This document shows positions 1 to 64,000 of a DNA stretch of 64,000 nucleotides, piece after piece. The stretch's first letter is position 1. Each line of letters opens with the position of its first letter. Source of the stretch: Strobilurus pachycystidiatus (taxonomy: Eukaryota > Basidiomycota > Agaricomycetes > Agaricales > Physalacriaceae). The notes beneath the pieces are model-generated. The model was given only the letters and a program-made list of their open reading frames with translations. It ran no database searches and was not told where the DNA came from. The DNA is taken from positions 1,054,001 to 1,118,000 of the forward strand of contig JAHLMK010000005.1 of assembly GCA_019915135.1 (NCBI GenBank), written 5' to 3'. Made by a program: the position numbers and the translations under genes.

Positions 1-207
1 TTTTTTATTTTGAAAATAATAAAATTATTATATAATTGAGTGAAAATATGATGAATACATTTAATTATAGCAAGATATAGCATATATTTACTATATTTTC
101 ATGTATTTTTATTACAATATTTTTATCATTTTTAAGGTGAAAATATATGAAAGAAATTTTACATCTTTTCACCATATTTCAGGCATAAATATGATATATT
201 TCATGCA
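1..207. mobile_element. Partial CACTA-like MITE, cut by window edge
   Basis: This AT-rich stretch matches the right half of the 10477-10748 MITE. Both share a TTTTCACCATATTT block, a GGC(A/G)TAAATATG block and the terminal TTTCATGCA. The left end lies outside the window, and the final CAGTG of the intact copy is not preserved here. No coding sequence is present. From 208 to about 890 I see only AT-rich sequence with no supportable gene. Confidence 0.55.
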
Positions 208-894
208 TATTCATCTTGAAACGAAGCTTTTGTCTGCACAGCTGAAATAAAAAGCAATTGCTGAAGAATAAAATGTCAACCTTACTAAATATTCTTTATA
301 ATTAGCGCTATTATGAAGCAATTGACAAGACTTGTATGAGTTGGAGTCATATCATAAAGATTGTCAATTCCCTCAACTTTTGCGCGACGGTCTTTTTTTA
401 AAAATATATGGCAAATTTGACTCTTCGTTTCATTTGAGAAATAATTAAAACAATTAGAATTTTATTTAAGTACAGAACTAGTTAAAAAAACTTATACTTA
501 ACGTTAAAAATATAAGAATTTAACTTAGATCAATTTATTTCCCACTCCTCAACTTGCGTCCTTCATTGCACGACACAACGTTATTCTTGGCATTGATTGA
601 CTCAACGAACACAACCTGGAAATAGACTAAGCTGGTATCCAGATAGATTTTACTTGTTGTTCTAACTGCTGCATTCTCAAAAACTCTCTGGTAACTGACG
701 TACGTGCTCACGCTAAACATATTCCCATCCCTACTAAACGTTTTTCTCATGATCCTCGTCTTTGTCACTGAGACTACTAAGTTTAATGAAAAGATTGCGA
801 AGGCAACCTTCGGCCTGTTTCAGTTCAGTATACAGTCAAACAACGTCAAAATATTCAACCCCGCCTTTACAATTAAATTCAAATTCCTGTTGTC

Positions 895-1281
895 TTGTTT
901 ACTGAGGACGATGAAAAAGAAGTGGAGGTTCCAAGAAAATGGGAAGAGCAGATGTACACTCAAGTGTTTCGAGATGACAATTTCTGCCCGGTACGAGATC
1001 CACAAACTCCTGATGGTCCCTCTATTCAAATATGTGCTGGATTTAACAAGGCGCAGGAACTTGCTGAAGTTAGTCAAATATACAAGGACACCCGTCCTCT
1101 TGACGAGCGTATTTCTTCTCAATATCATGCCTATCTCACTGTCTTTGACAAGCACACATTAGACCGGTTTCCTCAATACAGCCCCTGGGATTATGCCATT
1201 AATCTTAAACCCGGTGTCATGACTGGGTTGCGGACCCGTCACAAGATGGCGCACAAACTACAGGTTGGGTACGCCACATAA
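895..1281 (+). pseudogene. Gypsy pol remnant (linker before RT)
   Basis: The reading frame holds a segment of the form HAYLTVFDKHTLDRFPQ followed by PWDYAINLKPG. This is the conserved stretch just before the reverse transcriptase of Ty3/Gypsy elements, where the family reads roughly YLDVFSK..ADRFPE.RPWDHAI.LKP. The frame opens at a TTG rather than an ATG and stops after 128 codons, before any RT motif. It is therefore a scrap and not a gene. No LTR, PBS or integrase is recognisable around it. The solo LTR at 1439 lies just downstream and belongs to another element. Confidence 0.6.
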
Positions 1282-1438
1282 GAAAGGACTCATTCTGAAC
1301 GACATGTTGCGTCATCACGGGAATTGCCGATGAGACTCAATCAGATCGCTAAGCATTCCGCTGCGTCCAAAAACGACTAGGCTGACGTCGCATTCACCGG
1401 CTGTCTTTCCCTACCCTCGTTACTCCATATAATGACGC

Positions 1439-3378
1439 TGATATGCATTGTAAAATCCTAGTGTCAGAACTAAGGAATTTTGCGATTCCTATAAGAGTTT
1501 ATACCCAGGACTTCCAGTCACAACACAACAACCACAGAGACACAAAGAGCAATTACCTTAACGCAAGCAAATCTCCAGGACTAAGGAAAACACCATATGC
1601 GCCTTAGGACACAATATGATCGATCGATCGTATTCCTTAACTCCAAATATCTCTATTCAAACGTTGTACTCTTAAAACTAGAAGTTCATTCAATTGTGTC
1701 GGTTGCACAACGACAAGTGTCTACCAGAAATAGCATTACAGAAAGTACCAAGACAGGAGATACTCTACCAAGAAAGGCTCAAGGAGTTTACTCGCGTTAA
1801 GTCAGAACTCATGCGACCAAAAATAGCTCACAGAGAAGATCTCTCTTCCGGGTCATGACACCTTTGAAATAGTGATCTCCGCTCCTACGCCCTGTACCAA
1901 AAAAAAGAACGGACTTCGATCTGTTGCCGCTGATCACTAAAGATAACCTGGCTAAAGAGTCCGATCACGGATTTTGTACCTTGCATGGACTCTCATATTG
2001 ATGTGGCATAACTGAAGTTTTTTGATATGAATCATCTTTCAAGCGCTAAAGAAATAATAAATCAACGCCTAAGGACACAGAGAGACTCACTAAGAAGTTG
2101 TTAAGATGGACGGAATGTCGGGAGTCAAAAATAGACTCGAGAAAGAAAGTCAGATTGGTGTTGTGGCGCACTTGGCATTGACCAAGTGTTCAATCTTCTC
2201 CGGAGTCAACTGTTTTGAACAGATATAGCCAATCAGGACGCTAGTATAAAATGACTCGACTTCTGAGAAGTCCACACTGCATGAAGAATACGAGTTTTTC
2301 ACTCGAGAAAAATGATATAAAAACCTTTGTCTCTTTCAAGGATTTTTTAGGTGAAAATATTTTGCAGTCTTCACATTTTTGCCGAGAAATATGAAAGAAA
2401 TCCAAAACTTTGGTCAGTAATTCAAAAGATTTTTCAGACCAGAAATTTAATGAAAAAGACGTGGGTTCTTTCACCATATTTTTCACCCTAAAAATTTAAT
2501 ATTTACACTCAGTGCCAACAGGTAGTAGATACGCTTATATTACAAAGTAACAGGAGTAGTATAAAAGGTCAGAAAGAGTCAGTAGATAGGTAGCTTAGTG
2601 CTCCCACAGTATCCGCTAATAATACGCAGTCGCTGTAGTGAATCTAACTCGAGTTTTGACTCAACTTACTCTGAATTTGAGAAAACTAAAAAGACTTTGA
2701 AAGCCTCAATAAGACCTTAAAACCATTTAGGCAATATCAGGTGTCAGCAAACTCCTTGAAAAACTCATTGATTCCTATTCTCCAAGTCACTAAAATATTA
2801 CTAAACGACATCACTTAGCGTTAGACCCTTATATTTGTTAGAAAGCTGAGTTACAAGTGATTTGACTTTGTAATCACGCTCTGTTGTGAAGCATTTGCTT
2901 TTGAAGAGTTTAGTTGAGTTCCAATAAGTGTTGTTATTATCTGAAACACCTTACAGAATCTTTGATCCCAGTTCAAGACACTAAAAGTTTAGTTTAAGAA
3001 CAGGGAAATTGTCTTACTTGGTAGTAGTCCAGTAGCATAAATACTTACAGTAGCGGCCTGTCATAAGATAATCGCCTTGTGTACAGAAAGATCAATTAGA
3101 AAGAGTTACATTGCCTCGCGCTGTTTAAGGTCTCCGTATGTTGTGACTTTAACTTACGACTTTCAGATTATCTTGTTCGACTTTGTGAATCAATCTCTCT
3201 ACACTCTCTAAAACTACTTGAAAGCAAATTCAGGATACATTTTCCCCAAATATCAAAAGTACTAGTTCCTTCGAACTACTGTACAGTCTGGCTCCCACAA
3301 GGAGTATTAGTGTGATAAGGATAGATAGATGTAGATTTCATAGTCTCTTTTAGAAGTCTATTCCAAATGTGCATATCA
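1439..3378 (+). repeat. Diverged solo LTR of the 35.7-kb Gypsy family
   Basis: This segment aligns from end to end with the LTRs at 35736-37403 and 50470-52122. Shared blocks include GGAATTTTGCGATTCC near the start, AGTAGTATAAAAGG (the TATA region), CGAGTTTYGACTCA, GCCTCGCGCTGTTTAAGGT and the terminal TGCAYATCA. It starts TGATA and ends ATCA. It is flanked by ACGC on both sides, a 4-bp target duplication like the ACGG of the full-length copy. It is about 1.7 kb once the inserted MITE (2275-2514) is subtracted. No internal region follows, so it is a solo LTR left by LTR-LTR recombination. It is clearly older than the nearly identical LTR pair at 35.7/50.5 kb. Confidence 0.8.
2275..2514. mobile_element. 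CACTA-like MITE inserted in the solo LTR
   Basis: The element starts CACTGCATGAAGAATA and ends ATATTTACACTCAGTG, so the CACTG termini are inverted. The 3-bp sequence CCA is present on both sides (2272-2274 and 2515-2517). It interrupts the LTR between blocks that are contiguous in the intact LTRs. Short TSDs of 2-3 bp and CACT termini are features of the CACTA/EnSpm group. It resembles the MITE at 10477-10748 and has no coding capacity. Confidence 0.65.
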
Positions 3379-3582
3379 ACGCGCCATTTGATCGAGGGAT
3401 GACTCAACAACCGCTATCTTCTAATCAGTTTCACAAGGCGCAGGCAACGGCCCGCCCTATCCCGCCTTATCTCGCCCATTATCCAATCAGCAGCGCCCGA
3501 TCTGGCGCGCATTTCCTGCCTTATCAAAAGTACCGTGCACCTAGCCGCATACCGCTTCCAACGCGTTAGGAGCGCTCCTGAC
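3379..3582. other. Unassigned sequence, possibly LTR-like
   Basis: GC-rich sequence lies between the solo LTR and the hAT-like MITE. It continues on the far side of that MITE (4131-4330), which includes a TATAAATA box near 4171. The style (degenerate GCGGGC/GCGCC runs, then a TATA box) resembles the 5512-5830 LTR candidate. I could not align the two well enough to call it. No gene is seen. Confidence 0.25.
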
Positions 3583-4122
3583 TAGAGTCCCCAACGAGTG
3601 CCGCGAAAACGGGTATACCTGTGGACCATACTCATATTTGCCTGGATCCTTACTCAGTTATCACTCAATACCCGTGGATTGCATACCCGGGTAACGGGTA
3701 AGTAACGGGCCAGCCCTCAAGCTCAGGGGTATACTCGCTGTACTCACACCTTTGAGGGTTGAAACAAAATGACCCCCGTGAGAATTGAACCCACAGAGAT
3801 CAGGCCATCCTCACTGGGCACATGAGATACCGTTTGGCCCAATGACGATGAACACCTTACCTGTGCTAGCAATACAACCTATGGCAAGTCAACAGGACCC
3901 CAAAAATACAAGATATAAGTATATAAATTGCTACATATCTGCTTTGATACCCGAGTATTTCAATACTCAGATGTTAATACATGATACTTGTTAGATACCC
4001 ACACCCGTACTTGCCCATGCTATACTTGGGTAATGAGTGTGGATTGGGCCAGGCCTTCAGGAAGTCATTACCCGGCGGGGTGGGTATCCCAATACCCGGG
4101 TATATACTTGTTGGGGACTCTA
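3583..4122. mobile_element. hAT-like non-autonomous element (540 bp)
   Basis: The left end reads TAGAGTCCCCAACGAGT and the right end is its inverted copy with one mismatch. The 8-bp sequence CTCCTGAC is found immediately outside both ends (3575-3582 and 4123-4130). An 8-bp duplication with TAGAG-type termini fits the hAT superfamily. The interior is rich in ACCCGGGTA palindromes and has no transposase. It shares terminal style with the element at 32357-33519. Confidence 0.8.
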
Positions 4123-4579
4123 CTCCTGACAGAATCTTCAAGAAGAGAATTACCCGTTGTGAGGTTGACGTATAAATACAGACGCTCTTTGTAATAGATA
4201 GGCAGACTTCGTCCTTATCAAGTTTCTGTCCGCATTCTTTTGCCGGATACTCTGACTCCTTCTGAGCAAGGGCTTCCCCCCACGTCTCCCCTCGGCGACT
4301 CCAACATTGCCCCCCACTCCTTGAAGAGAGGATACAAGTGCGCCACACCTTGGACCGGGTCCAACATGCAGAGCGACACCTGGAGACGGGGTCTCCAAGG
4401 TGTCCACTCTCACGACGACACAGAGGAGCAACTGCCAAAGGCCCCCCCCGACTCATCCCAAGCGGCCGGTTGAGCACGCTTCGGAGATATGCGCGTTGTG
4501 CCCGCAGGAAAGCCACGGTTGGAGCGTAGAAACACACCACCGTGAGCAAGTCCGTGTTACAGCGGAATCAGGTCGTAAC

Positions 4580-5508
4580 ACCCCGTTTCGAACTAAAACC
4601 ATGCAAAACCTATCTATTGTCCCCAACCGAACAAGCTGAACTTGACGCGTTTTTTGACAAAAATCTGGTGAAAGGATACATACACCCCTCCAAGTTTTCC
4701 ATGGCGAGTCCCTTCTTTGTTAAAAAGAAAGACGGAAAACTACGCTCCGTCCAGAATTATTGCAAATTCAACAAAAGCACCATCAAGAGCAAGTACCCAC
4801 TCCCGCTCATTGAAGAATTGATTGATAAACTCAAAGGTGCTCGTTACTTTTCAAAGGTAGACCTTTGTCAAGGCTACAATAACTGTTAAATCAAGGAAGG
4901 GAACGAGTGGAAAGACACATTCAAGACAAACCGCGGCCTGTTTAAACCCTTGGTGATGTTCTTTGGTCTTATGAATTCTCCTGTCACGTTTCAAGCAATG
5001 ATGAATATCATTCTCAAGGATCTGATCAACTCCGATAAAGTTATTGTATACATGGACGTCATCTTAATCTTCACCAAGACCTTAGAAGAACACCACAAGG
5101 TCATCTTGCAAGTTCTTCAATGTCTAAAAGAGCACAATCTCTATGTTAAACCCAAAAAGTGCACCTTTGAAGCTGAGTTTATTGAATTCCTCGGACTTAT
5201 CATCTCTCACAACAAACTTTGCATGGATCCAATCAAGGTAGACGGTGTCACCAAATAGCTGTTACCTCGGAATGTCAAGGACGTTCAATCATTCCTTGGC
5301 TTTGGGAACTTCTACCGCCGTTTCATTGAAAGTTTCTCTCGGATTGCGCGTCCCCTGTTCAATCTCACTAAGAAAGACAAACCATGGATCTGGAAACCGG
5401 AGTGTCAAGAGACCTTTTGTCATAACTTGGTTGCGCCACAGACGCCTCGTCAACCGAAGGCGGTGTCCACGCGAACAGGAGCGACGTTATTGCGCCCATT
5501 GTTGAAAT
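4580..5508 (+). pseudogene. Decayed Gypsy reverse transcriptase
   Basis: Conceptual translation across frames gives successive Gypsy RT blocks: SPFFVKKKDGKLRSVQNY, KYPLPLIEELIDKL, FSKVDLCQGYNN, then TNRGLFKPLVMFFGLMNSP, VIVYMDVILIF, CTFEAEFIEFLGLIIS and [17 protein letters not shown]. There is an in-frame TAA at about 4887 and a TAG at 5256-5258, followed by a frame change. The catalytic YMDD box is altered to YMDV. The element is dead. gag, protease and integrase are not recognisable; upstream sequence from 4131 to 4541 has short ORFs that I cannot assign. Confidence 0.85.
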
Positions 5509-5511
5509 CTA

Positions 5512-5860
5512 TCTGACGGCCGTCCGTTGGTAGCACATGGTGGCGGAGCTCGGCCGACGGGAAAGCAGGATCGGGCGGGATAGGGCGCACTCTCAACCAA
5601 TCACGGGCGGGATGGCGCAATGACTCGTGCGATGACTCGGAAATGAGTCAGAGGGGTGCACCCGCACCCATCGGACGTCAAGCGTCGGGAAATGTATAAA
5701 ATAGTCAGTAGTTAGTGGAGTAGTTCTTCAGAGAACCATTGTCTTTCCCCCGGGATTCAATACACTACCTCTTACACCACTCTCCAGTCGTTGCCTCGTG
5801 CGCACTTGCTATAGACAAATAGACCCGACGCTGATAATACGGTTCTTTCCCCTTCCGACG
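5512..5860 (+). repeat. Candidate 5' LTR/leader of Gypsy-B
   Basis: This non-coding, GC-rich stretch lies directly upstream of the gag ORF at 5872. It contains a TATA-like TGTATAAAATAG (about 5694-5705), followed by a pyrimidine-rich leader, as expected for an LTR promoter. I did not find a matching 3' LTR in the window, so the assignment rests on position and promoter-like sequence only. Confidence 0.4.
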
Positions 5861-5871
5861 ACCCAACAACT

Positions 5872-6972
5872 ATGAGCATCAAAGACGCCCCCATGACACC
5901 GGCCATCGAGCCCACCAACGAGCAGAGAGAGCTGCACAGTATGTTCAGTGGCATAGGAACGGCCCTCGACAATCTGAACCAGCGCATTACTACCATCGCA
6001 CGGGACGAAATCCACAGGAGTCACGAGGTGGCGAACCTCCACGCTCAGCTGCTTCAGCGCATCGTCGAGTTCAGCAGCGTCCAACTGGCCGCGTCCCAAG
6101 CACAGGCGCAAGCCGCGCAACATCGCGCATCCAAGGCGCGCTTTGGGACTCTGGCCAAGTTCAGTGGGAAGGCAGACGGCATTGAGCCGTTCTTCTCCCA
6201 ACTCCACATCTTCTTCGTCTCCAAACCTCGAGCCTACAAAACTGCGCGCAACAGAGTGTTTGCCGCGCTATCATACATGACCGAGGGGCCCGCCGTCATC
6301 AAGTGTGCCAGCACGCAGACTGCCCTCTACAAAAAAGGGGAGGAGCCATACCCCACTTATACGGACTCCAAGGAAGCCTTGAAAAAGGCCTTTGGAGGAA
6401 CCAACTCGAAAACGATCACTCAGGAAGAGATCAAGAAATTGAAACAGAATAAGGGACAAGACGCCCAGTCCTTCTTCATCGACTTCAAAGAGTACAAAGC
6501 TGACACCAATTTCAACAACAACGCCCTCATGTCCCTCCTACGCCATCAGCTGGATTCCTCCCTGGTTGAACAAATCACTGAGATGGAGGACATCCCCGAG
6601 ACGTAGGACGAGTACAAGAAGTTCGCCACTCGGTTCGACGCTAATCGAGGCACAGCCCCCACCCAGGGATACAAGAACCCTGCCCCATTCATTCCCAAAA
6701 ACTTCCCGTGTCCTAGCACTACGACAGTAATCAACAACCCCCCGACTTCCGGAATCACCTACGGAGGGAAAGGCGAACCCATAAGCATTGATAGAACGCG
6801 AGGCGCGGCCTCGTTAAAATGCTACAACTGCGGAAAATCCGGACATTTTGCGAGGAATTGCACGGAGAGACGCGAGTCCGTCAAAGGTCTCGTAGAAGGG
6901 CTTAGCAACGAGGAACGAGAGGATCTCGCTCAGATGCTGCAGGAGCAGGGTTTTGGCGCGGAACTGGAGTGA
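5872..6972 (+). pseudogene. gag: Gypsy-B gag
   Basis: The gag-like protein begins MSIKDAPMTPAIEP. It has a capsid-like helical region (FGTLAKFSGKADGIEPFFSQ, then an F-SYMTEG block) and a C-terminal zinc knuckle CYNCGKSGHFARNC (CX2CX4HX4C). The frame is broken by one in-frame TAG at 6604-6606. The same frame continues through the zinc knuckle to the TGA ending at 6972. Gag packages the element RNA and the knuckle binds nucleic acid. With the nonsense codon it would give only a truncated 244-residue product. The next ORF overlaps its end (6969), as is usual for gag-pol junctions. Confidence 0.85.
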
Positions 6973-8776
6973 AGAGCGAGTCTTCCAGTCCCCCTTCCTC
7001 GGGTCCATGGACCACTCGATTCAGTAGTCTATGTGTTGAACCCAGTGACAATAGTGACAAACAATCTGATTCCATGGACTTTGACGAACCAAAACCCTTG
7101 CGTGAAAGAAAGAACAAAATAACCAAAAAAGGAAGTTCGCGGATCAAACCCATCAAACACGTTCCCGAGACCCTCCCTTTCATCTGGCACGAAATGCAGG
7201 TCAACCCCCAACAAGCCCTCAAAGTGCTCCGGAAATACGCTCGGACCGATAGGGAGTCCGAGGTCACCCAGGAGGCGGTCCAGGATATCTTAGGCCTGGA
7301 CTCCCGCCACGCCCAAGCAGCTATCCAGGAATTTCGACAACCTCGTTGTTGGATTTGATCTACACGCCCGGGGCGCTGTATGAAAATTCCCATCACAATC
7401 AAGTTCCTGAACAGTGGCAAAGCTCTCACCGTAGTCGCCCTCATCGACTCCGGAGCTATTGGAGCTTATGTCAATCGAGACTTTGCCAAAAATGAAGGAA
7501 TACACCCAACAACTGCCACGCCCCATCGCCGTGTCCAACGTTGACGGAACCCCCAACAATAACGGGCCGATAGAACAGATCGTGGATCTGCGGGTGGTAA
7601 CCGACAACAAACACGAAGATGTTTTCACGTTTGCGGTGACTAACACCAAAGACGTCGACATCATCCTAGGATATGAGTGGCTGAAAAAACATAATTCCGA
7701 GGTCGACTGGGTCAAGGGAACCCTGGCGTTCACGAGGAGTCCGCCAGAGTGTCAACGAGGCTAGGCTCGCCGCGTATGGCGAGAAGAAGATGAAGAAGAT
7801 CTCGAGGAGGGGGATCGGATTCTCGTCGTGAAAATGTGGGACATCCCGCAGAATCTGTACGAGCAAAGAGGGCTCGACGCAGAACGAATCCGTGCTTTCA
7901 CCACTAAATCAACTCAGTTAGCGGGGGATCAAGCAAAAGCTAAGGGCGAGGCGCCCTTAGAAGAACTTGTTTCCCCGCAATATCTAGAGGAATTCCGACG
8001 GGTGTTTGAGAAAACTGAGTTTGATTGGTTACCGGAACGCAAGAAGTGGGACCACGCTATCGAACTCAAACCCGACGCAAGAAAGTTTAAGGGGATGATA
8101 TACCCCCTCGCCCCCTCCGAACAAGTAGAACTCAACAAGTTCATCGAAGAGCATCTCCAATCAGGGAGAATTTGCGTCTCCAAATCCCCTTACGCCTCTC
8201 CATTTTTCTTTGTCAAGAAGAAAGACGGGCGCCTCCGTCCTATCCAGGACTATCGTCAGCTCAACACCATGACGGTGAAGAACTCGTACTCCCTTCCCCT
8301 CCTCTCTGATGTCCTTCACAAACTGCGTAACGTGAAGCTGTTTTTCAAACTAGACGTTCGGTGGGGATACAACAATATCCGCATTGTTCAAACCTTTGGT
8401 CATGTTCTTTGGACTAACGAATAGTCCGGCAACATTCTAAACCATGATGAACGACCTGTTCCACGATCTGATCTTGCGCGGTAAGGTGATCGTATACATG
8501 GACGATATCCTAGTATTCACCGAGGACGTTGGTGAACATTGGCAGGTTATAAGGGAGGCCCTACACATCCTTCAAGACAACAACCTCAGCGTACAAGGGT
8601 CCAAATGTGATTTTGAGAAATCGGAAGTGGAGTACCTGGGACTGATTGTGGGGAACGGACAGTTCCGTATGGATCCTGTCAAAGTCAAGGGTGTTAGGGC
8701 GTGGCCCACACCCAGAACCGTCAAAGAGGTCCAATCCTTCCTCAAATTTGCCAACTTCTACCGGCGGTTCATCCAG
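6969..8776 (+). pseudogene. pol: Gypsy-B protease and reverse transcriptase, 5' part
   Basis: Blocks appear in order: an aspartic protease (ALIDSGAIGAYVN, then after a frame change DIILGYEWLKKHNSEVDW), a linker ending WDHAIELKPDA, and RT (SPFFFVKKKDGRLRPIQDYR, KLDVRWGYNNIRI, VMFFGLTNSP, VIVYMDDILVF, EYLGLIVG). Frameshifts lie in the protease and near 7765. About 50 nt are missing between YNNIRI and the FFGLTNSP block, and a TAA follows it. The catalytic YMDD is intact, but the gene as a whole is dead. Sequence homologous to Gypsy stops at TTCATCCAG (8768-8776) and resumes at 30085, so the large insertion 8777-30084 interrupts it. Confidence 0.85.
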
Positions 8777-8789
8777 TCTTAGCTGTCAG

Positions 8790-8870
8790 ATTAATGTATG
8801 AAATAAGCCCAATGGGCTGAGTTTTTCCATACATCATACAGCCCAAATTGACTGAAGCTCAAATTGGCGA
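8790..8870 (+). repeat. Left terminal inverted repeat of the 21-kb insertion
   Basis: The segment contains TTAATGTATG, AGCCCAATGGGCTGAGTTTT and CATACATCATACAGCCCAAA. These occur in the same order, with scattered differences, in the reverse complement of 29990-30072. Further inside both ends are GTGGGYGGG and TGCTCACTG stretches that are also inverted, so the repeat may extend to about 300 bp at lower identity. Confidence 0.7.
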
Positions 8871-9148
8871 GGTAGGCTATATGTGACGGGATGTGACCAC
8901 TGCTCTGAGTGGGTGGGAGTGGACTGCTCACTGATTACTGCCCTTTGCTCACTGCCAAATCCCGCCTCCTGGCTGTTGGGGACGGAATTTATTATCTTTT
9001 CTTATATAATCATTTCATTATTTGGGTGAGTCGGGTTCTCCAACTTGGTAAACTATTTGCGGATGGTATCAGAACTTTCCCACCATCGCAAATGGGCAAG
9101 TCACTCATTTGAGCGGGTGGGGAGCATGATTCATGGGCAGGATGGATA

Positions 9149-9392
9149 CTGTAGACTTTCGACCGGATTTTCGCATAACGCATCACGGACCCTTGTGAAA
9201 TGAAGATCTGAGCCTAAAATCACGCATCACGGAGCTTCTGAATTGAGTACGCAGGCTTAAAAAGGTAATTTTTTGGGCCCGCCTGGCGGCGGGCTTACTA
9301 AATAAGGTAATAACCGAGGTAATGAAGATCTACTCCACAGGTTTTGGGTGTCACGGTCCAAACACCATGAAGATCCGGTCAAAAGTCTACAG
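9149..9392. mobile_element. Tc1/mariner-like MITE
   Basis: The inverted termini CTGTAGACTTTCGACCGGAT (left) and the inverted CTGTAGACTTTTGACCGGAT (right) are flanked by TA on both sides. A TA duplication fits Tc1/mariner. The element is 244 bp and non-coding. From 9393 to 10476 I see no supportable gene; a pol III B-box-like GGTTCGAGTCC lies on the minus strand near 9805. Confidence 0.65.
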
Positions 9393-10476
9393 TATCTGGA
9401 AGCTCAAAATGTGGTGCACTGTCAGACGGGCATTCCTAGATATATATATGGGAATTTGTGGGACGCTCAGCGGGGCAATTGAAGTGTGGCGGGGGCTGGA
9501 TGGGCCCTGCTGCACTTGGATAAATGAATATAATCTTTACGCTCTCAATTTAGTCATGAATGCAGAATATAACATAATTTAGTATTTACAACATGTCTAC
9601 ATGCTTTGTTTCATGAAGGTATGGCAGGAACAGCTGGATGCACGCCCAGCAGTTTGGATGTCGGTGAGGCGCGCAACACCCAGATCAAAAATCCGGGTGA
9701 CGTCATGTTGTTATTATAAGCAATGGGACCCGCTTGCACGCCGGCGCACTGTATATGATTGGCAAAATCATACGATGTAAACGTGAAGACCCCCTCGGAG
9801 GACTCGAACCTCCCGAGGTTCCTGTTGCAGGAGGTGTGATATGTATATATAGATTCATCGTGTATCCTGCAAGGTGGCATATGAGTATTGTTAATAAATG
9901 TCATTGATGGACGACAATTTGATCATACATGTTGCTACGTGCAGGCGAGCACAACGGCTGCTTTGTCGGTTACGGGAGTATTTAATGTGTTGTAGGGGTC
10001 GGGTGGGGGGATGTCCTCGCGTATTTGTGATCGTTAGCGTTGGTGTTATCGTCCAGGCATGCAGTCACCATCATTATGTCGAGGGGAAGGTGCTAGAGAA
10101 AGAATCAAAACTTACCAGCCCGTAAGGTCCATGCCGTCGTCTCTGCGCCTGGGCAGTCGCATCCGTGGCGCTCAGAATCATTCCTAGAACCTCCGCAGTC
10201 GTCGACGGCGCCGTCCACAAGCACGTATGCCTTGTCCTGGGGGCTTTGGCGAGTGGCTGCATTGCCAAACGGACGGCTTACGCGCTGAGACGTCATGAAT
10301 GCCATCCACACTATTTGTGAGGCGTGGAGACGGCGCTGGCGTCCAAATTGGTCGGGAGACGATAGGATAGGGTGGTGGGAGGGCCCAAGAGGAGTGTGAG
10401 GGCTGGATGGGTCGTTCTCGCCGTCCTGCTGTGGTGGTAGGAGGCAAGTAGGATGATCGGACTGTTGAGTTCAATC

Positions 10477-10748
10477 CACTGCATGAAACATAGCATATTT
10501 ACGCTGTAAATATGATGAAAAAATGTAAAATTTATTTACCATTTTTTCACTTTGAAAATGATGAAAATATCATGAAAATATGTGGAAATATACTAAATAT
10601 ATGTTATACCTTACTATTTTGAATGTATTCACTATATTTCCACTCATTTTCATTATAATTTCATCCTTTTTGAAGTGAGAAAATGCTAAATGAATTTTAC
10701 ATTTTTTCACCATATTTTTGGCGTAAATATGTTATGTTTCATGCAGTG
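10477..10748. mobile_element. CACTA-like MITE with long inverted repeats
   Basis: The element begins CACTGCATGAAACATA and ends with the exact inverted copy. The arms stay similar for about 115 bp on each side (shared TATTTACGC, AAAAAATGTAAAATT and TCACTT blocks), leaving a short centre. ATC flanks both ends as a 3-bp duplication. It is AT-rich, unlike its surroundings. Related copies lie at 1-207 and 2275-2514. It has no ORF of its own. Confidence 0.8.
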
Positions 10749-11474
10749 ATCGCCGAGCTTGTCAATGTTGACGCGCCTTGCATGTGTTCGACTCACTCAG
10801 ACAGCCCTAGTCACATACAGAATACTCTGTTATCATATATACTATTATTCCTGAGGGAATCAAAGTCATTCACCAATCGTAGCTGACTCTCGTTGCATGT
10901 TGGAACATTTTGGTTACTCACCGTGCTTGGCGTTGAGCTCGACGGCGGTGCCGAGAAAAGTTTAGAAATAGAGACACATGAGGCACCTTAGATTTATGTA
11001 TTCTACTCATATACCAGCTCTCATGTTAATCCGAGCCTTGTAGCAGACACATAATTCTGTCTTGCCATTCTACATTCACTTAAGATATACATATGAGAAC
11101 ATGTAAATAATGTATAATTAATCATGTACATTTTTCAGAGAATGTGCAGCAGACGGACCATTTACTAACACAATCTACGCACAGCATATGTTATCTTTTG
11201 CACCTGCCTTGTTCGTGCTCTACGACGTCTTGAACGACGGCCGGAGATTTGGTCCGAACGATCCGAGCAGCAATCAAATACTGTCCGGAATCGTTCTCTC
11301 TCATTCTTACCACCACTATGTCATGGTGACCTCGCTGCCTCCCCACCAATCACCGGCAAACTCGACGCGCTGCCTCTGAGCGCAGGCTTTCGCTGTTCCC
11401 AACTCGTAGAGCCCCAGATTTGACCCAAACCAGGATGATCGTGTAAGTCCCAGACGACGGGCAGCAGCTCGCGG

Positions 11475-11900
11475 AAAATGGCGCTGTCGACCTCTGGAGG
11501 CGACTTCAAGCAGCGCAAGCACCGTTGCATCCCCGGCGTGGGCTCTGCAAGGACGGCTGCGGTGGGATATGGTGCTGTTCGTCTGCTGGCGAGCAGTGCA
11601 TACAGGTGCGTTTTTTTACTTCGTTTCCAATCATTCGAGGCGCCGTCGACCTGGCAAGTTGGCGTCAAGCAGCGTCAGCCATATTGCAACCCCACGAGGG
11701 GGCCCTGCACAGACGGTGGCCGACGGACACGGTGTTGCTCGTCTCATTGCGAGCAGCGCACGCGGGGGCGTTTTTCGTCTCCTTTTGTCATTGACTCGGC
11801 GGTGCTGTGGACGTAGCGAGTCGCCGCCAGGCGTTGCCAGCCCGAGGCAGCCTGCGGATGTGACAGAGCCCGTCTGCTAGCGAGCGGCGCTCTGCTTTCT
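11475..11900 (+). repeat. Three imperfect tandem repeats of about 165 bp
   Basis: Copies start near 11475, 11640 and 11810. Each carries a GTCGAC/GTGGAC start, a CAAGCAGCG or related block, then GTCTGCTGGCGAGCAG or GTCTCATTGCGAGCAGCG, and a pyrimidine-rich TTTTTT-CTTC stretch. The third copy is shorter and diverged. Several overlapping ORFs run through it in three frames, as expected from a GC-rich repeat, and I do not call them genes. From 10749 to 11474 I see nothing else. Confidence 0.55.
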
Positions 11901-12015
11901 TTTTTTTTCATTTGATTTGCGCCTTCTGCTGCTTGCCCACCCTTCACTCGCCAATCTTCTCATAGGTCCAGCACCGCGAACGATCTCTGGACGGTACCTA
12001 CCTGTAGTCGTAGTA

Positions 12016-12078
12016 AATATCATCTCTTCCGTCACTTGACGGAGTTTGGTATATGATATTTTATCGTCAGTTGCAGGC
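12016..12078 (+). repeat. Palindromic terminal-type repeat, copy 1
   Basis: The core CCGTCACTTGACGG is palindromic and is itself bracketed by AATATCAT and ATGATATT, followed by TATCGTCAGTTG. The reverse complement matches sequences at 25226-25285 and 29461-29530, both in the orientation expected if 12.0 kb is a left end and the others are right ends. A nearby inverted repeat (next entry) strengthens the resemblance to a transposon end. Confidence 0.6.
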
Positions 12079-12108
12079 CAAGGTGTAATACTTGGGGTTT
12101 ACAAAGGA

Positions 12109-12152
12109 TTATAACCACTGAGGTCAATACCAACCGTGTGGTTATAAGCTCT
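12109..12152. repeat. Hairpin near the 12.0-kb palindromic repeat
   Basis: Arms TTATAACCAC and GTGGTTATAA are exact inverted copies separated by a short loop. A comparable hairpin (GGTTATAGCCTCAGA and its inverse) lies at 25160-25203, the same distance inside the repeat at 25.2 kb. The shared GGTTATA arm sequence suggests the two are counterparts. Confidence 0.55.
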
Positions 12153-12326
12153 GGGCTTGCTGACCCTAGTATGGGCTCTTCTAACCCTAAAGATACAATT
12201 AACCACTGCCAGGGAATACTCGAAGAATAGCGCGCCCTCGCACCAATGATATTTTAATTGCGGTACCCGATCAGCTTGCGCGACGGAAAATGCCGGCCGC
12301 ATATGTCAGCGGCATCCTGTGCCGGT

Positions 12327-12665
12327 AGCCTCCCGCCCTCCCCTTTTCGCTATTCCTGGGGCTCCTGGACCGGGCGTTTTACAGCATATATCCATATAAC
12401 TTGTTCCTGTCGCGTAGTGAGCGTGTGAGCGGCGTTCAAGCCCTGCGGCACGCCTTACAATCAATGCTCCGGGACTTACCCTATCCGGATTTGGAATGCT
12501 CCCGCCCTTCCCTTTTGCTTTTCCTGGGGCTCCTGGACCGGGCGCTTCACAGCGTATATCAGTATAGATTCCTTTTGTCGCGTATTGAGCGCGTGAGCGG
12601 CGTTCTAGCCCAGCGACACGCCTCACAATCAATTCTCCGGGCATTGCCTTATCCGGAATTGGAAT
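12327..12665 (+). repeat. Two tandem copies of a 170-bp repeat
   Basis: Both copies share CCTGGGGCTCCTGGACCGGG, TGTCGCGTA, GAGCGGCGTTC, ACAATCAAT and TATCCGGA blocks in the same order. The copies differ at many positions, so the duplication is not recent. ORFs across it on both strands are repeat shadows. Confidence 0.7.
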
Positions 12666-13055
12666 GGCGCATCCGTGGTCGGGTTGGCGCCGTATTCCTC
12701 CCGCCTGATATATTCCATTCTCTCGACACGGGTCACGAGCTGTACATGCAATTGCACATAAACAGCCATCCAGGAATCAACGTGCAGTCCGGTTAGATTT
12801 TACGGTGGAAAAAAAATGCCCCGCTCGGGATCGAACGACGGTCCAGCCAACTAAAAAAACGACACCTTCCAACAGACGGCGCTGTACCCGATACTCCAGA
12901 TTCAGCGCGTTAGTACAACGTCCTTTGACTCCATACCAAAACTCTGGCAGTAGCGTAGCAGTTCCTAGCTTAGCACTGTATTCATTTGTTTGTATCCTTC
13001 TGCTTTTCCCGAACCGACCAACCGAGCACTCAAAACGACGCGTCAAAGCTAAGCT

Positions 13056-15356
13056 ATGGCATCTATCGCGTGAGTGCCTTTCCCGTGTGATCTCATGTGA
13101 TAATTTCCGCATGGTTACTTATGTTTCTTCCATCATCAGGGACGGCAGTCCCACTTTTTCCATCGCCCCTTTCCGCAAACACTGGGCGAAAGGCGGCCGC
13201 AAGAATATTCTCGATGGCGCTCTGGAAACCTACAACGCTGCGCGTCGCAAGGGCAAAGCCGCTGCCGAAGAAATCGCGGACACCGTCTTCAACACCATCT
13301 GCGAGAAATACCCATACGACCTGCCCATGGATCAGGAACCGGATCCAGCTGCTCCTCCTCCGCCTCCTGATTCTTCCCTCTCGCCTTCAGAGCGCGCCAG
13401 GAAGGCGGCGCTTCTCCAGCGTCTTTCAACAGTGCGTGCCCTCATCGAGTCCCTTTTTCCCGACGTCCTCATTTTGGTTCTGATTCTATCTCGCAGGGCA
13501 TTCGTAACTACTATGAATCGCGCTGGACGAAAGCAACGCCAATCAGCAAGTTGACCAAGACTCAGATTGCGAAGGACCCAGTTGCCAACTTCTTGAGCAG
13601 GGTTGCCGGTCTTGATGTGACGCGCAAGCGCGCGCGTACTCCCTCTCAGTTGTGGGGCACTGCTAATTTTGACAGTCTGAAGGCCGAATTCGACGCGACC
13701 TTTTCCGGAAGTGGCAAGGACGCCCGTCGTCAGCGGATCGGGGATGTCGGTATGTATATCACCGAACGCTGGAATACCCTGCCGGATTCCGAAAAGGTGC
13801 ACTGGCGCGAGCAATCCGCGGAGGACGCCAAACAGGTTGCTGCCGGGAAGGATGCCGCCCGCCGTCCTCTCGAACAATTATCCCCGGAGGAAACACAAGT
13901 GTATGTTGATCTTCTTCTCCATTTCTGACTCTGACGTATATTGCAGGGCTTTGGATGGACTTGCCGGTAACCTCCAACCTCTCCTTGATGGTTTATCGAC
14001 CCTTCTTGGCGGTATCATCTCCCTCTCTTGGGTTGGTCCCGAGCCTCGCAAAGGCGGGCAAATCAATGTCATTTCGTAAGCCGTTACCTTTCTACTGACA
14101 TTCGAAGCTTATGTCTGACCCAATTGCGACAGCCTGAACGTCGGTCAGAACCTCAATCCTGCGCCGAAGTCTTTTCACGAGGCCGACGGAGACGTTGGCA
14201 AGCTTCGCTATCGAACTTACCAGGCGGCTCTTGGCGAGTTTGGTGCATCCTGCTGGAGTTCGTCATTTGTTTCCCTCTTCCTTGCCCATGAACTGAATGT
14301 TTTTTCACAGCGAAAGAACAACAACGCGCTCGATCCCTCCCGAATGCGGAGATGCCGAGGCAGTTGCCTTGGTTCTTACGGGATCCCAACCCTTGGAACA
14401 ATCCAACCCCACCTGCGGCTACGGAACTGCCTGACGTGGCCAAACCAGCCGATGTCTCCCCAGCCGATGCCTCCCCAGCCGATGCTTCTTCGAAGAAGCG
14501 CAAACGCGCTACTGGACGGCAAGCCAACTCGAAAAAGAAAAACACGCCGCGCTCACCACCTCGTCTGGACGATGCCGACTCTGACTCCCACAGCGACAGC
14601 GACCAACCTCCCATGGTCAAAGTGCATCCCTCAACACTCTCTCCATGTCCTGTTCCCGTTCCCATTCCTCACACTCTCCGCGATAACACCAACTTGACAG
14701 CTGTCAACGTCAACCTCTACCCAAACATCGACCCCTCTCTCATGGCCGCATTTGTCCCAACGTGCGGCCCTAACGACTCCACACATCCCTTTGACGACTT
14801 GCCCACGCCTTTCCCTCCTTATCCCGCCGCCGCCTGCGCATCGTCGTCTCCGGCGTTGCCGCAAGCCAGTCAACCTGACTGGTTTGTGGATTGTCTTCGT
14901 TATTTGAAGAACTTCTCGGAGGGACGTAGCTGGACGCGTCTTCTCGACGTTTACGTCAGGATGGAGGAGCGAGGGAACTTCGTCCATGGAAGGCCTATCC
15001 CGGCGAACAAAATCAGACCCGGCTGTATACAGGATTGGATTCAACGCGCTCGCGCTGAAGACTATTGCCCGGGCCTCACCTCCAGCGCCCATGCCAAACA
15101 ATTCTGGCCATGGTGGGTGAGCCTACAACCCGACTGGAGGAACGTCACTCTGTCGCAAGCGCCCCTCCGCGAGCAGCATCGTCCTGACGCTGCGGGGAAA
15201 GGATGGGGCAAGTTACGTACGACTGGTGTCAACGGGTTCTACTCCATTCTCGCCTATCTTGGCTGGTGGTGCGCAGCATGCGGTGACGATTGCTTGGGCT
15301 TGGAACAATGGGAGGCTGCCGTCGCTGATGTCGTGTATGTTCTTTCTCATTTATAA
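13056..15356 (+). CDS. Cargo gene A, unknown protein family (about 664 aa)
   Basis: I infer six exons: 13056-13069, 13140-13431, 13497-13900, 13947-14075, 14133-14242 and 14311-15356. The introns have GT-AG ends and the exon lengths sum to a whole number of codons. The function is not recognised. Three parts can be seen: an N-terminal helical region, a Ser/Pro/Asp-rich linker with KKRKRATG (a possible nuclear signal), and a C-terminal Trp-rich domain with WPWWVSLQPDWR and GVNGFYSILAYLGWW. The split gene at 53139-33675 is a clear paralogue (WWSNIQPSWR, GINGYFSVVACLAWW, and matching exon 3-4 boundaries), so the family is real and multicopy. A further intron (GTATGT at about 15334 to CATAG) could extend the C-terminus past 15356. 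It lies inside the KDZ-containing insertion. Confidence 0.75.
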
Positions 15357-15559
15357 TTATCTTGCATGTCTTGGACGTTCATAGCTACGTTAATCCGATG
15401 TGTACATTAATTGATTTGTTTTACTTTGTTGCAACCGAGAATGAGATTCGGAATAGACTAAACGTAAGAGAAGGAAGTATAAGGGTGGCGTCGCGAGGTA
15501 CAAAGAAATGAAATGTGGTTATTGCGGTGTCCGGACGTACCACTGAGTTCGAGCAAAAT

Positions 15560-15960
15560 ACAGCTGCTCAGTGACTGGGAGTAGTAATATCACTATCAGT
15601 CAGCCAAGCAGCTGTATCTGGCAGCAGCTTTTTTGGGCCATGGTGGCGTTAATCGCGTAAATGTAATGAGCGTTCCGGTGATCGATCCAAGGCCTTCGGA
15701 AGCGAAGGCGAAGGCAGAGGAGTGGTGGCAGATAAACTTTAGGATTTAGGATGTCGCTACCGTCGGCAGCAACAATGGACTCGAAGATTGAGAAATATAA
15801 GCAATACTGACGGAAAGAAGGACTTAGCTAAAAACATTCTAAATTATGTGGGTATCCACATGTATTGCAGCTGCTGGATAACCAGCTTTAGAGGCACCAC
15901 TGTCACTAAAGCTGGTCAGCCAAGCAGCCGCGTCTAGTAGCAATCTTTTTGGGCTAGCTG
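15560..15960 (+). repeat. Direct repeat of a CAGCCAAGCAGC segment
   Basis: GTCAGCCAAGCAGC followed by a TTTTTTGGGC block appears at about 15599 and again at about 15910, roughly 310 bp apart. Each is followed by a GTGTTCC/GCGTTCC stretch and a GATCGG-like end. The rest of 15357-16210 has no supportable gene. Confidence 0.4.
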
Positions 15961-16236
15961 CAGTCATTCTCGCCTTGCGTAATAGTCAATCAGTGTTCCG
16001 AACAATCTCGGATCGGGGCTCGGGCCCTGCACTTGGTCACATCAGGGTGACCAGGCGGAACCTTTAGTCGGTTATTGTCTTCCGATGGTCGTCTTCCCAC
16101 ATTTCCCTCTCTGCGTTCGACGGTTATCAAGCTTTCTTTTCTCCCGTTCTCTGGCGGCTTCTCAATCAGATTTCGTTTCTGCTTCTCATCGTGGTCGAAA
16201 TAGTCCCTTGGAACACAGTCTTGGTGGTGTAACGAA

Positions 16237-16770
16237 AAAGTCCAATGAATGTGATGGGAAATGGCAGCGGTAGTCAAAGGTCAGTTATGACTCTCTGTAT
16301 CTCGGTACTCAGACTTAGCATCACTGTCATGGAATCAATCGGTTTACGCTGTGGTCCGGAAGCAGAAGTTAATGTGCGGCACTCTACTCGATGTGGTCCA
16401 ATCAAGTCCAATGAATGCCGACAACATTATCCGGCTGCCTATAGTTCATACATTGTCCAATCCGCCTCGGAACACACTCCGGAGAATTCTATCAACATCA
16501 TCTTCAAACGCAAAAAGTCTCAGTACGCACCGCGGAAGCATTCGTGAGTTTCTACAATGGGTCCAATGAAAGTCCAATCAGGTCCAATGATATCCAATAA
16601 TTGCCGATTATCCGGTTCGAACAACTTGGGCTTGGAGAACGCTGTACCTCACCCTATTCCCCTACAAAAAATCAATATAATCATCTTTAAATGTCCTCGA
16701 AGGAACTGCCGACTACGATTTTTTATTTATGCGACCGTCGAGAAAAAGTCCAATTAAGGTCCAATGAACT
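16237..16770 (+). repeat. Interspersed GTCCAATGA motif cluster
   Basis: GTCCAATGA, GTCCAATCA and close variants occur about nine times between 16237 and 16767, with a dense group at 16560-16600. Spacing is irregular, so it is not a simple microsatellite. It sits just upstream of gene B (start 16926). It could be a decayed repeat or a protein-binding array; the sequence alone does not say which. Confidence 0.4.
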
Positions 16771-16925
16771 CGCATGGTAAGGCAATACCCTTAAGGAAAG
16801 CTCATTTCGCTCACCTACATCCACCAGCACTCTCCATCCTCAACCACAAAAATACGGTTTCGCGCTCGTAAGCCTCCTGGCCACTCCGTCGTTACGGACC
16901 TGACCTTTTACTCTCACAGGAAACA

Positions 16926-17624
16926 ATGGCGCCTGCCAAAATCTATACGACGCCGGAGCTGAAGAGGGAGGCGGACAAGGCCAAGAGATTGCGATGGTAT
17001 AGAAAGTGCGCAATCTTTCTGCTCACGTTTGCCTTGCTAATTATCTTTGTTCTCTCATAAGAAATCGCGCCGAGCAGCTGGACGTCATGAAGCGGCGCTA
17101 CGATGACAAGGCTGCCCAGCAAGGCCGCCGCCGCCGCCGCCAAGCTGTTACCGCTCCGGCGACTGAGTACGTGGCTTCACAGCCAATCTCCTACGAAGAC
17201 TCATTACCCATCCCTGGGATCCTACAGCTACATCGATACCGCCCTCTGCAAGCGCCTCGTCGCCCGTGTTCGAACGATCGACGCGGAATTGCGTTGCGAC
17301 ACCGGCAGGTCGCTGTATGCATATGCCGCCGAACTCGTCAACTTCTATCACGACCATGGGCGCCTCAAAGGATGCGAGCATATTTCAGGGCGGGAGGAGT
17401 TTTATCGTCGTAAATTGGCGTATGTCCAGGAGGCGCTCACTCAGGTCGAGCAGGAGGCGGGGGTGGGCTGCGACTTCTGGAAGGACATCGAGGCGACGCG
17501 AGCGAAGCTGGAGAGTCTCGTCTCATATATCGCTGATATCTTCGAGCACGCCGAGGCGGCCAGCCTGCTCAAGGTCAAGAACCGCCGAGGGTTGCTTTAC
17601 CAGAAGGACCAATTTGCTGCTTAA
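16926..17624 (+). CDS. Cargo gene B, basic coiled-coil-like protein (193 aa)
   Basis: Three exons are 16926-17005, 17062-17166 and 17228-17624, with GT-AG introns and a consistent frame. The N-terminus (MAPAKIYTTPELKREADKAK then RLRWYRKNRAEQLDVMKRRY) is a highly charged Arg/Lys/Tyr helix that resembles a basic region. The C-terminal two thirds is helical and acidic (YIDTALCKRLVARV, ISGREEFYRRKLAYVQEAL). I do not recognise the family. The gene at 55158-55814 has the same arrangement of a basic RRRYQKQRAED helix after a short first exon and a similar C-terminal end, so the two are probably distant paralogues. No signal peptide or membrane segment is seen. Confidence 0.65.
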
Positions 17625-17988
17625 AGTCTCTCCTGTATATCTTTCGTCACTTTCGGTTTGCCTGCTTCATTGATAGCTTGTATTCACTGTGCTGTATGTC
17701 TCATGAAATTTTCTAGTTGTGTATCGTCTTCGTCTTATTTGGGCGCGCTCAATCCCCTCATGCTACGTAAGGGGTCTAGTAAAGATTCCGACCCACCGAC
17801 ATCGCTGCTCACTCCCCTGGCTGCACGATTCTCTGCCGGACGCCGTTGCCTGACAGCTGAGTTGGGCTGAGTTGCGGAGTATAGACGCGGCGCGCTTCCG
17901 CTAACAAAACCGCAAAAAATACCTTCCCGTATGCAGATACATCTTGTTCTCTCAAGTACATCATCTCCGCCAACTCTCTATCGCAAGC

Positions 17989-18985
17989 ATGCCTCCGACT
18001 CAACTCCTCCTGTGCCCACCCGCTCTCCCTTCGGTAAGTCCATTGCGTACCCACCTTGAGACACTATACTGACGCGACGCGACGCGACATAGCATTTCAC
18101 AGACGACGAAGGCGCCTTCTTCAAGACCTGGGCACGAGACCTCGCGCGCGCCATGTTGCTTAATCAGGACCGCGCGACGTTCAAGAGACGGTTTGCGTTG
18201 ATGTACCACGTCGAATTTCCCCTCGCGCGGCTCATCGACGAGTCCCAGGACGCGTTCAAGACGCGTTTCGACAAGCGTCACAGGGTACGGCTTGACGCGT
18301 CAATTTGATTCTCTTGCTCATATCTATCGCGTAGCGTATCTACGGCGGTCTTGACTGGGGCCTCCGCGTCGTCTCTCTCAAGCAAAACGCGCGTGGTCTC
18401 TGGGAGCAACGACCTCTCGAAGTCCTCTTCGCGCATGAGCGCAACCGTCTTCGCCCTTTGCCGAAGCCCCTTGCCCGTAACGCAGCGCAGCAGTTGCTCA
18501 TTGTGAAGCGTCGCTATATTGCTGCCGCCGAGATGGCTGCCTCTGCGGCCGTCTCTCGCTCGCTTTCTCGCAATGCCAAGGAAGAGTTGTCCGGTCGCTA
18601 TGGCCAGGTCGCCCTCGATGCCGCCGCCTTTGCACTTATTCGTGCTGCTAAGCGTCAGATCACCGATCCGGCCCCACAAACCCCCTTCGACGTCCTTGCA
18701 TTCATCACTCGCCGCGACGCTCCCTTTCGCACGCCATCTCCCCTCCATGACGACGGTGCCGACGAGATGGTGTACGACACCGATGGTACGGCCATTGATC
18801 GCATGGGCAGCTCCCCCACCAACATTGGCAGCTCGAGGGCGGATAGCGACTTTGAGGAGGAGGATCCCAAATTTGCGGCGCTAGTTTCCGAATGGGGTTC
18901 GAAGGTGCGCGAGGATAGGAAGAGAAAGCTTCGAGAAGCACGCCCTCGTTCTCCTTCCCCGACAGCCTGGGGACCATGTTTTTGA
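17989..18985 (+). CDS. Cargo gene C, unknown protein (295 aa)
   Basis: Three exons are 17989-18033, 18093-18284 and 18335-18985, with GT-AG introns and frames that join cleanly. The predicted protein has a helical domain (FFKTWARDLARAMLLNQ, PLARLIDESQDAF, IYGGLDWGLRVVSLKQNARG), an Ala-rich helical block and an acidic Ser-rich tail ending GPCF. No family is recognised. It lies 364 bp downstream of gene B on the same strand and faces gene D (minus strand, 215 bp away). Confidence 0.6.
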
Positions 18986-19200
18986 TATCATTCCTTCCTT
19001 GCGTCCTCTGGCGTGTTCAATATCTTTCAGCTATCTATAAGTATCTAGTCTTAATACTGTCGATCTGTTCCAAAAGTTAGCGCGCTAGCGTCTCCTTATA
19101 TCTTTACAATCTTAAAACTTTCTTGACATTCTTGACATTTAAAGCATTGACAGCGAGTATTGAATTGAGGGATTACAAGAAATGACCGGGGTGACAGCGC

Positions 19201-19834
19201 CTAGGCCCAAGTTCCATTGCCCCATGTTGGATGCAAGTCGAATCCTGCCGCCGCCGCACCAGACGGGCTTGCACAAGCCGCCTGCCTCTCCCTCTTTGCC
19301 CGCTCTTCTTTCGCGTTCTGCCAAACTTCCATCCAATCGCCCGACTCCTTGCAATACAAACACTCCTCGTCCGATGAGTGCCAGTGAAACGGATCCTTGA
19401 GTCTGCCATTCTCTGGTTTAGTAAACCACTCTCCAGTCTCGCTGCCCTTGCGCCTCCTAGCCTCGCGTTCGTCGGCCCATGCGTCCCACGGGCTCTGTGG
19501 GGTGACAGAGAGCTTCCGGAATTGAACCGCGAGGTCGTCCAGGCTTTTCTCGGAAAGGGCTGCCTCGGCACCATCGGCATCGTATGTACGGACAAGCTCT
19601 TGATAGATACGCTTTAATAGACATGAGTCATCCGCTTGCAATAAACGCACAGAATGCACGTACGTCGCGAATGTCAGGCAGTAGAGGTGTAAGTTCGGAG
19701 AAATGAAAGAGGAAAGTATTGTCGATCCAACAATTCACGCTCTCCCGGGCGTTATCCGAATGCCGAAAGATGTGCCACGTCGAGTGGAACTGGCGAATAA
19801 CCTCCGCTTGCTCGTCGGTGAAGATATGAGTCAT
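19201..19834 (-). CDS. Cargo gene D, unknown protein (193 aa)
   Basis: Two exons on the minus strand: 19834-19664 encodes MTHIFTDEQAEVIRQFHSTW and onward, and 19611-19201 continues RIYQELVRTYDADG. The intron begins GTACGT and ends AAAG, and both exons are in phase 0. The C-terminal half contains DPFHWHSSDEECLYCKESGD, a short His/Cys stretch that might bind metal, although it is not a recognised finger. The tail is Ala- and charge-rich. It is the only minus-strand gene among the cargo genes. Confidence 0.6.
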
Positions 19835-20124
19835 CTACGGTGATATCAGCATCAGTTCATCAAAGGCAGGGCAGTGATAAAACTTTTAAGTTTTAGGCGA
19901 TGATGGCAATCGGGGAAGATCCGTCATTGGTTGGTGGCCCAAGTAAGCCGACTATTGATCCCGCAACTCGTTCCCCGCTTTTTGATCACCTACCATGACC
20001 AGTAACTCCGAACGTATCGTCAAGCCCAACAACCAGAGCTCGGTTAACGCCCCGGACAATCTTGCTGCATTGGTCTTTTGGTGCGTTCTTGCTCTCTACT
20101 TCGTCGGCTACCTTCTGAATTCAG

Positions 20125-20196
20125 CCGCTACAGCATCGATGGCAACTTTCGTCTCAAAAACCTCAAGTCTGCTGATCCCGTCCGCGGAGAGAGACT
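20125..20196 (+). pseudogene. Relic of another KDZ transposase
   Basis: One frame reads YSIDGNFRLKNLKSADP, which matches the catalytic block VALDANFRLKNLRRPSTLDP of the intact KDZ gene at about 22570. A stop follows soon after and the neighbouring KDZ motifs are absent. It is a small scrap of an older KDZ copy inserted between genes D and E. Confidence 0.55.
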
Positions 20197-20511
20197 GTAG
20201 GCCACCTTTATCTTTTTTTCTAGCGGAATTTCAATATAAATGTATCTAGCTTCTCGCCCATGTCTTGCGCCATCAACTGGATGGATATCGATTTGGCTGT
20301 GAGCTACGACACGTCATGCGGTTGCAAATGTCCGGGACTCGTCGAGGTTGTTGCTGACAATGTGGATGGAGATGCTGTGTAGTAGTATACGCCGAGAATG
20401 ATTTCAGCCTTGCTGCTAGCAAGTACTGTATGTCTGCGATGACTAAGATGTGTCGCGACTGGCTTCTTGAAAACTTTCCTAACGACCGCCACCTTCTGAC
20501 CGCTGACCACC

Positions 20512-21097
20512 ATGTCGTCTCCAGAAACTGACGCTGCCCAAGCTCTTAACGAAGCTCGTCTTGCCGCTCAAGCTCGTATCAGTGTTCGCAAATACATTGA
20601 CGCCCATCGCAAGCTTGTCGAGAAGGAGGCATATAGCGCTGGTAAGTACCCTTATCCCACCCTTCCGCCGATACTCATTTCATGTCTAGAGGTGGACCTG
20701 ATCCTATCTTACAATGTGGACATCGGCAAAGATTGGATCCCCTCGTCCGCCTCCGGGGAACCTCATGGCAAGTCTTACACGACACTTCAACCCTTATCCT
20801 GCTCACACTCACCATCCTGCAGAATTCACCACGGAGGCATACGAATATTACGACAGTTGCGGGTGGTTACACCACTTGAAAGCGCTTTGGGAGATGCGCG
20901 TAACAAGTAAGCTTGCCGTTGATATTCTTCGCGCCGGTAAGCTTCCATTGGGTCTTGCCTAATATTCTTGCCTCCTGACCGACACAACAGGAATTGCCTC
21001 CGCGGCTGCAACGAACGTTTCCGAGTTACTCGTTGCTGCCCTGCCAGAACTTCATAACGAGAACCCATATTTTATTGATCTCTTGATGATGATGTAG
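20512..21097 (+). CDS. Cargo gene E, small unknown protein (132 aa)
   Basis: The proposed exons are 20512-20641, 20690-20767, 20823-20906 and 20991-21097. The first and third introns are GT-AG. The second would be a GC-AG intron with the canonical GCAAGT donor. Reading through that intron instead puts the following EFTTEAYEYYDSCGWLHHL segment out of frame. The protein starts MSSPETDAAQALNEARLAAQ and is Ala-rich and helical throughout. The function is not recognised. The C-terminus is uncertain: an in-frame ending VEPA stop near 21174 could belong to a further exon. It lies 187 bp upstream of the KDZ gene, on the same strand. Confidence 0.5.
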
Positions 21098-21284
21098 TGT
21101 CCGTACTGTATTCTTCTGTAGACTCGCATTGACAACATCAACACGCCGATGCCCGAAGGAGTTGAGCCCGCCTAAGTCCTACACCAAATGTCCGAAACGC
21201 GTGGTTGCAAATATGAACAAACTTGCTCCCTTCTGTCAACATGCATAACCTCGCCTGTCCCATTTGCCTCCGCCACAAACACTC

Positions 21285-24200
21285 ATGCCGCCGAAAAAAC
21301 GCACCCTGAAGGCCATACGGGCGGACGACGACGACGACGACTCAAATTTGAGCGTCGTTCAAGCGCGAACGATATCTCTCTCCAGAAGTGGACGTCGACA
21401 AGTAACATCTGCTTCTACCACCAGCTGTGCGCGTGTGGACGATGAAGTCGGCGAGCCGCTCGTGTGGACAAATCGATTTTATCCCCCACCGGTTCATTCT
21501 GCCCCAAAGCCCAAGCGCTATGGCAATTCTGTTTGTAATTTTCCCATAGCAATCGCTACTACGCCTAACGACAATACACAGGATCAAAATATGCTGAATT
21601 GGGTGGACCTGGGAAGGCCACAGGAGGTCTTGGAAGAGTTGATGTGTCTGGACGGCCTCGGCGCGCGGGTCTGGTCGTTTTGTTACGCGTGTCATGACGG
21701 GTTACATGATATGGTACCGGGCGACGCAATTTATCGATGCAAGGACTGCTGGGGAACGTATACGGAGTGCTTAGCATGTACGCTCAAGAGCCATAGGCGC
21801 AATCCTCTCCATCGGATTCAGGTGAGTTCGCGCGCTTGCGCTTGTTCTTTCTTCCTTTCAAGTTTGCTGACAGTGGCCAGCGTTGGAATGGCGAGTGCTT
21901 TGAGGCGGTCACCTTGCGCTCGCTCGGACTACGCGTACAGTTTGGACATCGGGACGTTCCAACCTGTATAAATCCTCAACCCGGCCACAAAGACTTCACC
22001 ATTATACATGACAACACCGTGCACAAGATCAACGCCGACTTCTGCGGCTGCACTCAGCGATCCCCTGCTCGCACGCAGATGTTACGTACCGAAGTCTTTC
22101 CCTCGACAACCCTCTTTCCAAAAACTGGCGGCACCCTGAGGATGCTTGAGCACCTCGAGATGCTATCCGCCTCCGGCAAGATGAGCGTCTTCGAATACTA
22201 CCAGTCTCTGGAGAAAATGACGGATAACACCCGCATGCGTCTACCCAAGGTACGCTTCTCTCGTTCATCGCCTCACCCGAGTTCTAACTCTACGGCATCA
22301 GTCGCGATATAGATCTCTTTTTCGAATGAACCGACAATTCGGGCACATCAAGATGCTCAAACGCGCTGGTAGAGGAAATGTTCCGGATGGACGCGCGACG
22401 ACCAAGCCGGGGGAGCTTGCCATTCGGTGTCCTTCTTGCCCTCGACCCGAAGTCAATCTTCCGCCAGATTGGGCGACAAAACCGCCAGAGGAACAGTAAG
22501 TCTTTCACATTAAACGTATTTCGTGATTTACTAATTCACTGCTAGGTATCTTTATCGCCTTATCGTTGCCTTAGACGCCAATTTTCGTCTGAAGAATCTT
22601 CGGAGGCCGAGCACGCTCGATCCCGGCCTGCACACTGGCCTGGCTTACTTCGTCGAGCTGGAGGCGTATCTTGCCCATATAGCCAAGTATCCCAAACAGC
22701 AGGACGTACGTAGACCGGTGTTTGCTCCTTTCTAATTGCGGCTAACCATTGAATTACAGATAAGCTCTTGCGCTGGATTTAGAACCCTCGCCCATGCCGA
22801 GTCAAAGAATGCAACGGGTCTCCGTTCGACTGGGGTCGGCATGGCCATCTGCGCCCGTCATGAGTTCGTTCTACCGAACGCTATTGGCGACCTGCAACGC
22901 GGGGAGAGGTAATTACATTACCTTGCATTTGATTTGTGTCTCAGGTTTTACAGATATTGCAATATGGACTATATCGTCCTTTCTGCTCTTCGAGGATTCG
23001 CCCTTTCTCGGCTCTTCTTCTCTTACGATATTGTGTGCCAATGGTCTAAGCACTTCCGGGAACGAATGCTAGCAATGCCCGACTGCCTCCACCTTCCGGA
23101 CGACATCGCTATCGCTTGGGGGATACCGAAGTGCCACTGTAAGGGCCACATCATCGATTGCCAGGTCGAATATAGCTTGAACGTGCAGGAAGGGGTGGGC
23201 CGTACCTGTGGGGAAGGTATCGAGCGAACCTGGCCTAAACTCAACAATGCGGCTTCGTCCACGAAGGAGATGCTTCCTGGGAGCCGGCACGATGCTATCG
23301 ATCGTCAAGTCGGAGCACACAACTGGGATAAACTCGTTGACCTCGGTGAGAAATCTCTTACATCGTCGTGATTATGTCTGACATTTGGGCGAACAGGTCG
23401 AAGTCTACACCGAAAGGCCTACCATGCTCAGCTTGGGATGCAGGAACAGGTCCCTGCACATGAAGAGTTCACGAACGCTCTCCCCGATGGCTGCGAGAAG
23501 GAATGGTTGAAACAGGTCAAGGAGTGGGAGGCGGATCACACGAAACCGAATCCGTATTTTCTGCCCGCTTTGCGTACGTCATTTCCCGCTTCATTGTTGG
23601 TGTTTTCTCAGTCAACGAATACACAGATGCGTCTGAAAATGCTGTCCGGAAGGTGTTGGCGGACGAGGAACGGAAGACCGCATCCGATCAGATTCCACTT
23701 CACGAGACCAGTCCTTCGGTCTGCGTGAGCCTGGGACTGCTCATTGAAGAGGATCAGTAAGTGTCGTATAACTCGTTCAGTCTCCTCACTAACCCAAAAT
23801 TCTATTCGTAGGCGCCGAATTTGGCAACTTCTCAATTGCGACGAGAAACACTCACCCTGCGTCATCAAAGATATTCAAGACAAACGTAGCCAGGTACAAA
23901 ATCAACTTCGACAATTCCGCGATCTCCAGAGCGTCTACATGCCAATGGTTGGCGGAATCCTTCGGGAACGTGCTGGGACTCGCGACGGCGACGTAGAGTC
24001 AGAGCTCCTCTATCTTCCCTCGGCCTTGCCACGCGAGCACTGGCGATTGTGTCATGGAGCGGTAGACGAGAAGGAGGCGATGCTACGAGAGGCCCAGTGT
24101 CACAGTGCCCTGGCAACAATACGGTCAATGCAGAGCATGCGGCGGAGAGTCACCAGCTTCCGCAGGATCCACATCACTGGCCAAGGACGAACCACGCGCG

Positions 24201-24913
24201 CTCTGAAGATAGTCGAACGTCTCAGCGTCAAATCGAAGTTGGCCGTTGACAAGTACCGCGTCGCTCGCGCTGCCTTGTTTGCTCTTCGTGGCGCAGGAGA
24301 CTGGGAGCTGAGACTTCGGGTGTTGGCGGATGAGGACGTCAAGTCCATGGACAGCTTCATATTTGACATCGACAAGCCGAAGGTGAAGAAGCGCAAGACG
24401 GGTATGAAGGAGAACGAGGTCCAATATGGCAGCGGGTCTCACAAGATATCATGGATTTGGCTGACAGATAACGCCCTCGCGGAGGTCGACGAGGATCAGC
24501 TACACGAGTCGATACGAGTGGAATGGCTGAAGAGCCGTGCACGGGCGAGGTCATGGTCGGAGGAGGTACGGCTGGTTCAGGAGGAGAAGGAGCGGACTCT
24601 TCTTAGTTTGCGCGCGGAAGCGCGCCTCTGGCTGTCGCGGTCGGCACCCTGGGACGGCATCAGTGGCGCACTGGCAGAAGGATTGTCTGGTTATGCTCGT
24701 CGCCAAGCCCGTATCTTCGACAATCTCGCCATCCATTTCACCGCCATTTGGGCCAAACCGTACTTGGCACGTTGTCGAAAGATACCGGATCGTATTGAGA
24801 TTACGCAGGAAGAGGAGGAGGAGGAAACTGATGACGAGCTTGAGGAGGAAGGGCTGGCGGAGGCGCGCGCTGTCGCTGTCAATGACGACGACCCTACCCT
24901 AGACCAGGTTTAG
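21285..24913 (+). CDS. KDZ transposase with CxC2-like cysteine cluster (about 1074 aa)
   Basis: Nine exons (21285-21821, 21881-22249, 22302-22495, 22546-22705, 22760-22908, 22954-23345, 23397-23573, 23612-23756, 23812-24913) join in frame without a stop. Near residues 135-185 is a cysteine cluster (CYACHDG, YRCKDCWGTYTECLAC, then spaced His) of the type found in front of KDZ domains. The RNase H-fold core follows: VALDANFRLKN (first Asp), FSYDIVCQWSKHF (second Asp), and GVGRTCGEGIERTWPKLNN (catalytic Glu region). These are the family hallmarks of Kyakuja-Dileera-Zisupton DNA transposases. The C-terminal region is long, helical and acidic (QEEEEEETDDELEEEG). Introns are intact and no lesions are visible, so it may be functional. 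It should cut and paste elements bearing its own terminal repeats. Confidence 0.92.
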
Positions 24914-25159
24914 GTACTTTCGGACTGCGGGACCTTTTATGTACTCATTCGGACGTTGTATCTACCCTGTACGCCAATTTACCTGCTTTCGGTCGTTATG
25001 CGATCAAAAAGAATCGGACCGGGTCTGAGATGATAGATAAAGGGACGCGCAAGCCTCTTTAGGCGGGTTGAGACCTCAACGTGTGTCCTATATGCGGTCG
25101 GGGAGGGGCCAGTGGATATATACACAAGAATTCGGGCATGGCAAGGCAACAGTTTGACT

Positions 25160-25203
25160 GGTTATAGCCTCAGAATGTGGAATTGGCCTCTGAGGCTATA
25201 ACC
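25160..25203. repeat. Hairpin near the 25.2-kb palindromic repeat
   Basis: Arms GGTTATAGCCTCAGA and TCTGAGGCTATAACC are perfect 15-bp inverted copies with a 14-nt loop. It lies about 250 bp after the KDZ stop codon and just inside the terminal-type repeat at 25226. The hairpin at 12109-12152 is its likely counterpart at the other end. Confidence 0.7.
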
Positions 25204-25225
25204 ACTGCAATGCAGCATTCCCCGG

Positions 25226-25285
25226 TGCAATGGTTGTCAGTTGACGGTATCCGTCAACTAACGGATGAGATGATATTGTGATTAT
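25226..25285 (-). repeat. Palindromic terminal-type repeat, copy 2
   Basis: It contains TTGACGGTATCCGTCAA, a perfect palindrome with a 3-nt centre, then CTAACGGATGAGATGATATT. The reverse complement matches the 12016-12046 sequence closely over about 28 bp (AATATCATCTC, TCCGT, TTGACGGA). This is the orientation expected for the right end of an element whose left end is at 12.0 kb. Confidence 0.65.
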
Positions 25286-25355
25286 TGGTCATGTGAGTAG
25301 TCATGTGATCAGTCATGTGACTATTACATAATAGCCTGTGTTCATTGTCTACAAG

Positions 25356-28300
25356 TGGGGAGGCCCATCTGTCTCTAAACGGTGTGAGCTTTGTACATGT
25401 TTGTACAGCCATAATTCGTGTTCTAAAGTGTCGCGTTCATTATTTACCGTTCCTCCTCCTCTCTCCCCAATGTAATGGCCGGAAAATGAACCGTTGATCT
25501 AGATAATCAACTTGTTACCAAAACCAAGCTTTTGTGCACGAGTAGGCAAGAGATGATAATGAGATCTCACTTTAAAAGTCAAGTATATTAACGGGAAGTG
25601 GTAACAAAATGTAACGATGGTCATGAAAGTCTCCAGTTTTTAATTTCAGGTGGATCTCAGATGTGGAACGGTAAATATTGGCAGATTCGTCGCGACAATG
25701 AGATGATCAGAGATCGAGACATTTGAGATGTGACGGACTGTGACAAGCGTAGTACTCGCGATCACGCACGCCCGTAAAAAGACGTATACCAAGACGCGCC
25801 GGCATCAGTTGGCCACAAAACTTGCTGGTAAGACTTACATATCTATGATGAGCATCTGCGATGACATGTAGCAGACGATGGGCATCACAGGCAGCGGGTC
25901 ATACACTCCCATCTCAAAAAAGAAAAAGCGCTCTCCGGCACAAATACTAGCAGCTGCAAAGGGCAGAAAGGCTCAGAAAAAGAATAAAAAAACCCAGGCT
26001 AACAAGGAGAACATAAATCCCACCCCCAAGAAGTCACGGAAGGGCGGGTATATTGATAAGGTGGTTCTGACAAAGCGGAACCGTACTCTTACTCGGAAAG
26101 TTCAGCGGAAGAATATCAGGATAAAGGACCTACAACGGGAGCTTCAAAACGTTCGAACGACCCATATCCCACGTCTAGACGCCAACATTGCTGCCCTGAA
26201 CTCGTCGCTGGCCCGCCTGCAGAACAATAACATGGAATTGCACCTTGCCCTCTCGAATCGCTCTACCGAGCTTGATGGTCTCCGTTCCAAGTTGAAGAGC
26301 TGCATGGGCGAAAAGTACCGGCTCCAGAAGCTCCAACGAAGAGCTGCGCTAGTGCTGGCCCGTGCTATTCAGCGTATCCGAGAGAAGATGCGCCTACAGA
26401 TGGGAACATGTCATCTCCGGACCAAGGGAATCTACAAAAACAAGGTTCGCGCTCTTGCTCGGCGCATGACCAAGGCGGGCTGCAGCGAGCGCGAGGTTGG
26501 GAAGATCATCCAAGAAGTTGGCGGTGTTCTGGGCGTGAAGGTTGTCGGCTGCATGAGCCGCACTCAAGTGCAACGTGTAAATGCTGAGGGCGGTGTCATA
26601 GCGGATATGCAGGTCGGTCATGCAATTGCAACAGCTGAAAGTGAGTTTGTATCAGCCACGTATAGTTTGACTTCTAATTGACGTACCAGATATCATGTAC
26701 AACAGCGACGGAACATCCCACAAGCATACAAACTACGAGTCCCGACGAATTACTGTAACCGACAGTGCTGGGCGGCGCGAGTTCCTTAGTCTTGGTGTCG
26801 AGTCTGCTCCCGACCATACTGTTGAGACCCAACTAGCCGGTCTTGAAAAGATCACTCACCGAGTAACGACAACATTTTCGGACAGCCCTCTCTCGAAGCG
26901 AACGGGGATCAGAGCAGAGCCACGAGACCTTCTTTGGAAGCTTCGTGGGACGGGAGGCGACCATGCGTCGGATGTCAAGAAGCACGGGAGGTTGGTTGAA
27001 GAGAAGAAGACCAAGGAGCGAAATGAACGACTGGGTCGGGAGCATATTGCAGCTGGCAAGTTGTCGACGATTGAGCTCATCCAGCTCCTTGTGAAGGCCA
27101 AGGAGGCAAGGATATCCGAGCTTGGTGGTCATGACGCGTGGAATGCGCTTGATTCACTAGAGCGCCGGAAATACGAGCAGGAAATCGAGCTGGAAGCGGT
27201 GAAGGAGGTGGGACAGGATGTGTTCAATCGCCTTCCAGAGCCGGAGCAGAGACAGATGTCTATGTTCATCCGAGGCGGATGTTGCATGCACAAGGAACTC
27301 AATATGCTGAAGGGAGCGGTGAAGGAGTTTGCTCCGGCATGGCTGGCAATTGGAGTCGCACCTGTCTTGCTTCCAAACAAGGATAACGCGGCCGTGCTGT
27401 CCATCGAGGATGAGCGCGGGACGCAAGCTGCTGTGAATGCCGAAAAGGCGTCAACCCGAGGTGCCATCAAGGCAGTCGAGCTTGGTGGATTGATTTGCCG
27501 TCACAAGGACGACAAAAAGGGCCAGCAGCATGATTTTAACTGGTACTTCGAGGAACACCTCGGCTATCCTGTTGCATATCCAGGAACCAGCAGTACGCGA
27601 TATGGATCAAACTGTGATGCGGCGGAGGTGATTCTGGTCCATCTGAAGACCTTCATCTCTTTCATGGAGCATGTACGCGATGGAAAGGACAAGAGAGGCT
27701 TCACAAACATCGAGTCAAACTTCATGAAGGCTCTTCAAGATGCGCCAACACTCACCGAGCTTTGCGTTCTGGTTCTCTACTCTCTCACGATCTCGAAACC
27801 CTACATGTCGCAGGCTCGTGGTGGTCAAGGTCAGATTCCAAACCATCTTGATCTAGGGCCGTTGCATGAGCGAGTATGTACTCAGCTGCAAAAGATCATT
27901 GACGACCCGGATCTCTTGCTCGGACCAAATGCAACCTCGAAGACAGCTGTCCTTGACGGTTGGGATTGGCATAGCGAAGAGGCATGGAACGCCGTTCGGA
28001 AGATGGCTCCAAGCTTACCACATCTTCGTCCTATCCTTGTGGCATTCATGAAGGGTGCTCTCGAGACCTTCACACGCTTTATCCCCGAGTTCGCTAAAGA
28101 TGGGTTAATCGCCGGGCTTTCTGATCAAGAGAAGAAGATATACCATATGATTGCCGTCAACGACCCATGTGAAGGGGATTTAGGATCGTTCCGTGTGGCG
28201 GCACGTCGACATCCCAACATGTCCCAGCATCAGCACCGAGCGCGTCACATGTATCAGCGGAATGATACCGCTAGGTGGGCCGAGAAGCATCTGACAAAAG

Positions 28301-29091
28301 AAGACAATGGCTATATTCGACTCGAGGCGCAGAAACGGGTAACAGGAGGGGCAGAGAGAGAGAGGAAGCGGCTTCATGTGGCGGTCCGGAAGACAAAGAT
28401 TGCCGTTACAAACAAGAAGATCGCGGTCCGCACAGAGAAGGCAGCCAAGAAGAAGGATGCTCTACTTTGTGCAGAGCTAGTGGCGGATGACAATCGCGTG
28501 GGCACGCTCTCAAACGACCAAGTTTGCATTCAACTGGACATCCACCGTGTTTATGGCAAGGACACGGATATTCCACTGAAGTCTCACCTAAAGCGAAAGC
28601 CTGAGCGCATTACAGCTCTTCTTGCAGCTCTGTTGCGCATGAGAGCGAAGGGTGTCTCTGATCCGAGGCCGGAGGACGTCGAGATGGATTGTGATGATGG
28701 GCGCGGGACAAGCACGGCACAAGTTGAAGGTGACGTGTTGTACGATACAGATTCTGAAGCAGAGTGGTGATTAATGTCTGGAGAGTAATGAGTACACTAT
28801 AGCGCAGTCTAATTGACTAATAGAACGAGAATCAAGTGTGTAGATGCCTAACCGGTGGCAGGGGAGGGAATAACACTGAATACACGCCAGAGGAGTGTTG
28901 GATCCTGGATATTTGGGACATCCTTGATGAAACTATCAATCAAAAGACATAAATTGCATGTAGAAGTACGAGACAAGTAATTCTGGTGATGGAGTACGGT
29001 AATGAAGAGTCGATTGCGACGTGCGTCAACGAATCATGTGGCTGTGCACTTACTAAGCCGCCACGGCCTTACCAAGAGATGGGCCTCCCCA
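25356..29091 (+). mobile_element. Complete 3.7-kb TIR transposon, 7-bp target duplication
   Basis: The ends are perfect 15-bp inverted repeats, TGGGGAGGCCCATCT at 25356-25370 and its inverse at 29077-29091. CTACAAG occurs immediately outside each (25349-25355 and 29092-29098), a 7-bp duplication. One spliced gene fills the interior. The 929-bp element at 30587-31515 has the same terminus with one T-for-C change, a 7-bp duplication, and a long shared subterminal run ending TAAGTGCACAGCCAC. The group is therefore a coherent family with an autonomous and a non-autonomous member. I cannot assign it to a named superfamily with confidence. Confidence 0.88.
25878..28770 (+). CDS. Putative DDE transposase of the 3.7-kb transposon (947 aa)
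   Basis: Two exons, 25878-26640 and 26690-28770, are split by a GT-AG intron. The first exon encodes a Lys-rich N-terminus (KKKKRSPAQI, possible nuclear signal and DNA binding) and a long coiled coil. The second begins IMYNSDGTSHKHTNYESR, followed by FIRGGCCMHKELNMLKG at about residue 450, and NDPCEGDLGSFRVAARRHPN further on. An Asp in SDGT, a CxxH motif (CCMHKELN) and a later Glu would fit the D-CxxH-E layout of several RNase H-fold transposases. That assignment is inference, but the position between perfect TIRs makes a transposase role very likely. No stop or frameshift is seen. A similar protein type is repeated in mushroom genomes as far as I recall. Confidence 0.8.
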
Positions 29092-29098
29092 CTACAAG

Positions 29099-29127
29099 AA
29101 CTTAGGTTGCAAGTAGCAACCTAAGTT
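29099..29127. repeat. Perfect 12-bp hairpin outside the 3.7-kb transposon
   Basis: AACTTAGGTTGC and GCAACCTAAGTT are separated by AAGTA. It begins directly after the right target duplication of the 3.7-kb transposon, so it belongs to the DNA into which that transposon inserted. It has the same layout as the hairpins at 12.1 and 25.2 kb. From 29128 to 29460 I see no gene. Confidence 0.7.
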
Positions 29128-29460
29128 TGGATTTTACATTATGTTCAATGTAGACCGGTTAGGGTCAGGTTAGGAGGGGTTGGGGTTGCCTCGGGGGGTT
29201 GAAAACATCTTTTTATGAGTGAGGGACTAGAGAAGATTGATTGCCATTTATGGTAATTTCTCTACTCTGTGGCTGCTTCAAAATACAAAACCTCACATCA
29301 TGTCATCAAATCATACTGAATATTTATTGTAATAAGTCCTCATGATATTGGTATTGATGCAAGCATGTGTCTGAAACTATCATGACTGAAGTATTATTTT
29401 ATTACAAATATTTTGAAATGCTGACTCAGCAATGCCTTCACGACTTGTGGCTGTGCTCAT

Positions 29461-29530
29461 TCGTCAACTGACGATAGAATATCATTTAGAATGTTCCGTC
29501 AACTGACCTGTACAATATGGTATTTTCTAC
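29461..29530 (-). repeat. Palindromic terminal-type repeat, copy 3
   Basis: On the plus strand it reads CGTCAACTGACGATAGAATA, then TCCGTCAACTGAC and TATTTTCTAC. It aligns over about 75 bp with the reverse complement of 12006-12078, including CAACTGACGATARAATATCAT and TCCGTCAASTGAC. Both this copy and the one at 25226 are oriented as right ends relative to 12.0 kb. From 29531 to 29989 no gene is seen. Confidence 0.6.
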
Positions 29531-29989
29531 AGCTATGGCTCTTGTGTACATACTATTCCAGTCTGTCGTAGTATCATATGTGTACAAATAAGAAGCCAAC
29601 AATGCCCGCCAGCGAGAGCAAAGCAAGCGGGATCAGACTATTTCCCAATTTGGAACGGTATCCTAAGTAGACCCGCCCCATCCAACTAACGCCACACTCT
29701 AGTTGCCCCGCTCGCCTGCTAGAATAATATTAGACTCCTCTGGGTATGTGCGCCTGCAAACGCGCCCCCAACCCGCTCAAAATTGAGGGCGCTAGAGCCT
29801 ACTCAATTATCTGATGGCCAATATTAGCCCTCCTTTCCAAAAGGGAATTCACACACTCCCGCTTCCGCCAGGCAGTGAGCGGGGCACATCCGCTCCCGCC
29901 ACATGACAGTGAGCATGCTATATAATGGTGTGCTCAGTGCTCACTGCCTGCCCCCGCCCACCAGAGAGCAAGCGTGATATTGAGTGACA

Positions 29990-30072
29990 GCTTTTTTGGC
30001 TGGAGCCCCTTTGGGCTCAATAATGTATGATAAAACTCAGCCTATTGGGCTGGATTGATACATTATTCGGGC
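29990..30072 (-). repeat. Right terminal inverted repeat of the 21-kb insertion
   Basis: The reverse complement shares TAATGTATC, AGCCCAATAGGCTGAGTTTT, CATACATTATTGAGCCCAAA and AGCTGTCA with the left end at 8779-8870. The boundary with Gypsy-B sequence is at about 30084. Confidence 0.7.
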
Positions 30073-30084
30073 GCCCACAAGTGA

Positions 30085-30586
30085 TTCATCAAGGGGTTTG
30101 CACAGGTAGCAAAACCCCTTCACTTCCTTAGCAAAACCCCTTCACTCCCTCTCAAAGAAGGACATTCCCTGGAGATGGGGAGACACAGAGGAGAAGGCCT
30201 TTGCGGATCTGAAGGAACAAATCACTTCGGAACCCATCTTGCACTTCCCAACACAAAGCGGTCGATATCGCATCGAGGTGGACGCATCGGAATTTGCGAC
30301 GGGCGGCGTCTTGAGTCATGAGCAAGACGGCAAGACGGTCCCCATCGCATTTATGTCCAAATCCCTGAGTCCCGCGGAGCGCAACTACGATATACATGAC
30401 AAGGAAATGTTGGCCATCATGAGAGCCCTGGCCGACTGGAGACATTACGTTTTTGGAGCACCAGAGCCAACCCTCATCCTGACGGATCACAAGAATCTCA
30501 AAGTGTTCATGCAGGCCAAGAAGCTTAATCGCCGCCAGGCGCGTTGGTCACTTGACCTGGCGAAGTACAACTTCACGTTGGTACAC
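30085..30586 (+). pseudogene. pol: Gypsy-B RT end and RNase H
   Basis: The sequence resumes with FIKGFAQVAKPLH, a short internal duplication of the AGCAAAACCCCTTCACT segment, then DIPWRWGDTEEKAFADLKEQ, IEVDASEFATGGVLSHEQDG (RNase H first Asp), NYDIHDKEMLAIMRALADWR (Glu), LILTDHKNLKVF (Asp), and YNFTLVH. This is the continuation of the RT broken at 8776. It stops at GGTACAC, where the 929-bp element has inserted, and the same protein resumes at 31523. Confidence 0.88.
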
Positions 30587-31515
30587 TGGGGAGGTCCATC
30601 CGTCGGTTAGACCACGGCCGATGACTAAGTGCACAGCCACCCAATTGTCGCAACAACTTTTGTTGTGTCCTGCCATCGTCCCGTATGTTGTTGCCCTTAC
30701 ACAGAGACCAAAGCCGACGCCTCTAGGATCAATATAGTAATGATAGATATACAAGTAGGCTCAATAGAGACTGTAAGATGGGCCAATAGCACAAAACAAA
30801 GTAGTTATGCACTAGTGTCTACCATCTGTATCAGTTGAATATGTCCTCTCGTCGCTTCTTCTTTTGCCAAACCGTGTCGCCGTCCGAACTGGTCTCTTAC
30901 CTGCTCTGTTGCACTGTCTTGCAGTGTCTGGACACTCCCACGACGTGTGGCATCTCCCAGCGTCATTACTGTTTAGGGCTACTTTTTAGCATGCTGACAA
31001 GGAGTAGATGGGTTATTCTGTGGAAGTGATACTAGTGCATTGCCTTAGGTTCATTCTGATGCACTGTACAAGTCAGAATGAGGCTCGGTCAGGCTTGAAT
31101 TGAGATTCTCATCGAGGTAAGGTGACATTTGACGCGTCTTGTCACATCATGTCACTCATCGCGTCGCCAATGGCGGTCAATGTCCCGGACACGATTATAA
31201 GATGTACACTGACTGTGTTGCTTTCAAATTTTGCACAACAACTTTTGAATGCTATGAGCAGGATCTGTTACCAAAATTCATCTGATACAGAGCCTAGAAC
31301 TTGAGATCTTGTCTTCATCTCAACAGTTATTTTACATAGCAAGGATCCACTAGTAACAGATCCTAGTATTACAGTTTAAAGGATTTATGAGCTATCAAAC
31401 ATACAGTAGAACGACCTCTACAGCCTATAATATTGCTCCCTGTTTTGACGCGCTGATAGTCCGTAGAGCAAATAACACCAAACAAAAGGGTGTAACCGAC
31501 GGATGGACCTCCCCA
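30587..31515. mobile_element. 929-bp non-autonomous relative of the 3.7-kb transposon
   Basis: The terminus TGGGGAGGTCCATCCGTC and more is a perfect inverted repeat of over 20 bp. GGTACAC is duplicated outside both ends (30580-30586 and 31516-31522). Removing it joins FTLVH to RPGAQNKKVDLLSRRQG, the expected Gypsy RNase H end. The left end shares an extended subterminal stretch ending TAAGTGCACAGCCAC with the right end of the 25356-29091 transposon. It has no transposase, so it must be mobilised in trans. Confidence 0.88.
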
Positions 31516-31885
31516 GGTACACCGCCCGGGGGCGCAGAACAAAAAGGTCGATCTCTTGTCGAGAAGACAAGGACATGAGAGGGGGGCAGACGACAATTGC
31601 AACACCATATTACTCAAAAAGAAATATCTCAGCCGCATCTTCGCCACGCCGATCTCAATCAACGATTATAACCATATTCGGGCAATAGATGAAGTCACAA
31701 TCACCACTGAAGGGAACGACTGTATAAATCAAATAATCGCCGCAAAGGACAAATGGGAGGAGAAAGTGAAAGAAGATGATCGGGAAAACTGTAAAAGATA
31801 AGGGAGGATACTTTACCAAGGAAGGGCTGCTCTATGTCCCGGCCAACCGCACACTACGCCAACAAATCATGCGGCAACCAGGCGA
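31516..31885 (+). pseudogene. pol: Gypsy-B RNase H end and integrase N-terminus
   Basis: After the inserted element the frame continues RPGAQNKKVDLLSRR. A frame change leads to a KKYLSRIFATPISINDYN linker and then a YFTKEGLLYVPANRTLRQQI block (in another frame), which is the usual segment before the integrase zinc finger. The similarity ends near 31885, so the catalytic integrase domain is missing. From 31886 to 32356 I see GC-rich non-coding sequence that I cannot assign. Confidence 0.7.
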
Positions 31886-32356
31886 TGTACCCAATCCTTG
31901 GCAAATAGAAGTGCCGTGAGGTACCCTGACTGGATGGCAATTATGAGTCCGTAGGCACAGCCACAATCCTCGGGACCCGGACCGGCTTGCGTCAGGCCCC
32001 GCCGGGGGAATTTTTTTGAAAAATGACTCGGGATATTGCCTAATGCAGCGCAGTACTGCACTAATACCCTCGGGTTCCCGGCATTCGTAGTATCTCACCT
32101 TAATAGGGCAGGCCATGATGCCACTCGCCTCTACTCTCCCGCTCTCATCCCAATTGGGCCAAGTCCAACATGCCCCTCGTCCCGATTGGGCCAAGTCCAA
32201 CCAACCCGCCAACTTCAAGTCTCCCCACACCCTCGGCAACAAATGCCTACCTCAAACAAGGCTATAAAGTTCACACAATCATCCCGCTCCTTTCAAAAAC
32301 AATACACGTCAAATTGATCTACATACATTATGAACTCGCGTACTAGATGTACGCAA

Positions 32357-33519
32357 TAGAGACCTTCACGAGTCTCGAGGATCCAGTGAGTACTCGAGAC
32401 TCGACTCGCCTCGGGCACTCGCAGGACTCGATCCCCGAGACTCGCGGATCTTGCCGGGGCGAGTCCGAACACGAGTCGCAAGCAGGGCTTCGGTCGTGTG
32501 AGTACTCATAGCGAGTACTCACACGGACTCGCGCAGTTCTCTGACGGTTAAAGACCTCAGACAAACTGTGAGCCGAGCGTGCAGCAAGCGTGTTGTACGC
32601 TCGTTCTTAATGAAATTTGATCTGATCACTCGGGATCAATATCCCGGATCCCAAGCGAGCGAGCGAGATTGATCGCGATCAATCTCTTGCTCTTCTCCTG
32701 CCTCCACCACCATGGGGTTGACGATTCGTCAACCCTGCCAGTCTGACAATTGTCATCTGGCTTTGGACGACACCCTCATGCCCCACAATAGGGCGCGGAC
32801 GACTTCTGAGGTCCGTTGCTAGGGCGCCGCGGCCTTGGCAACGGGCCAACCAGGACGCGTAAGCCCCCATACATGGGCAGCAGACGCTGAACGGCAACAA
32901 TAGCGGCCATCCAGAGGCCTCGGCACTTTGGAAGGACCTCTGAAGTGCTGCTCGGCAGGCCTGGGGACTGGATTGGGCGGGATGACCGGTGCGCGGTGCG
33001 TTTGCGAATGACGCGCACACCCAGGTGCGTGTCTCAAATTTCATTCATTTGATGTCTCTGGCCATTGATCTATTTATTCATGCAGCATGCCGCATGCCGC
33101 ACACACTCGCATCTCCGCCACCCAACCACACTCAACGTCACTACCGCACGGCACACACCTCCTCGTCACCTCGTTGTGGTTCTTCCTATAATGTCAACTC
33201 CCTCGCCGCCCCGCCGCCGCCCTCGCTAATCATGTACTCATGCCCGGCTGAGGCCCCCCGCGCAATTGCTCGGGGGGATTCGTCGTGCATGACAGATGAA
33301 CACTGCGAGTACTGCACGAGTACTCGCCTGAGTACCCGTGAGTACTCATAACAACTCGAATCAACATGAGTACTCGCCGGACCCGTGAGTACTCGACTCG
33401 CGGGACTCGAGTCTTTACCAGTGCGAGTCTTGACACGAGTCGCGGGCACTGATTTGGCCCATGAGTACTCGTGACTGCGAGTCCGAGTCGACTCAAGTCA
33501 AGACTCGTGAAGGTCTCTA
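32357..33519. mobile_element. hAT-like non-autonomous element (1163 bp)
   Basis: The inverted termini are TAGAGACCTTCACGAGTCT, perfect over 19 bp. GTACGCAA is duplicated at 32349-32356 and 33520-33527 (8 bp). The subterminal regions are full of GAGTACTCG/ACTCGAGTC motifs in both orientations, a typical dense array of transposase-binding-like repeats. No transposase is encoded. An 8-bp duplication and TAGAG ends fit hAT. Confidence 0.85.
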
Positions 33520-33674
33520 GTACGCAACAAGACACAAGTCGTCTTTTCTACTCGTATTTACCGCTCTGCCCATAAGTACTCACAGACAAAACTAAAACGT
33601 TCAAAAACACACGAGAAAGCTAAAGATAAAGTACCGACACACACAAAAAAAGAGAAGAACAAGATGATATACGA

Positions 33675-35735
33675 TTACATAGAATTACCGGCAGCCGTAA
33701 ATACCCACCTCGCGTCCTCCACAGCAGCTAACCAATCTTCTCTCGCCTTGGCCTGACGCTTCTTGGCAGTGATTAGATCGACGCTTCGACCCCACCACGC
33801 CAGGCAGGCAACAACAGAAAAGTAACCATTGATCCCGGGCTTACAAACTCCAGCCCAGGAACCCATACACCGCTGCTTGGCCGTCAATGCGACGTCGGTA
33901 CCTGCGACACCCCTCCAAGAAGGCTGGATGTTGCTCCACCAGGTGCAGAAATTCGAGACAAAGGGATCGTATTCTTCGACCTTGACAAAGGTATAATCCG
34001 GTGCGCGCCGGGACTTGATCCATTGGCCGACTTCAGCAGGGCGGCCCTTCGAGGGTAGAGCGGCGCGGTCGTTGCGAAAAGCATCCCTGGCCTCCATGAC
34101 CGTCCACGCAAAGATGAGAGACATCCAAGCATCGTCCTTCAAGCTATCTCCGGCGTCTCCGTCAAAGAGCAAGTACTCGCGGGCCTCACGGAACCACTGG
34201 GGCCATCCCTCCTTCTCAAGAAGGTGCAGGTCGATTGGAGGAGCTTCTCCACCATCCTCCACAAGATCATCGTCGTTCTCCTCCCTCGGCTCAGCAACAA
34301 CGGACCTCTTCTTGCTCTTGCTCTTGCTTTTGCTCTCGCTCTCGCTATCAGAGGAGTTGCCGGCTGTTGGGGAGGGAATCGAACGACGAGGGGGAGGCGC
34401 AGAGATCTCGTCAGGGATCACAGGCTGGGGAACCTGATCGGAAGTAGAGACCGTGGCAGCACGCGTGTTGGTGGCTTTCAGCGTTCCCAGAGCGTCTGTT
34501 GCTCGTATGGATTGAGGGCGCAACGGAGAGATTGCGACATTTCGGGGGAGAGTGCGGCGAGTCGGAGAAAAGACAGTGGCGGTGGGGCGTCGAGGGGATG
34601 TCGTCAAAGACGTGAAACTTGGTACGGCCACGGGCACGTTGGTTGGGTGTCGAGGAGACGTCGTCAAAGACGTGAAGCTCGGTACGGCCACGGGCGTGTT
34701 AGCAACAATCGGGCGGCACATATCGTATCCATCGTTCAGTCCTCCTACAGTCCATGGAGCGACATCACTGCCGAGGCAGAAGAGTCAGGGTACGTGTCGC
34801 CAGAGAAGCCCGGCCCCAGCAGTTGTGGATCAATGTTGCCCGAGTCGATATCTGGCTCATCAAAGGCGATTAGCCCCGACTCGACGTCTAGGGGGGGATG
34901 GAGGAGGGAGGGACAACGTTCGAGGCGGAGGAGGAAGAGACATTTGGCTTGGAGCTCGACGTGGCAAAAGATTCTCTAATCATCTCCAAGGCGCGGTCGG
35001 CGTCGGGAATCGTCGCTGGCAACTGGCGACGTGTCTTCGCGCGACTACCCCCATCTCCGGCAAACGCCAACCCACAAGCAGCTCCCGCAGCGGCAGTCTC
35101 AGCAGCTGACTTCTTCCCTTTCTTTTTGGGCCGTTCGTCGCCATCTCCAACAACAGCTCCGTTGCGCTTCTTTGTCTGACGCGTCTCCGCCTCGGCCTGT
35201 CCCTGTGTGGAGGCGATCTCCACGTCGCCGAAGAGAATGGGAGTGTTGGCGTGGGCAGAGTGGTTGTCGACAAGCCAAGCTGGGCCGTCTGGGGTCACGA
35301 CGAGTCGACGCATCCGCATGCCGGGCGGTTGGTCTTTCAGCTCCTCGGCAGCCTCCTCTAAGTCCTGCAAAGACGGCAATGCTCGGGATTGTTCAATTTC
35401 TGCATCTGCTCGAATGGTCAGCCAAGCTTTCTTGCCACCAGAGAAAACATGAAGAACGTACTCGAGTTTTTCCAACACCATGTGGAGAAAGCGTTTTGAC
35501 CCACAAAGGGTAGAGTGCGTTATCGTCGTCGAAGAGCACTGGGACAGGGCTCTTGCTCTTGCCAAAGTGCATACTGATGAAATACTGAGTAAATTCTCAA
35601 CGCAAGACAAAGATAAGACGACTCACGTCATAACATTTGGGCGTCCTCCATCTCGTGGCTCGTTTCCCCCGACGGCGACGCTGATGTACATCCCGGACAT
35701 TGTGGATAGGGCTTCGCATATGGGATGCAGCACGG
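33675..35735 (-). pseudogene. Gene A-prime, 3' half (split by retrotransposon)
   Basis: The minus-strand continuation of the gene starts at 53139. Exon sequence next to the LTR reads VLHPICEALSTMSGMYIS and GGNEPRDGGRPNVMT, parallel to LLDGLSTLLGGIIS and GPEPRKGGQINVIS in gene A. It is followed by a GTGAGT intron and SMHFGKSKSPVPVLFDDDN. Further exons hold an acidic/basic linker (PKKKGKKSAAE), a doubled 19-20 residue VAVPSFTSLTTSPR unit, a Ser/Glu/Lys tract and the C-terminal Trp-rich domain (WWSNIQPSWRG, GINGYFSVVACLAWW). The stretch at 34720-34900 does not read through in one frame: a run of seven C and a stop remain unless extra introns exist. I regard it as broken by the insertion at least. 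Confidence 0.75.
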
Positions 35736-37403
35736 TGATACGCAGGGTACTATTCCAGTACTAGAAACGGGGAATTTTGCGATTCCTGAACAGCCCAAAG
35801 ACCTTAGGAACCTCCAGTCAAGTACTTAGGATAGAGCACGCAGGAGTTACTGCCTTGACGCGGGCAAGCCTCCAGGACAAGGTCCAGGCGCCTTAACAAG
35901 TCCTTTAGGACAGGCGCGATCGAAACCTTCGATCACCTTCATCCGAATATCCTTATCCGCGCGTTGGATCCCTTTCAAAATCCCGTACCTTTGCGTGTAC
36001 CTTGTACTACAGACGATGTGCTATAACCATTCGCACCCAAGGAGGGTCCAAGGTCTCCAGGCGGTTCAGTTCGAGCGACCCAAGACCTGCGCACCTCAAC
36101 CCAAAGACCCGGAAGGTCCCGAAATAGTTCAAGGACGTCACAACCCTTTTGGGGAAACAATCTTCGGAGCTGTCAAGGACTCCGAACCGACGCCTTCCGC
36201 TATGCCGATCGATCATGATCCACGATCAAGGACCACCCCGAAAGCAGGGTGTATTACCACTTTAAGAAAGCACTCCCCTGTAGTGTCTGCGCTCGAAAGG
36301 ACGTTCTTAACGATCTCCATCCAACCTATCCACAAGAAAGCAGGTGTCCGTAGGACCTTGCAACATAAAGATACCTAAGGATCAAAGTCCTTATCGGACC
36401 TTGATCTCCTGGGCACAAGGATTGTACCATACCGCCAAGGTGGCGTATATGGCTAAAGGACCAAGCGGCCTGTCCGCAGTTGTTTCGACCAGGGATAGCC
36501 AATAAGAATCCAGCACTTGTATGACTCGAAAGTCCGATGTATCCGATCCTAGAATAGATGCTTACTCAGTAGGAACCCACCAGTAGTATAAAAGGGCCCA
36601 AAGGACCCATATTTCGGTAGCTTAGAGCCCCCTCCAGTAGCCGCTAGTCAGACGCAGCCATTGTAGTGAATCTATCTCGAGTTTCGACTCATTTCTGCAA
36701 AGTACACAAAGACCCCAAAGACCTTTCCAAGATTTAAAGACATCAGGTGTTGCCAAACTCCTTGAAAGACTCGAAAGAACCTTATTCCGACGTACCAAGT
36801 CAAGTACCAACGAATCTACTTGGTGTTAGAACCTTGTATTCGCAAGAAGGCCGGTTTGCAAGTGGTTCTGCCCTGCACTCACGCTCTTTCGTGAAGTACT
36901 TCCCTTTGAGGAATAAGTCGAGTTTGAACGAGTGTTGTCAACGTCTGAGACACCTTTCGGAACCTTTGGTCCCGGTGCAAGACACTAGAAGTTTGGTTTA
37001 AGTGCAAGAAGGAGTCCTTATCGTTAGCAGTCCAGTGGCGTAAAACCTGCGGTAGCGGCCTGACGATTCCAAGACAAAGTCCTTGTACACCAGAGCACTT
37101 GATAGGTAGAAGCTACATTGCCTCGCGCTGTTTAAGGTCTTCATACGTCAAGAGGTTCGGCCTACGACTTCAAGGTTTTCTTGTGTCATTTCGATCAGAA
37201 TCCCTACACCCCCAAAAACAACTCGTAGTTTAACTACAGCGATTCGGAATACATCTCTATTTCTCCATTACCCAAAAGCACCTTGTTCTCTCGAACCTTT
37301 GTGCACCCCAGCTCCCTTACAAGGAGTACTAGTTGTGATAAGGATTGATAGTGTGGTTAGACGATAGCTTCTTTTCAGAGGTCTATTCCGAACTTGCACA
37401 TCA
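35736..37403 (+). repeat. 5' LTR
   Basis: It is 1668 bp and TG...CA-ended. It contains a TATAAAAG box at 36587-36594 that probably drives element transcription, followed by a transcribed leader. The ORFs seen within it recur identically in the 3' LTR and are not genes. Confidence 0.95.
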
Positions 37404-37408
37404 TATTT

Positions 37409-37426
37409 TGGAGCCCACCGCGAGGG
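37409..37426 (+). other. Primer-binding site
   Basis: TGGAGCCCACCGCGAGGG starts five nucleotides after the 5' LTR. It would pair with a tRNA 3' end reading ...GGTGGGCTCCA. A lysine tRNA is the best guess from the acceptor sequence (GTGGGCT plus CCA), but I cannot verify it without the host tRNA set. Confidence 0.7.
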
Positions 37427-37866
37427 GGTGTAAATTTTGATTTCGAAAAAGACTTCTAAGTCGACCTTGAGATCGGAATCTCCATAAACAAAAGACACTG
37501 GCTGCAAGGAACTCTGGTCGTTACACCAACAGCCAGAACCGCGCAAATCCACAACCACCAAAAGGAGACCCAGTTATTGCCGGATCTTCAAATCCAGCAA
37601 CCTCTGGTATCACTAGTCGCCTAAGAAGCAATCGCCCAATCGCCGGCTCACTTTACAACGGTTTACCTAGTGAAGTAGCTCAAGCACAGCGACGCTTTGC
37701 AGACCCGACTACTCCCAAGAACCAAAAGAAGAAACGTACGCAAGTACCACCTTCAACACCTACTGCCTCTAGGATCAGATCTTCTTCAGATCCTGAATCA
37801 CCTTCGAGAACTCCAACCAGTATCCGAAGACATTCGGACTCTAGAACTTCGCCTAGTCCCGCATTT

Positions 37867-39339
37867 GTGACACCTTTCGGAAGTCCTTTGACTGACCTTG
37901 AAGACCCCGAAAGTCCAGAACCTATTACCCCCTTCATTGACTTTAACCCGTCTACCCAAAACACGATACCAGTTCCAGTAATGGCAGTACGAGCAATTGT
38001 ACCTTCCGAGGAACTTAGCGCTGAAGCTAGAGGCGAGATCCAAGGCAAGAAGATCCCGATACCATTCTCAAGGGATGCCCCAAAGTTCAAGGGACACTCG
38101 GGAGACGATGTGAGGGAATTCTTCACGATGTGCAACTGGATCTTTGACCAGACAGGAATCACCGAACAAGGTACTAAGTTGGAAGTAGCGGCGCTATACG
38201 CCGGCCACGAACAACGCCTAAGGTGGCACAAAAACCCAGACTACCTGAAAGGTGTCTGGGCGGACTTCCAAGAATCAGTTCTTTCCTCATACTCAAAGGG
38301 AAAGAACGATCCTACGTACGTCCCGGCCGACCTAAAGGATGCCTTGGACCCGTACCTGGCTAGGCCCGTAGCCAACAAGCAGAAATGGGAAAGCTTTCAG
38401 CGCGAAGTGCTCCATATCATGGGACATCTTATCACGTCGGGAGAACTTACCAATAAGGGTGCTATAGAAGATATCAAGTCCTCTATCACAGAGGGAGTTT
38501 GGCATAATGTCCTTGGGGACCTCAGGCGCGATGCGAAAGCTAATGCAACAGCCGGGACAACCCCCACCTATGACTTCACGTTGTCAGAGGTCGAGGCAGC
38601 GATCTCCAACTACTTCTTGACCGATAAATGGATGAGCAAGAGTGCAAAGGATAGTCCTTATAACAGAGAACTTATTCCCGCCTCTACCACCCGAATCAAG
38701 ACAGAGGAGTTGGATGAATACCTGAATAGGGTAGCTAGCCTTCAGGACATTATCCAGAAAGGAGAAAAGGAACGCGAAGAGGCTCGCAAGGCTGATCAGA
38801 AGATGATGGCAGAACTTCTCCATACCTTACAGCGTGGAGGTCCGCAAGGACTCCGCACCCAAGGTTTTGTACAAGAAGCCTCGCCGATTTATCTACAAAC
38901 ACCTGCTCAAGGTGTCTCAGTCCCGACCAACTTACCGAATGGACTCTACAAAGCTCCTCCGGGCGCGTTCCCAGGAAACAAGTTTGTAGTTAACGATGGA
39001 AGGTGTTACTTCTGTCGTGAACTAGGGCATATTGTAGCGAATTGTCCTACAAAGGAAATGTGCGAAAGCAATGGTCATATCTACAAGCCTGGTGGTACCA
39101 ACATATATCATGTAACGAATGGAACTACTAGTCAACCTATTCAAAGGGTTAGTCCCAAGCAGCCTCTCAGCCCTTGGGAACAAGTCCAGAAGTTTCAACA
39201 AGAAAATGCACCTAAGGTATCGGCGTTCCAATCTCAAGAAGATGAGTTTGCACCTGAGGTCGCGATGTATGTTCAAACCCCAACCCAAGAAGAAGAGTTT
39301 GCCCCCGACGCCTATCAGGGTTTCGGCAGGGCTCGATGA
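37867..39339 (+). CDS. gag: Retrotransposon Gag
   Basis: The open frame runs from at least 37867 (a GTG) to the TGA at 39337-39339. The same frame is open upstream to about 37475 with a Ser/Pro/Arg-rich segment, and I find no clear ATG before one at 37981, so the start is uncertain. The capsid-like region (FSRDAPKFKGHSGDDVREFF, then W..FQ.SVLSSYSKGKNDP) is followed by a zinc knuckle CYFCRELGHIVANC (CX2CX4HX4C). Gag should assemble particles and bind the element RNA. Near its 3' end the heptamer GGGTTTC (39318-39324) lies in the phase for -1 slippage into pro. Confidence 0.9.
   Translation: MTPFGSPLTDLEDPESPEPITPFIDFNPSTQNTIPVPVMAVRAIVPSEELSAEARGEIQGKKIPIPFSRDAPKFKGHSGDDVREFFTMCNWIFDQTGITEQGTKLEVAALYAGHEQRLRWHKNPDYLKGVWADFQESVLSSYSKGKNDPTYVPADLKDALDPYLARPVANKQKWESFQREVLHIMGHLITSGELTNKGAIEDIKSSITEGVWHNVLGDLRRDAKANATAGTTPTYDFTLSEVEAAISNYFLTDKWMSKSAKDSPYNRELIPASTTRIKTEELDEYLNRVASLQDIIQKGEKEREEARKADQKMMAELLHTLQRGGPQGLRTQGFVQEASPIYLQTPAQGVSVPTNLPNGLYKAPPGAFPGNKFVVNDGRCYFCRELGHIVANCPTKEMCESNGHIYKPGGTNIYHVTNGTTSQPIQRVSPKQPLSPWEQVQKFQQENAPKVSAFQSQEDEFAPEVAMYVQTPTQEEEFAPDAYQGFGRAR
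39318..39324 (+). promoter_or_regulatory. -1 frameshift heptamer, gag to pro
   Basis: In gag phase the codons are CAG GGT TTC, so G GGT TTC fits the X XXY YYZ slippery consensus. A -1 slip gives GGG TTT, and the new frame is open through the ATG at 39336 and the whole pro ORF. Gag stops 13 nt after the heptamer. The alternative is reinitiation at the ATGA overlap (39336-39339). Confidence 0.7.
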
Positions 39340-40508
39340 AGGAAGGAGTGCAGTTAGCACATACTCCTCCGGAGAGCCAGTTCACTGTAGAAACTCGTCA
39401 GACTCGTCAGAGCGCAAAAGCACCTAGTGCTCCTGTGGATTCAACTCCACAAAAGAAGGTAACCTCATGGCCTAAGGACCGGGTGTCCGTGGTCATTCCA
39501 AAAGCAGCGCCGCCTAAGGTATCATTCTCCAAGCCGGAAGTCACTCAAGAAGTAGAACCTGTTGACCAGGACCTTCTTGACGAAGTCCTAGCGATGGAAG
39601 AACCAGACCCGGTGCCGCAACCAAAAGCAGATTCAACTCTGCCAGAAAAGAACCAACCAAAGGTTCAACCTAAGGAACCTAAGGTCAAGAGTTTCCAACG
39701 CCGTAGCCTGGCAGAAGAACTCTTGCACAAGAATCCCAGTTGGCGTGAAGCCTGGAAGTTCTTGTTACCCGAAGCGCTACTCGCTACCAACCCCCCTTGG
39801 CAGCAGAGCATTTCGGACTTCATCAGGAAACGCAACACGCCTGTGGCTGTATTCAAGACGGAAGAAGTGGCCGATACGGTCCAAGATCACTTCCAACCCG
39901 AGCTGTATTCAGTCAACTTTCATGAGCAAGGTGATTTACCTATTGGTGGAATTGTAGTCCACGATGCGGTAGAACAGTTTGTAAACCTTTCCGGAGGTCA
40001 CTATACTGGTCCCTTTCAAATGATAAGTGGCAATATGGCGCCGGAAAATGCAGATCTACGAACCTTTTGGCCCTTGATCAACAAGAATGGTAAAAAGGAG
40101 AGTTTAGTGGATGGTGGGTCGCAGATCGCCTCCATTTCGCTCAAGGCAGCATTGGAACTAGGAATAGCCTATGATCCCACTTTCACCATTACTATGGAAA
40201 GTGCGGACAAGGGACGAACCAGTACCTTGGGATTGGCTCGTAACATACCTTTTGACTTTGAAGGAATTGTCTATTACCTTCAGTTGCATGTGTTGCAGGA
40301 TCCCGCCTATGAGGTCCTACTGGGACGACCTTTCGAGATCGTTTCAAACCTGGTCATCACCAACCTTCCCAACGGGAACGCAATCGGAACCCTTACGGAT
40401 AACACCAATGGGAAGAAGTTATCGCTACCTTCTTACCGTCGAGGACAGATCCCAAGACATATGATTCCAGGAGGACAAACGGGTTTTCACGGGAACCTAA
40501 GGACGTAG
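39336..40508 (+). CDS. pro: Retrotransposon aspartic protease ORF (pro)
   Basis: The 390-residue ORF overlaps the gag stop by ATGA and lies in the -1 frame. The first half is a Pro/Lys-rich linker. The C-terminal half has the retropepsin pattern: KKESLVDGGSQIASISLKAA with the catalytic Asp in DGG rather than the usual DSG/DTG, a hydrophobic LGLARNIPF strand, and VLQDPAYEVLLGRPFEIVSN (the usual ...D..ILG.P motif). It should cleave the Gag-Pro-Pol precursors. It ends at TAG 40506-40508, 19 nt after a second slippery heptamer. Confidence 0.88.
   Translation: MKEGVQLAHTPPESQFTVETRQTRQSAKAPSAPVDSTPQKKVTSWPKDRVSVVIPKAAPPKVSFSKPEVTQEVEPVDQDLLDEVLAMEEPDPVPQPKADSTLPEKNQPKVQPKEPKVKSFQRRSLAEELLHKNPSWREAWKFLLPEALLATNPPWQQSISDFIRKRNTPVAVFKTEEVADTVQDHFQPELYSVNFHEQGDLPIGGIVVHDAVEQFVNLSGGHYTGPFQMISGNMAPENADLRTFWPLINKNGKKESLVDGGSQIASISLKAALELGIAYDPTFTITMESADKGRTSTLGLARNIPFDFEGIVYYLQLHVLQDPAYEVLLGRPFEIVSNLVITNLPNGNAIGTLTDNTNGKKLSLPSYRRGQIPRHMIPGGQTGFHGNLRT
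40481..40487 (+). promoter_or_regulatory. -1 frameshift heptamer, pro to pol
   Basis: GGGTTTT in pro phase reads G GGT TTT, another X XXY YYZ site. The -1 frame from here (GGG TTT TCA CGG and onward) has no stop until the pol terminator at 44374. The pol ORF has no convincing start codon of its own, which supports frameshift expression. Confidence 0.75.
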
Positions 40509-40528
40509 GAAATTCCTATGAAGAAGCC

Positions 40529-43500
40529 GTGTTGATCCTTGAAAGGTCACCAGAAGGAAACATCGAAGTAAAGCAAAGTTGGATACCTGGTGATAACAGG
40601 GAGACCTTCGGGGAAGGGGACTTAACGTCCTTATACATGAAGAAGTCACCCAATAGGGTTCATCAGGCAGCCAAAAGGCTAAGGAAGCAACACGCCTTCA
40701 TGCATGCATCGATGCACCAAGCATCGACACATATGACAGTCCCAGAACATATGGTGACACCTACGGGACTATTAAAGGTCCCAGCCAAGACTCAAGGCTT
40801 TCGCAAGGTATTCAATATTAACCAGATTGCGGGGGACCAAGAAGAATTTAAGTCCTACGCCACGGCGACTTTGAATCTCTTTTACGGGGTACCAAAGGAG
40901 TTAGAACAAGTCTTTACGGGCTTGTCGGTAACCTTACCAAAGGATTACATGGCGGAGGCACAACAGGAGTTCCTAAGGTTGGAAAGTCAGATCCCTAAGA
41001 GGGGTGTATTCGTAGGAAAGAAGTACAAACCAGTAGCCTTGAAAACCAAAGCTCACCTTGGAACCTTACCGGAAGAATTCAGGATCAAGCGCCACATTCA
41101 TGGAGACCCACTAGCTGGGATGCCGGAATTAGTACCTGATCCACCACCCTTCGTACCCACAGGTAGGTATACTGCCGAAAGGAGGGAACAGATACAAGCC
41201 GACCACGTCGGGGACTTCCTGACGGATGCAGAAAGACGGATTATAGACTCCATCTGCTGTAAACAGAACGAAGGCTTTGCCTGGGAAGAATCTGAGAAAG
41301 GACACTTCAAACCAGAGTTCTTTCCACCAGTGGATATCCCGGTAATACCGCACACACCTTGGGTGTTGAGGAATATACCAATTCCACCAGGAATCTATGA
41401 CGAAGTCTGTAAGATTATCAAGCACAAACTAGACTCGGGCGTGTATGAGCCTTCGAACTCCTCATACCGCTCCAGGTGGTTCTGTGTTGTTAAGAAGGAT
41501 GGAAAGAAACTTCGCCTAGTGCACAGTCTGGAACCACTCAATGCGGTGACCATTGCGCACTCAGGGTTACCTCCAGCCACGGAGGAACTAGCGGAGTCCT
41601 TTGCAGGACGAAGTTGTGGAGGGACCTTGGATCTGTTCGTTGGATATGACGAACGGCTCCTTGCCACCGCGTCTCGCGATATGACAACCTTCTCGACACC
41701 TTACGGAGCGTTAAGGTTAAAGACCTTACCAATGGGCTGGACTAATTCAGTACCTATCTTTCATGACGATGTTACAACGATTCTCAAGGATGAAATACCA
41801 GCCTTTACCAGACCTTATATCGACGATGTGCCCGTCCGCGGACCCGCTACGCGATATGAACAAGCTGATGGCACCTACGAAACGCTTCCAGGTCATCCTG
41901 AAGTAAGGCGTTTCGTTTGGGAACACCTTGTGAACATGAACAGGATCATACAGCGAATGAAACATGCCGGAGGGACCTTTTCTGGTCACAAGGCTATCAT
42001 TTGTGCAGAAGAGATTGTGGTAGTGGGACATGTCTGTACCTACGAAGGTAGAAAGCCAGCTGAAGATCGCGTTAAGGTGATCTCGGATTGGCCCCCTTGT
42101 AAAGCGCTCACGGAAGTCCGTTCGTTCTTAGGAACAGCTGGAATCTTCAGAGCATTTGTAAAGGACTACTCTAAGAAGGCGTTACCTTTGACCAGGTTAA
42201 CCAAAGACATTACCAAGTTCAGATGGACAGACGAGGAGCAGGAAAGTATGGATACCTTAAAGGAAGCCATACGAACTTGTCCGATGCTGAAACCACTGAA
42301 TTATGAATGGTCCACGCCAATCACACTGTCGGTAGACACCTCTTACCAGGCAGTAGGTTTCTATCTGTCCCAGGTAGATCCCAAGGACCCTAAGAAACGA
42401 TACTTTGCGAAGTTTATGTCTCTGACCTTGAACGAAAGAGAGGCAAGGTACTCGCAAGCCAAGCGAGAACTATTCGGGCTCTTCAGAGCTCTGTCCGCGT
42501 GCAAGTACTACCTTCTAGGGTGTAGAAAACTAGAAATTGAAGTAGATGCAAAATACATCAAAGGCATGTTATCAAACGTGGACTCCTTAGCGAACGCAAA
42601 CCTGCAAAGGTGGGCTGAGGAGATCTTGATGTACCACTTCACGCTTGTACACGTACCAGGAAAGGTCCATGGCCCGGATGGCTTGAGTCGCCGTCCAGCT
42701 TCAGAGCATGATGTAGTAGTACCCAGACCTCATATAAACATAGAGGATGACGAAGTCAATACCTTTGAGTACCAGGAGCCCAAGGGTCTGCCTATAGAAA
42801 AGCAACCTTTGGACTTTGACACTTTCCGGAATGACATCGACAGTAGGGGAGGCTACTTCCAAGAAATAGTGCGGAGTCCTTTACCAGACCATATAAAGGT
42901 TTCTAAAGCGGTAAGGACTGCGGGACTAGTCAACGTTAAAGATATCGAAGGATGGATGCATATCACGGAGTTCCCAGAGCTCAATAAGAGCAAAAGGGAG
43001 CGGTTGTGGGAGACCTATCTGCCCAAACTTCAACCTTACTTACAATCGGAAGATGTACTTGAGGACGAAGACTTGGAGAAATGGAGCAAAGACTTCTTTG
43101 TCCAGCATGAAAAGTTATACCGAACACATTTGGACTCCCACCCCCGTCGAGTGCTACTTCCAAATGAACGAATCCCGGTTTGTAAAGCTCTACACGATCG
43201 GGCAGGACATAAAGGACAATATTCCGTGTTACAACTCATCATGAAGCGATTCTGGTGGCCAGGTATGGAGGTCGACATACGATGGTACGTAAGGACCTGT
43301 GTACTATGTCAGAAACGCCAGAAACGTAACATAAAGGTTGCACCAACGATTACTTCAACTCCAGGTATCTACGAAAGGGCTTATATAGACACCTTCCGGA
43401 TGCCTAAGGCAGGAGAAGAATCCACTCGAAAGAAACGGCCTTCAAAATGGGCCGGCTTCAACGCTGTGACCGTAGCAAGGTGTGGATTAACAAGTTGGCC

Positions 43501-44374
43501 AGAGGCAAGGGCTCTCAAGGAAGAGACCGCCGAGTCACTGGGAGAATGGATCTTCGAGGACATTCTGTGCAGGTGGGGTTGTATCAAGGAAATTGTAACC
43601 GACAATGGGCCAGCAATCAAGAAGGCTTTAGTACATATTGAACAGAAATATGGTATTACAGGTATCTTGATCACGGCGTACAATAAGCAAGCCAACGGAA
43701 AGGTTGAACGAGGACACTGGGATATCCGTCAATCTCTCTTCAAGGTATGCAGGGGTAAACCCGAGCAATGGCCAGAGTTCCTACATGAGGTCCTTTGGGC
43801 AGAGCGCATTACCATAAAGAGAAGTCTAGGTACTTCAGCGTTCCAGGCAGTAACCGGTTGTGAACCAATCATGCCAATGGACCTGGAGGAATTGACTTGG
43901 CTGGTCGAAGCACCAGGTCGACTGGTCTCCCATTCGGACCTTATTGCCTTCCGAGCTAGGCAGCTCATCAAGCACAAGGAAGATACTGCCAAGTTAAGGT
44001 CGAAGGTCCTTCTAAATAAACAGAAGGCCGCGGCGAAGTTCCTAGAGGACTTCCAGAACAGTATCCCTCGCTACAAATTCAAAACTGGTGAACTAGTGCT
44101 AGTAAGGAACACTAGGATCGAATCAGAAATGAATGCGAAGTTCAAGGAAAGGTTTATGGGACCTTACGCGGTAGTAACAAGGACCTCGGCAGGAAACTAT
44201 GTGGTCTGCGAGTTGGACGGGACAATCTACAAAGACAAGATAGCTCAGTTCCGTGTAATACCTTTTGTATCGCGACGAGATCCTATAGACCTTGGAAAAC
44301 AGTTCTTTGATCGACTACACTTCATAAGTAAGCCGATCACAAAGACCTTAGATGTCCTTGCGAGAACTACGTGA
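40529..44374 (+). CDS. pol: Retrotransposon Pol: RT, RNase H, integrase
   Basis: The ORF is open from the slippery site at 40481. RT: RSRWFCVVKKDGKKLRLVHS, GGTLDLFVGYDERLL, LKTLPMGWTNSVPIF and a catalytic box FTRPYIDDV (YIDD in place of YVDD/YMDD). RNase H: LSVDTSYQAVGFYLSQ, AKRELFGLFRAL, LEIEVDAKYI. Integrase: zinc-binding HDRAGH then CVLCQKR, the D-D-E core AYIDTFRM, IVTDNGPA and NGKVERGHWD, and a C-terminal GPYAVVTR..GNYVVCELDG beta domain. I see no chromodomain. At 1281 residues from the first listed codon it is of ordinary Gypsy length. No lesion is seen. Confidence 0.95.
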   Translation: MLILERSPEGNIEVKQSWIPGDNRETFGEGDLTSLYMKKSPNRVHQAAKRLRKQHAFMHASMHQASTHMTVPEHMVTPTGLLKVPAKTQGFRKVFNINQIAGDQEEFKSYATATLNLFYGVPKELEQVFTGLSVTLPKDYMAEAQQEFLRLESQIPKRGVFVGKKYKPVALKTKAHLGTLPEEFRIKRHIHGDPLAGMPELVPDPPPFVPTGRYTAERREQIQADHVGDFLTDAERRIIDSICCKQNEGFAWEESEKGHFKPEFFPPVDIPVIPHTPWVLRNIPIPPGIYDEVCKIIKHKLDSGVYEPSNSSYRSRWFCVVKKDGKKLRLVHSLEPLNAVTIAHSGLPPATEELAESFAGRSCGGTLDLFVGYDERLLATASRDMTTFSTPYGALRLKTLPMGWTNSVPIFHDDVTTILKDEIPAFTRPYIDDVPVRGPATRYEQADGTYETLPGHPEVRRFVWEHLVNMNRIIQRMKHAGGTFSGHKAIICAEEIVVVGHVCTYEGRKPAEDRVKVISDWPPCKALTEVRSFLGTAGIFRAFVKDYSKKALPLTRLTKDITKFRWTDEEQESMDTLKEAIRTCPMLKPLNYEWSTPITLSVDTSYQAVGFYLSQVDPKDPKKRYFAKFMSLTLNEREARYSQAKRELFGLFRALSACKYYLLGCRKLEIEVDAKYIKGMLSNVDSLANANLQRWAEEILMYHFTLVHVPGKVHGPDGLSRRPASEHDVVVPRPHINIEDDEVNTFEYQEPKGLPIEKQPLDFDTFRNDIDSRGGYFQEIVRSPLPDHIKVSKAVRTAGLVNVKDIEGWMHITEFPELNKSKRERLWETYLPKLQPYLQSEDVLEDEDLEKWSKDFFVQHEKLYRTHLDSHPRRVLLPNERIPVCKALHDRAGHKGQYSVLQLIMKRFWWPGMEVDIRWYVRTCVLCQKRQKRNIKVAPTITSTPGIYERAYIDTFRMPKAGEESTRKKRPSKWAGFNAVTVARCGLTSWPEARALKEETAESLGEWIFEDILCRWGCIKEIVTDNGPAIKKALVHIEQKYGITGILITAYNKQANGKVERGHWDIRQSLFKVCRGKPEQWPEFLHEVLWAERITIKRSLGTSAFQAVTGCEPIMPMDLEELTWLVEAPGRLVSHSDLIAFRARQLIKHKEDTAKLRSKVLLNKQKAAAKFLEDFQNSIPRYKFKTGELVLVRNTRIESEMNAKFKERFMGPYAVVTRTSAGNYVVCELDGTIYKDKIAQFRVIPFVSRRDPIDLGKQFFDRLHFISKPITKTLDVLARTT

Positions 44375-45023
44375 CCTTGAGCACCCAGGACTGGACTACA
44401 GCTTCAAAAGGAAGCCAAGGTACCATACCAGATGACGGGGACGTCATCAGAAAAGTAAAGAGAGAATAGAGGGACATCGGTCCATTTATTCAAAGACTAT
44501 AAAAATTTTATTTAAGACTTATTCTGTGCCCAGCTGGCTACAAAGGTAGCTAAGGTAGCATTGAACTAAGGACAGAATAAGGAAGCAAGACAAGGCACGA
44601 GGCATCAGGGAAGTGGCGGGGTGCGAATAAAGAAAAAGCTTAAAGGTGATGGAACCGTAAGGTGATGTGGTAAGCGCAAAAAGGAAGCACCACGCACCAA
44701 ACCACCACCACGACAATGTCAACAAGTTCGCACCAAGACACCGAGCGCAAGGAGGGCGTGAAGGTAAGCAACCAACACAATCGCCGGCAGGGCGGCATGC
44801 GAACTTACTTACCAAAAGGAGCAGTCGCCGCCGCCGCCGCCAACGTCGCCACAAGAACATCAGGAGCCTCCCGCAGCTCAGGAGGAAGAGGAAAAAGAGG
44901 CACTAGCGCAGGAACAGGTGAGTGACGGGCAACGACGCGTAAAGAGACGAGAAAACTCACCACGACCACTCTTTGCGCTAGCCCCCTCCCATCGCCTGTG
45001 AAGCCAGGCCGGACCACGTCAAG
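44375..45023. other. Non-coding spacer behind pol
   Basis: The first half is AT-rich. From 44700 it becomes CGCC/CACC-rich. An ORF starting MSTSSHQDTERKEG (44716) could be a first exon spliced onto the 45024 gene, with a donor GTAAGC at 44764. I cannot confirm this, and no terminator or promoter element stands out. Confidence 0.3.
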
Positions 45024-46832
45024 ATGACCCGCCCCCTGTTTAACTACAGCGGCTTCCTCACGAACATGACCGCACCGCCAGAGCTGGACGCAGGGATCAG
45101 TCTGCGCCTGGCCGAGTCACTGTGCGCCAGCCCAGCGTCAACCCGCGACATTCTGCAGGCGGCCGGTTACAAGGGGTACCTCCGTAACGGCGTCTTTTGG
45201 TTGACTTTCCAGGACGCACTCGAATCGACCCCAGCGGGCAAGGCCACTCCGCTGGAACGCGTCGAGATGGCGCTGAGCGCCGCGTGGCACGACGCCACGA
45301 CCTACAGGAGGCAGGTCCGCCCCGTCTACGACATCACCTTCCTAGATAACGACCGCATCGCCCCCGAGCTCGTGCTCCGGCTTTCAGAAGACGACGCCCA
45401 GCGTTGTTTTCTGGAGCTGGATCACCTCTGGAACTTTGTGCGCGACCAGGACCGGGCTAATCTATTCTGGGGCGCGCTGCTCGTGGAAATGCGAAGACAG
45501 CGCGACGAGACCGCCCTCCAGGGGTCGTTCTACAAAACGATGGATAATCTGATCGAAAGCGCGATAACCGAGCTTGGAATCGCCAACTACGAGCGCGACG
45601 GGACGCCCAGCCTCGACAGCAAGGTCGAGGACGAGGATACGCCGCGCCCCACGATGCAGGAGATTGCGAAGGAGGAGTCACCTAGTCCTCGCGACTCGCG
45701 AACGCTGTCCCCGGCGCCCTCCTCGCACCATGAACCCACGCACAAGCCCGAGGCGGAACCCCCCAAGCGCAAGCCGTATGTCGCGGCGAGCAAAGGAGGT
45801 CCCAAATCGACCACCAAGTACGTCCACCGCACCCTCGCGCCGCTAACATTTGCTGACGCTCCGCCAAGGCCGAAGGCCGTCGCAATAAAAGTGGAACCCA
45901 AGGACAAGGACGTCGCCCCCGCCAGGAAAACCTCGGTCGCGCGCGCCACCACTGGTGGAAGCCAGAAGCGCAAGTTCGTCGAGGAGGAACCGGAGGAGGA
46001 GGACGAGCTGGAAGAAGACGCCGAAGCCAGCGCCGAGGAGGAGGACGACTTCGTCCTCGACGTGCGCGACAAGACCAACCCGCGCATCCCCCTCCACCGC
46101 GACGACGGTGTCTGCGTCCCCTGCATCAAGCAGCGGTTGACGTGCACCTACTTCCGGATTCACGCCACGCCCGCCGAGAAGAACAACAGTTTCACGTGCG
46201 ACCAATGCAAGGAAAAGGACGGACAGCACGGTCCGTGCTGGGTCGCGTGGAGGCGAAGTCAGGTCCCCGCGCCATGGAAGGAGGTCGCGCTGAAGGTCCG
46301 CGCCCAGTTGCAGGCCGTGGCGAGGAACAAGCCCGACTCCCAGATCAGGGCCCGCCGTCACCAGGACTATTCCGACGCCGCCCAAGCGATCGCGAAGGAA
46401 GCGGACCAGCGGTGGAAGGAGGAGAAGCAGAGGAAGAAGGACGAGCCCCCGGCGAAGCGCCGTCGCGTCGAGAGCACGGCGGGAAAGAAGGGCAAGGCGA
46501 AGAAGGAGGAGACGTCGGACGAAGAGGGCACCGGCGACTCCGACATCGAGGAGGTCCACGCGCCCCGCACCCGCCTCCAAAAAGGAAAGGTTAGCGCAGC
46601 CCCGCCTCCCGCCTCGACCAAGTCCTCGAAGGGGGCCACCACTTCGATCAGCGCGGTCCAACGACAGGACAAGGGCGAAGGAGCCAGCCGTCAAGGTGCG
46701 ACGTCCTCCGCCTCCACCAGCCGCGTCGACCCCGCCGAGGACGTAGACAAGGTCCTGGCGTTGTACTTCTCCCTGAGTGAGAAGAGTCGCAAGAAGTTTA
46801 GGAAGATCGCAGAGATTGCGGTGGGACGTTAG
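45024..46832 (+). CDS. Extra sense ORF, Zn2Cys6-like nuclear protein (602 aa)
   Basis: The intronless ORF from ATG 45024 is distinctly more GC-rich than the pol gene before it, with C/G-ending codons, suggesting a different origin. The N-terminal 180 residues are a helical globular domain (LRLAESLCASPASTRDILQA, WHDATTYRRQVRPVYDI). A Pro/Ser linker and an acidic EEPEEEDELEEDAEA tract follow, then a cysteine cluster CVPCIKQRLTC, 19 residues, CDQCKEKDGQHGPC. This CX2CX6C-CX2CX8C layout resembles fungal Zn2Cys6 clusters with a long central loop. A basic PAKRRRVES signal comes next. DNA binding in the nucleus is inference. The stop at 46832 lies 390 bp before the stop of the antisense gene, so the two genes converge. 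Confidence 0.7.
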   Translation: MTRPLFNYSGFLTNMTAPPELDAGISLRLAESLCASPASTRDILQAAGYKGYLRNGVFWLTFQDALESTPAGKATPLERVEMALSAAWHDATTYRRQVRPVYDITFLDNDRIAPELVLRLSEDDAQRCFLELDHLWNFVRDQDRANLFWGALLVEMRRQRDETALQGSFYKTMDNLIESAITELGIANYERDGTPSLDSKVEDEDTPRPTMQEIAKEESPSPRDSRTLSPAPSSHHEPTHKPEAEPPKRKPYVAASKGGPKSTTKYVHRTLAPLTFADAPPRPKAVAIKVEPKDKDVAPARKTSVARATTGGSQKRKFVEEEPEEEDELEEDAEASAEEEDDFVLDVRDKTNPRIPLHRDDGVCVPCIKQRLTCTYFRIHATPAEKNNSFTCDQCKEKDGQHGPCWVAWRRSQVPAPWKEVALKVRAQLQAVARNKPDSQIRARRHQDYSDAAQAIAKEADQRWKEEKQRKKDEPPAKRRRVESTAGKKGKAKKEETSDEEGTGDSDIEEVHAPRTRLQKGKVSAAPPPASTKSSKGATTSISAVQRQDKGEGASRQGATSSASTSRVDPAEDVDKVLALYFSLSEKSRKKFRKIAEIAVGR

Positions 46833-47221
46833 TAGCGTCCCGCCGCAATTCCCTTTTATATATACACAAACTTTAGTCACAGTGCCACAATGGACACTTT
46901 CGTATACGCATCGCCCGCCCCGCCCCGTTGTACTTTATATGAAAATTTACAACTTCTTGTAACGAAAGAACCGTGTGAAAACACTAAGGAAACAAGAACA
47001 AGGACCTTAGTTGAAACCTTAAGTCAAGGGGAGAATCCAGGACTCTCCTTGATATACCAGAGGTCGCAAAGGTCGGAAGCTAAGGACTTTGTTAAGTCGA
47101 AAGGGCCCACAAGGAACTGCGTTGCAAGTAAAGTAATACAGGCAGAAGCAATGTGACTAAGGACAAGCTGTAAGGAATAAAAAGAGAGGCGACCTTTAGG
47201 TCAAAAGAAGTCATCTAAGGA

Positions 47222-48359
47222 CTAAGCAAAACGACTCCAATCAGGAGGGACCGCAAGGTTCGCAAGGCGCGCATAGAAAGGTCCTGCGTGGCTAAGGTCG
47301 ATTGCTAACGTACTAGCAGCAAGGAGTTCGTAGTCTACTTCGGTGGCCTCCGACCAGTCGATGAGCCAGAGTAGTGGATCGATGATAGGCAGCGACTGGT
47401 TGGGGCGCTGGAAACACAGAAGTTACAAACGGACCTCAAACTACGAAGTTGTTCACGGACCCGATTGGCGGGAAGGTCAATCTCGGGGATCAACCGACGC
47501 ATATTGGGAGGTCTATCCAACGCGTAGGCGTCGTCCCAGCCGTAAAGAGCAGAGTTCTGACGTTCGAACCCTGGCCACCACTTCATAACCGTGACAAGGT
47601 CGGCAGGAAGGTCCCCATACTGAACAGGAAGGACCTTCAGGTCGTCAGGCCCGATGTAAAGCAAGCGAAGGAGTGTGGAAAAGCCGGAGTAACCACCAAA
47701 GTGGGCCTCGACCTACGTCTAAGGTCAGTGCCGACCACAAGACATGAAAGGAAAAGACCAGGTTTAACTCACCATGAAAGGTCCAATGAACTCTTGGGTA
47801 AACCAAGGGTGACTCGCAAGGATGTCCATGTTAAGGTCCCCCAGGTGGAAGCGGGCGCCTTCACCGTCAAAGGTATTGCCTTCGGCGAACCAAGCCTTGC
47901 AAAGTTCGACGGCGGTGTAGTACAAAGGAAAGAAGTGCGCCTTGAAACCTTGAGGAATGGCCCCGTTCTGGAAGTGAAAAGCGGGTTCCCAGATATAACG
48001 AAAGCGGACCTAAGGACCATCCGATTAAACGAGAAAAGTGTCGAGACAAGTTCAACTAGACTGACCAGAACGTGCAAAAGATAGCGCAAGGTCGGGACGT
48101 CTAGAGGTTCGTCACGACCAAAGGCATGAACCGGAGGCTTGAGCTGGGGAAGGAGGCGAGTGTCGTCTTCCGTAGCTAAGGTCCCATCCGGATGACGGAC
48201 TACCGCAACGAAGTAGCGTGTATAGTTGTACATCTCCATGGCGCAGCTCAGCGCAAGGTCCGCTGTGACTAAGTCATGTTGAAAGGAGGTCAAAGGCGAG
48301 CGAAGTCGAACGCCTTGAATGCGCGTATCTGCAAAGGAAGGCAGGACGGGTGCGGGCAT
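47222..48359 (-). CDS. Antisense extra gene 2, unknown (spliced)
   Basis: ATG at 48359 begins MPAPVLPSFADTRIQGVRL. I infer four exons. The first runs to about RYLLH, then VRFRYIWEPAFHFQNGAIPQ... to GPFM (donor GTGAGT), then VEAHFGGYSGFSTLLRLLYI... to REQLRSL, and finally SLPIIDPLLWLIDWSEATEV to the stop at 47224-47222. All introns are GT-AG on the minus strand. The predicted protein is soluble and aromatic-rich with no motif that I recognise. Because its introns are on the strand opposite to the element's transcript, they would survive retrotransposition. It ends 390 bp from the convergent sense ORF. Confidence 0.65.
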
Positions 48360-48733
48360 GATCAAAGATGAGATTCCTGTCTCCAGGACCGACTTAAAAG
48401 AGGACCCTCATCAGTCGAAGGTCCGAACGAACCGATAAAATGCAAAGTTTAGGCGCCACCTATCTAAAGGTAGGTACGATCGGCGATAGCCGATCGAACT
48501 AAGTTCGATCTTAGACCTACCAAGGTGCGGTCAGGAAAAAACTTTAAGGGTTCAAATCAAAAGGAGTTGGATTATGCACCAACTGGGCCTAGAGTAGTCT
48601 AAGGAAATAAAGTGACTACCGCTCCTACAAGTGGGAAAGGAATCCGAAACCAGTATGAAGACGAAGTAGTGAAAACTATGAGTAGTACTGGTTAAGACTT
48701 GGCGAAAGTTAAGCTAAAGTAGGACCTTGTAGT

Positions 48734-50271
48734 CTACTGAGCCTGGTCAATCGCGTCTAAGGCCGAGATATAAAGGTCGCGAGTCGACTGCAGGACTTGG
48801 ATACGGCCCCGAATCTCGTTGAAAGTCGAGATAATGTCGTGCCGGTACTGGCGCTCCAAAATGACCAAGTTGGGCGAGATGTTGGGGTCGTCAAGACCAG
48901 ACAACCTTGACATACGCTTGTGGACTTGGGCCAAGGCAGCAGACAGACCATTGATGTACTGGTTCGCTAAGGGGAAGTAACCAGGAATCAACAAGGCAAA
49001 CCAAGGAGCGAGGAAGAAGCACCTTACCGCCTTCAAGTTGTTTAAGAACGACAGGTTCGACCCCAAAGGTCGAAGGCCGGGCCGCCTTTACAACACGGCG
49101 AGCGTTCTCATCGTTAAGCTTACGCTTAGGAGGAGCTTCTTGACCATTGATCGCGCCCAAGGTTTGAAGGGCTTTCTGGTAAACACGGGCGTTAATGTCC
49201 ATACCGGGAAGAGCTGCGAAAGGAAGGTAACGGACGGAAGATGACTATTAAAGAAGTCATAAGGAAGTCCGGGACAAACATAGGATTCAAAGGAACGTAC
49301 CGCTTCGGCTTCCTTTGACAAGGAATTGGCGACTTGGAGCTGGCGAAAGGCTTCAATAAAGGAAGATGAGACTGGCAAAGAAATTGAGCGCACAGTATCA
49401 CCGACGACGACAACGGAGTCCTCACCGTCGCTCTCGCCAGCTGCCACATCGTCAGCCCAATTAAAGTACTCCGGACGAAAGAAGCGCGCACAAGAGTCGG
49501 GATCCATCGCGACGTCGCCGTCTCCCGTCTCGGCTCGTTTCTCCATGGCCTCGGTAACGACCTCGGGCGATTTCTTCGTCTTCTAAGCGAAGACATCCAG
49601 AGGTTACAGTAGGAAACCAACGAGTACCGAACGGACATACCTTGCCTTTCTCAAGCTTGTCCGGCTTGAAATAAGCGTTATCCGGATGCATAGGGTGACC
49701 CGGGGACAGGCCAGGGAAGTGGGCGTTAGACGCCTTCTTGCAGCTGCTCACCAAAGGTTGGAGGATATGAGCGATGTGGTGCGTTGGCGTCTGAGGGTGA
49801 ATCCCCAGCAGGTGTACCAGCATCCCTACATAGAGGCGGAGGTTGAAAAAGAACACCGCCATGTCCGTCGACACCTTGGAACCATTCAGAAAGGTGCGAA
49901 GGTCATGGGCGACGGCCTAAAAAGAAAACAAGGACAGGATGAAGTCAGGATCAGGAAAAAGAACACAGCGAAGGAGTACACACAAGGACTCTCTCCATGA
50001 TCTTGTCAACATAGCCGGTGATCTCCAGTGCCACGTCGGGATTCGAACACGCCTTCTTGAGGTCCAGACGATGGACCTTGGGAATGATGAGCGTAAGATG
50101 CATGCCGAGGTACATAAGGAAGTCGGGTGTGTTGGCTGGAGGGTCGTAGTCGAGCGCATAAGCGACGAGACCGGCGCCAAGGTCGCGCGTAGTGATCAGG
50201 TCCTTCGCGGACGGAACGTGCGGCGTTGTGGGAAGCAGCTTTGCGATGGGAGTCCAAGTTTTGGGAGCCAT
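48734..50271 (-). CDS. Antisense extra gene 1, unknown (spliced)
   Basis: ATG at 50271 begins MAPKTWTPIAKLLPTTPHVP. Exons follow with AVAHDLRTFLNGSKVSTDMA, KTKKSPEVVTEAMEKRAETG, KALQTLGAINGQEAPPKRKL and ANQYINGLSAALAQVHKRMS to the TAG at 48736-48734. Introns are short and GT-AG, although the first donor is ambiguous (GTCCTT or GTGTGT, both phase 0). The protein has an N-terminal helical domain, an acidic middle (WADDVAAGESDGEDSVVVVG), a basic PPKRKLNDENARRV patch and a C-terminal helical, coiled-coil-like end. No family is recognised. It starts only 198 bp inside the 3' LTR, so its promoter may lie in or next to the LTR. Confidence 0.65.
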
Positions 50272-50454
50272 GATAGAATAAAGGCAGGAATGAAAGCTCT
50301 GAGGACAAGTCCCAGGACCTTTTATAACGGAACAAGGTTAGGCAAAAGAGGGTCCATCGGGCGATAGAAACCAAAAGGAGACTTCGTCACGGCGGCCTGG
50401 TACCCAGGATAAAGGTTCTGAACCACCAAGGACTATGTCGCGGATGACATTTCA

Positions 50455-50469
50455 TAAGTCAAGGGGAGA
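50455..50469 (+). other. Polypurine tract before the 3' LTR
   Basis: The purine-rich AAGGGGAGA abuts the TGATACG start of the 3' LTR at 50470. This is where plus-strand DNA synthesis would be primed. Confidence 0.75.
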
Positions 50470-52122
50470 TGATACGCAGGGTACTATTCCAGTACTAGAA
50501 ACGGGGAATTTTGCGATTCCTGAACAGCCCAAAGACCTTAGGAACCTCCAGTCAAGTACTTAGGATAGAGCACGCAGGAGTTACTGCCTTGACGCGGGCA
50601 AGCCTCCAGGACAAGGTCCAGGCGCCTTAACAAGTCCTTTAGGACAGGCGCGATCGAAACCTTCGATCACCTTCATCCGAATATCCTTATCTTTCAAAAT
50701 CCCGTACCTTTGCGTGTACCTTGTACTACAGACGATGTGCTATAACCATTCGCACCCAAGGAGGGTCCAAGGTCTCCAGGCGGTTCAGTTCGAGCGACCC
50801 AAGACCTGCGCACCTCAACCCAAAGACCCGGAAGGTCCCGAAATAGTTCAAGGACGTCACAACCCTTTTGGGGAAACAATCTTCGGAGCTGTCAAGGACT
50901 CCGAACCGACGCCTTCCGCTATGCCGATCGATCATGATCCACGATCAAGGACCACCCCGAAAGCAGGGTGTATTACCACTTTAAGAAAGCACTCCCCTGT
51001 AGTGTCTGCGCTCGAAAGGACGTTCTTAACGATCTCCATCCAACCTATCCACAAGAAAGCAGGTGTCCGTAGGACCTTGCAACATAAAGATACCTAAGGA
51101 TCGAAGTCCTTATCGGACCTTGATCTCCTGGGCACAAGGATTGTACCATACCGCCAAGGTGGCGTATATGGCTAAAGGACCAAGCGGCCTGTCCGCAGTT
51201 GTTTCGACCAGGGATAGCCAATAAGAATCCAGCACTTGTATGACTCGAAAGTCCGATGTATCCGATCCTAGAATAGATGCTTACTCAGTAGGAACCCACC
51301 AGTAGTATAAAAGGGCCCAAAGGACCCATATTTCGGTAGCTTAGAGCCCCCTCCAGTAGCCGCTAGTCAGACGCAGCCATTGTAGTGAATCTATCTCGAG
51401 TTTCGACTCATTTCTGCAAAGTACACAAAGACCCCAAAGACCTTTCCAAGATTTAAAGACATCAGGTGTTGCCAAACTCCTTGAAAGACTCGAAAGAACC
51501 TTATTCCGACGTACCAAGTCAAGTACCAACGAATCTACTTGGTGTTAGAACCTTGTATTCGCAAGAAGGCCGGTTTGCAAGTGGTTCTGCCCTGCACTCA
51601 CGCTCTTTCGTGAAGTACTTCCCTTTGAGGAATAAGTCGAGTTTGAACGAGTGTTGTCAACGTCTGAGACACCTTTCGGAACCTTTGGTCCCGGTGCAAG
51701 ACACTAGAAGTTTGGTTTAAGTGCAAGAAGGAGTCCTTATCGTTAGCAGTCCAGTGGCGTAAAACCTGCGGTAGCGGCCTGACGATTCCAAGACAAAGTC
51801 CTTGTACACCAGAGCACTTGATAGGTAGAAGCTACATTGCCTCGCGCTGTTTAAGGTCTTCATACGTCAAGAGGTTCGGCCTACGACTTCAAGGTTTTCT
51901 TGTGTCATTTCGATCAGAATCCCTACACCCCCAAAAACAACTCGTAGTTTAACTACAGCGATTCGGAATACATCTCTATTTCTCCATTACCCAAAAGCAC
52001 CTTGTTCTCTCGAACCTTTGTGCACCCCAGCTCCCTTACAAGGAGTACTAGTTGTGATAAGGATTGATAGTGTGGTTAGACGATAGCTTCTTTTCAGAGG
52101 TCTATTCCGAACTTGCACATCA
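50470..52122 (+). repeat. 3' LTR
   Basis: It is 1653 bp, identical by eye to the 5' LTR except for one A/G difference and a 15-bp segment absent here near 50690. It is followed by ACGG, the second copy of the target duplication. Confidence 0.95.
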
Positions 52123-53139
52123 ACGGACATCATGCGATCAATGACCCTAACAGCAAGAAGTCAGCAAAATGATGCTCGGGAAGAAAGATAACAATGATAC
52201 GCACTCTTGCGCCTCGCTCGGGGGCAGCAGCTCCGTAACCTTCTGGAAAAGCTTGGTGCAAGCGTCCTTTGCCAACTGAACGTTCGCCACCGCCCGAGCG
52301 TTGAAGCCAGCTCGGACCTCCTCGGGTTGGAGAGCAAACTTCTCCGCCCAGTACTTCTGGCGAAACCCATTCCTTTCCCTCTGCGGCAGCTTCGCCGTCT
52401 CCGCCTTGCAAGCCTCGAGCATTGCCGGCTGAGTCGCTGCCCAGAGTTGAAAGCCGTGCGATCCGCGAATGGCGCCCCCATTGTCGCCAAGGACACGCAC
52501 AAGCAGAGCAGCGATCGGATCCTTCTGTGGTTTCAAACTCTTTTTGACGGCGGTCATTTTTGGCACTGCATCCGCGAGGCCTTTGAGCAGATTGAAAACA
52601 CCCTAGAAGACAGGGTCAACTACTTGCGCATCGACAGAAAACAGATATTCATCACTCACTCGTCGTGTGGCCTGTATAATCAAGGCATAGGACGCCTTCT
52701 CTTTTTCACACACGACGTCGCGGGTGTAGCAGTAAGGCACTTCGCCGGGCAATGTGGCGCGGAATGGACGGCGCCACTTGTAACGCTTCAAAAGCTTGTT
52801 GGCGGCGCCGTCGCCGATGTCCTTGCAATTACCGTGGTCGTGGATTTTCCGGGCCCCGATGAAGCGAGCCAAAGCGTGTGACTTGACAAATTCAAGAGGT
52901 TCGCCCTTTAGCCAGTTTTTTAAGTGTTGTTTGGCGGCATACTGCGCTAATTTGTGAAGGAAGTTGTCGGTCAGCGGTGGTGGAACGTAGGGTCTGGAGA
53001 CAAATCATTTTATGTCATTGTTTGTTTTTCATCACCTTCCCATCAAGACTTACTCGGTGCTTTCCACTCCCTCCATCCTCTCCGCATCTGGCACTGGTGC
53101 AGCACCGCTCGCTGGGTTGCTGTTCACTGGGTCGCTCAT
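52123..53139 (-). pseudogene. Gene A-prime, 5' half (split by retrotransposon)
   Basis: ATG at 53139 begins MSDPVNSNPASGAAPVPDAE. The exons seen are 53139-53054, one beginning EPYVPPPLTDNFLHKLAQYA, then (after a GTGAGT...TTCTAG intron) GVFNLLKGLADAVPKMTAVK to LLPPSEAQE, and VIDRMMSV ending at the LTR. From PKMTAVKKSLK onward it parallels gene A exon 3 (ISKLTKTQIAKDPVANFLSR, QLWGTANFDSLKAEFD). The first exons differ from gene A, so the N-terminal region is not shared. The coding sequence stops at the 4-bp duplication and continues on the other side of the retrotransposon at 35735. The 297 bp to the plus-strand gene at 53437 is probably a shared divergent promoter region. Confidence 0.75.
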
Positions 53140-53436
53140 GGTGGTTTTGGTATACAAGGCGAGATGTTTACTCTGGCAGCGCACAAACCAACACTGGAAC
53201 TGACTTCGACATTCTGACAGCGACGGCCACTTATTTGGAACGGAGAAGCCCGAGGGGAGCAGCGCTCGAGACTTTGCGCGGCGACTTGCGAGGCGAGCAG
53301 TAGTCAAGCCTCTTCGGTACGGTCACTCATCTAGACGGCGTTTCCAGCCACGCGCCTCTCCCCAGTCTCTCATAAGAACTCTGGTGGGTCATTTTCATCC
53401 CATCCTTCCTTTCCCCCCCCAACCATCTCCAGCACC

Positions 53437-54437
53437 ATGACTGACACCACCGCCGCCACCGCCAACGCTATTGCCAGCGCCCACGCCGCCCACGCCGCCA
53501 ACGCTGCCAACGCCGTCAACGCCAACGCTGCCAACGCCGTCAACGCCAACGCTGCTACCGCCAGCATTGTTAACCCCTCGCACAAGGTGTTCACGGACGA
53601 GGTTTACGGTTTGTTCTTTCTTTTGGTTCATCCACCCGCCTCTGATTGCTCCATGTAGTCTTTCCAGCCTCCGCCACCGCTGCCATGCCAGTGGGCAAAA
53701 GGATCTCGGACAAAGTCCACGGTACGTCTATCATTTAGTTCACCGCACCCTCTGACTGACTGCTTTGGGTAGTCTTGGCTCAAAAGCTCCACAGCCTCGA
53801 CCTCGACGCGACTCAGTGCCGCCTGCTGTGGCATATCGCTCGCGTTGTCCACCTCACGCAGGTCCGGGGACCGCCTGGATCCGCCTTGGCCTCTGGATGG
53901 CCGCGCCCCGCCACTGCTTCCGATGTTGGAGCCAGCGACGACGACGACGAAGACAACGACAACGTTGTCCCTGGCACCTCGTACGTTGTTGCGATGCCCA
54001 TTCCCGGTCCTGTGGCGACCACCGCCGCTGCTCCGACTCCCGCTGCGGCTCCCGCTCCCGCTCCCACCCAGGCTGCTGCTCCTGCTCCTGCTCCGGCTGT
54101 CGCCGTTGCTCCTGCTCCGACTGCCGCTGTGGCCCCAGCCCCCGTTGTGAACGTCACGACGGTCCCCGTGGGGTATCAGTACGGGTGTCCCCTGGCAAAC
54201 GCTCTGCCGCCCTACTATGTTATCACGAAGGGCCTCAAGATCGGCGTCGTCGCTGGATGGTGAGTCTCCCTTTCAGTTCTTTCCGCTGAGATACTGACAT
54301 TGCCTCCTAGGGCCGCGACGAGCCCCTATGTCACCGGCGTCAGCGGCGCTGCTTATCATTGCGTTGGCTCCTTCCAAGCTGGGATCTCCGTTGTTGAGGC
54401 TGCCATCCAGGCCCAGACCGCCGGTATCATCACCTGA
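53437..54437 (+). CDS. Protein with RNase H1 N-terminal (viroplasmin-like) domain (282 aa)
   Basis: Four exons are 53437-53608, 53659-53721, 53773-54259 and 54311-54437, all GT-AG, with a clean frame. The N-terminus is an Ala/Asn repeat (AHAANAANAVNANAANAVNA). The middle is acidic then a long Ala/Pro repeat (APAPAPTQAAAPAPAPAVAV). The C-terminus reads PPYYVITKGLKIGVVAGW and SPYVTGVSGAAYHCVGSFQA, matching the small RNase H1 N-terminal domain that binds RNA-DNA hybrids and double-stranded RNA (YVV..G...G.Y..W......V.G.SGA....F). No RNase H catalytic domain is attached. Its cellular role is unknown; nucleic-acid binding is the fair inference. Confidence 0.75.
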
Positions 54438-55157
54438 TCGTATGTGTTTTTTTGAATGTTGATTAAATCCATCTCTAATCTAATTGGCGGTCTAGGTCCA
54501 GCCGTTCCGGCGTTGCGGAAATTACTTGGATTGCACCTCGCGCCTTGTATTATTTATGACCACCAAATCTAGTGTACGATATTTACAGCCGATGTAGTGC
54601 TTGCGTGAATAACGATCTGTGGTCTTGTTTACTATAACCCAAGTTTTCGGATGTCTTAAGTTAGAGAAAAAGCTCAGTAGCTCACTTTGCTATGCCCTGT
54701 CCATTCAATAAGAGGAGTTACGACGTTTGATATGCAAATTGTCGGATCTTTGTCATGCCAAGAATAAATCATACGCAGGAATTGAGGTGTCAAAGGCGTG
54801 CGACGTCACCTAGGGACAATGCAGAACACAGGCTCAAAGGCAGGAAACCACAGACTAGTACCACTATACCTCAGTGACCCGGTTCACAGTTCCCAATACA
54901 ACGATGATATGTTTGCTGTTAGACGTTGGCGAGTATATGGGAGCATGTTCTTGTTCACTGCCAAAATGTGCTCATTTTCAGATGAGGACATAAGTGCGAG
55001 CAAGCATTGTTGCGACCTCTCTTCCCACTATCCCACGGCCATAGGTGCCCTCATGGTGGAATTATAGCACCCCCATCGTACCAAAACTGACATTATGGAA
55101 GTTGCCGAGGCAATCATTCTTGAGCAGAGCCCCTGGTTTGACTCAACTCTTAATATT
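54438..55157. other. Intergenic, no gene seen
   Basis: AT-moderate sequence with only short ORFs lacking recognisable domains. It separates the RNase H1-domain gene from the B-prime pseudogene. Confidence 0.4.
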
Positions 55158-55814
55158 ATGCCACGTTCACAGTCTCAGCAGCAACACGCACAAGCCGCTG
55201 CCAGCGCCAGCTGGACGCAAAGGTATGCATCAAACACAGGCTTTCACAACCCATTGAACTCCCCCTCAGTCATCGGGAAATGCTCAACCGCCGACGTCGC
55301 GACCGACGACGATATCAAAAACAGAGGGCCGAGGACGACCGGTTCAAGGAGAATCTCGATGTGTGAGCCGCCTCCCTCAGTGTATGCTTGTATTCTAATT
55401 GTCCCCAGTATGAATGATCCTGCCGTCGTGGAGGAACGCAACCGCGAACATTTGTCAGCGCGCGTCCACCAAGCCCACCTAAACATGCAACGCCTCTTGA
55501 AGGGCAGGACTCCCGCTGAACACGCCGAATTTTGAGCCAAGAGGAGCATGGGATCCAAGGAGCCGCGCAAGATAGTCTCAGTCGAGTGTGCTGGCTTGGC
55601 CGTGCTCAACGAGGAGGCGGGCGAGCACGTCGACAGGTTAGAGGACCGCCATCCAGGTTCTGAAGAGTATACTGTCTGCGTACATCTCTATGAGCAGATT
55701 CACGAGGCGTACTTGATGTTGGGCAGTATCTTGTACGCTCTCGACATCGGCCGCGAGCGACTGCAGCAGGACTACTCCTCTGCTCGCTTGTACCATCAAA
55801 CGGCAACCGAATAA
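55158..55814 (+). pseudogene. Gene B-prime, basic-helix protein with in-frame TGA
   Basis: Exons are 55158-55222 (MPRSQSQQQHAQAAASASWT), 55270-55362 (HREMLNRRRRDRRRYQKQRA) and 55409 onward (VMNDPAVVEERNREHLSARV), all with GT-AG introns. The layout of a short Gln/Ala first exon, an Arg/Tyr-rich basic helix and a helical tail parallels gene B at 16926. The frame reaches TGA at 55533-55535 after AEHAEF and stays open beyond it to 55814 (SMGSKEPRKIVSVECAGLAV ... SARLYHQTATE). The last part looks like the C-terminal domain of gene B (...RRGLLYQKDQFAA). A single nonsense change, an unrecognised intron or two separate genes would all fit. Confidence 0.5.
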
Positions 55815-56002
55815 AACCTTCCTTTCCTCGACATATCTTCTCTCTTTCTCGTCTTGTTGTTGAGTCGCCGGAGGGTTCTTCTTGCGTGCCCGAAGGGGAT
55901 TGGGCCCAACTCCGCGGTGTCTCTGTCTCGGTGAGTGACAGCCTTATAAATCAACCCTCCTTCGCATTGTTTCTCTACCCTCCTACTCCCCACCTTGACA
56001 CT

Positions 56003-56827
56003 ATGGCCCCAAACATTTGCCCCATCGTCGTACGTGCGGGCGCTCACTTGTTCACATATGTTTCTAACACCCCTACAGAAGATTATCCTTCCCGCACCAT
56101 TCAACGGAGCGGACCTCGCGCCCTTCCTCCAAAACCGAGCCACTCGTGACGGTTTTTTCATCTTGTCCATCGACATTCGCGTCCGCAACAAACTTCTCCC
56201 CTTGAACGCTAAACAGGCCCTCGTCCAGCGTCTTGCCCTTTTCTGGTGCGACGCCCTGTACGGTGACAGCCTGCAGAACAAAGAGTCGACTCGACTCGCC
56301 TGGGCTCGCGATAGCAAGGTAGGCTTGTGGCGGCGGCGGTCTTGCTGATCAACATGTCGGTCGCAGATTCTTTTCAACTACATGCGCTGGAAGGCGTGGG
56401 GGGAATTTCCCTCACGCGACAAGATCAAGGCCGAGGTGGATCTCTGGGTGGACACCCACGTCGACTGGACCTCCGGCGAGGTGGCGCATGATCAGGATGG
56501 TCCGACTCTCGACCAACTCGCCGGTGGATCCGCCAATGGTCCTGGTGGGTTCAGTCGCGACGCAGTTTCTGTCAACGGCGCGAACGGATCAGTTGAGCCG
56601 ACTACTCCGCGTGCTGGTCCTCGTGTGGTGTCCCTCGTCTCGCCTACGAGGACTGAACTCAGGTATGTCGCTAGCCAGTCATCGCCTTATCCTGTCAGTG
56701 TCTGATGTTCGACATTAGTGTCGAGAGTGCGAACGACACGCACGAGGTAGCCGCAACCCTTGTAGAAGGGTCTTGCCGCGTCGTCTGGTTTGTTCCTCCC
56801 GACGCTCTCTTGTTTGCCCATCTTTAA
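56003..56827 (+). CDS. Unknown accessory protein (223 aa)
   Basis: Four exons are 56003-56029, 56079-56318, 56367-56662 and 56719-56827, all GT-AG and in frame. The protein starts MAPNICPIV, then KIILPAPFNGADLAPFLQNR, VRNKLLPLNAKQALVQRLAL, YMRWKAWGEFPSRDKIKAEV and a Pro/Ser tail, ending WFVPPDALLFAHL. No known family is recognised. The gene layout (a nine-codon first exon, short introns) resembles cargo gene C, but I do not see sequence similarity. It is the last gene of the accessory cluster before the repeat region. Confidence 0.6.
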
Positions 56828-57046
56828 ATCGACCGTAGGGCGGCGAACAGTGACACTGATCTGCCCGACCTCGCTCCGTCTGACGACGGGTATTGCTCGG
56901 ACTGCTGTGTCGAAGATTGCGAGTGCCTCTATGCCTCTCGGCATCTTCCGGTGTGGCGCTGGTTCGCGTAGTCGTGGCATCAGGACACCAAAGTGTGATC
57001 CAAGTGGAGGGCCTTGGGTTACGGTGAGGCCACATCATAACAGATT

Positions 57047-57980
57047 TTAGGCTTGTGATCCTTTGGCCCGGTCCTGGACCAGTTTGGGACCGCAGACCGG
57101 ACTGACTAGAACCGGTTTTTGCGGTCCTAACCAGTCCAGTCCTAGGTTCAGCCAGATTTAGAAATTTTCTGAACTGGTCCAGTCTAGAGATCCCCACGAG
57201 TTATTCAATGATCTGAACCTTGATCCTCAAAGAGGATATCCTCTCCAAAATTAAATAAACCTTGATCCTTTTAGGGTTTTAAAGTCCAGTCTGAGTGGAC
57301 TGGTAGGACTGATGAACTGGACTGGACCGAGCTCCAGTTCTGACCAGTCCAAAATGGACCGGTCCGACCAGTTAGACCGGTTTCGGTCCTCGGTCCAACC
57401 AGATTGTGAAATTTTAGTGAACCGGTAAAGACTGGTTCAAACTGGTCCTGGACCGGTCTAAATGAGACCGGTCCGAACCGGTTATGGACCGGTTTGAACC
57501 GACTCCCGGCTTACCCAGATAAAATGACCCCCAGAGGAATTGATCCCGGGAGCTTTCAACGATCCTTAAGTTTGGATCATTGAGCAGTTTGAATCAAGGA
57601 TCATTGAATGATCCTTCTATGTTTGGGTGATAGATGTCTGATGTTTGATAGAATATGCATGCATAATCATCAATATGTACCATTGAAAGCTGTTTAAGTA
57701 CTGTGGAAGCTTTTCTGTACTTGTATTTGCATAAAGTTAATGATTCAACAATGATCCTTCAATGATTTTTACCTTCAGTGAATGAACCTTGATCCTTACA
57801 ATGATCCTTAGGTTCGGATCATTGACATGTTAATGATTTGAACTTCGGATCAAAGTCAAGGTTCGGATCAAGGATATCCTCTACTTCTAATGACTCGTGA
57901 AGATACCTAGTCCAGTCCCCAGTCCATGACCTCAGAGGTCAAAAGACCGGACCGGACCAGACTTTCAAACCTTACGGGCC
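57047..57980. repeat. GACCGG-rich inverted-repeat element
   Basis: The outer parts carry dense GACCGG, CCGGTCC and CCAGTCC motifs in both orientations. The inner parts hold CACGAGTTATT/CACGAGTCATT and GAACCTTGATCC blocks in inverted order, with an AT-rich centre. The two halves are imperfect inverted copies, as in a non-autonomous DNA transposon. The ends (AGGCTTG.../...CAAACCT) are only approximate, and I could not find a convincing target duplication. No coding sequence. Confidence 0.55.
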
Positions 57981-57989
57981 GTGGCATCA

Positions 57990-58844
57990 TGTCAGGACCC
58001 CCGTCAATAGCATTACAACTCCAATTCGGCAGAGGCTCTTTTTGGCTTGGGTGAATTTCCAAAATTTGGCCGTTTTTGGACCTTTGGATCAGAGTTCAAA
58101 GGCTGTTGGAACCGTGTGCCACAAATTTGAAATTTTTGCGCCTGCGGCAGCCCAACTTTTCTAATAAGGGAGTTTTGGCCCTTGCGCCACACTGACATCT
58201 CAAGTTCAGTGTGTTTTTGGCCCATCAGCACTATAGATGGGTCCACATGACTGGCCGTATTTGGCTCCATGGATTGGAGTCAATTCTCAAAATTGGTCAA
58301 AATTGGCTCTTTTGGATCAAAGTTCGAACCCTATTATCAGGGGGCCTCATCAGTTGGCATAGCTGGAATCACTAGCCGTGACCAGAAACCGGCTACACTA
58401 CGGACAGGTAATTCTTGCCATACGTAAAAGTACTTGTAAAATATCATGAAAAATATAGTATTTTCCACGACAGTTTACAGCTGCCGAAGTGCCACTTTTT
58501 TGGCTGGAAAAGACCATGACAAAGGAATTCTTTTATCATGGTAAAATATACCCTTTTTCACTGCCAAAGGTCAGCTGGCGCTCATTGCCCAATGAGCGGG
58601 TTGGCTGTGAAAAATGCTGGCTTTTACGGTCATAAGAGGTTACCTTTGTCAAGGGGTTTGCCGGCAACGTTTTACAGGTAATTTCTCTGAGGGAATGAAA
58701 TTAATTACTGGTCTGCAGTGCTAGTAGCTTGCTCGATACTGGCATTGTTAAACTCAAGATTTACAACCACTCCTGCTCAGGCTTCTCAATACTCAACAAG
58801 TCACAATGCAAATAACAATGATAGATAACAGTCTGGTAAAACAA
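57990..58844. other. Repeat-like non-coding spacer
   Basis: It contains two direct copies of TTGGATCARAGTTC (about 58084 and 58313) and runs of AAATTTGG/AAATTGG. An AT-rich stretch with small palindromes runs from 58430 to 58680. No gene is supportable. Confidence 0.35.
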
Positions 58845-60339
58845 CTACTTTCTAGCTGCCCTCTTCTTGACCTCGTCCTCCTTGCATGCATGAAGCATCA
58901 ATTTGTTTGGATGCCCAGGCGTCATGCCAGAGTGTCCCTTCGACCAGTCATAAGACACCGCGTATGCGAATATATTGCCATCGTGATTGAAGTCTGTGCA
59001 AGCAATAGGGCCGGGAGCAGCTTCGAATGCTACAGAGAAGTAATGAATCAGCCATGCATAGGACAGAGAATAGAGGGAATGGCGCGTACACTTTAGCCGT
59101 GTGCGCGCGTCTTTGTCCCAGAAGTGAATGGTGCCGTCCGAGCCTGTTCAGAGACGTCAAAAAAAGGTGCGCGCAATATCGAGACACAACGCGCGTACCG
59201 CATGTCGAGAACGTGCCGTGGACTGGGTGGAACGATATATCGTTCACGGCGTAGACCATTCCTTGGTCTTTAGAGTTTGGCACGACGTCTTTTCGATGAC
59301 ATTTGAACGAAAAGTTGTTCCTAGAGGCTAACGTGAGACAGAGCACAATTCGTGATAAGTACACTTACGTGCTATCCTTGTCTTCGACGTATCTGCGACA
59401 GCTCTCAGAAAACAGTGTGACGTACGCGGAATGTACTCACTGGATGGCGACTCGCCCTTCGATGCTGCCGATGGCGAAACCTTGGCTATTCGACGCGGTA
59501 AAGCAGGATACTACACGGGTTTGCCATTTCAGTGGAGATTGAATGGTCTTCAAGCAAGTGAGCATGAAAAGACTGTGGATTGTAGTAGCAAGCCGACCTT
59601 GTACGCGGTGGAAGGATTGGTGAGATTGAATATTTGAATGTGGCGTTCAGCGGTGCCGACGACCATGAGCGGGTACTGGACATCAAAGGTATAGCAGCGC
59701 TCTGGCAGCGTAACCTGTGCGATGGCTTGCGGTTGGCGAAGATCCCAGTACTGTGAAAGGTGTGAGGAACGCAAGGCTAAAAGAAAGACGCCCTGCACGC
59801 ACTTTGATCGTCTTATCCCAGCTTCCCGTGGCGAGTATTCCCATTCCGGGGGTTTCGACCCATTTTACGGTCTTGATGGGCGCGTCGTGTTGTGCGACTT
59901 GTGAAGTCTGGCCCGTCGTCACATCGAACATCCGCCCGGCGTTGTCTGCGCCACCAGACATTATCTTGTTCCCCTCCTAAAACATGAAAGAAATGAGCAT
60001 CCATAGTCAGCGGTTATCGTATGTTCGCCCCACCTTATTCCAGCAGACAGACATCACGGGCCCCTGGTGCTGGAACATGGCCTTGCCTTGTGTTTGCCCA
60101 CCCGCGCCAACTTCGTATATCCTGACCTGCGATTGGTTCAACGACGCGCCAATACCGATGCAGAGTGGTCTTACGCTGTTGTCCCAGCTCCCCACAGCGA
60201 GATAATTGGCCTGGCCGGAAAATGCAATGGACGAAATGGAGTCCGGTGGCGGGTCGGCGACCTCGATATCCTTCTCGCCAGCGTTGGTGCTGTTGGCGTT
60301 TCCTACGGCTGACGTCGCTCCAGACCCAAAGAACGACAT
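58845..60339 (-). CDS. RAE1: mRNA export factor RAE1/Gle2 (WD40)
   Basis: ATG at 60339 begins MSFFGSGATSAVGNANSTNA. Seven or more short exons read DSISSIAFSGQANYLAVGSW, VRIYEVGAGGQTQGKAMFQH, KIMSGGADNAGRMFDVTTGQ, TVKWVETPGMGILATGSWDK, YWDLRQPQAIAQVTLPERCY, WQTRVVSCF, GFAIGSIEGRVAIQ, NNFSFKCHRKDVV, VYAVNDISFHPVHGTFSTCG and FNHDGNIFAYAVSYDWSKGH, ending CKEDEVKKRAARK. These are signature stretches of RAE1/Gle2, a seven-bladed WD40 protein that docks at the nuclear pore with a Nup98-type partner and supports mRNA export. The length is normal. It lies 231 bp downstream of ATG4 on the same strand and appears intact. Confidence 0.95.
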
Positions 60340-60570
60340 GGTGGCGTGTGAGACGATGGACGGCGTGAAAGTTGTGGTCAAGCCTGTGTGACGAGAGTGA
60401 CTGTTGTAACCAGCCTCGTGACCCTCGCTCGCTTCCGCTCGAAAAATAATTATACATGGTGTTTATACGCATACAGGTTTTCCAGATACCAGACATACCA
60501 AGCATGTATATACATATGTAATTGATATAAGCAAAGAAACCTACATACATACAATGAAGCGTCAGTCATG

Positions 60571-63559
60571 CTAATCCCCCGCCATCAAGACACCTCGGAC
60601 TCCACCACTCGTTGTCCGTCCTCCGTCTTTGCCTCTCCTTACAGGCAGCTTGATACTCTGCCGTCGCTGTCGTTCCCCGATGAAATTCTGCTCCCCCGCA
60701 CTGGAACTCGTGCTTGAATAATCAACATCCGCGCTGGGTCCATCACCAGGGAACTTGACCATCGGCACGGGCACAGCCCGCTCTTTCTTCTTTTTCTTTT
60801 TCTTGGGAATGGGTGGTATAGGAATCGAGGCCGAAGATTGCGAGGAAGACGGTGTGTGCACAGGTGATGTCGGTGGATCGTAAAGTGGGAGCGGCGAGCG
60901 GCGATCCTGATGAGAATGTGTCGGTTGAGGCTCAGGCGGAGTGACCGGCGAGCGTTCAATTTCGTCCCATTCTTCGTCGTCGTCCTCCATGTCATCAAGC
61001 GCCTCCACGACAACCCCCGCCTTGGGAATATCAGGTATAACGAAGCGCCCACCAGGCAGGGGGGTAATAGGGTCGACAGGATCCTCCTCGGTATCATGCG
61101 CGCTCCCATCCTGCGTACTCGTGCTCGTCCTGGTGCTCGTGCTCTCCCTCCGTGCATCTTCCTCGTGCATACCTTGAAGGATTGATTTGCCGTTCTGAAC
61201 GTCGACCTCCTCCCCATCCTCCTCCTCTTCGTCGCTCTCAGTATCGTCGGCAATGCTTTCCATTCCCATGCCTTCATCGTCCTCCTCATCCCAGCCAGCT
61301 CCGCCCCGTTCCCAACGAGGTGGCTCATCCACGATTCCAAATACTGTTCTGGGCAAAGCAGCGACCCGTTTCCTAAGATCGCGCCATTCCGCCTCGTCCT
61401 TGACCAAGAAGCCAATGAGCATGCTCGGATCCAAGCCAGACAAGGGCATCTTGCGAACACGCTCGCAGTGGAAGGTCCGTAACTCGGAAGGCTGGTAAGC
61501 AGTGATATAGTGTGTTTGCAGGGGAGAAAGTCTCGAAGAATTGGAGTAATCAGGAGAAGAAGGTGAACGTGGAGAAGCAGACGGCGAAAGATCAGCCAGT
61601 GACAGTTCTTCCCCGTCTCGGTCATTATCCGACGGCAAATGAAGGGGTATTGTCGGTCGAGCATGATGCGGATCAAGATAAAAAAGGTTATCGGCCTGGC
61701 TGCCAACGAAGTAGTACGAGCTGGATGGTCGTCCGCCTGCAATACCGACACTTTGCGGGAATGTGTACAATTGCTGATGGCAAGTCAGCCAAATAGCATC
61801 GAGAGGTATTCCAAATTCTTACCTTGATGGTATCATAATAAATAGGATTTACACCGTCCAATCCCAGGCGAATTCCGATGAGACAAAGGACAGGGCGCGA
61901 ACCCCACTCCTGACCACGGCCGCCACTTCGATGCCTCACTTCACTCTCAATCAGCCCACCGTCACCGGCCACACACACACCCATGGCGCATCCGGACCCG
62001 TCACCCTTCTCGAACATGTTGACGCATCGCTCAATAGCCCGCGCCGCCACACTGGGTCCGAACCACTGACCCACATCCGTGCCGAGCTCCTTGCCTGCCA
62101 ATGCAAGACGGTGCACACTGAAGGGAGCATATGGAGATGGTGTGTCCAGGAACCAAGTGAGAATCTGAACATAGGTCGCGTACTCAGCCGTGGCCGTGGG
62201 TATCTGCGGTCGACGCCAGTCTACACAAGAATAACACTGTTAGACCGACCGAGTCTCGCAACCGCTACAACACTCACCTCTTCCCAAGTGAACATTGACC
62301 AGAGCATTGGCCAATAGACTCTGGCCCGTACGCAGCATGCAGCCCCATCCCGAGTCACTGGTCCATCCACGACCTTCCCGACCCCAACTGCCCCACTTTT
62401 TCAGTGTCGAAGTCGGAGAATTGGAATTCGTCTCGGAAGCAGACTCCCATCCGCCGCTTCCCTTGCTAGTGTGCGAGAATCTGCTGCTCGCGGTCGTACT
62501 GGCATGACTGATGACACTGCCACTTGCGCTTCCACCGCTGCGACTGTCCATATGTGGCGACAGCTGAGCTGGACTGCCAAGGTCTGGTAGGGTGCTCGGA
62601 GCAGCCAGATCGCTCAGAGGGCCATCGCGAATGGGTATGAACTGACTTCGATACGTCAGCCACACTCTAGAGACGAAATCCTCGTAGAACTCCTTCGGCC
62701 AATGTGCGCCAGGGTCCTTCTCCTTGTCCTTCTTACCACCGGCTTTCTCTCTGGTGTGTAACGAATCGAGCGACGAGGTCGAGCTGCGGAAATCCTTATC
62801 CCCACTGGCCCTCCTGCCGTGGCCGGCATATGAGCTTGGGGGAGGCGTGGAGGCAGCAGCTGCCGCCTCGTCCCACCCGCTGTGCTCCACTCCAAGAAGC
62901 CATATAGGATCCACACAGCGGTCAGGTGCACTATCGCTATCCAGCAAATATCTGACGGCCTTGTCGAGATGGCCCTTGCCAGTCTTGGCGGCTGTGAGGA
63001 GCGCATTGCGGCCAATCCTACCGCCTTGACTGTTCGTAGAGGTACTATTTGAGATGGAAGACGTCGATTTGCGAGGCGAAGATGCCAAGAGGGTCGGAAG
63101 AGATAAATCAGTAGTCGAGCCAGAGAATGTATGTGCGAACCAGCCGCTGAGACGCGAGGGAATGCTGCCGCCGCCGCCGCCGGCGACGTTGAGATGTGTG
63201 GGTGACGATGCGCCGGAACTGTGCGCAGAGTGGGAATCCGAAAGCGGTCTGCCCTGTGCGCGGGGTATGTTCACAGCAGGCGTTGGGGGCGGCGGCGGGG
63301 AAATCGATAGTGGTGGGGTCGGCAGGTCTGGCTCCGGGTATGTTTCTTGGTGTTGCGCATGCTGGTGGTGTTGCTTGTGGCCGCCCATCGCGAGAAACTT
63401 GGCGCTTTTCCTGCCGGAGTGCTTGGGCATGGGCTCGGCGTCGGACGAGGGCGGGGCCGGCGACGGGGAGTTGACGCTCTTGGACCGGTCGCGCTGGAGA
63501 AACTTGGGCAGCTTGTTGGGGGAGGACGTGGATGGCGCTGGGTGGTATTGGGACGGCAT
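60571..63559 (-). CDS. ATG4: Autophagy cysteine protease ATG4 (about 960 aa)
   Basis: Three exons are 63559-62278, 62220-61823 and 61773-60571, with GT-AG introns and frames that join. The catalytic cysteine lies in [20 protein letters not shown], and the Asp/His pair in [21 protein letters not shown] (peptidase C54 motifs). ATG4 trims the ubiquitin-like protein Atg8 to expose its terminal glycine and removes it from lipid. The protein is about twice the usual ATG4 length. It has a 300-residue Ser/Pro-rich N-terminus and a roughly 300-residue acidic, low-complexity C-terminus ([16 protein letters not shown], then [14 protein letters not shown]). Such disordered extensions are probably regulatory. 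The gene is intact. Confidence 0.95.
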
Positions 63560-63942
63560 TGGCAGATGATGATGGTAGATGGTACAGTTGGTATGGGGTA
63601 TATATGGTCGTCACTGGGCCGAGTCAGTGCTGGTCGCGGGGCGCAGGGCCGACACAGAGACGCACCAGAGGGAAATGGATAAAAATGCAAATGGAGTGCA
63701 AATTATGCGGGAAATGCGAAAGTGGATGGAATCGAGACGCAGCGGGCACTCGCCGGGAGAGTCCGGGGGGCGGGCCTGCTGCTGCTGGCGAATCGCTGCT
63801 GATCTCTGGCAGCGAGCGTGGTTCGTGTTGGGCTCGGTCGTTGGTGGTAAACGCTAAGCGGCCCTGATTCGTAACAAGAACAAATCAATACTTGTGTCAC
63901 AAAATAATCATATTATTTATTCTTCATTTCTGCTTCGCAGCC

Positions 63943-64000
63943 ATGTTGGCCCTCGCTGGCCCGTCGCTGCCGTCGTCGGCGTACCGCCCTCTCATTCGAC
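63943..64000 (+). CDS. Possible start of a plus-strand gene (cut by edge)
   Basis: From ATG 63943 the frame reads MLALAGPSLPSSAYRPLIR to the window end, with CC immediately before the ATG and AT-rich sequence upstream. It could also be a first exon or chance. From 63560 to 63942 is the divergent promoter region shared with ATG4; no other gene is seen. Confidence 0.3.
   Translation, partial: MLALAGPSLPSSAYRPLIR

Follow-up and report, generated by a model that had tools for sequence, protein, structure and literature searches.

The window analysed here, a stretch of 64,000 nucleotides of Strobilurus pachycystidiatus DNA, contains an LTR retrotransposon at 35736-52122 that is flanked by a 4-bp target repeat (Table 1). 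Over their full-length alignment the 5' and 3' LTRs differ by one substitution and one 15-nt gap, which bears out a sequence-only reading that had called the pair almost identical. The hallmarks of Ty3/Gypsy LTR elements are present, namely TG...CA ends, a short target duplication, a primer binding site (PBS) and a polypurine tract, and the genome holds 136 occurrences of the 14-nt complement of the candidate PBS, compared with one of a reversed control. The pol frame follows the Ty3/Gypsy order of reverse transcriptase (RT), RNase H and integrase; Pfam places RNase H before an integrase zinc domain, and RT was called from the YIDD motif alone, a Pfam RT match being absent. The protease frame gave a sub-cut-off Pfam match to gag-asp_proteas (E 0.015), and no D-S/T-G motif was found in it. 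The element belongs to a fungal family of Ty3/Gypsy-type retrotransposons (family 1), and this copy moved recently.

Table 1. Features of the element, with positions in the window
Feature	Position	Strand	Basis
Target-site duplication, left (ACGG)	35732..35735	.	Flank sequence
5' LTR, 1668 bp	35736..37403	+	LTR alignment; ends TG...CA
Likely primer binding site (TGG...), candidate	37409..37425	+	Sequence
gag-like ORF with CCHC knuckle, start codon uncertain	37867..39339	+	ORF list, motif
Protease ORF, overlaps gag stop as ATGA	39336..40508	+	ORF; weak protease match
pol: RT (YIDD), RNase H, integrase	40529..44374	+	ORF, Pfam, motif
Non-coding stretch directly after pol, holds TGACGGGGACGTCA	44431..44502	+	Family 1 vs family 2
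Hypervariable block, gene C and close flanks, edges approximate	44630..47200	.	Copy comparison
Gene C exon 1	44716..44763	+	Model, splice sites across copies
Gene C exon 2	44819..44917	+	Model, splice sites across copies
Gene C exon 3, six-cysteine cluster CX2CX6CX17CX2CX9C	44982..46832	+	ORF, model, motif
Polypurine tract, internal copy TTAAGTCAAGGGGAGA	47019..47034	+	Sequence
Gene B exon 4	47222..47407	-	Model and family-2 match
Gene B exon 3	47461..47712	-	Model and family-2 match
Gene B exon 2	47773..48009	-	Model and family-2 match
Gene B exon 1	48066..48359	-	Model and family-2 match
Palindrome ATCGG-N6-CCGAT, between A and B	48479..48494	.	Sequence
Gene A exon 5	48734..48966	-	Model and family-2 match
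Gene A exon 4	49028..49244	-	Model and family-2 match
Gene A exon 3	49301..49582	-	Model and family-2 match
Gene A exon 2	49641..49916	-	Model and family-2 match
Gene A exon 1	49984..50271	-	Model and family-2 match
TATA-like box TATAAAAGG, upstream of gene A	50318..50326	-	Sequence, copies
3' polypurine tract AAGTCAAGGGGAGA	50456..50469	+	Sequence
3' LTR, 1653 bp	50470..52122	+	LTR alignment; ends TG...CA
Target-site duplication, right (ACGG)	52123..52126	.	Flank sequence

The region from pol to the 3' LTR holds a sense gene, C, followed by two antisense spliced genes, B (four exons, 322 aa) and A (five exons, 431 aa). All seven introns of A and B run GT...AG and measure 53-67 nt. Across 29 other copies and the window, the coding columns examined contain no gaps, and variable sites at codon positions 1, 2 and 3 number 16, 8 and 52 of 432 each in A and 31, 13 and 53 of 319 each in B. 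These counts show that A and B are genes under purifying selection and not chance frames. By all sequence signs both are spliced on the antisense strand, splicing in the A, B and C models being predicted from conservation. The models, the codon-position counts and the matching exons of a sister family (family 2) agree with the earlier description of two antisense spliced genes beside a 602-codon sense ORF. A TATA-like box sits between the start codon of A and the LTR; upstream of A, TATAAAAGGTCC is exact in 16 of 30 copies, and TATAAAAACGCC is found in the two family-2 loci printed. Neither A nor B matched a Pfam family at E up to 1, the TRP28 domain included, and neither had relatives in a protein search of predicted proteins, which may miss spliced genes.

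The 602-codon sense ORF exists (45024-46832), but it is not a whole gene: it lies inside the last exon of the three-exon gene C, whose model encodes 665 aa. The splice sites of the two sense introns of C are kept in 10 family-1 rows, window included, and a last-exon frame of 612-617 aa, as expected if intron 2 is present, is kept in 32 of the 33 places matching residues 1-602. The earlier argument that antisense is the only orientation in which a gene with introns can persist therefore does not hold; the sense introns of C would survive because the genomic RNA is presumably packaged unspliced. Six cysteines are invariant in 11 C sequences, and their spacing in family 2 is CX2CX6CX15CX2CX9C. 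Fungal Zn(II)2Cys6 regulators have the spacing CX2CX6CX5-12CX2CX6-8C; the clusters of both families fall outside it and have no PF00172 match in Pfam, so that the likeness appears to be resemblance only. Searches with C gave a sub-threshold Pfam match (Exostosin_GT47, E 0.061), a single PDB sequence match that is not credible (E 0.054) and, among proteins, only two relatives, P0001 (69%) and P0002 (44%), both of source 'lgn'; P0002 itself has a sub-threshold Pfam match to TetR_C_14 (E 0.018). AlphaFold predictions for three C sequences were of unusable quality (mean pLDDT 37.8), and blastp of C against the gag of the element returned nothing at E up to 1. An env-like nature of C was rejected on hydropathy only, with no membrane-like segment and a maximum 19-residue value of 0.67.

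Some non-coding sequence is also shared between the families. The stretch directly after pol is 89-91% identical, against about 75% for pol DNA, and the palindrome between A and B is found in three of four family-2 loci, L058 being without it. Its shorter form, CGG-N6-CCG, is at chance level (4 seen, 4.2 expected), so only the longer form merits interest.

The distribution of copies indicates that C, B and A are standing parts of the element and were mobilised together with it, as had been proposed. Antisense A lies downstream in 35 of the 42 family-1 C places examined (the best 40 by DNA search and two further, with remaining fragments left out) and in 14 of the 15 C places that have both LTRs in the 40-row LTR list, 40 candidates having been scored in each of the LTR, A and C searches. 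Its distance from C is 1895-1903 bp in 31 of the 35 and 1096, 1097, 2065 and 2208 bp in the others. Other copies do carry the genes, since C and B accompany pol in 35 of 54 family-1 copies, and also in 16 of 18 family-2 copies; 14 family-1 copies have neither, and three have C and no B. This census dropped 12 of 113 pol matches (under about 800 bp), scored C3:557422 as 'B only' owing to a neighbouring family-2 element and counted C18:749271 as carrying both, though its C is degenerate and 5.1 kb away. Because some copies lack C and B, or B, none of the three genes looks strictly needed in cis. One of the 14 copies without C and B was read, and it has lost internal sequence between two direct repeats of 11 nt.

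Family 2 has the same module order and strands, and all seven antisense intron positions recur in it. Every exon of A and B is matched there at 46-79% identity (two loci tested). In these two loci, removing the four family-1 introns alone does not open the frame of A; an open frame (412 aa, 62% identical) requires a fifth intron, located in exon 3 and with a best-scoring length of 47 nt in both. Family-2 A would thus be either frameshifted or interrupted by an additional intron. For the third intron of B and the second intron of C, alternative donors and acceptors are possible in family 2, and three-exon C models are open in six of seven rows, the seventh, L061, giving none. Since A and B are under selection and common to two families, "cargo" is a weak word for them, and they have the look of accessory genes belonging to the element. 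The idea that the block is recently acquired passenger DNA, through later insertion or plain gene capture, is highly improbable: an outside origin could be imagined for A and B, which have no relatives by sequence, but the pol-copy counts, the selection on A and B and the intron positions common to both families all speak against it. Recent later insertion in particular is ruled out by the presence of A downstream of C, by the family-2 exons and by the pol-copy counts, and absence of the block elsewhere combined with a target repeat around it here, which the sequence-only reading had named as the sign of such an event, was not seen.

Within this conserved module, C is strikingly variable. Among 11 elements (those with both halves fetched), C is up to 15.9% different, against 2.0% for A with its upstream stretch and 1.3% for the LTR. 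Mean pairwise differences are 0.148 for C (initial 601 bases of its main exon), 0.011 for A and 0.0075 for the 3' LTR, and C falls into five groups at least 6.8% apart. In 16 family-1 C loci, from which L052 and L053 were left out for broken frames, 11 of 13 variants, the appreciably different ones, show dS of 0.25-0.52 and dN/dS of 0.09-0.18 against the C of the window; L040 and L041 are near-identical to it, with 8 and 9 changes, too few for their dN/dS (0.92 and 0.61) to be used. Given this codon pattern and dN/dS, RIP or hypermutation is an unlikely source of the divergence. In the 11 elements, incompatibility between near-neighbour sites is lower than in all 1000 permutations, a mosaic signal; even so, C distances are correlated with the distances for B (r 0.62), for A (0.30) and for the LTR (0.25). 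Constraint together with mosaicism shows that old lineages are being recombined, and C consists of many old, constrained, mosaic variants inside near-identical backbones. The high dS of C speaks for old lineages and not for what keeps them.

The same gene is exchanged in family 2. Full-length C types there are 37-39% identical, with flanks 90-98% identical in DNA; other variants are 73-78% identical in the N half and 97-100% in the C half (the C frames of L060 and L061 are short or broken, and L060 was left out of these ranges). In most pairs the exchanged segment has its edges near the start of C and 17-55 nt beyond the stop codon. In an unrooted tree that carries a long-branch warning, the family-2 types group together beyond a branch with support 100/99 and a length of 0.16, against 1.14-1.18 for each type; they may or may not predate the split of the families.

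Our preferred reading, unproven and about evenly balanced in our judgement, is that the locus holds a Ty3/Gypsy-type copy with a standing C-B-A module in which C serves either as a regulator that binds nucleic acid or as a factor of self-restriction, allele-specific in its action and comparable to gag in Ty1. C shows no similarity to gag and so would not be a Ty1 p22 by descent. In such a model, C, B and A would probably be expressed from their own internal promoters, and C variants would be exchanged by template switching during reverse transcription. An element whose C variant goes unrecognised by resident copies would have an advantage, and the diversity of C may thereby be kept while the rest of the element is homogenised. 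The lack of a Pfam Zn-cluster call for C counts against a regulator. It is also conceivable, if unlikely, that C resembles the immunity region of a temperate phage, with each variant silencing elements of the same variant and ignoring others. The retrotransposons of one genome would then fall into immunity groups, a swap of C by recombination would let a copy escape, and B, A and the ATCGG-N6-CCGAT palindrome could be parts of the same switch.

Selection for diversity would not be needed if template switches with diverged relatives had simply put C blocks into one successful backbone. Recombination is evident both in the C block and in the B-A region, the deletion junctions at short direct repeats suggest jumps during reverse transcription, and the non-coding stretch past C is about as divergent as C (mean pairwise difference of 0.137 in the 11 elements), which is what linkage alone would give. 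We nevertheless consider such neutral modular exchange somewhat unlikely, given the five well-separated C groups and the recurrence of the pattern in family 2 with edges near the ends of C, since neutral exchange should not pick the same gene twice. A host-driven arms race, in which C counteracts a host defence factor and diversifies with changing host targets, would fit the existence of copies without C and the N-terminal part of the protein being its most variable in both families, but it seems quite improbable: no host target is known, and dN/dS in the N-terminal window is low (0.18/0.85) when an arms race is expected to raise it.

Antisense accessory genes of retrotransposons are known yet unexplained. 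Here two antisense genes, spliced by all sequence signs and under selection, accompany a sense gene whose variants are exchanged among near-identical copies, again in a sister family, and the function of accessory genes becomes testable within one genome. The strong differences of C among otherwise near-identical copies hint at an evolutionary contest over one gene, and diversity restricted to a gene suggests recognition, either between elements or with the host. The combination had been described as unfamiliar; antisense accessory genes are known from plants and Botrytis, whereas the exchanged gene C looks new and was not found in print among open-licence full texts. The sense introns of C are a useful correction, but spliced third ORFs on the sense strand have precedents, retroviral env being one. 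Another is known in barley Bagy2 (PMC7264820).

As in the element described here, the plant Gypsy elements Retand, Grande (gene23) and RIRE2 have a long region between pol and the 3' LTR with antisense protein genes; 97% of Retand clusters encode the antisense protein, and an upstream promoter of its own drives gene23 (PMC7264820, PMC11963269). A family-conserved antisense protein gene in this position is thus common to them and to our element. Unlike in Retand, TRP28 and other Pfam domains are absent from A and B. The element described here also differs from the plant ones in its two antisense genes with seven introns and in the hypervariable, spliced sense gene next to them; neither of the two papers uses the word 'intron' in its main text. 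Among fungi, the Boty-like Gypsy element of Botrytis cinerea has the antisense gene brtn (PMC7264820, PMC8365987), a likeness drawn by description only. The cited title names one antisense gene, and here there are two. HBZ of HTLV-1 is spliced. It is an antisense product (PMC11963269), and genes of its type lie near the 3' LTR, as A does; A differs in having a TATA-like box on the LTR side of its start codon, ahead of the LTR itself, and in contrast to HTLV-1 and endogenous retroviruses there is no env, C being without a membrane-like segment by hydropathy. In crapaud of Podospora, diverged variants are confined to one segment (PMC10787394), which is the 5' half of the LTR, whereas here it is a protein gene. 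Recombination brought a divergent gag into canonical Ty1, and self-encoded copy-number control depends on the gag subfamily (PMC7055915), so that Ty1 and Ty1' differ in a recombination-moved divergent segment, like C here; in Ty1 that segment is gag and the inhibitor is gag-derived, whereas C has no gag similarity and its role is putative.

The element lies in a 51.8-Mb assembly of 61 contigs, and its LTRs differ by only one substitution and one 15-nt gap, which indicates that it moved recently. The gag, protease and pol frames are followed by 6.1 kb that lead to the 3' LTR, and the gag/protease and protease/pol overlaps mean that translation must link the three frames. The non-coding stretch after pol is 89-91% identical between the element's own family (family 1) and a sister family with the same module (family 2), compared with about 75% for pol DNA. 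The polypurine tract occurs both internally and terminally, with AAGTCAAGGGGAG in both copies in family 1 and TCAAAAGTCAAGAGGAG in both in family 2. Their joint change between the families suggests that the internal tract is used, and plus-strand synthesis may have a second start there.

Positions of the element, its predicted genes and neighbouring features
Feature	Position	Strand	Description
LTR of a family-2-like element	1439-3395		81-85% identical to the LTR in family-2 loci L055-L058
Other pol remnants	4665-5417, 30119-30595		27-32% identical to the element's pol
LTR retrotransposon	35736-52122		ACGG on each flank
gag stop/protease start	39336-39339		ATGA overlap
Protease/pol open frames	40403-40508		overlap of ~100 nt
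Conserved non-coding stretch	44431-44502		after pol; contains TGACGGGGACGTCA
Gene C exons	44716-44763, 44819-44917, 44982-46832	+	665 aa; 602-codon ORF inside last exon
Internal polypurine tract	47019-47034		between C and B
Gene B		-	322 aa, four exons
Palindrome ATCGG-N6-CCGAT	48479-48494		between A and B
Gene A		-	431 aa, five exons
Terminal polypurine tract	50456-50469		
Host gene	60574-63610	-	near window end; Peptidase C54 (ATG4) domain in pieces

The sequence-only reading took it as probable that the three genes moved with the element, and the copies in the genome bear this out: the genes are a resident part of it rather than a later insertion. Antisense A lies downstream of C at 35 of 42 family-1 C places (at 1895-1903 bp in 31 of them), and C and B occur together with 35 of 54 pol copies in family 1, 16 of 18 in family 2, and with none of the 21 in family 3 (another sister family) or the 8 that are more distant, leaving out 12 of 113 pol hits (under about 800 bp) and scoring as C+B one locus, G000:C18:740296-750362. 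There a family-1 pol is accompanied by a B relative (49%) and, at a distance of 5 kb, by a degenerate C (42%); the locus is possibly a recombinant or nested element. In family 3 neither B nor C was seen. The copy read there (L064:202-664, G000:C2:1290380-1291880) has antisense tRNA genes just after pol, three by ARAGORN and two above gathering in Rfam; all 551 bases of this block recur in 18 places, at 99-100% in 17 and 94% in the other, with pieces at 3 more, so it seems to be a standing part of family 3. We regard the anatomy of the element and the residence of the module in its family as very nearly certain.

Identity between families 1 and 2 is 78-84% in the pol stretches compared, 49-79% in A exons, 46-55% in B exons and about 31% in C. 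Gene order and strands in the family-2 module match those of family 1, and B there keeps an open frame, its three introns lying at matching positions (98, 178 and 263 against 98, 177 and 261 aa); the module therefore either predates the split of the two families or was exchanged early between them. Family-2 A (loci L055 and L057) retains the four family-1 introns and has no open frame with these alone, pointing to either a fifth intron in exon 3 or a frameshift. Deletion derivatives also occur: about 47277-50177 is absent in two copies read, a third, on contig C21, has C without A, and one copy read lacks 44617-49711, the missing stretch lying between exact repeats of 11 nt. The module is thus probably dispensable in cis; it may work in trans, or confer an advantage without being essential.

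Judged from their variation, A and B are protein genes maintained by selection. Among 29 other copies and the window, A varies at 16/8/52 of its 432 first/second/third codon positions and B at 31/13/53 of its 319, compared with 23/239 and 30/168 sites in introns, and no gap was found in any coding column examined. Their seven introns are all GT...AG, 53-67 nt long. A Pfam search found no family for either, and a protein search (E 0.001) no relative. A TATA-like box between A and the LTR is unchanged along 12 nt in 16 of the 30 copies and altered in form in the two family-2 loci read; the palindrome shows only three single-copy changes among 30 copies and is present in 3 of 4 family-2 loci.

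The sequence-only reading's argument that an intron-bearing cargo gene can last only in antisense is overturned by C, whose two sense introns persist. In an alignment of 10 family-1 rows, the window among them, the donor and acceptor of both introns are conserved; single-base gaps are confined to introns, and the only gap in an exon measures 9 nt. Family 2 shows strong conservation of the first acceptor, and 6 of its 7 rows have open three-exon models, with more than one option for the intron 2 sites. Such introns presumably survive through the packaging of unspliced RNA. At 33 places matching C residues 1-602, the last exon is open for 612-617 aa in 32 and 595 in one. Because six cysteines are invariant (11 sequences) and a poor predicted model suggests a helical N-terminal part, besides long disordered stretches, nucleic-acid binding by C is plausible.

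It is highly probable that C has been exchanged between elements. Among 11 elements, pairwise differences average 0.172 over the 5' exons and introns of C, then 0.148, 0.100 and 0.074 in succession along its main exon and 0.137 immediately downstream, as against averages of 0.027 for B, 0.011 for A and 0.0075 for the 3' LTR. Between the window and a copy on contig C19, for instance, the difference is 14.6% for C, 0.9% for A and 0.5% for the LTR. Incompatibility between neighbouring informative sites in the C block and B-A falls below all 1000 permutations, a sign of recombination; the LTR (10 informative sites) shows no such drop. Decoupling is only partial, as C distances still correlate with those of B (r 0.62), A (0.30) and the LTR (0.25). 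The pattern recurs in stronger form in family 2: the sequences on either side of C in L055 and L057 are 94% and 98% identical and their C proteins share 37%, flanks are 90-98% identical in all pairs of the two deep C types, and within one type, pairs differing in the N-terminal half are 73-78% identical there and 97-100% in the C-terminal half. Relative to the window's C, 11 clearly different variants have dS of 0.25-0.52 and dN/dS of 0.09-0.18, which marks the family-1 variants as old lineages under constraint and not as products of fast amino-acid change. We lean slightly towards selection for C diversity; that C is an element-specific regulator or restriction factor is a tentative and rather doubtful proposal.

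Additional antisense ORFs in the interval from pol to the 3' LTR are an established feature of plant elements (PMC7264820, PMC11963269) and likewise of Boty in Botrytis, and Bagy2 has a spliced sense third ORF (both PMC7264820). Searches of open-licence full texts found neither spliced accessory genes on both strands nor an exchanged, gene-restricted accessory gene described in an LTR retrotransposon. In Ty1, a recombined gene sets subfamily-specific control (PMC7055915), which provides a precedent.
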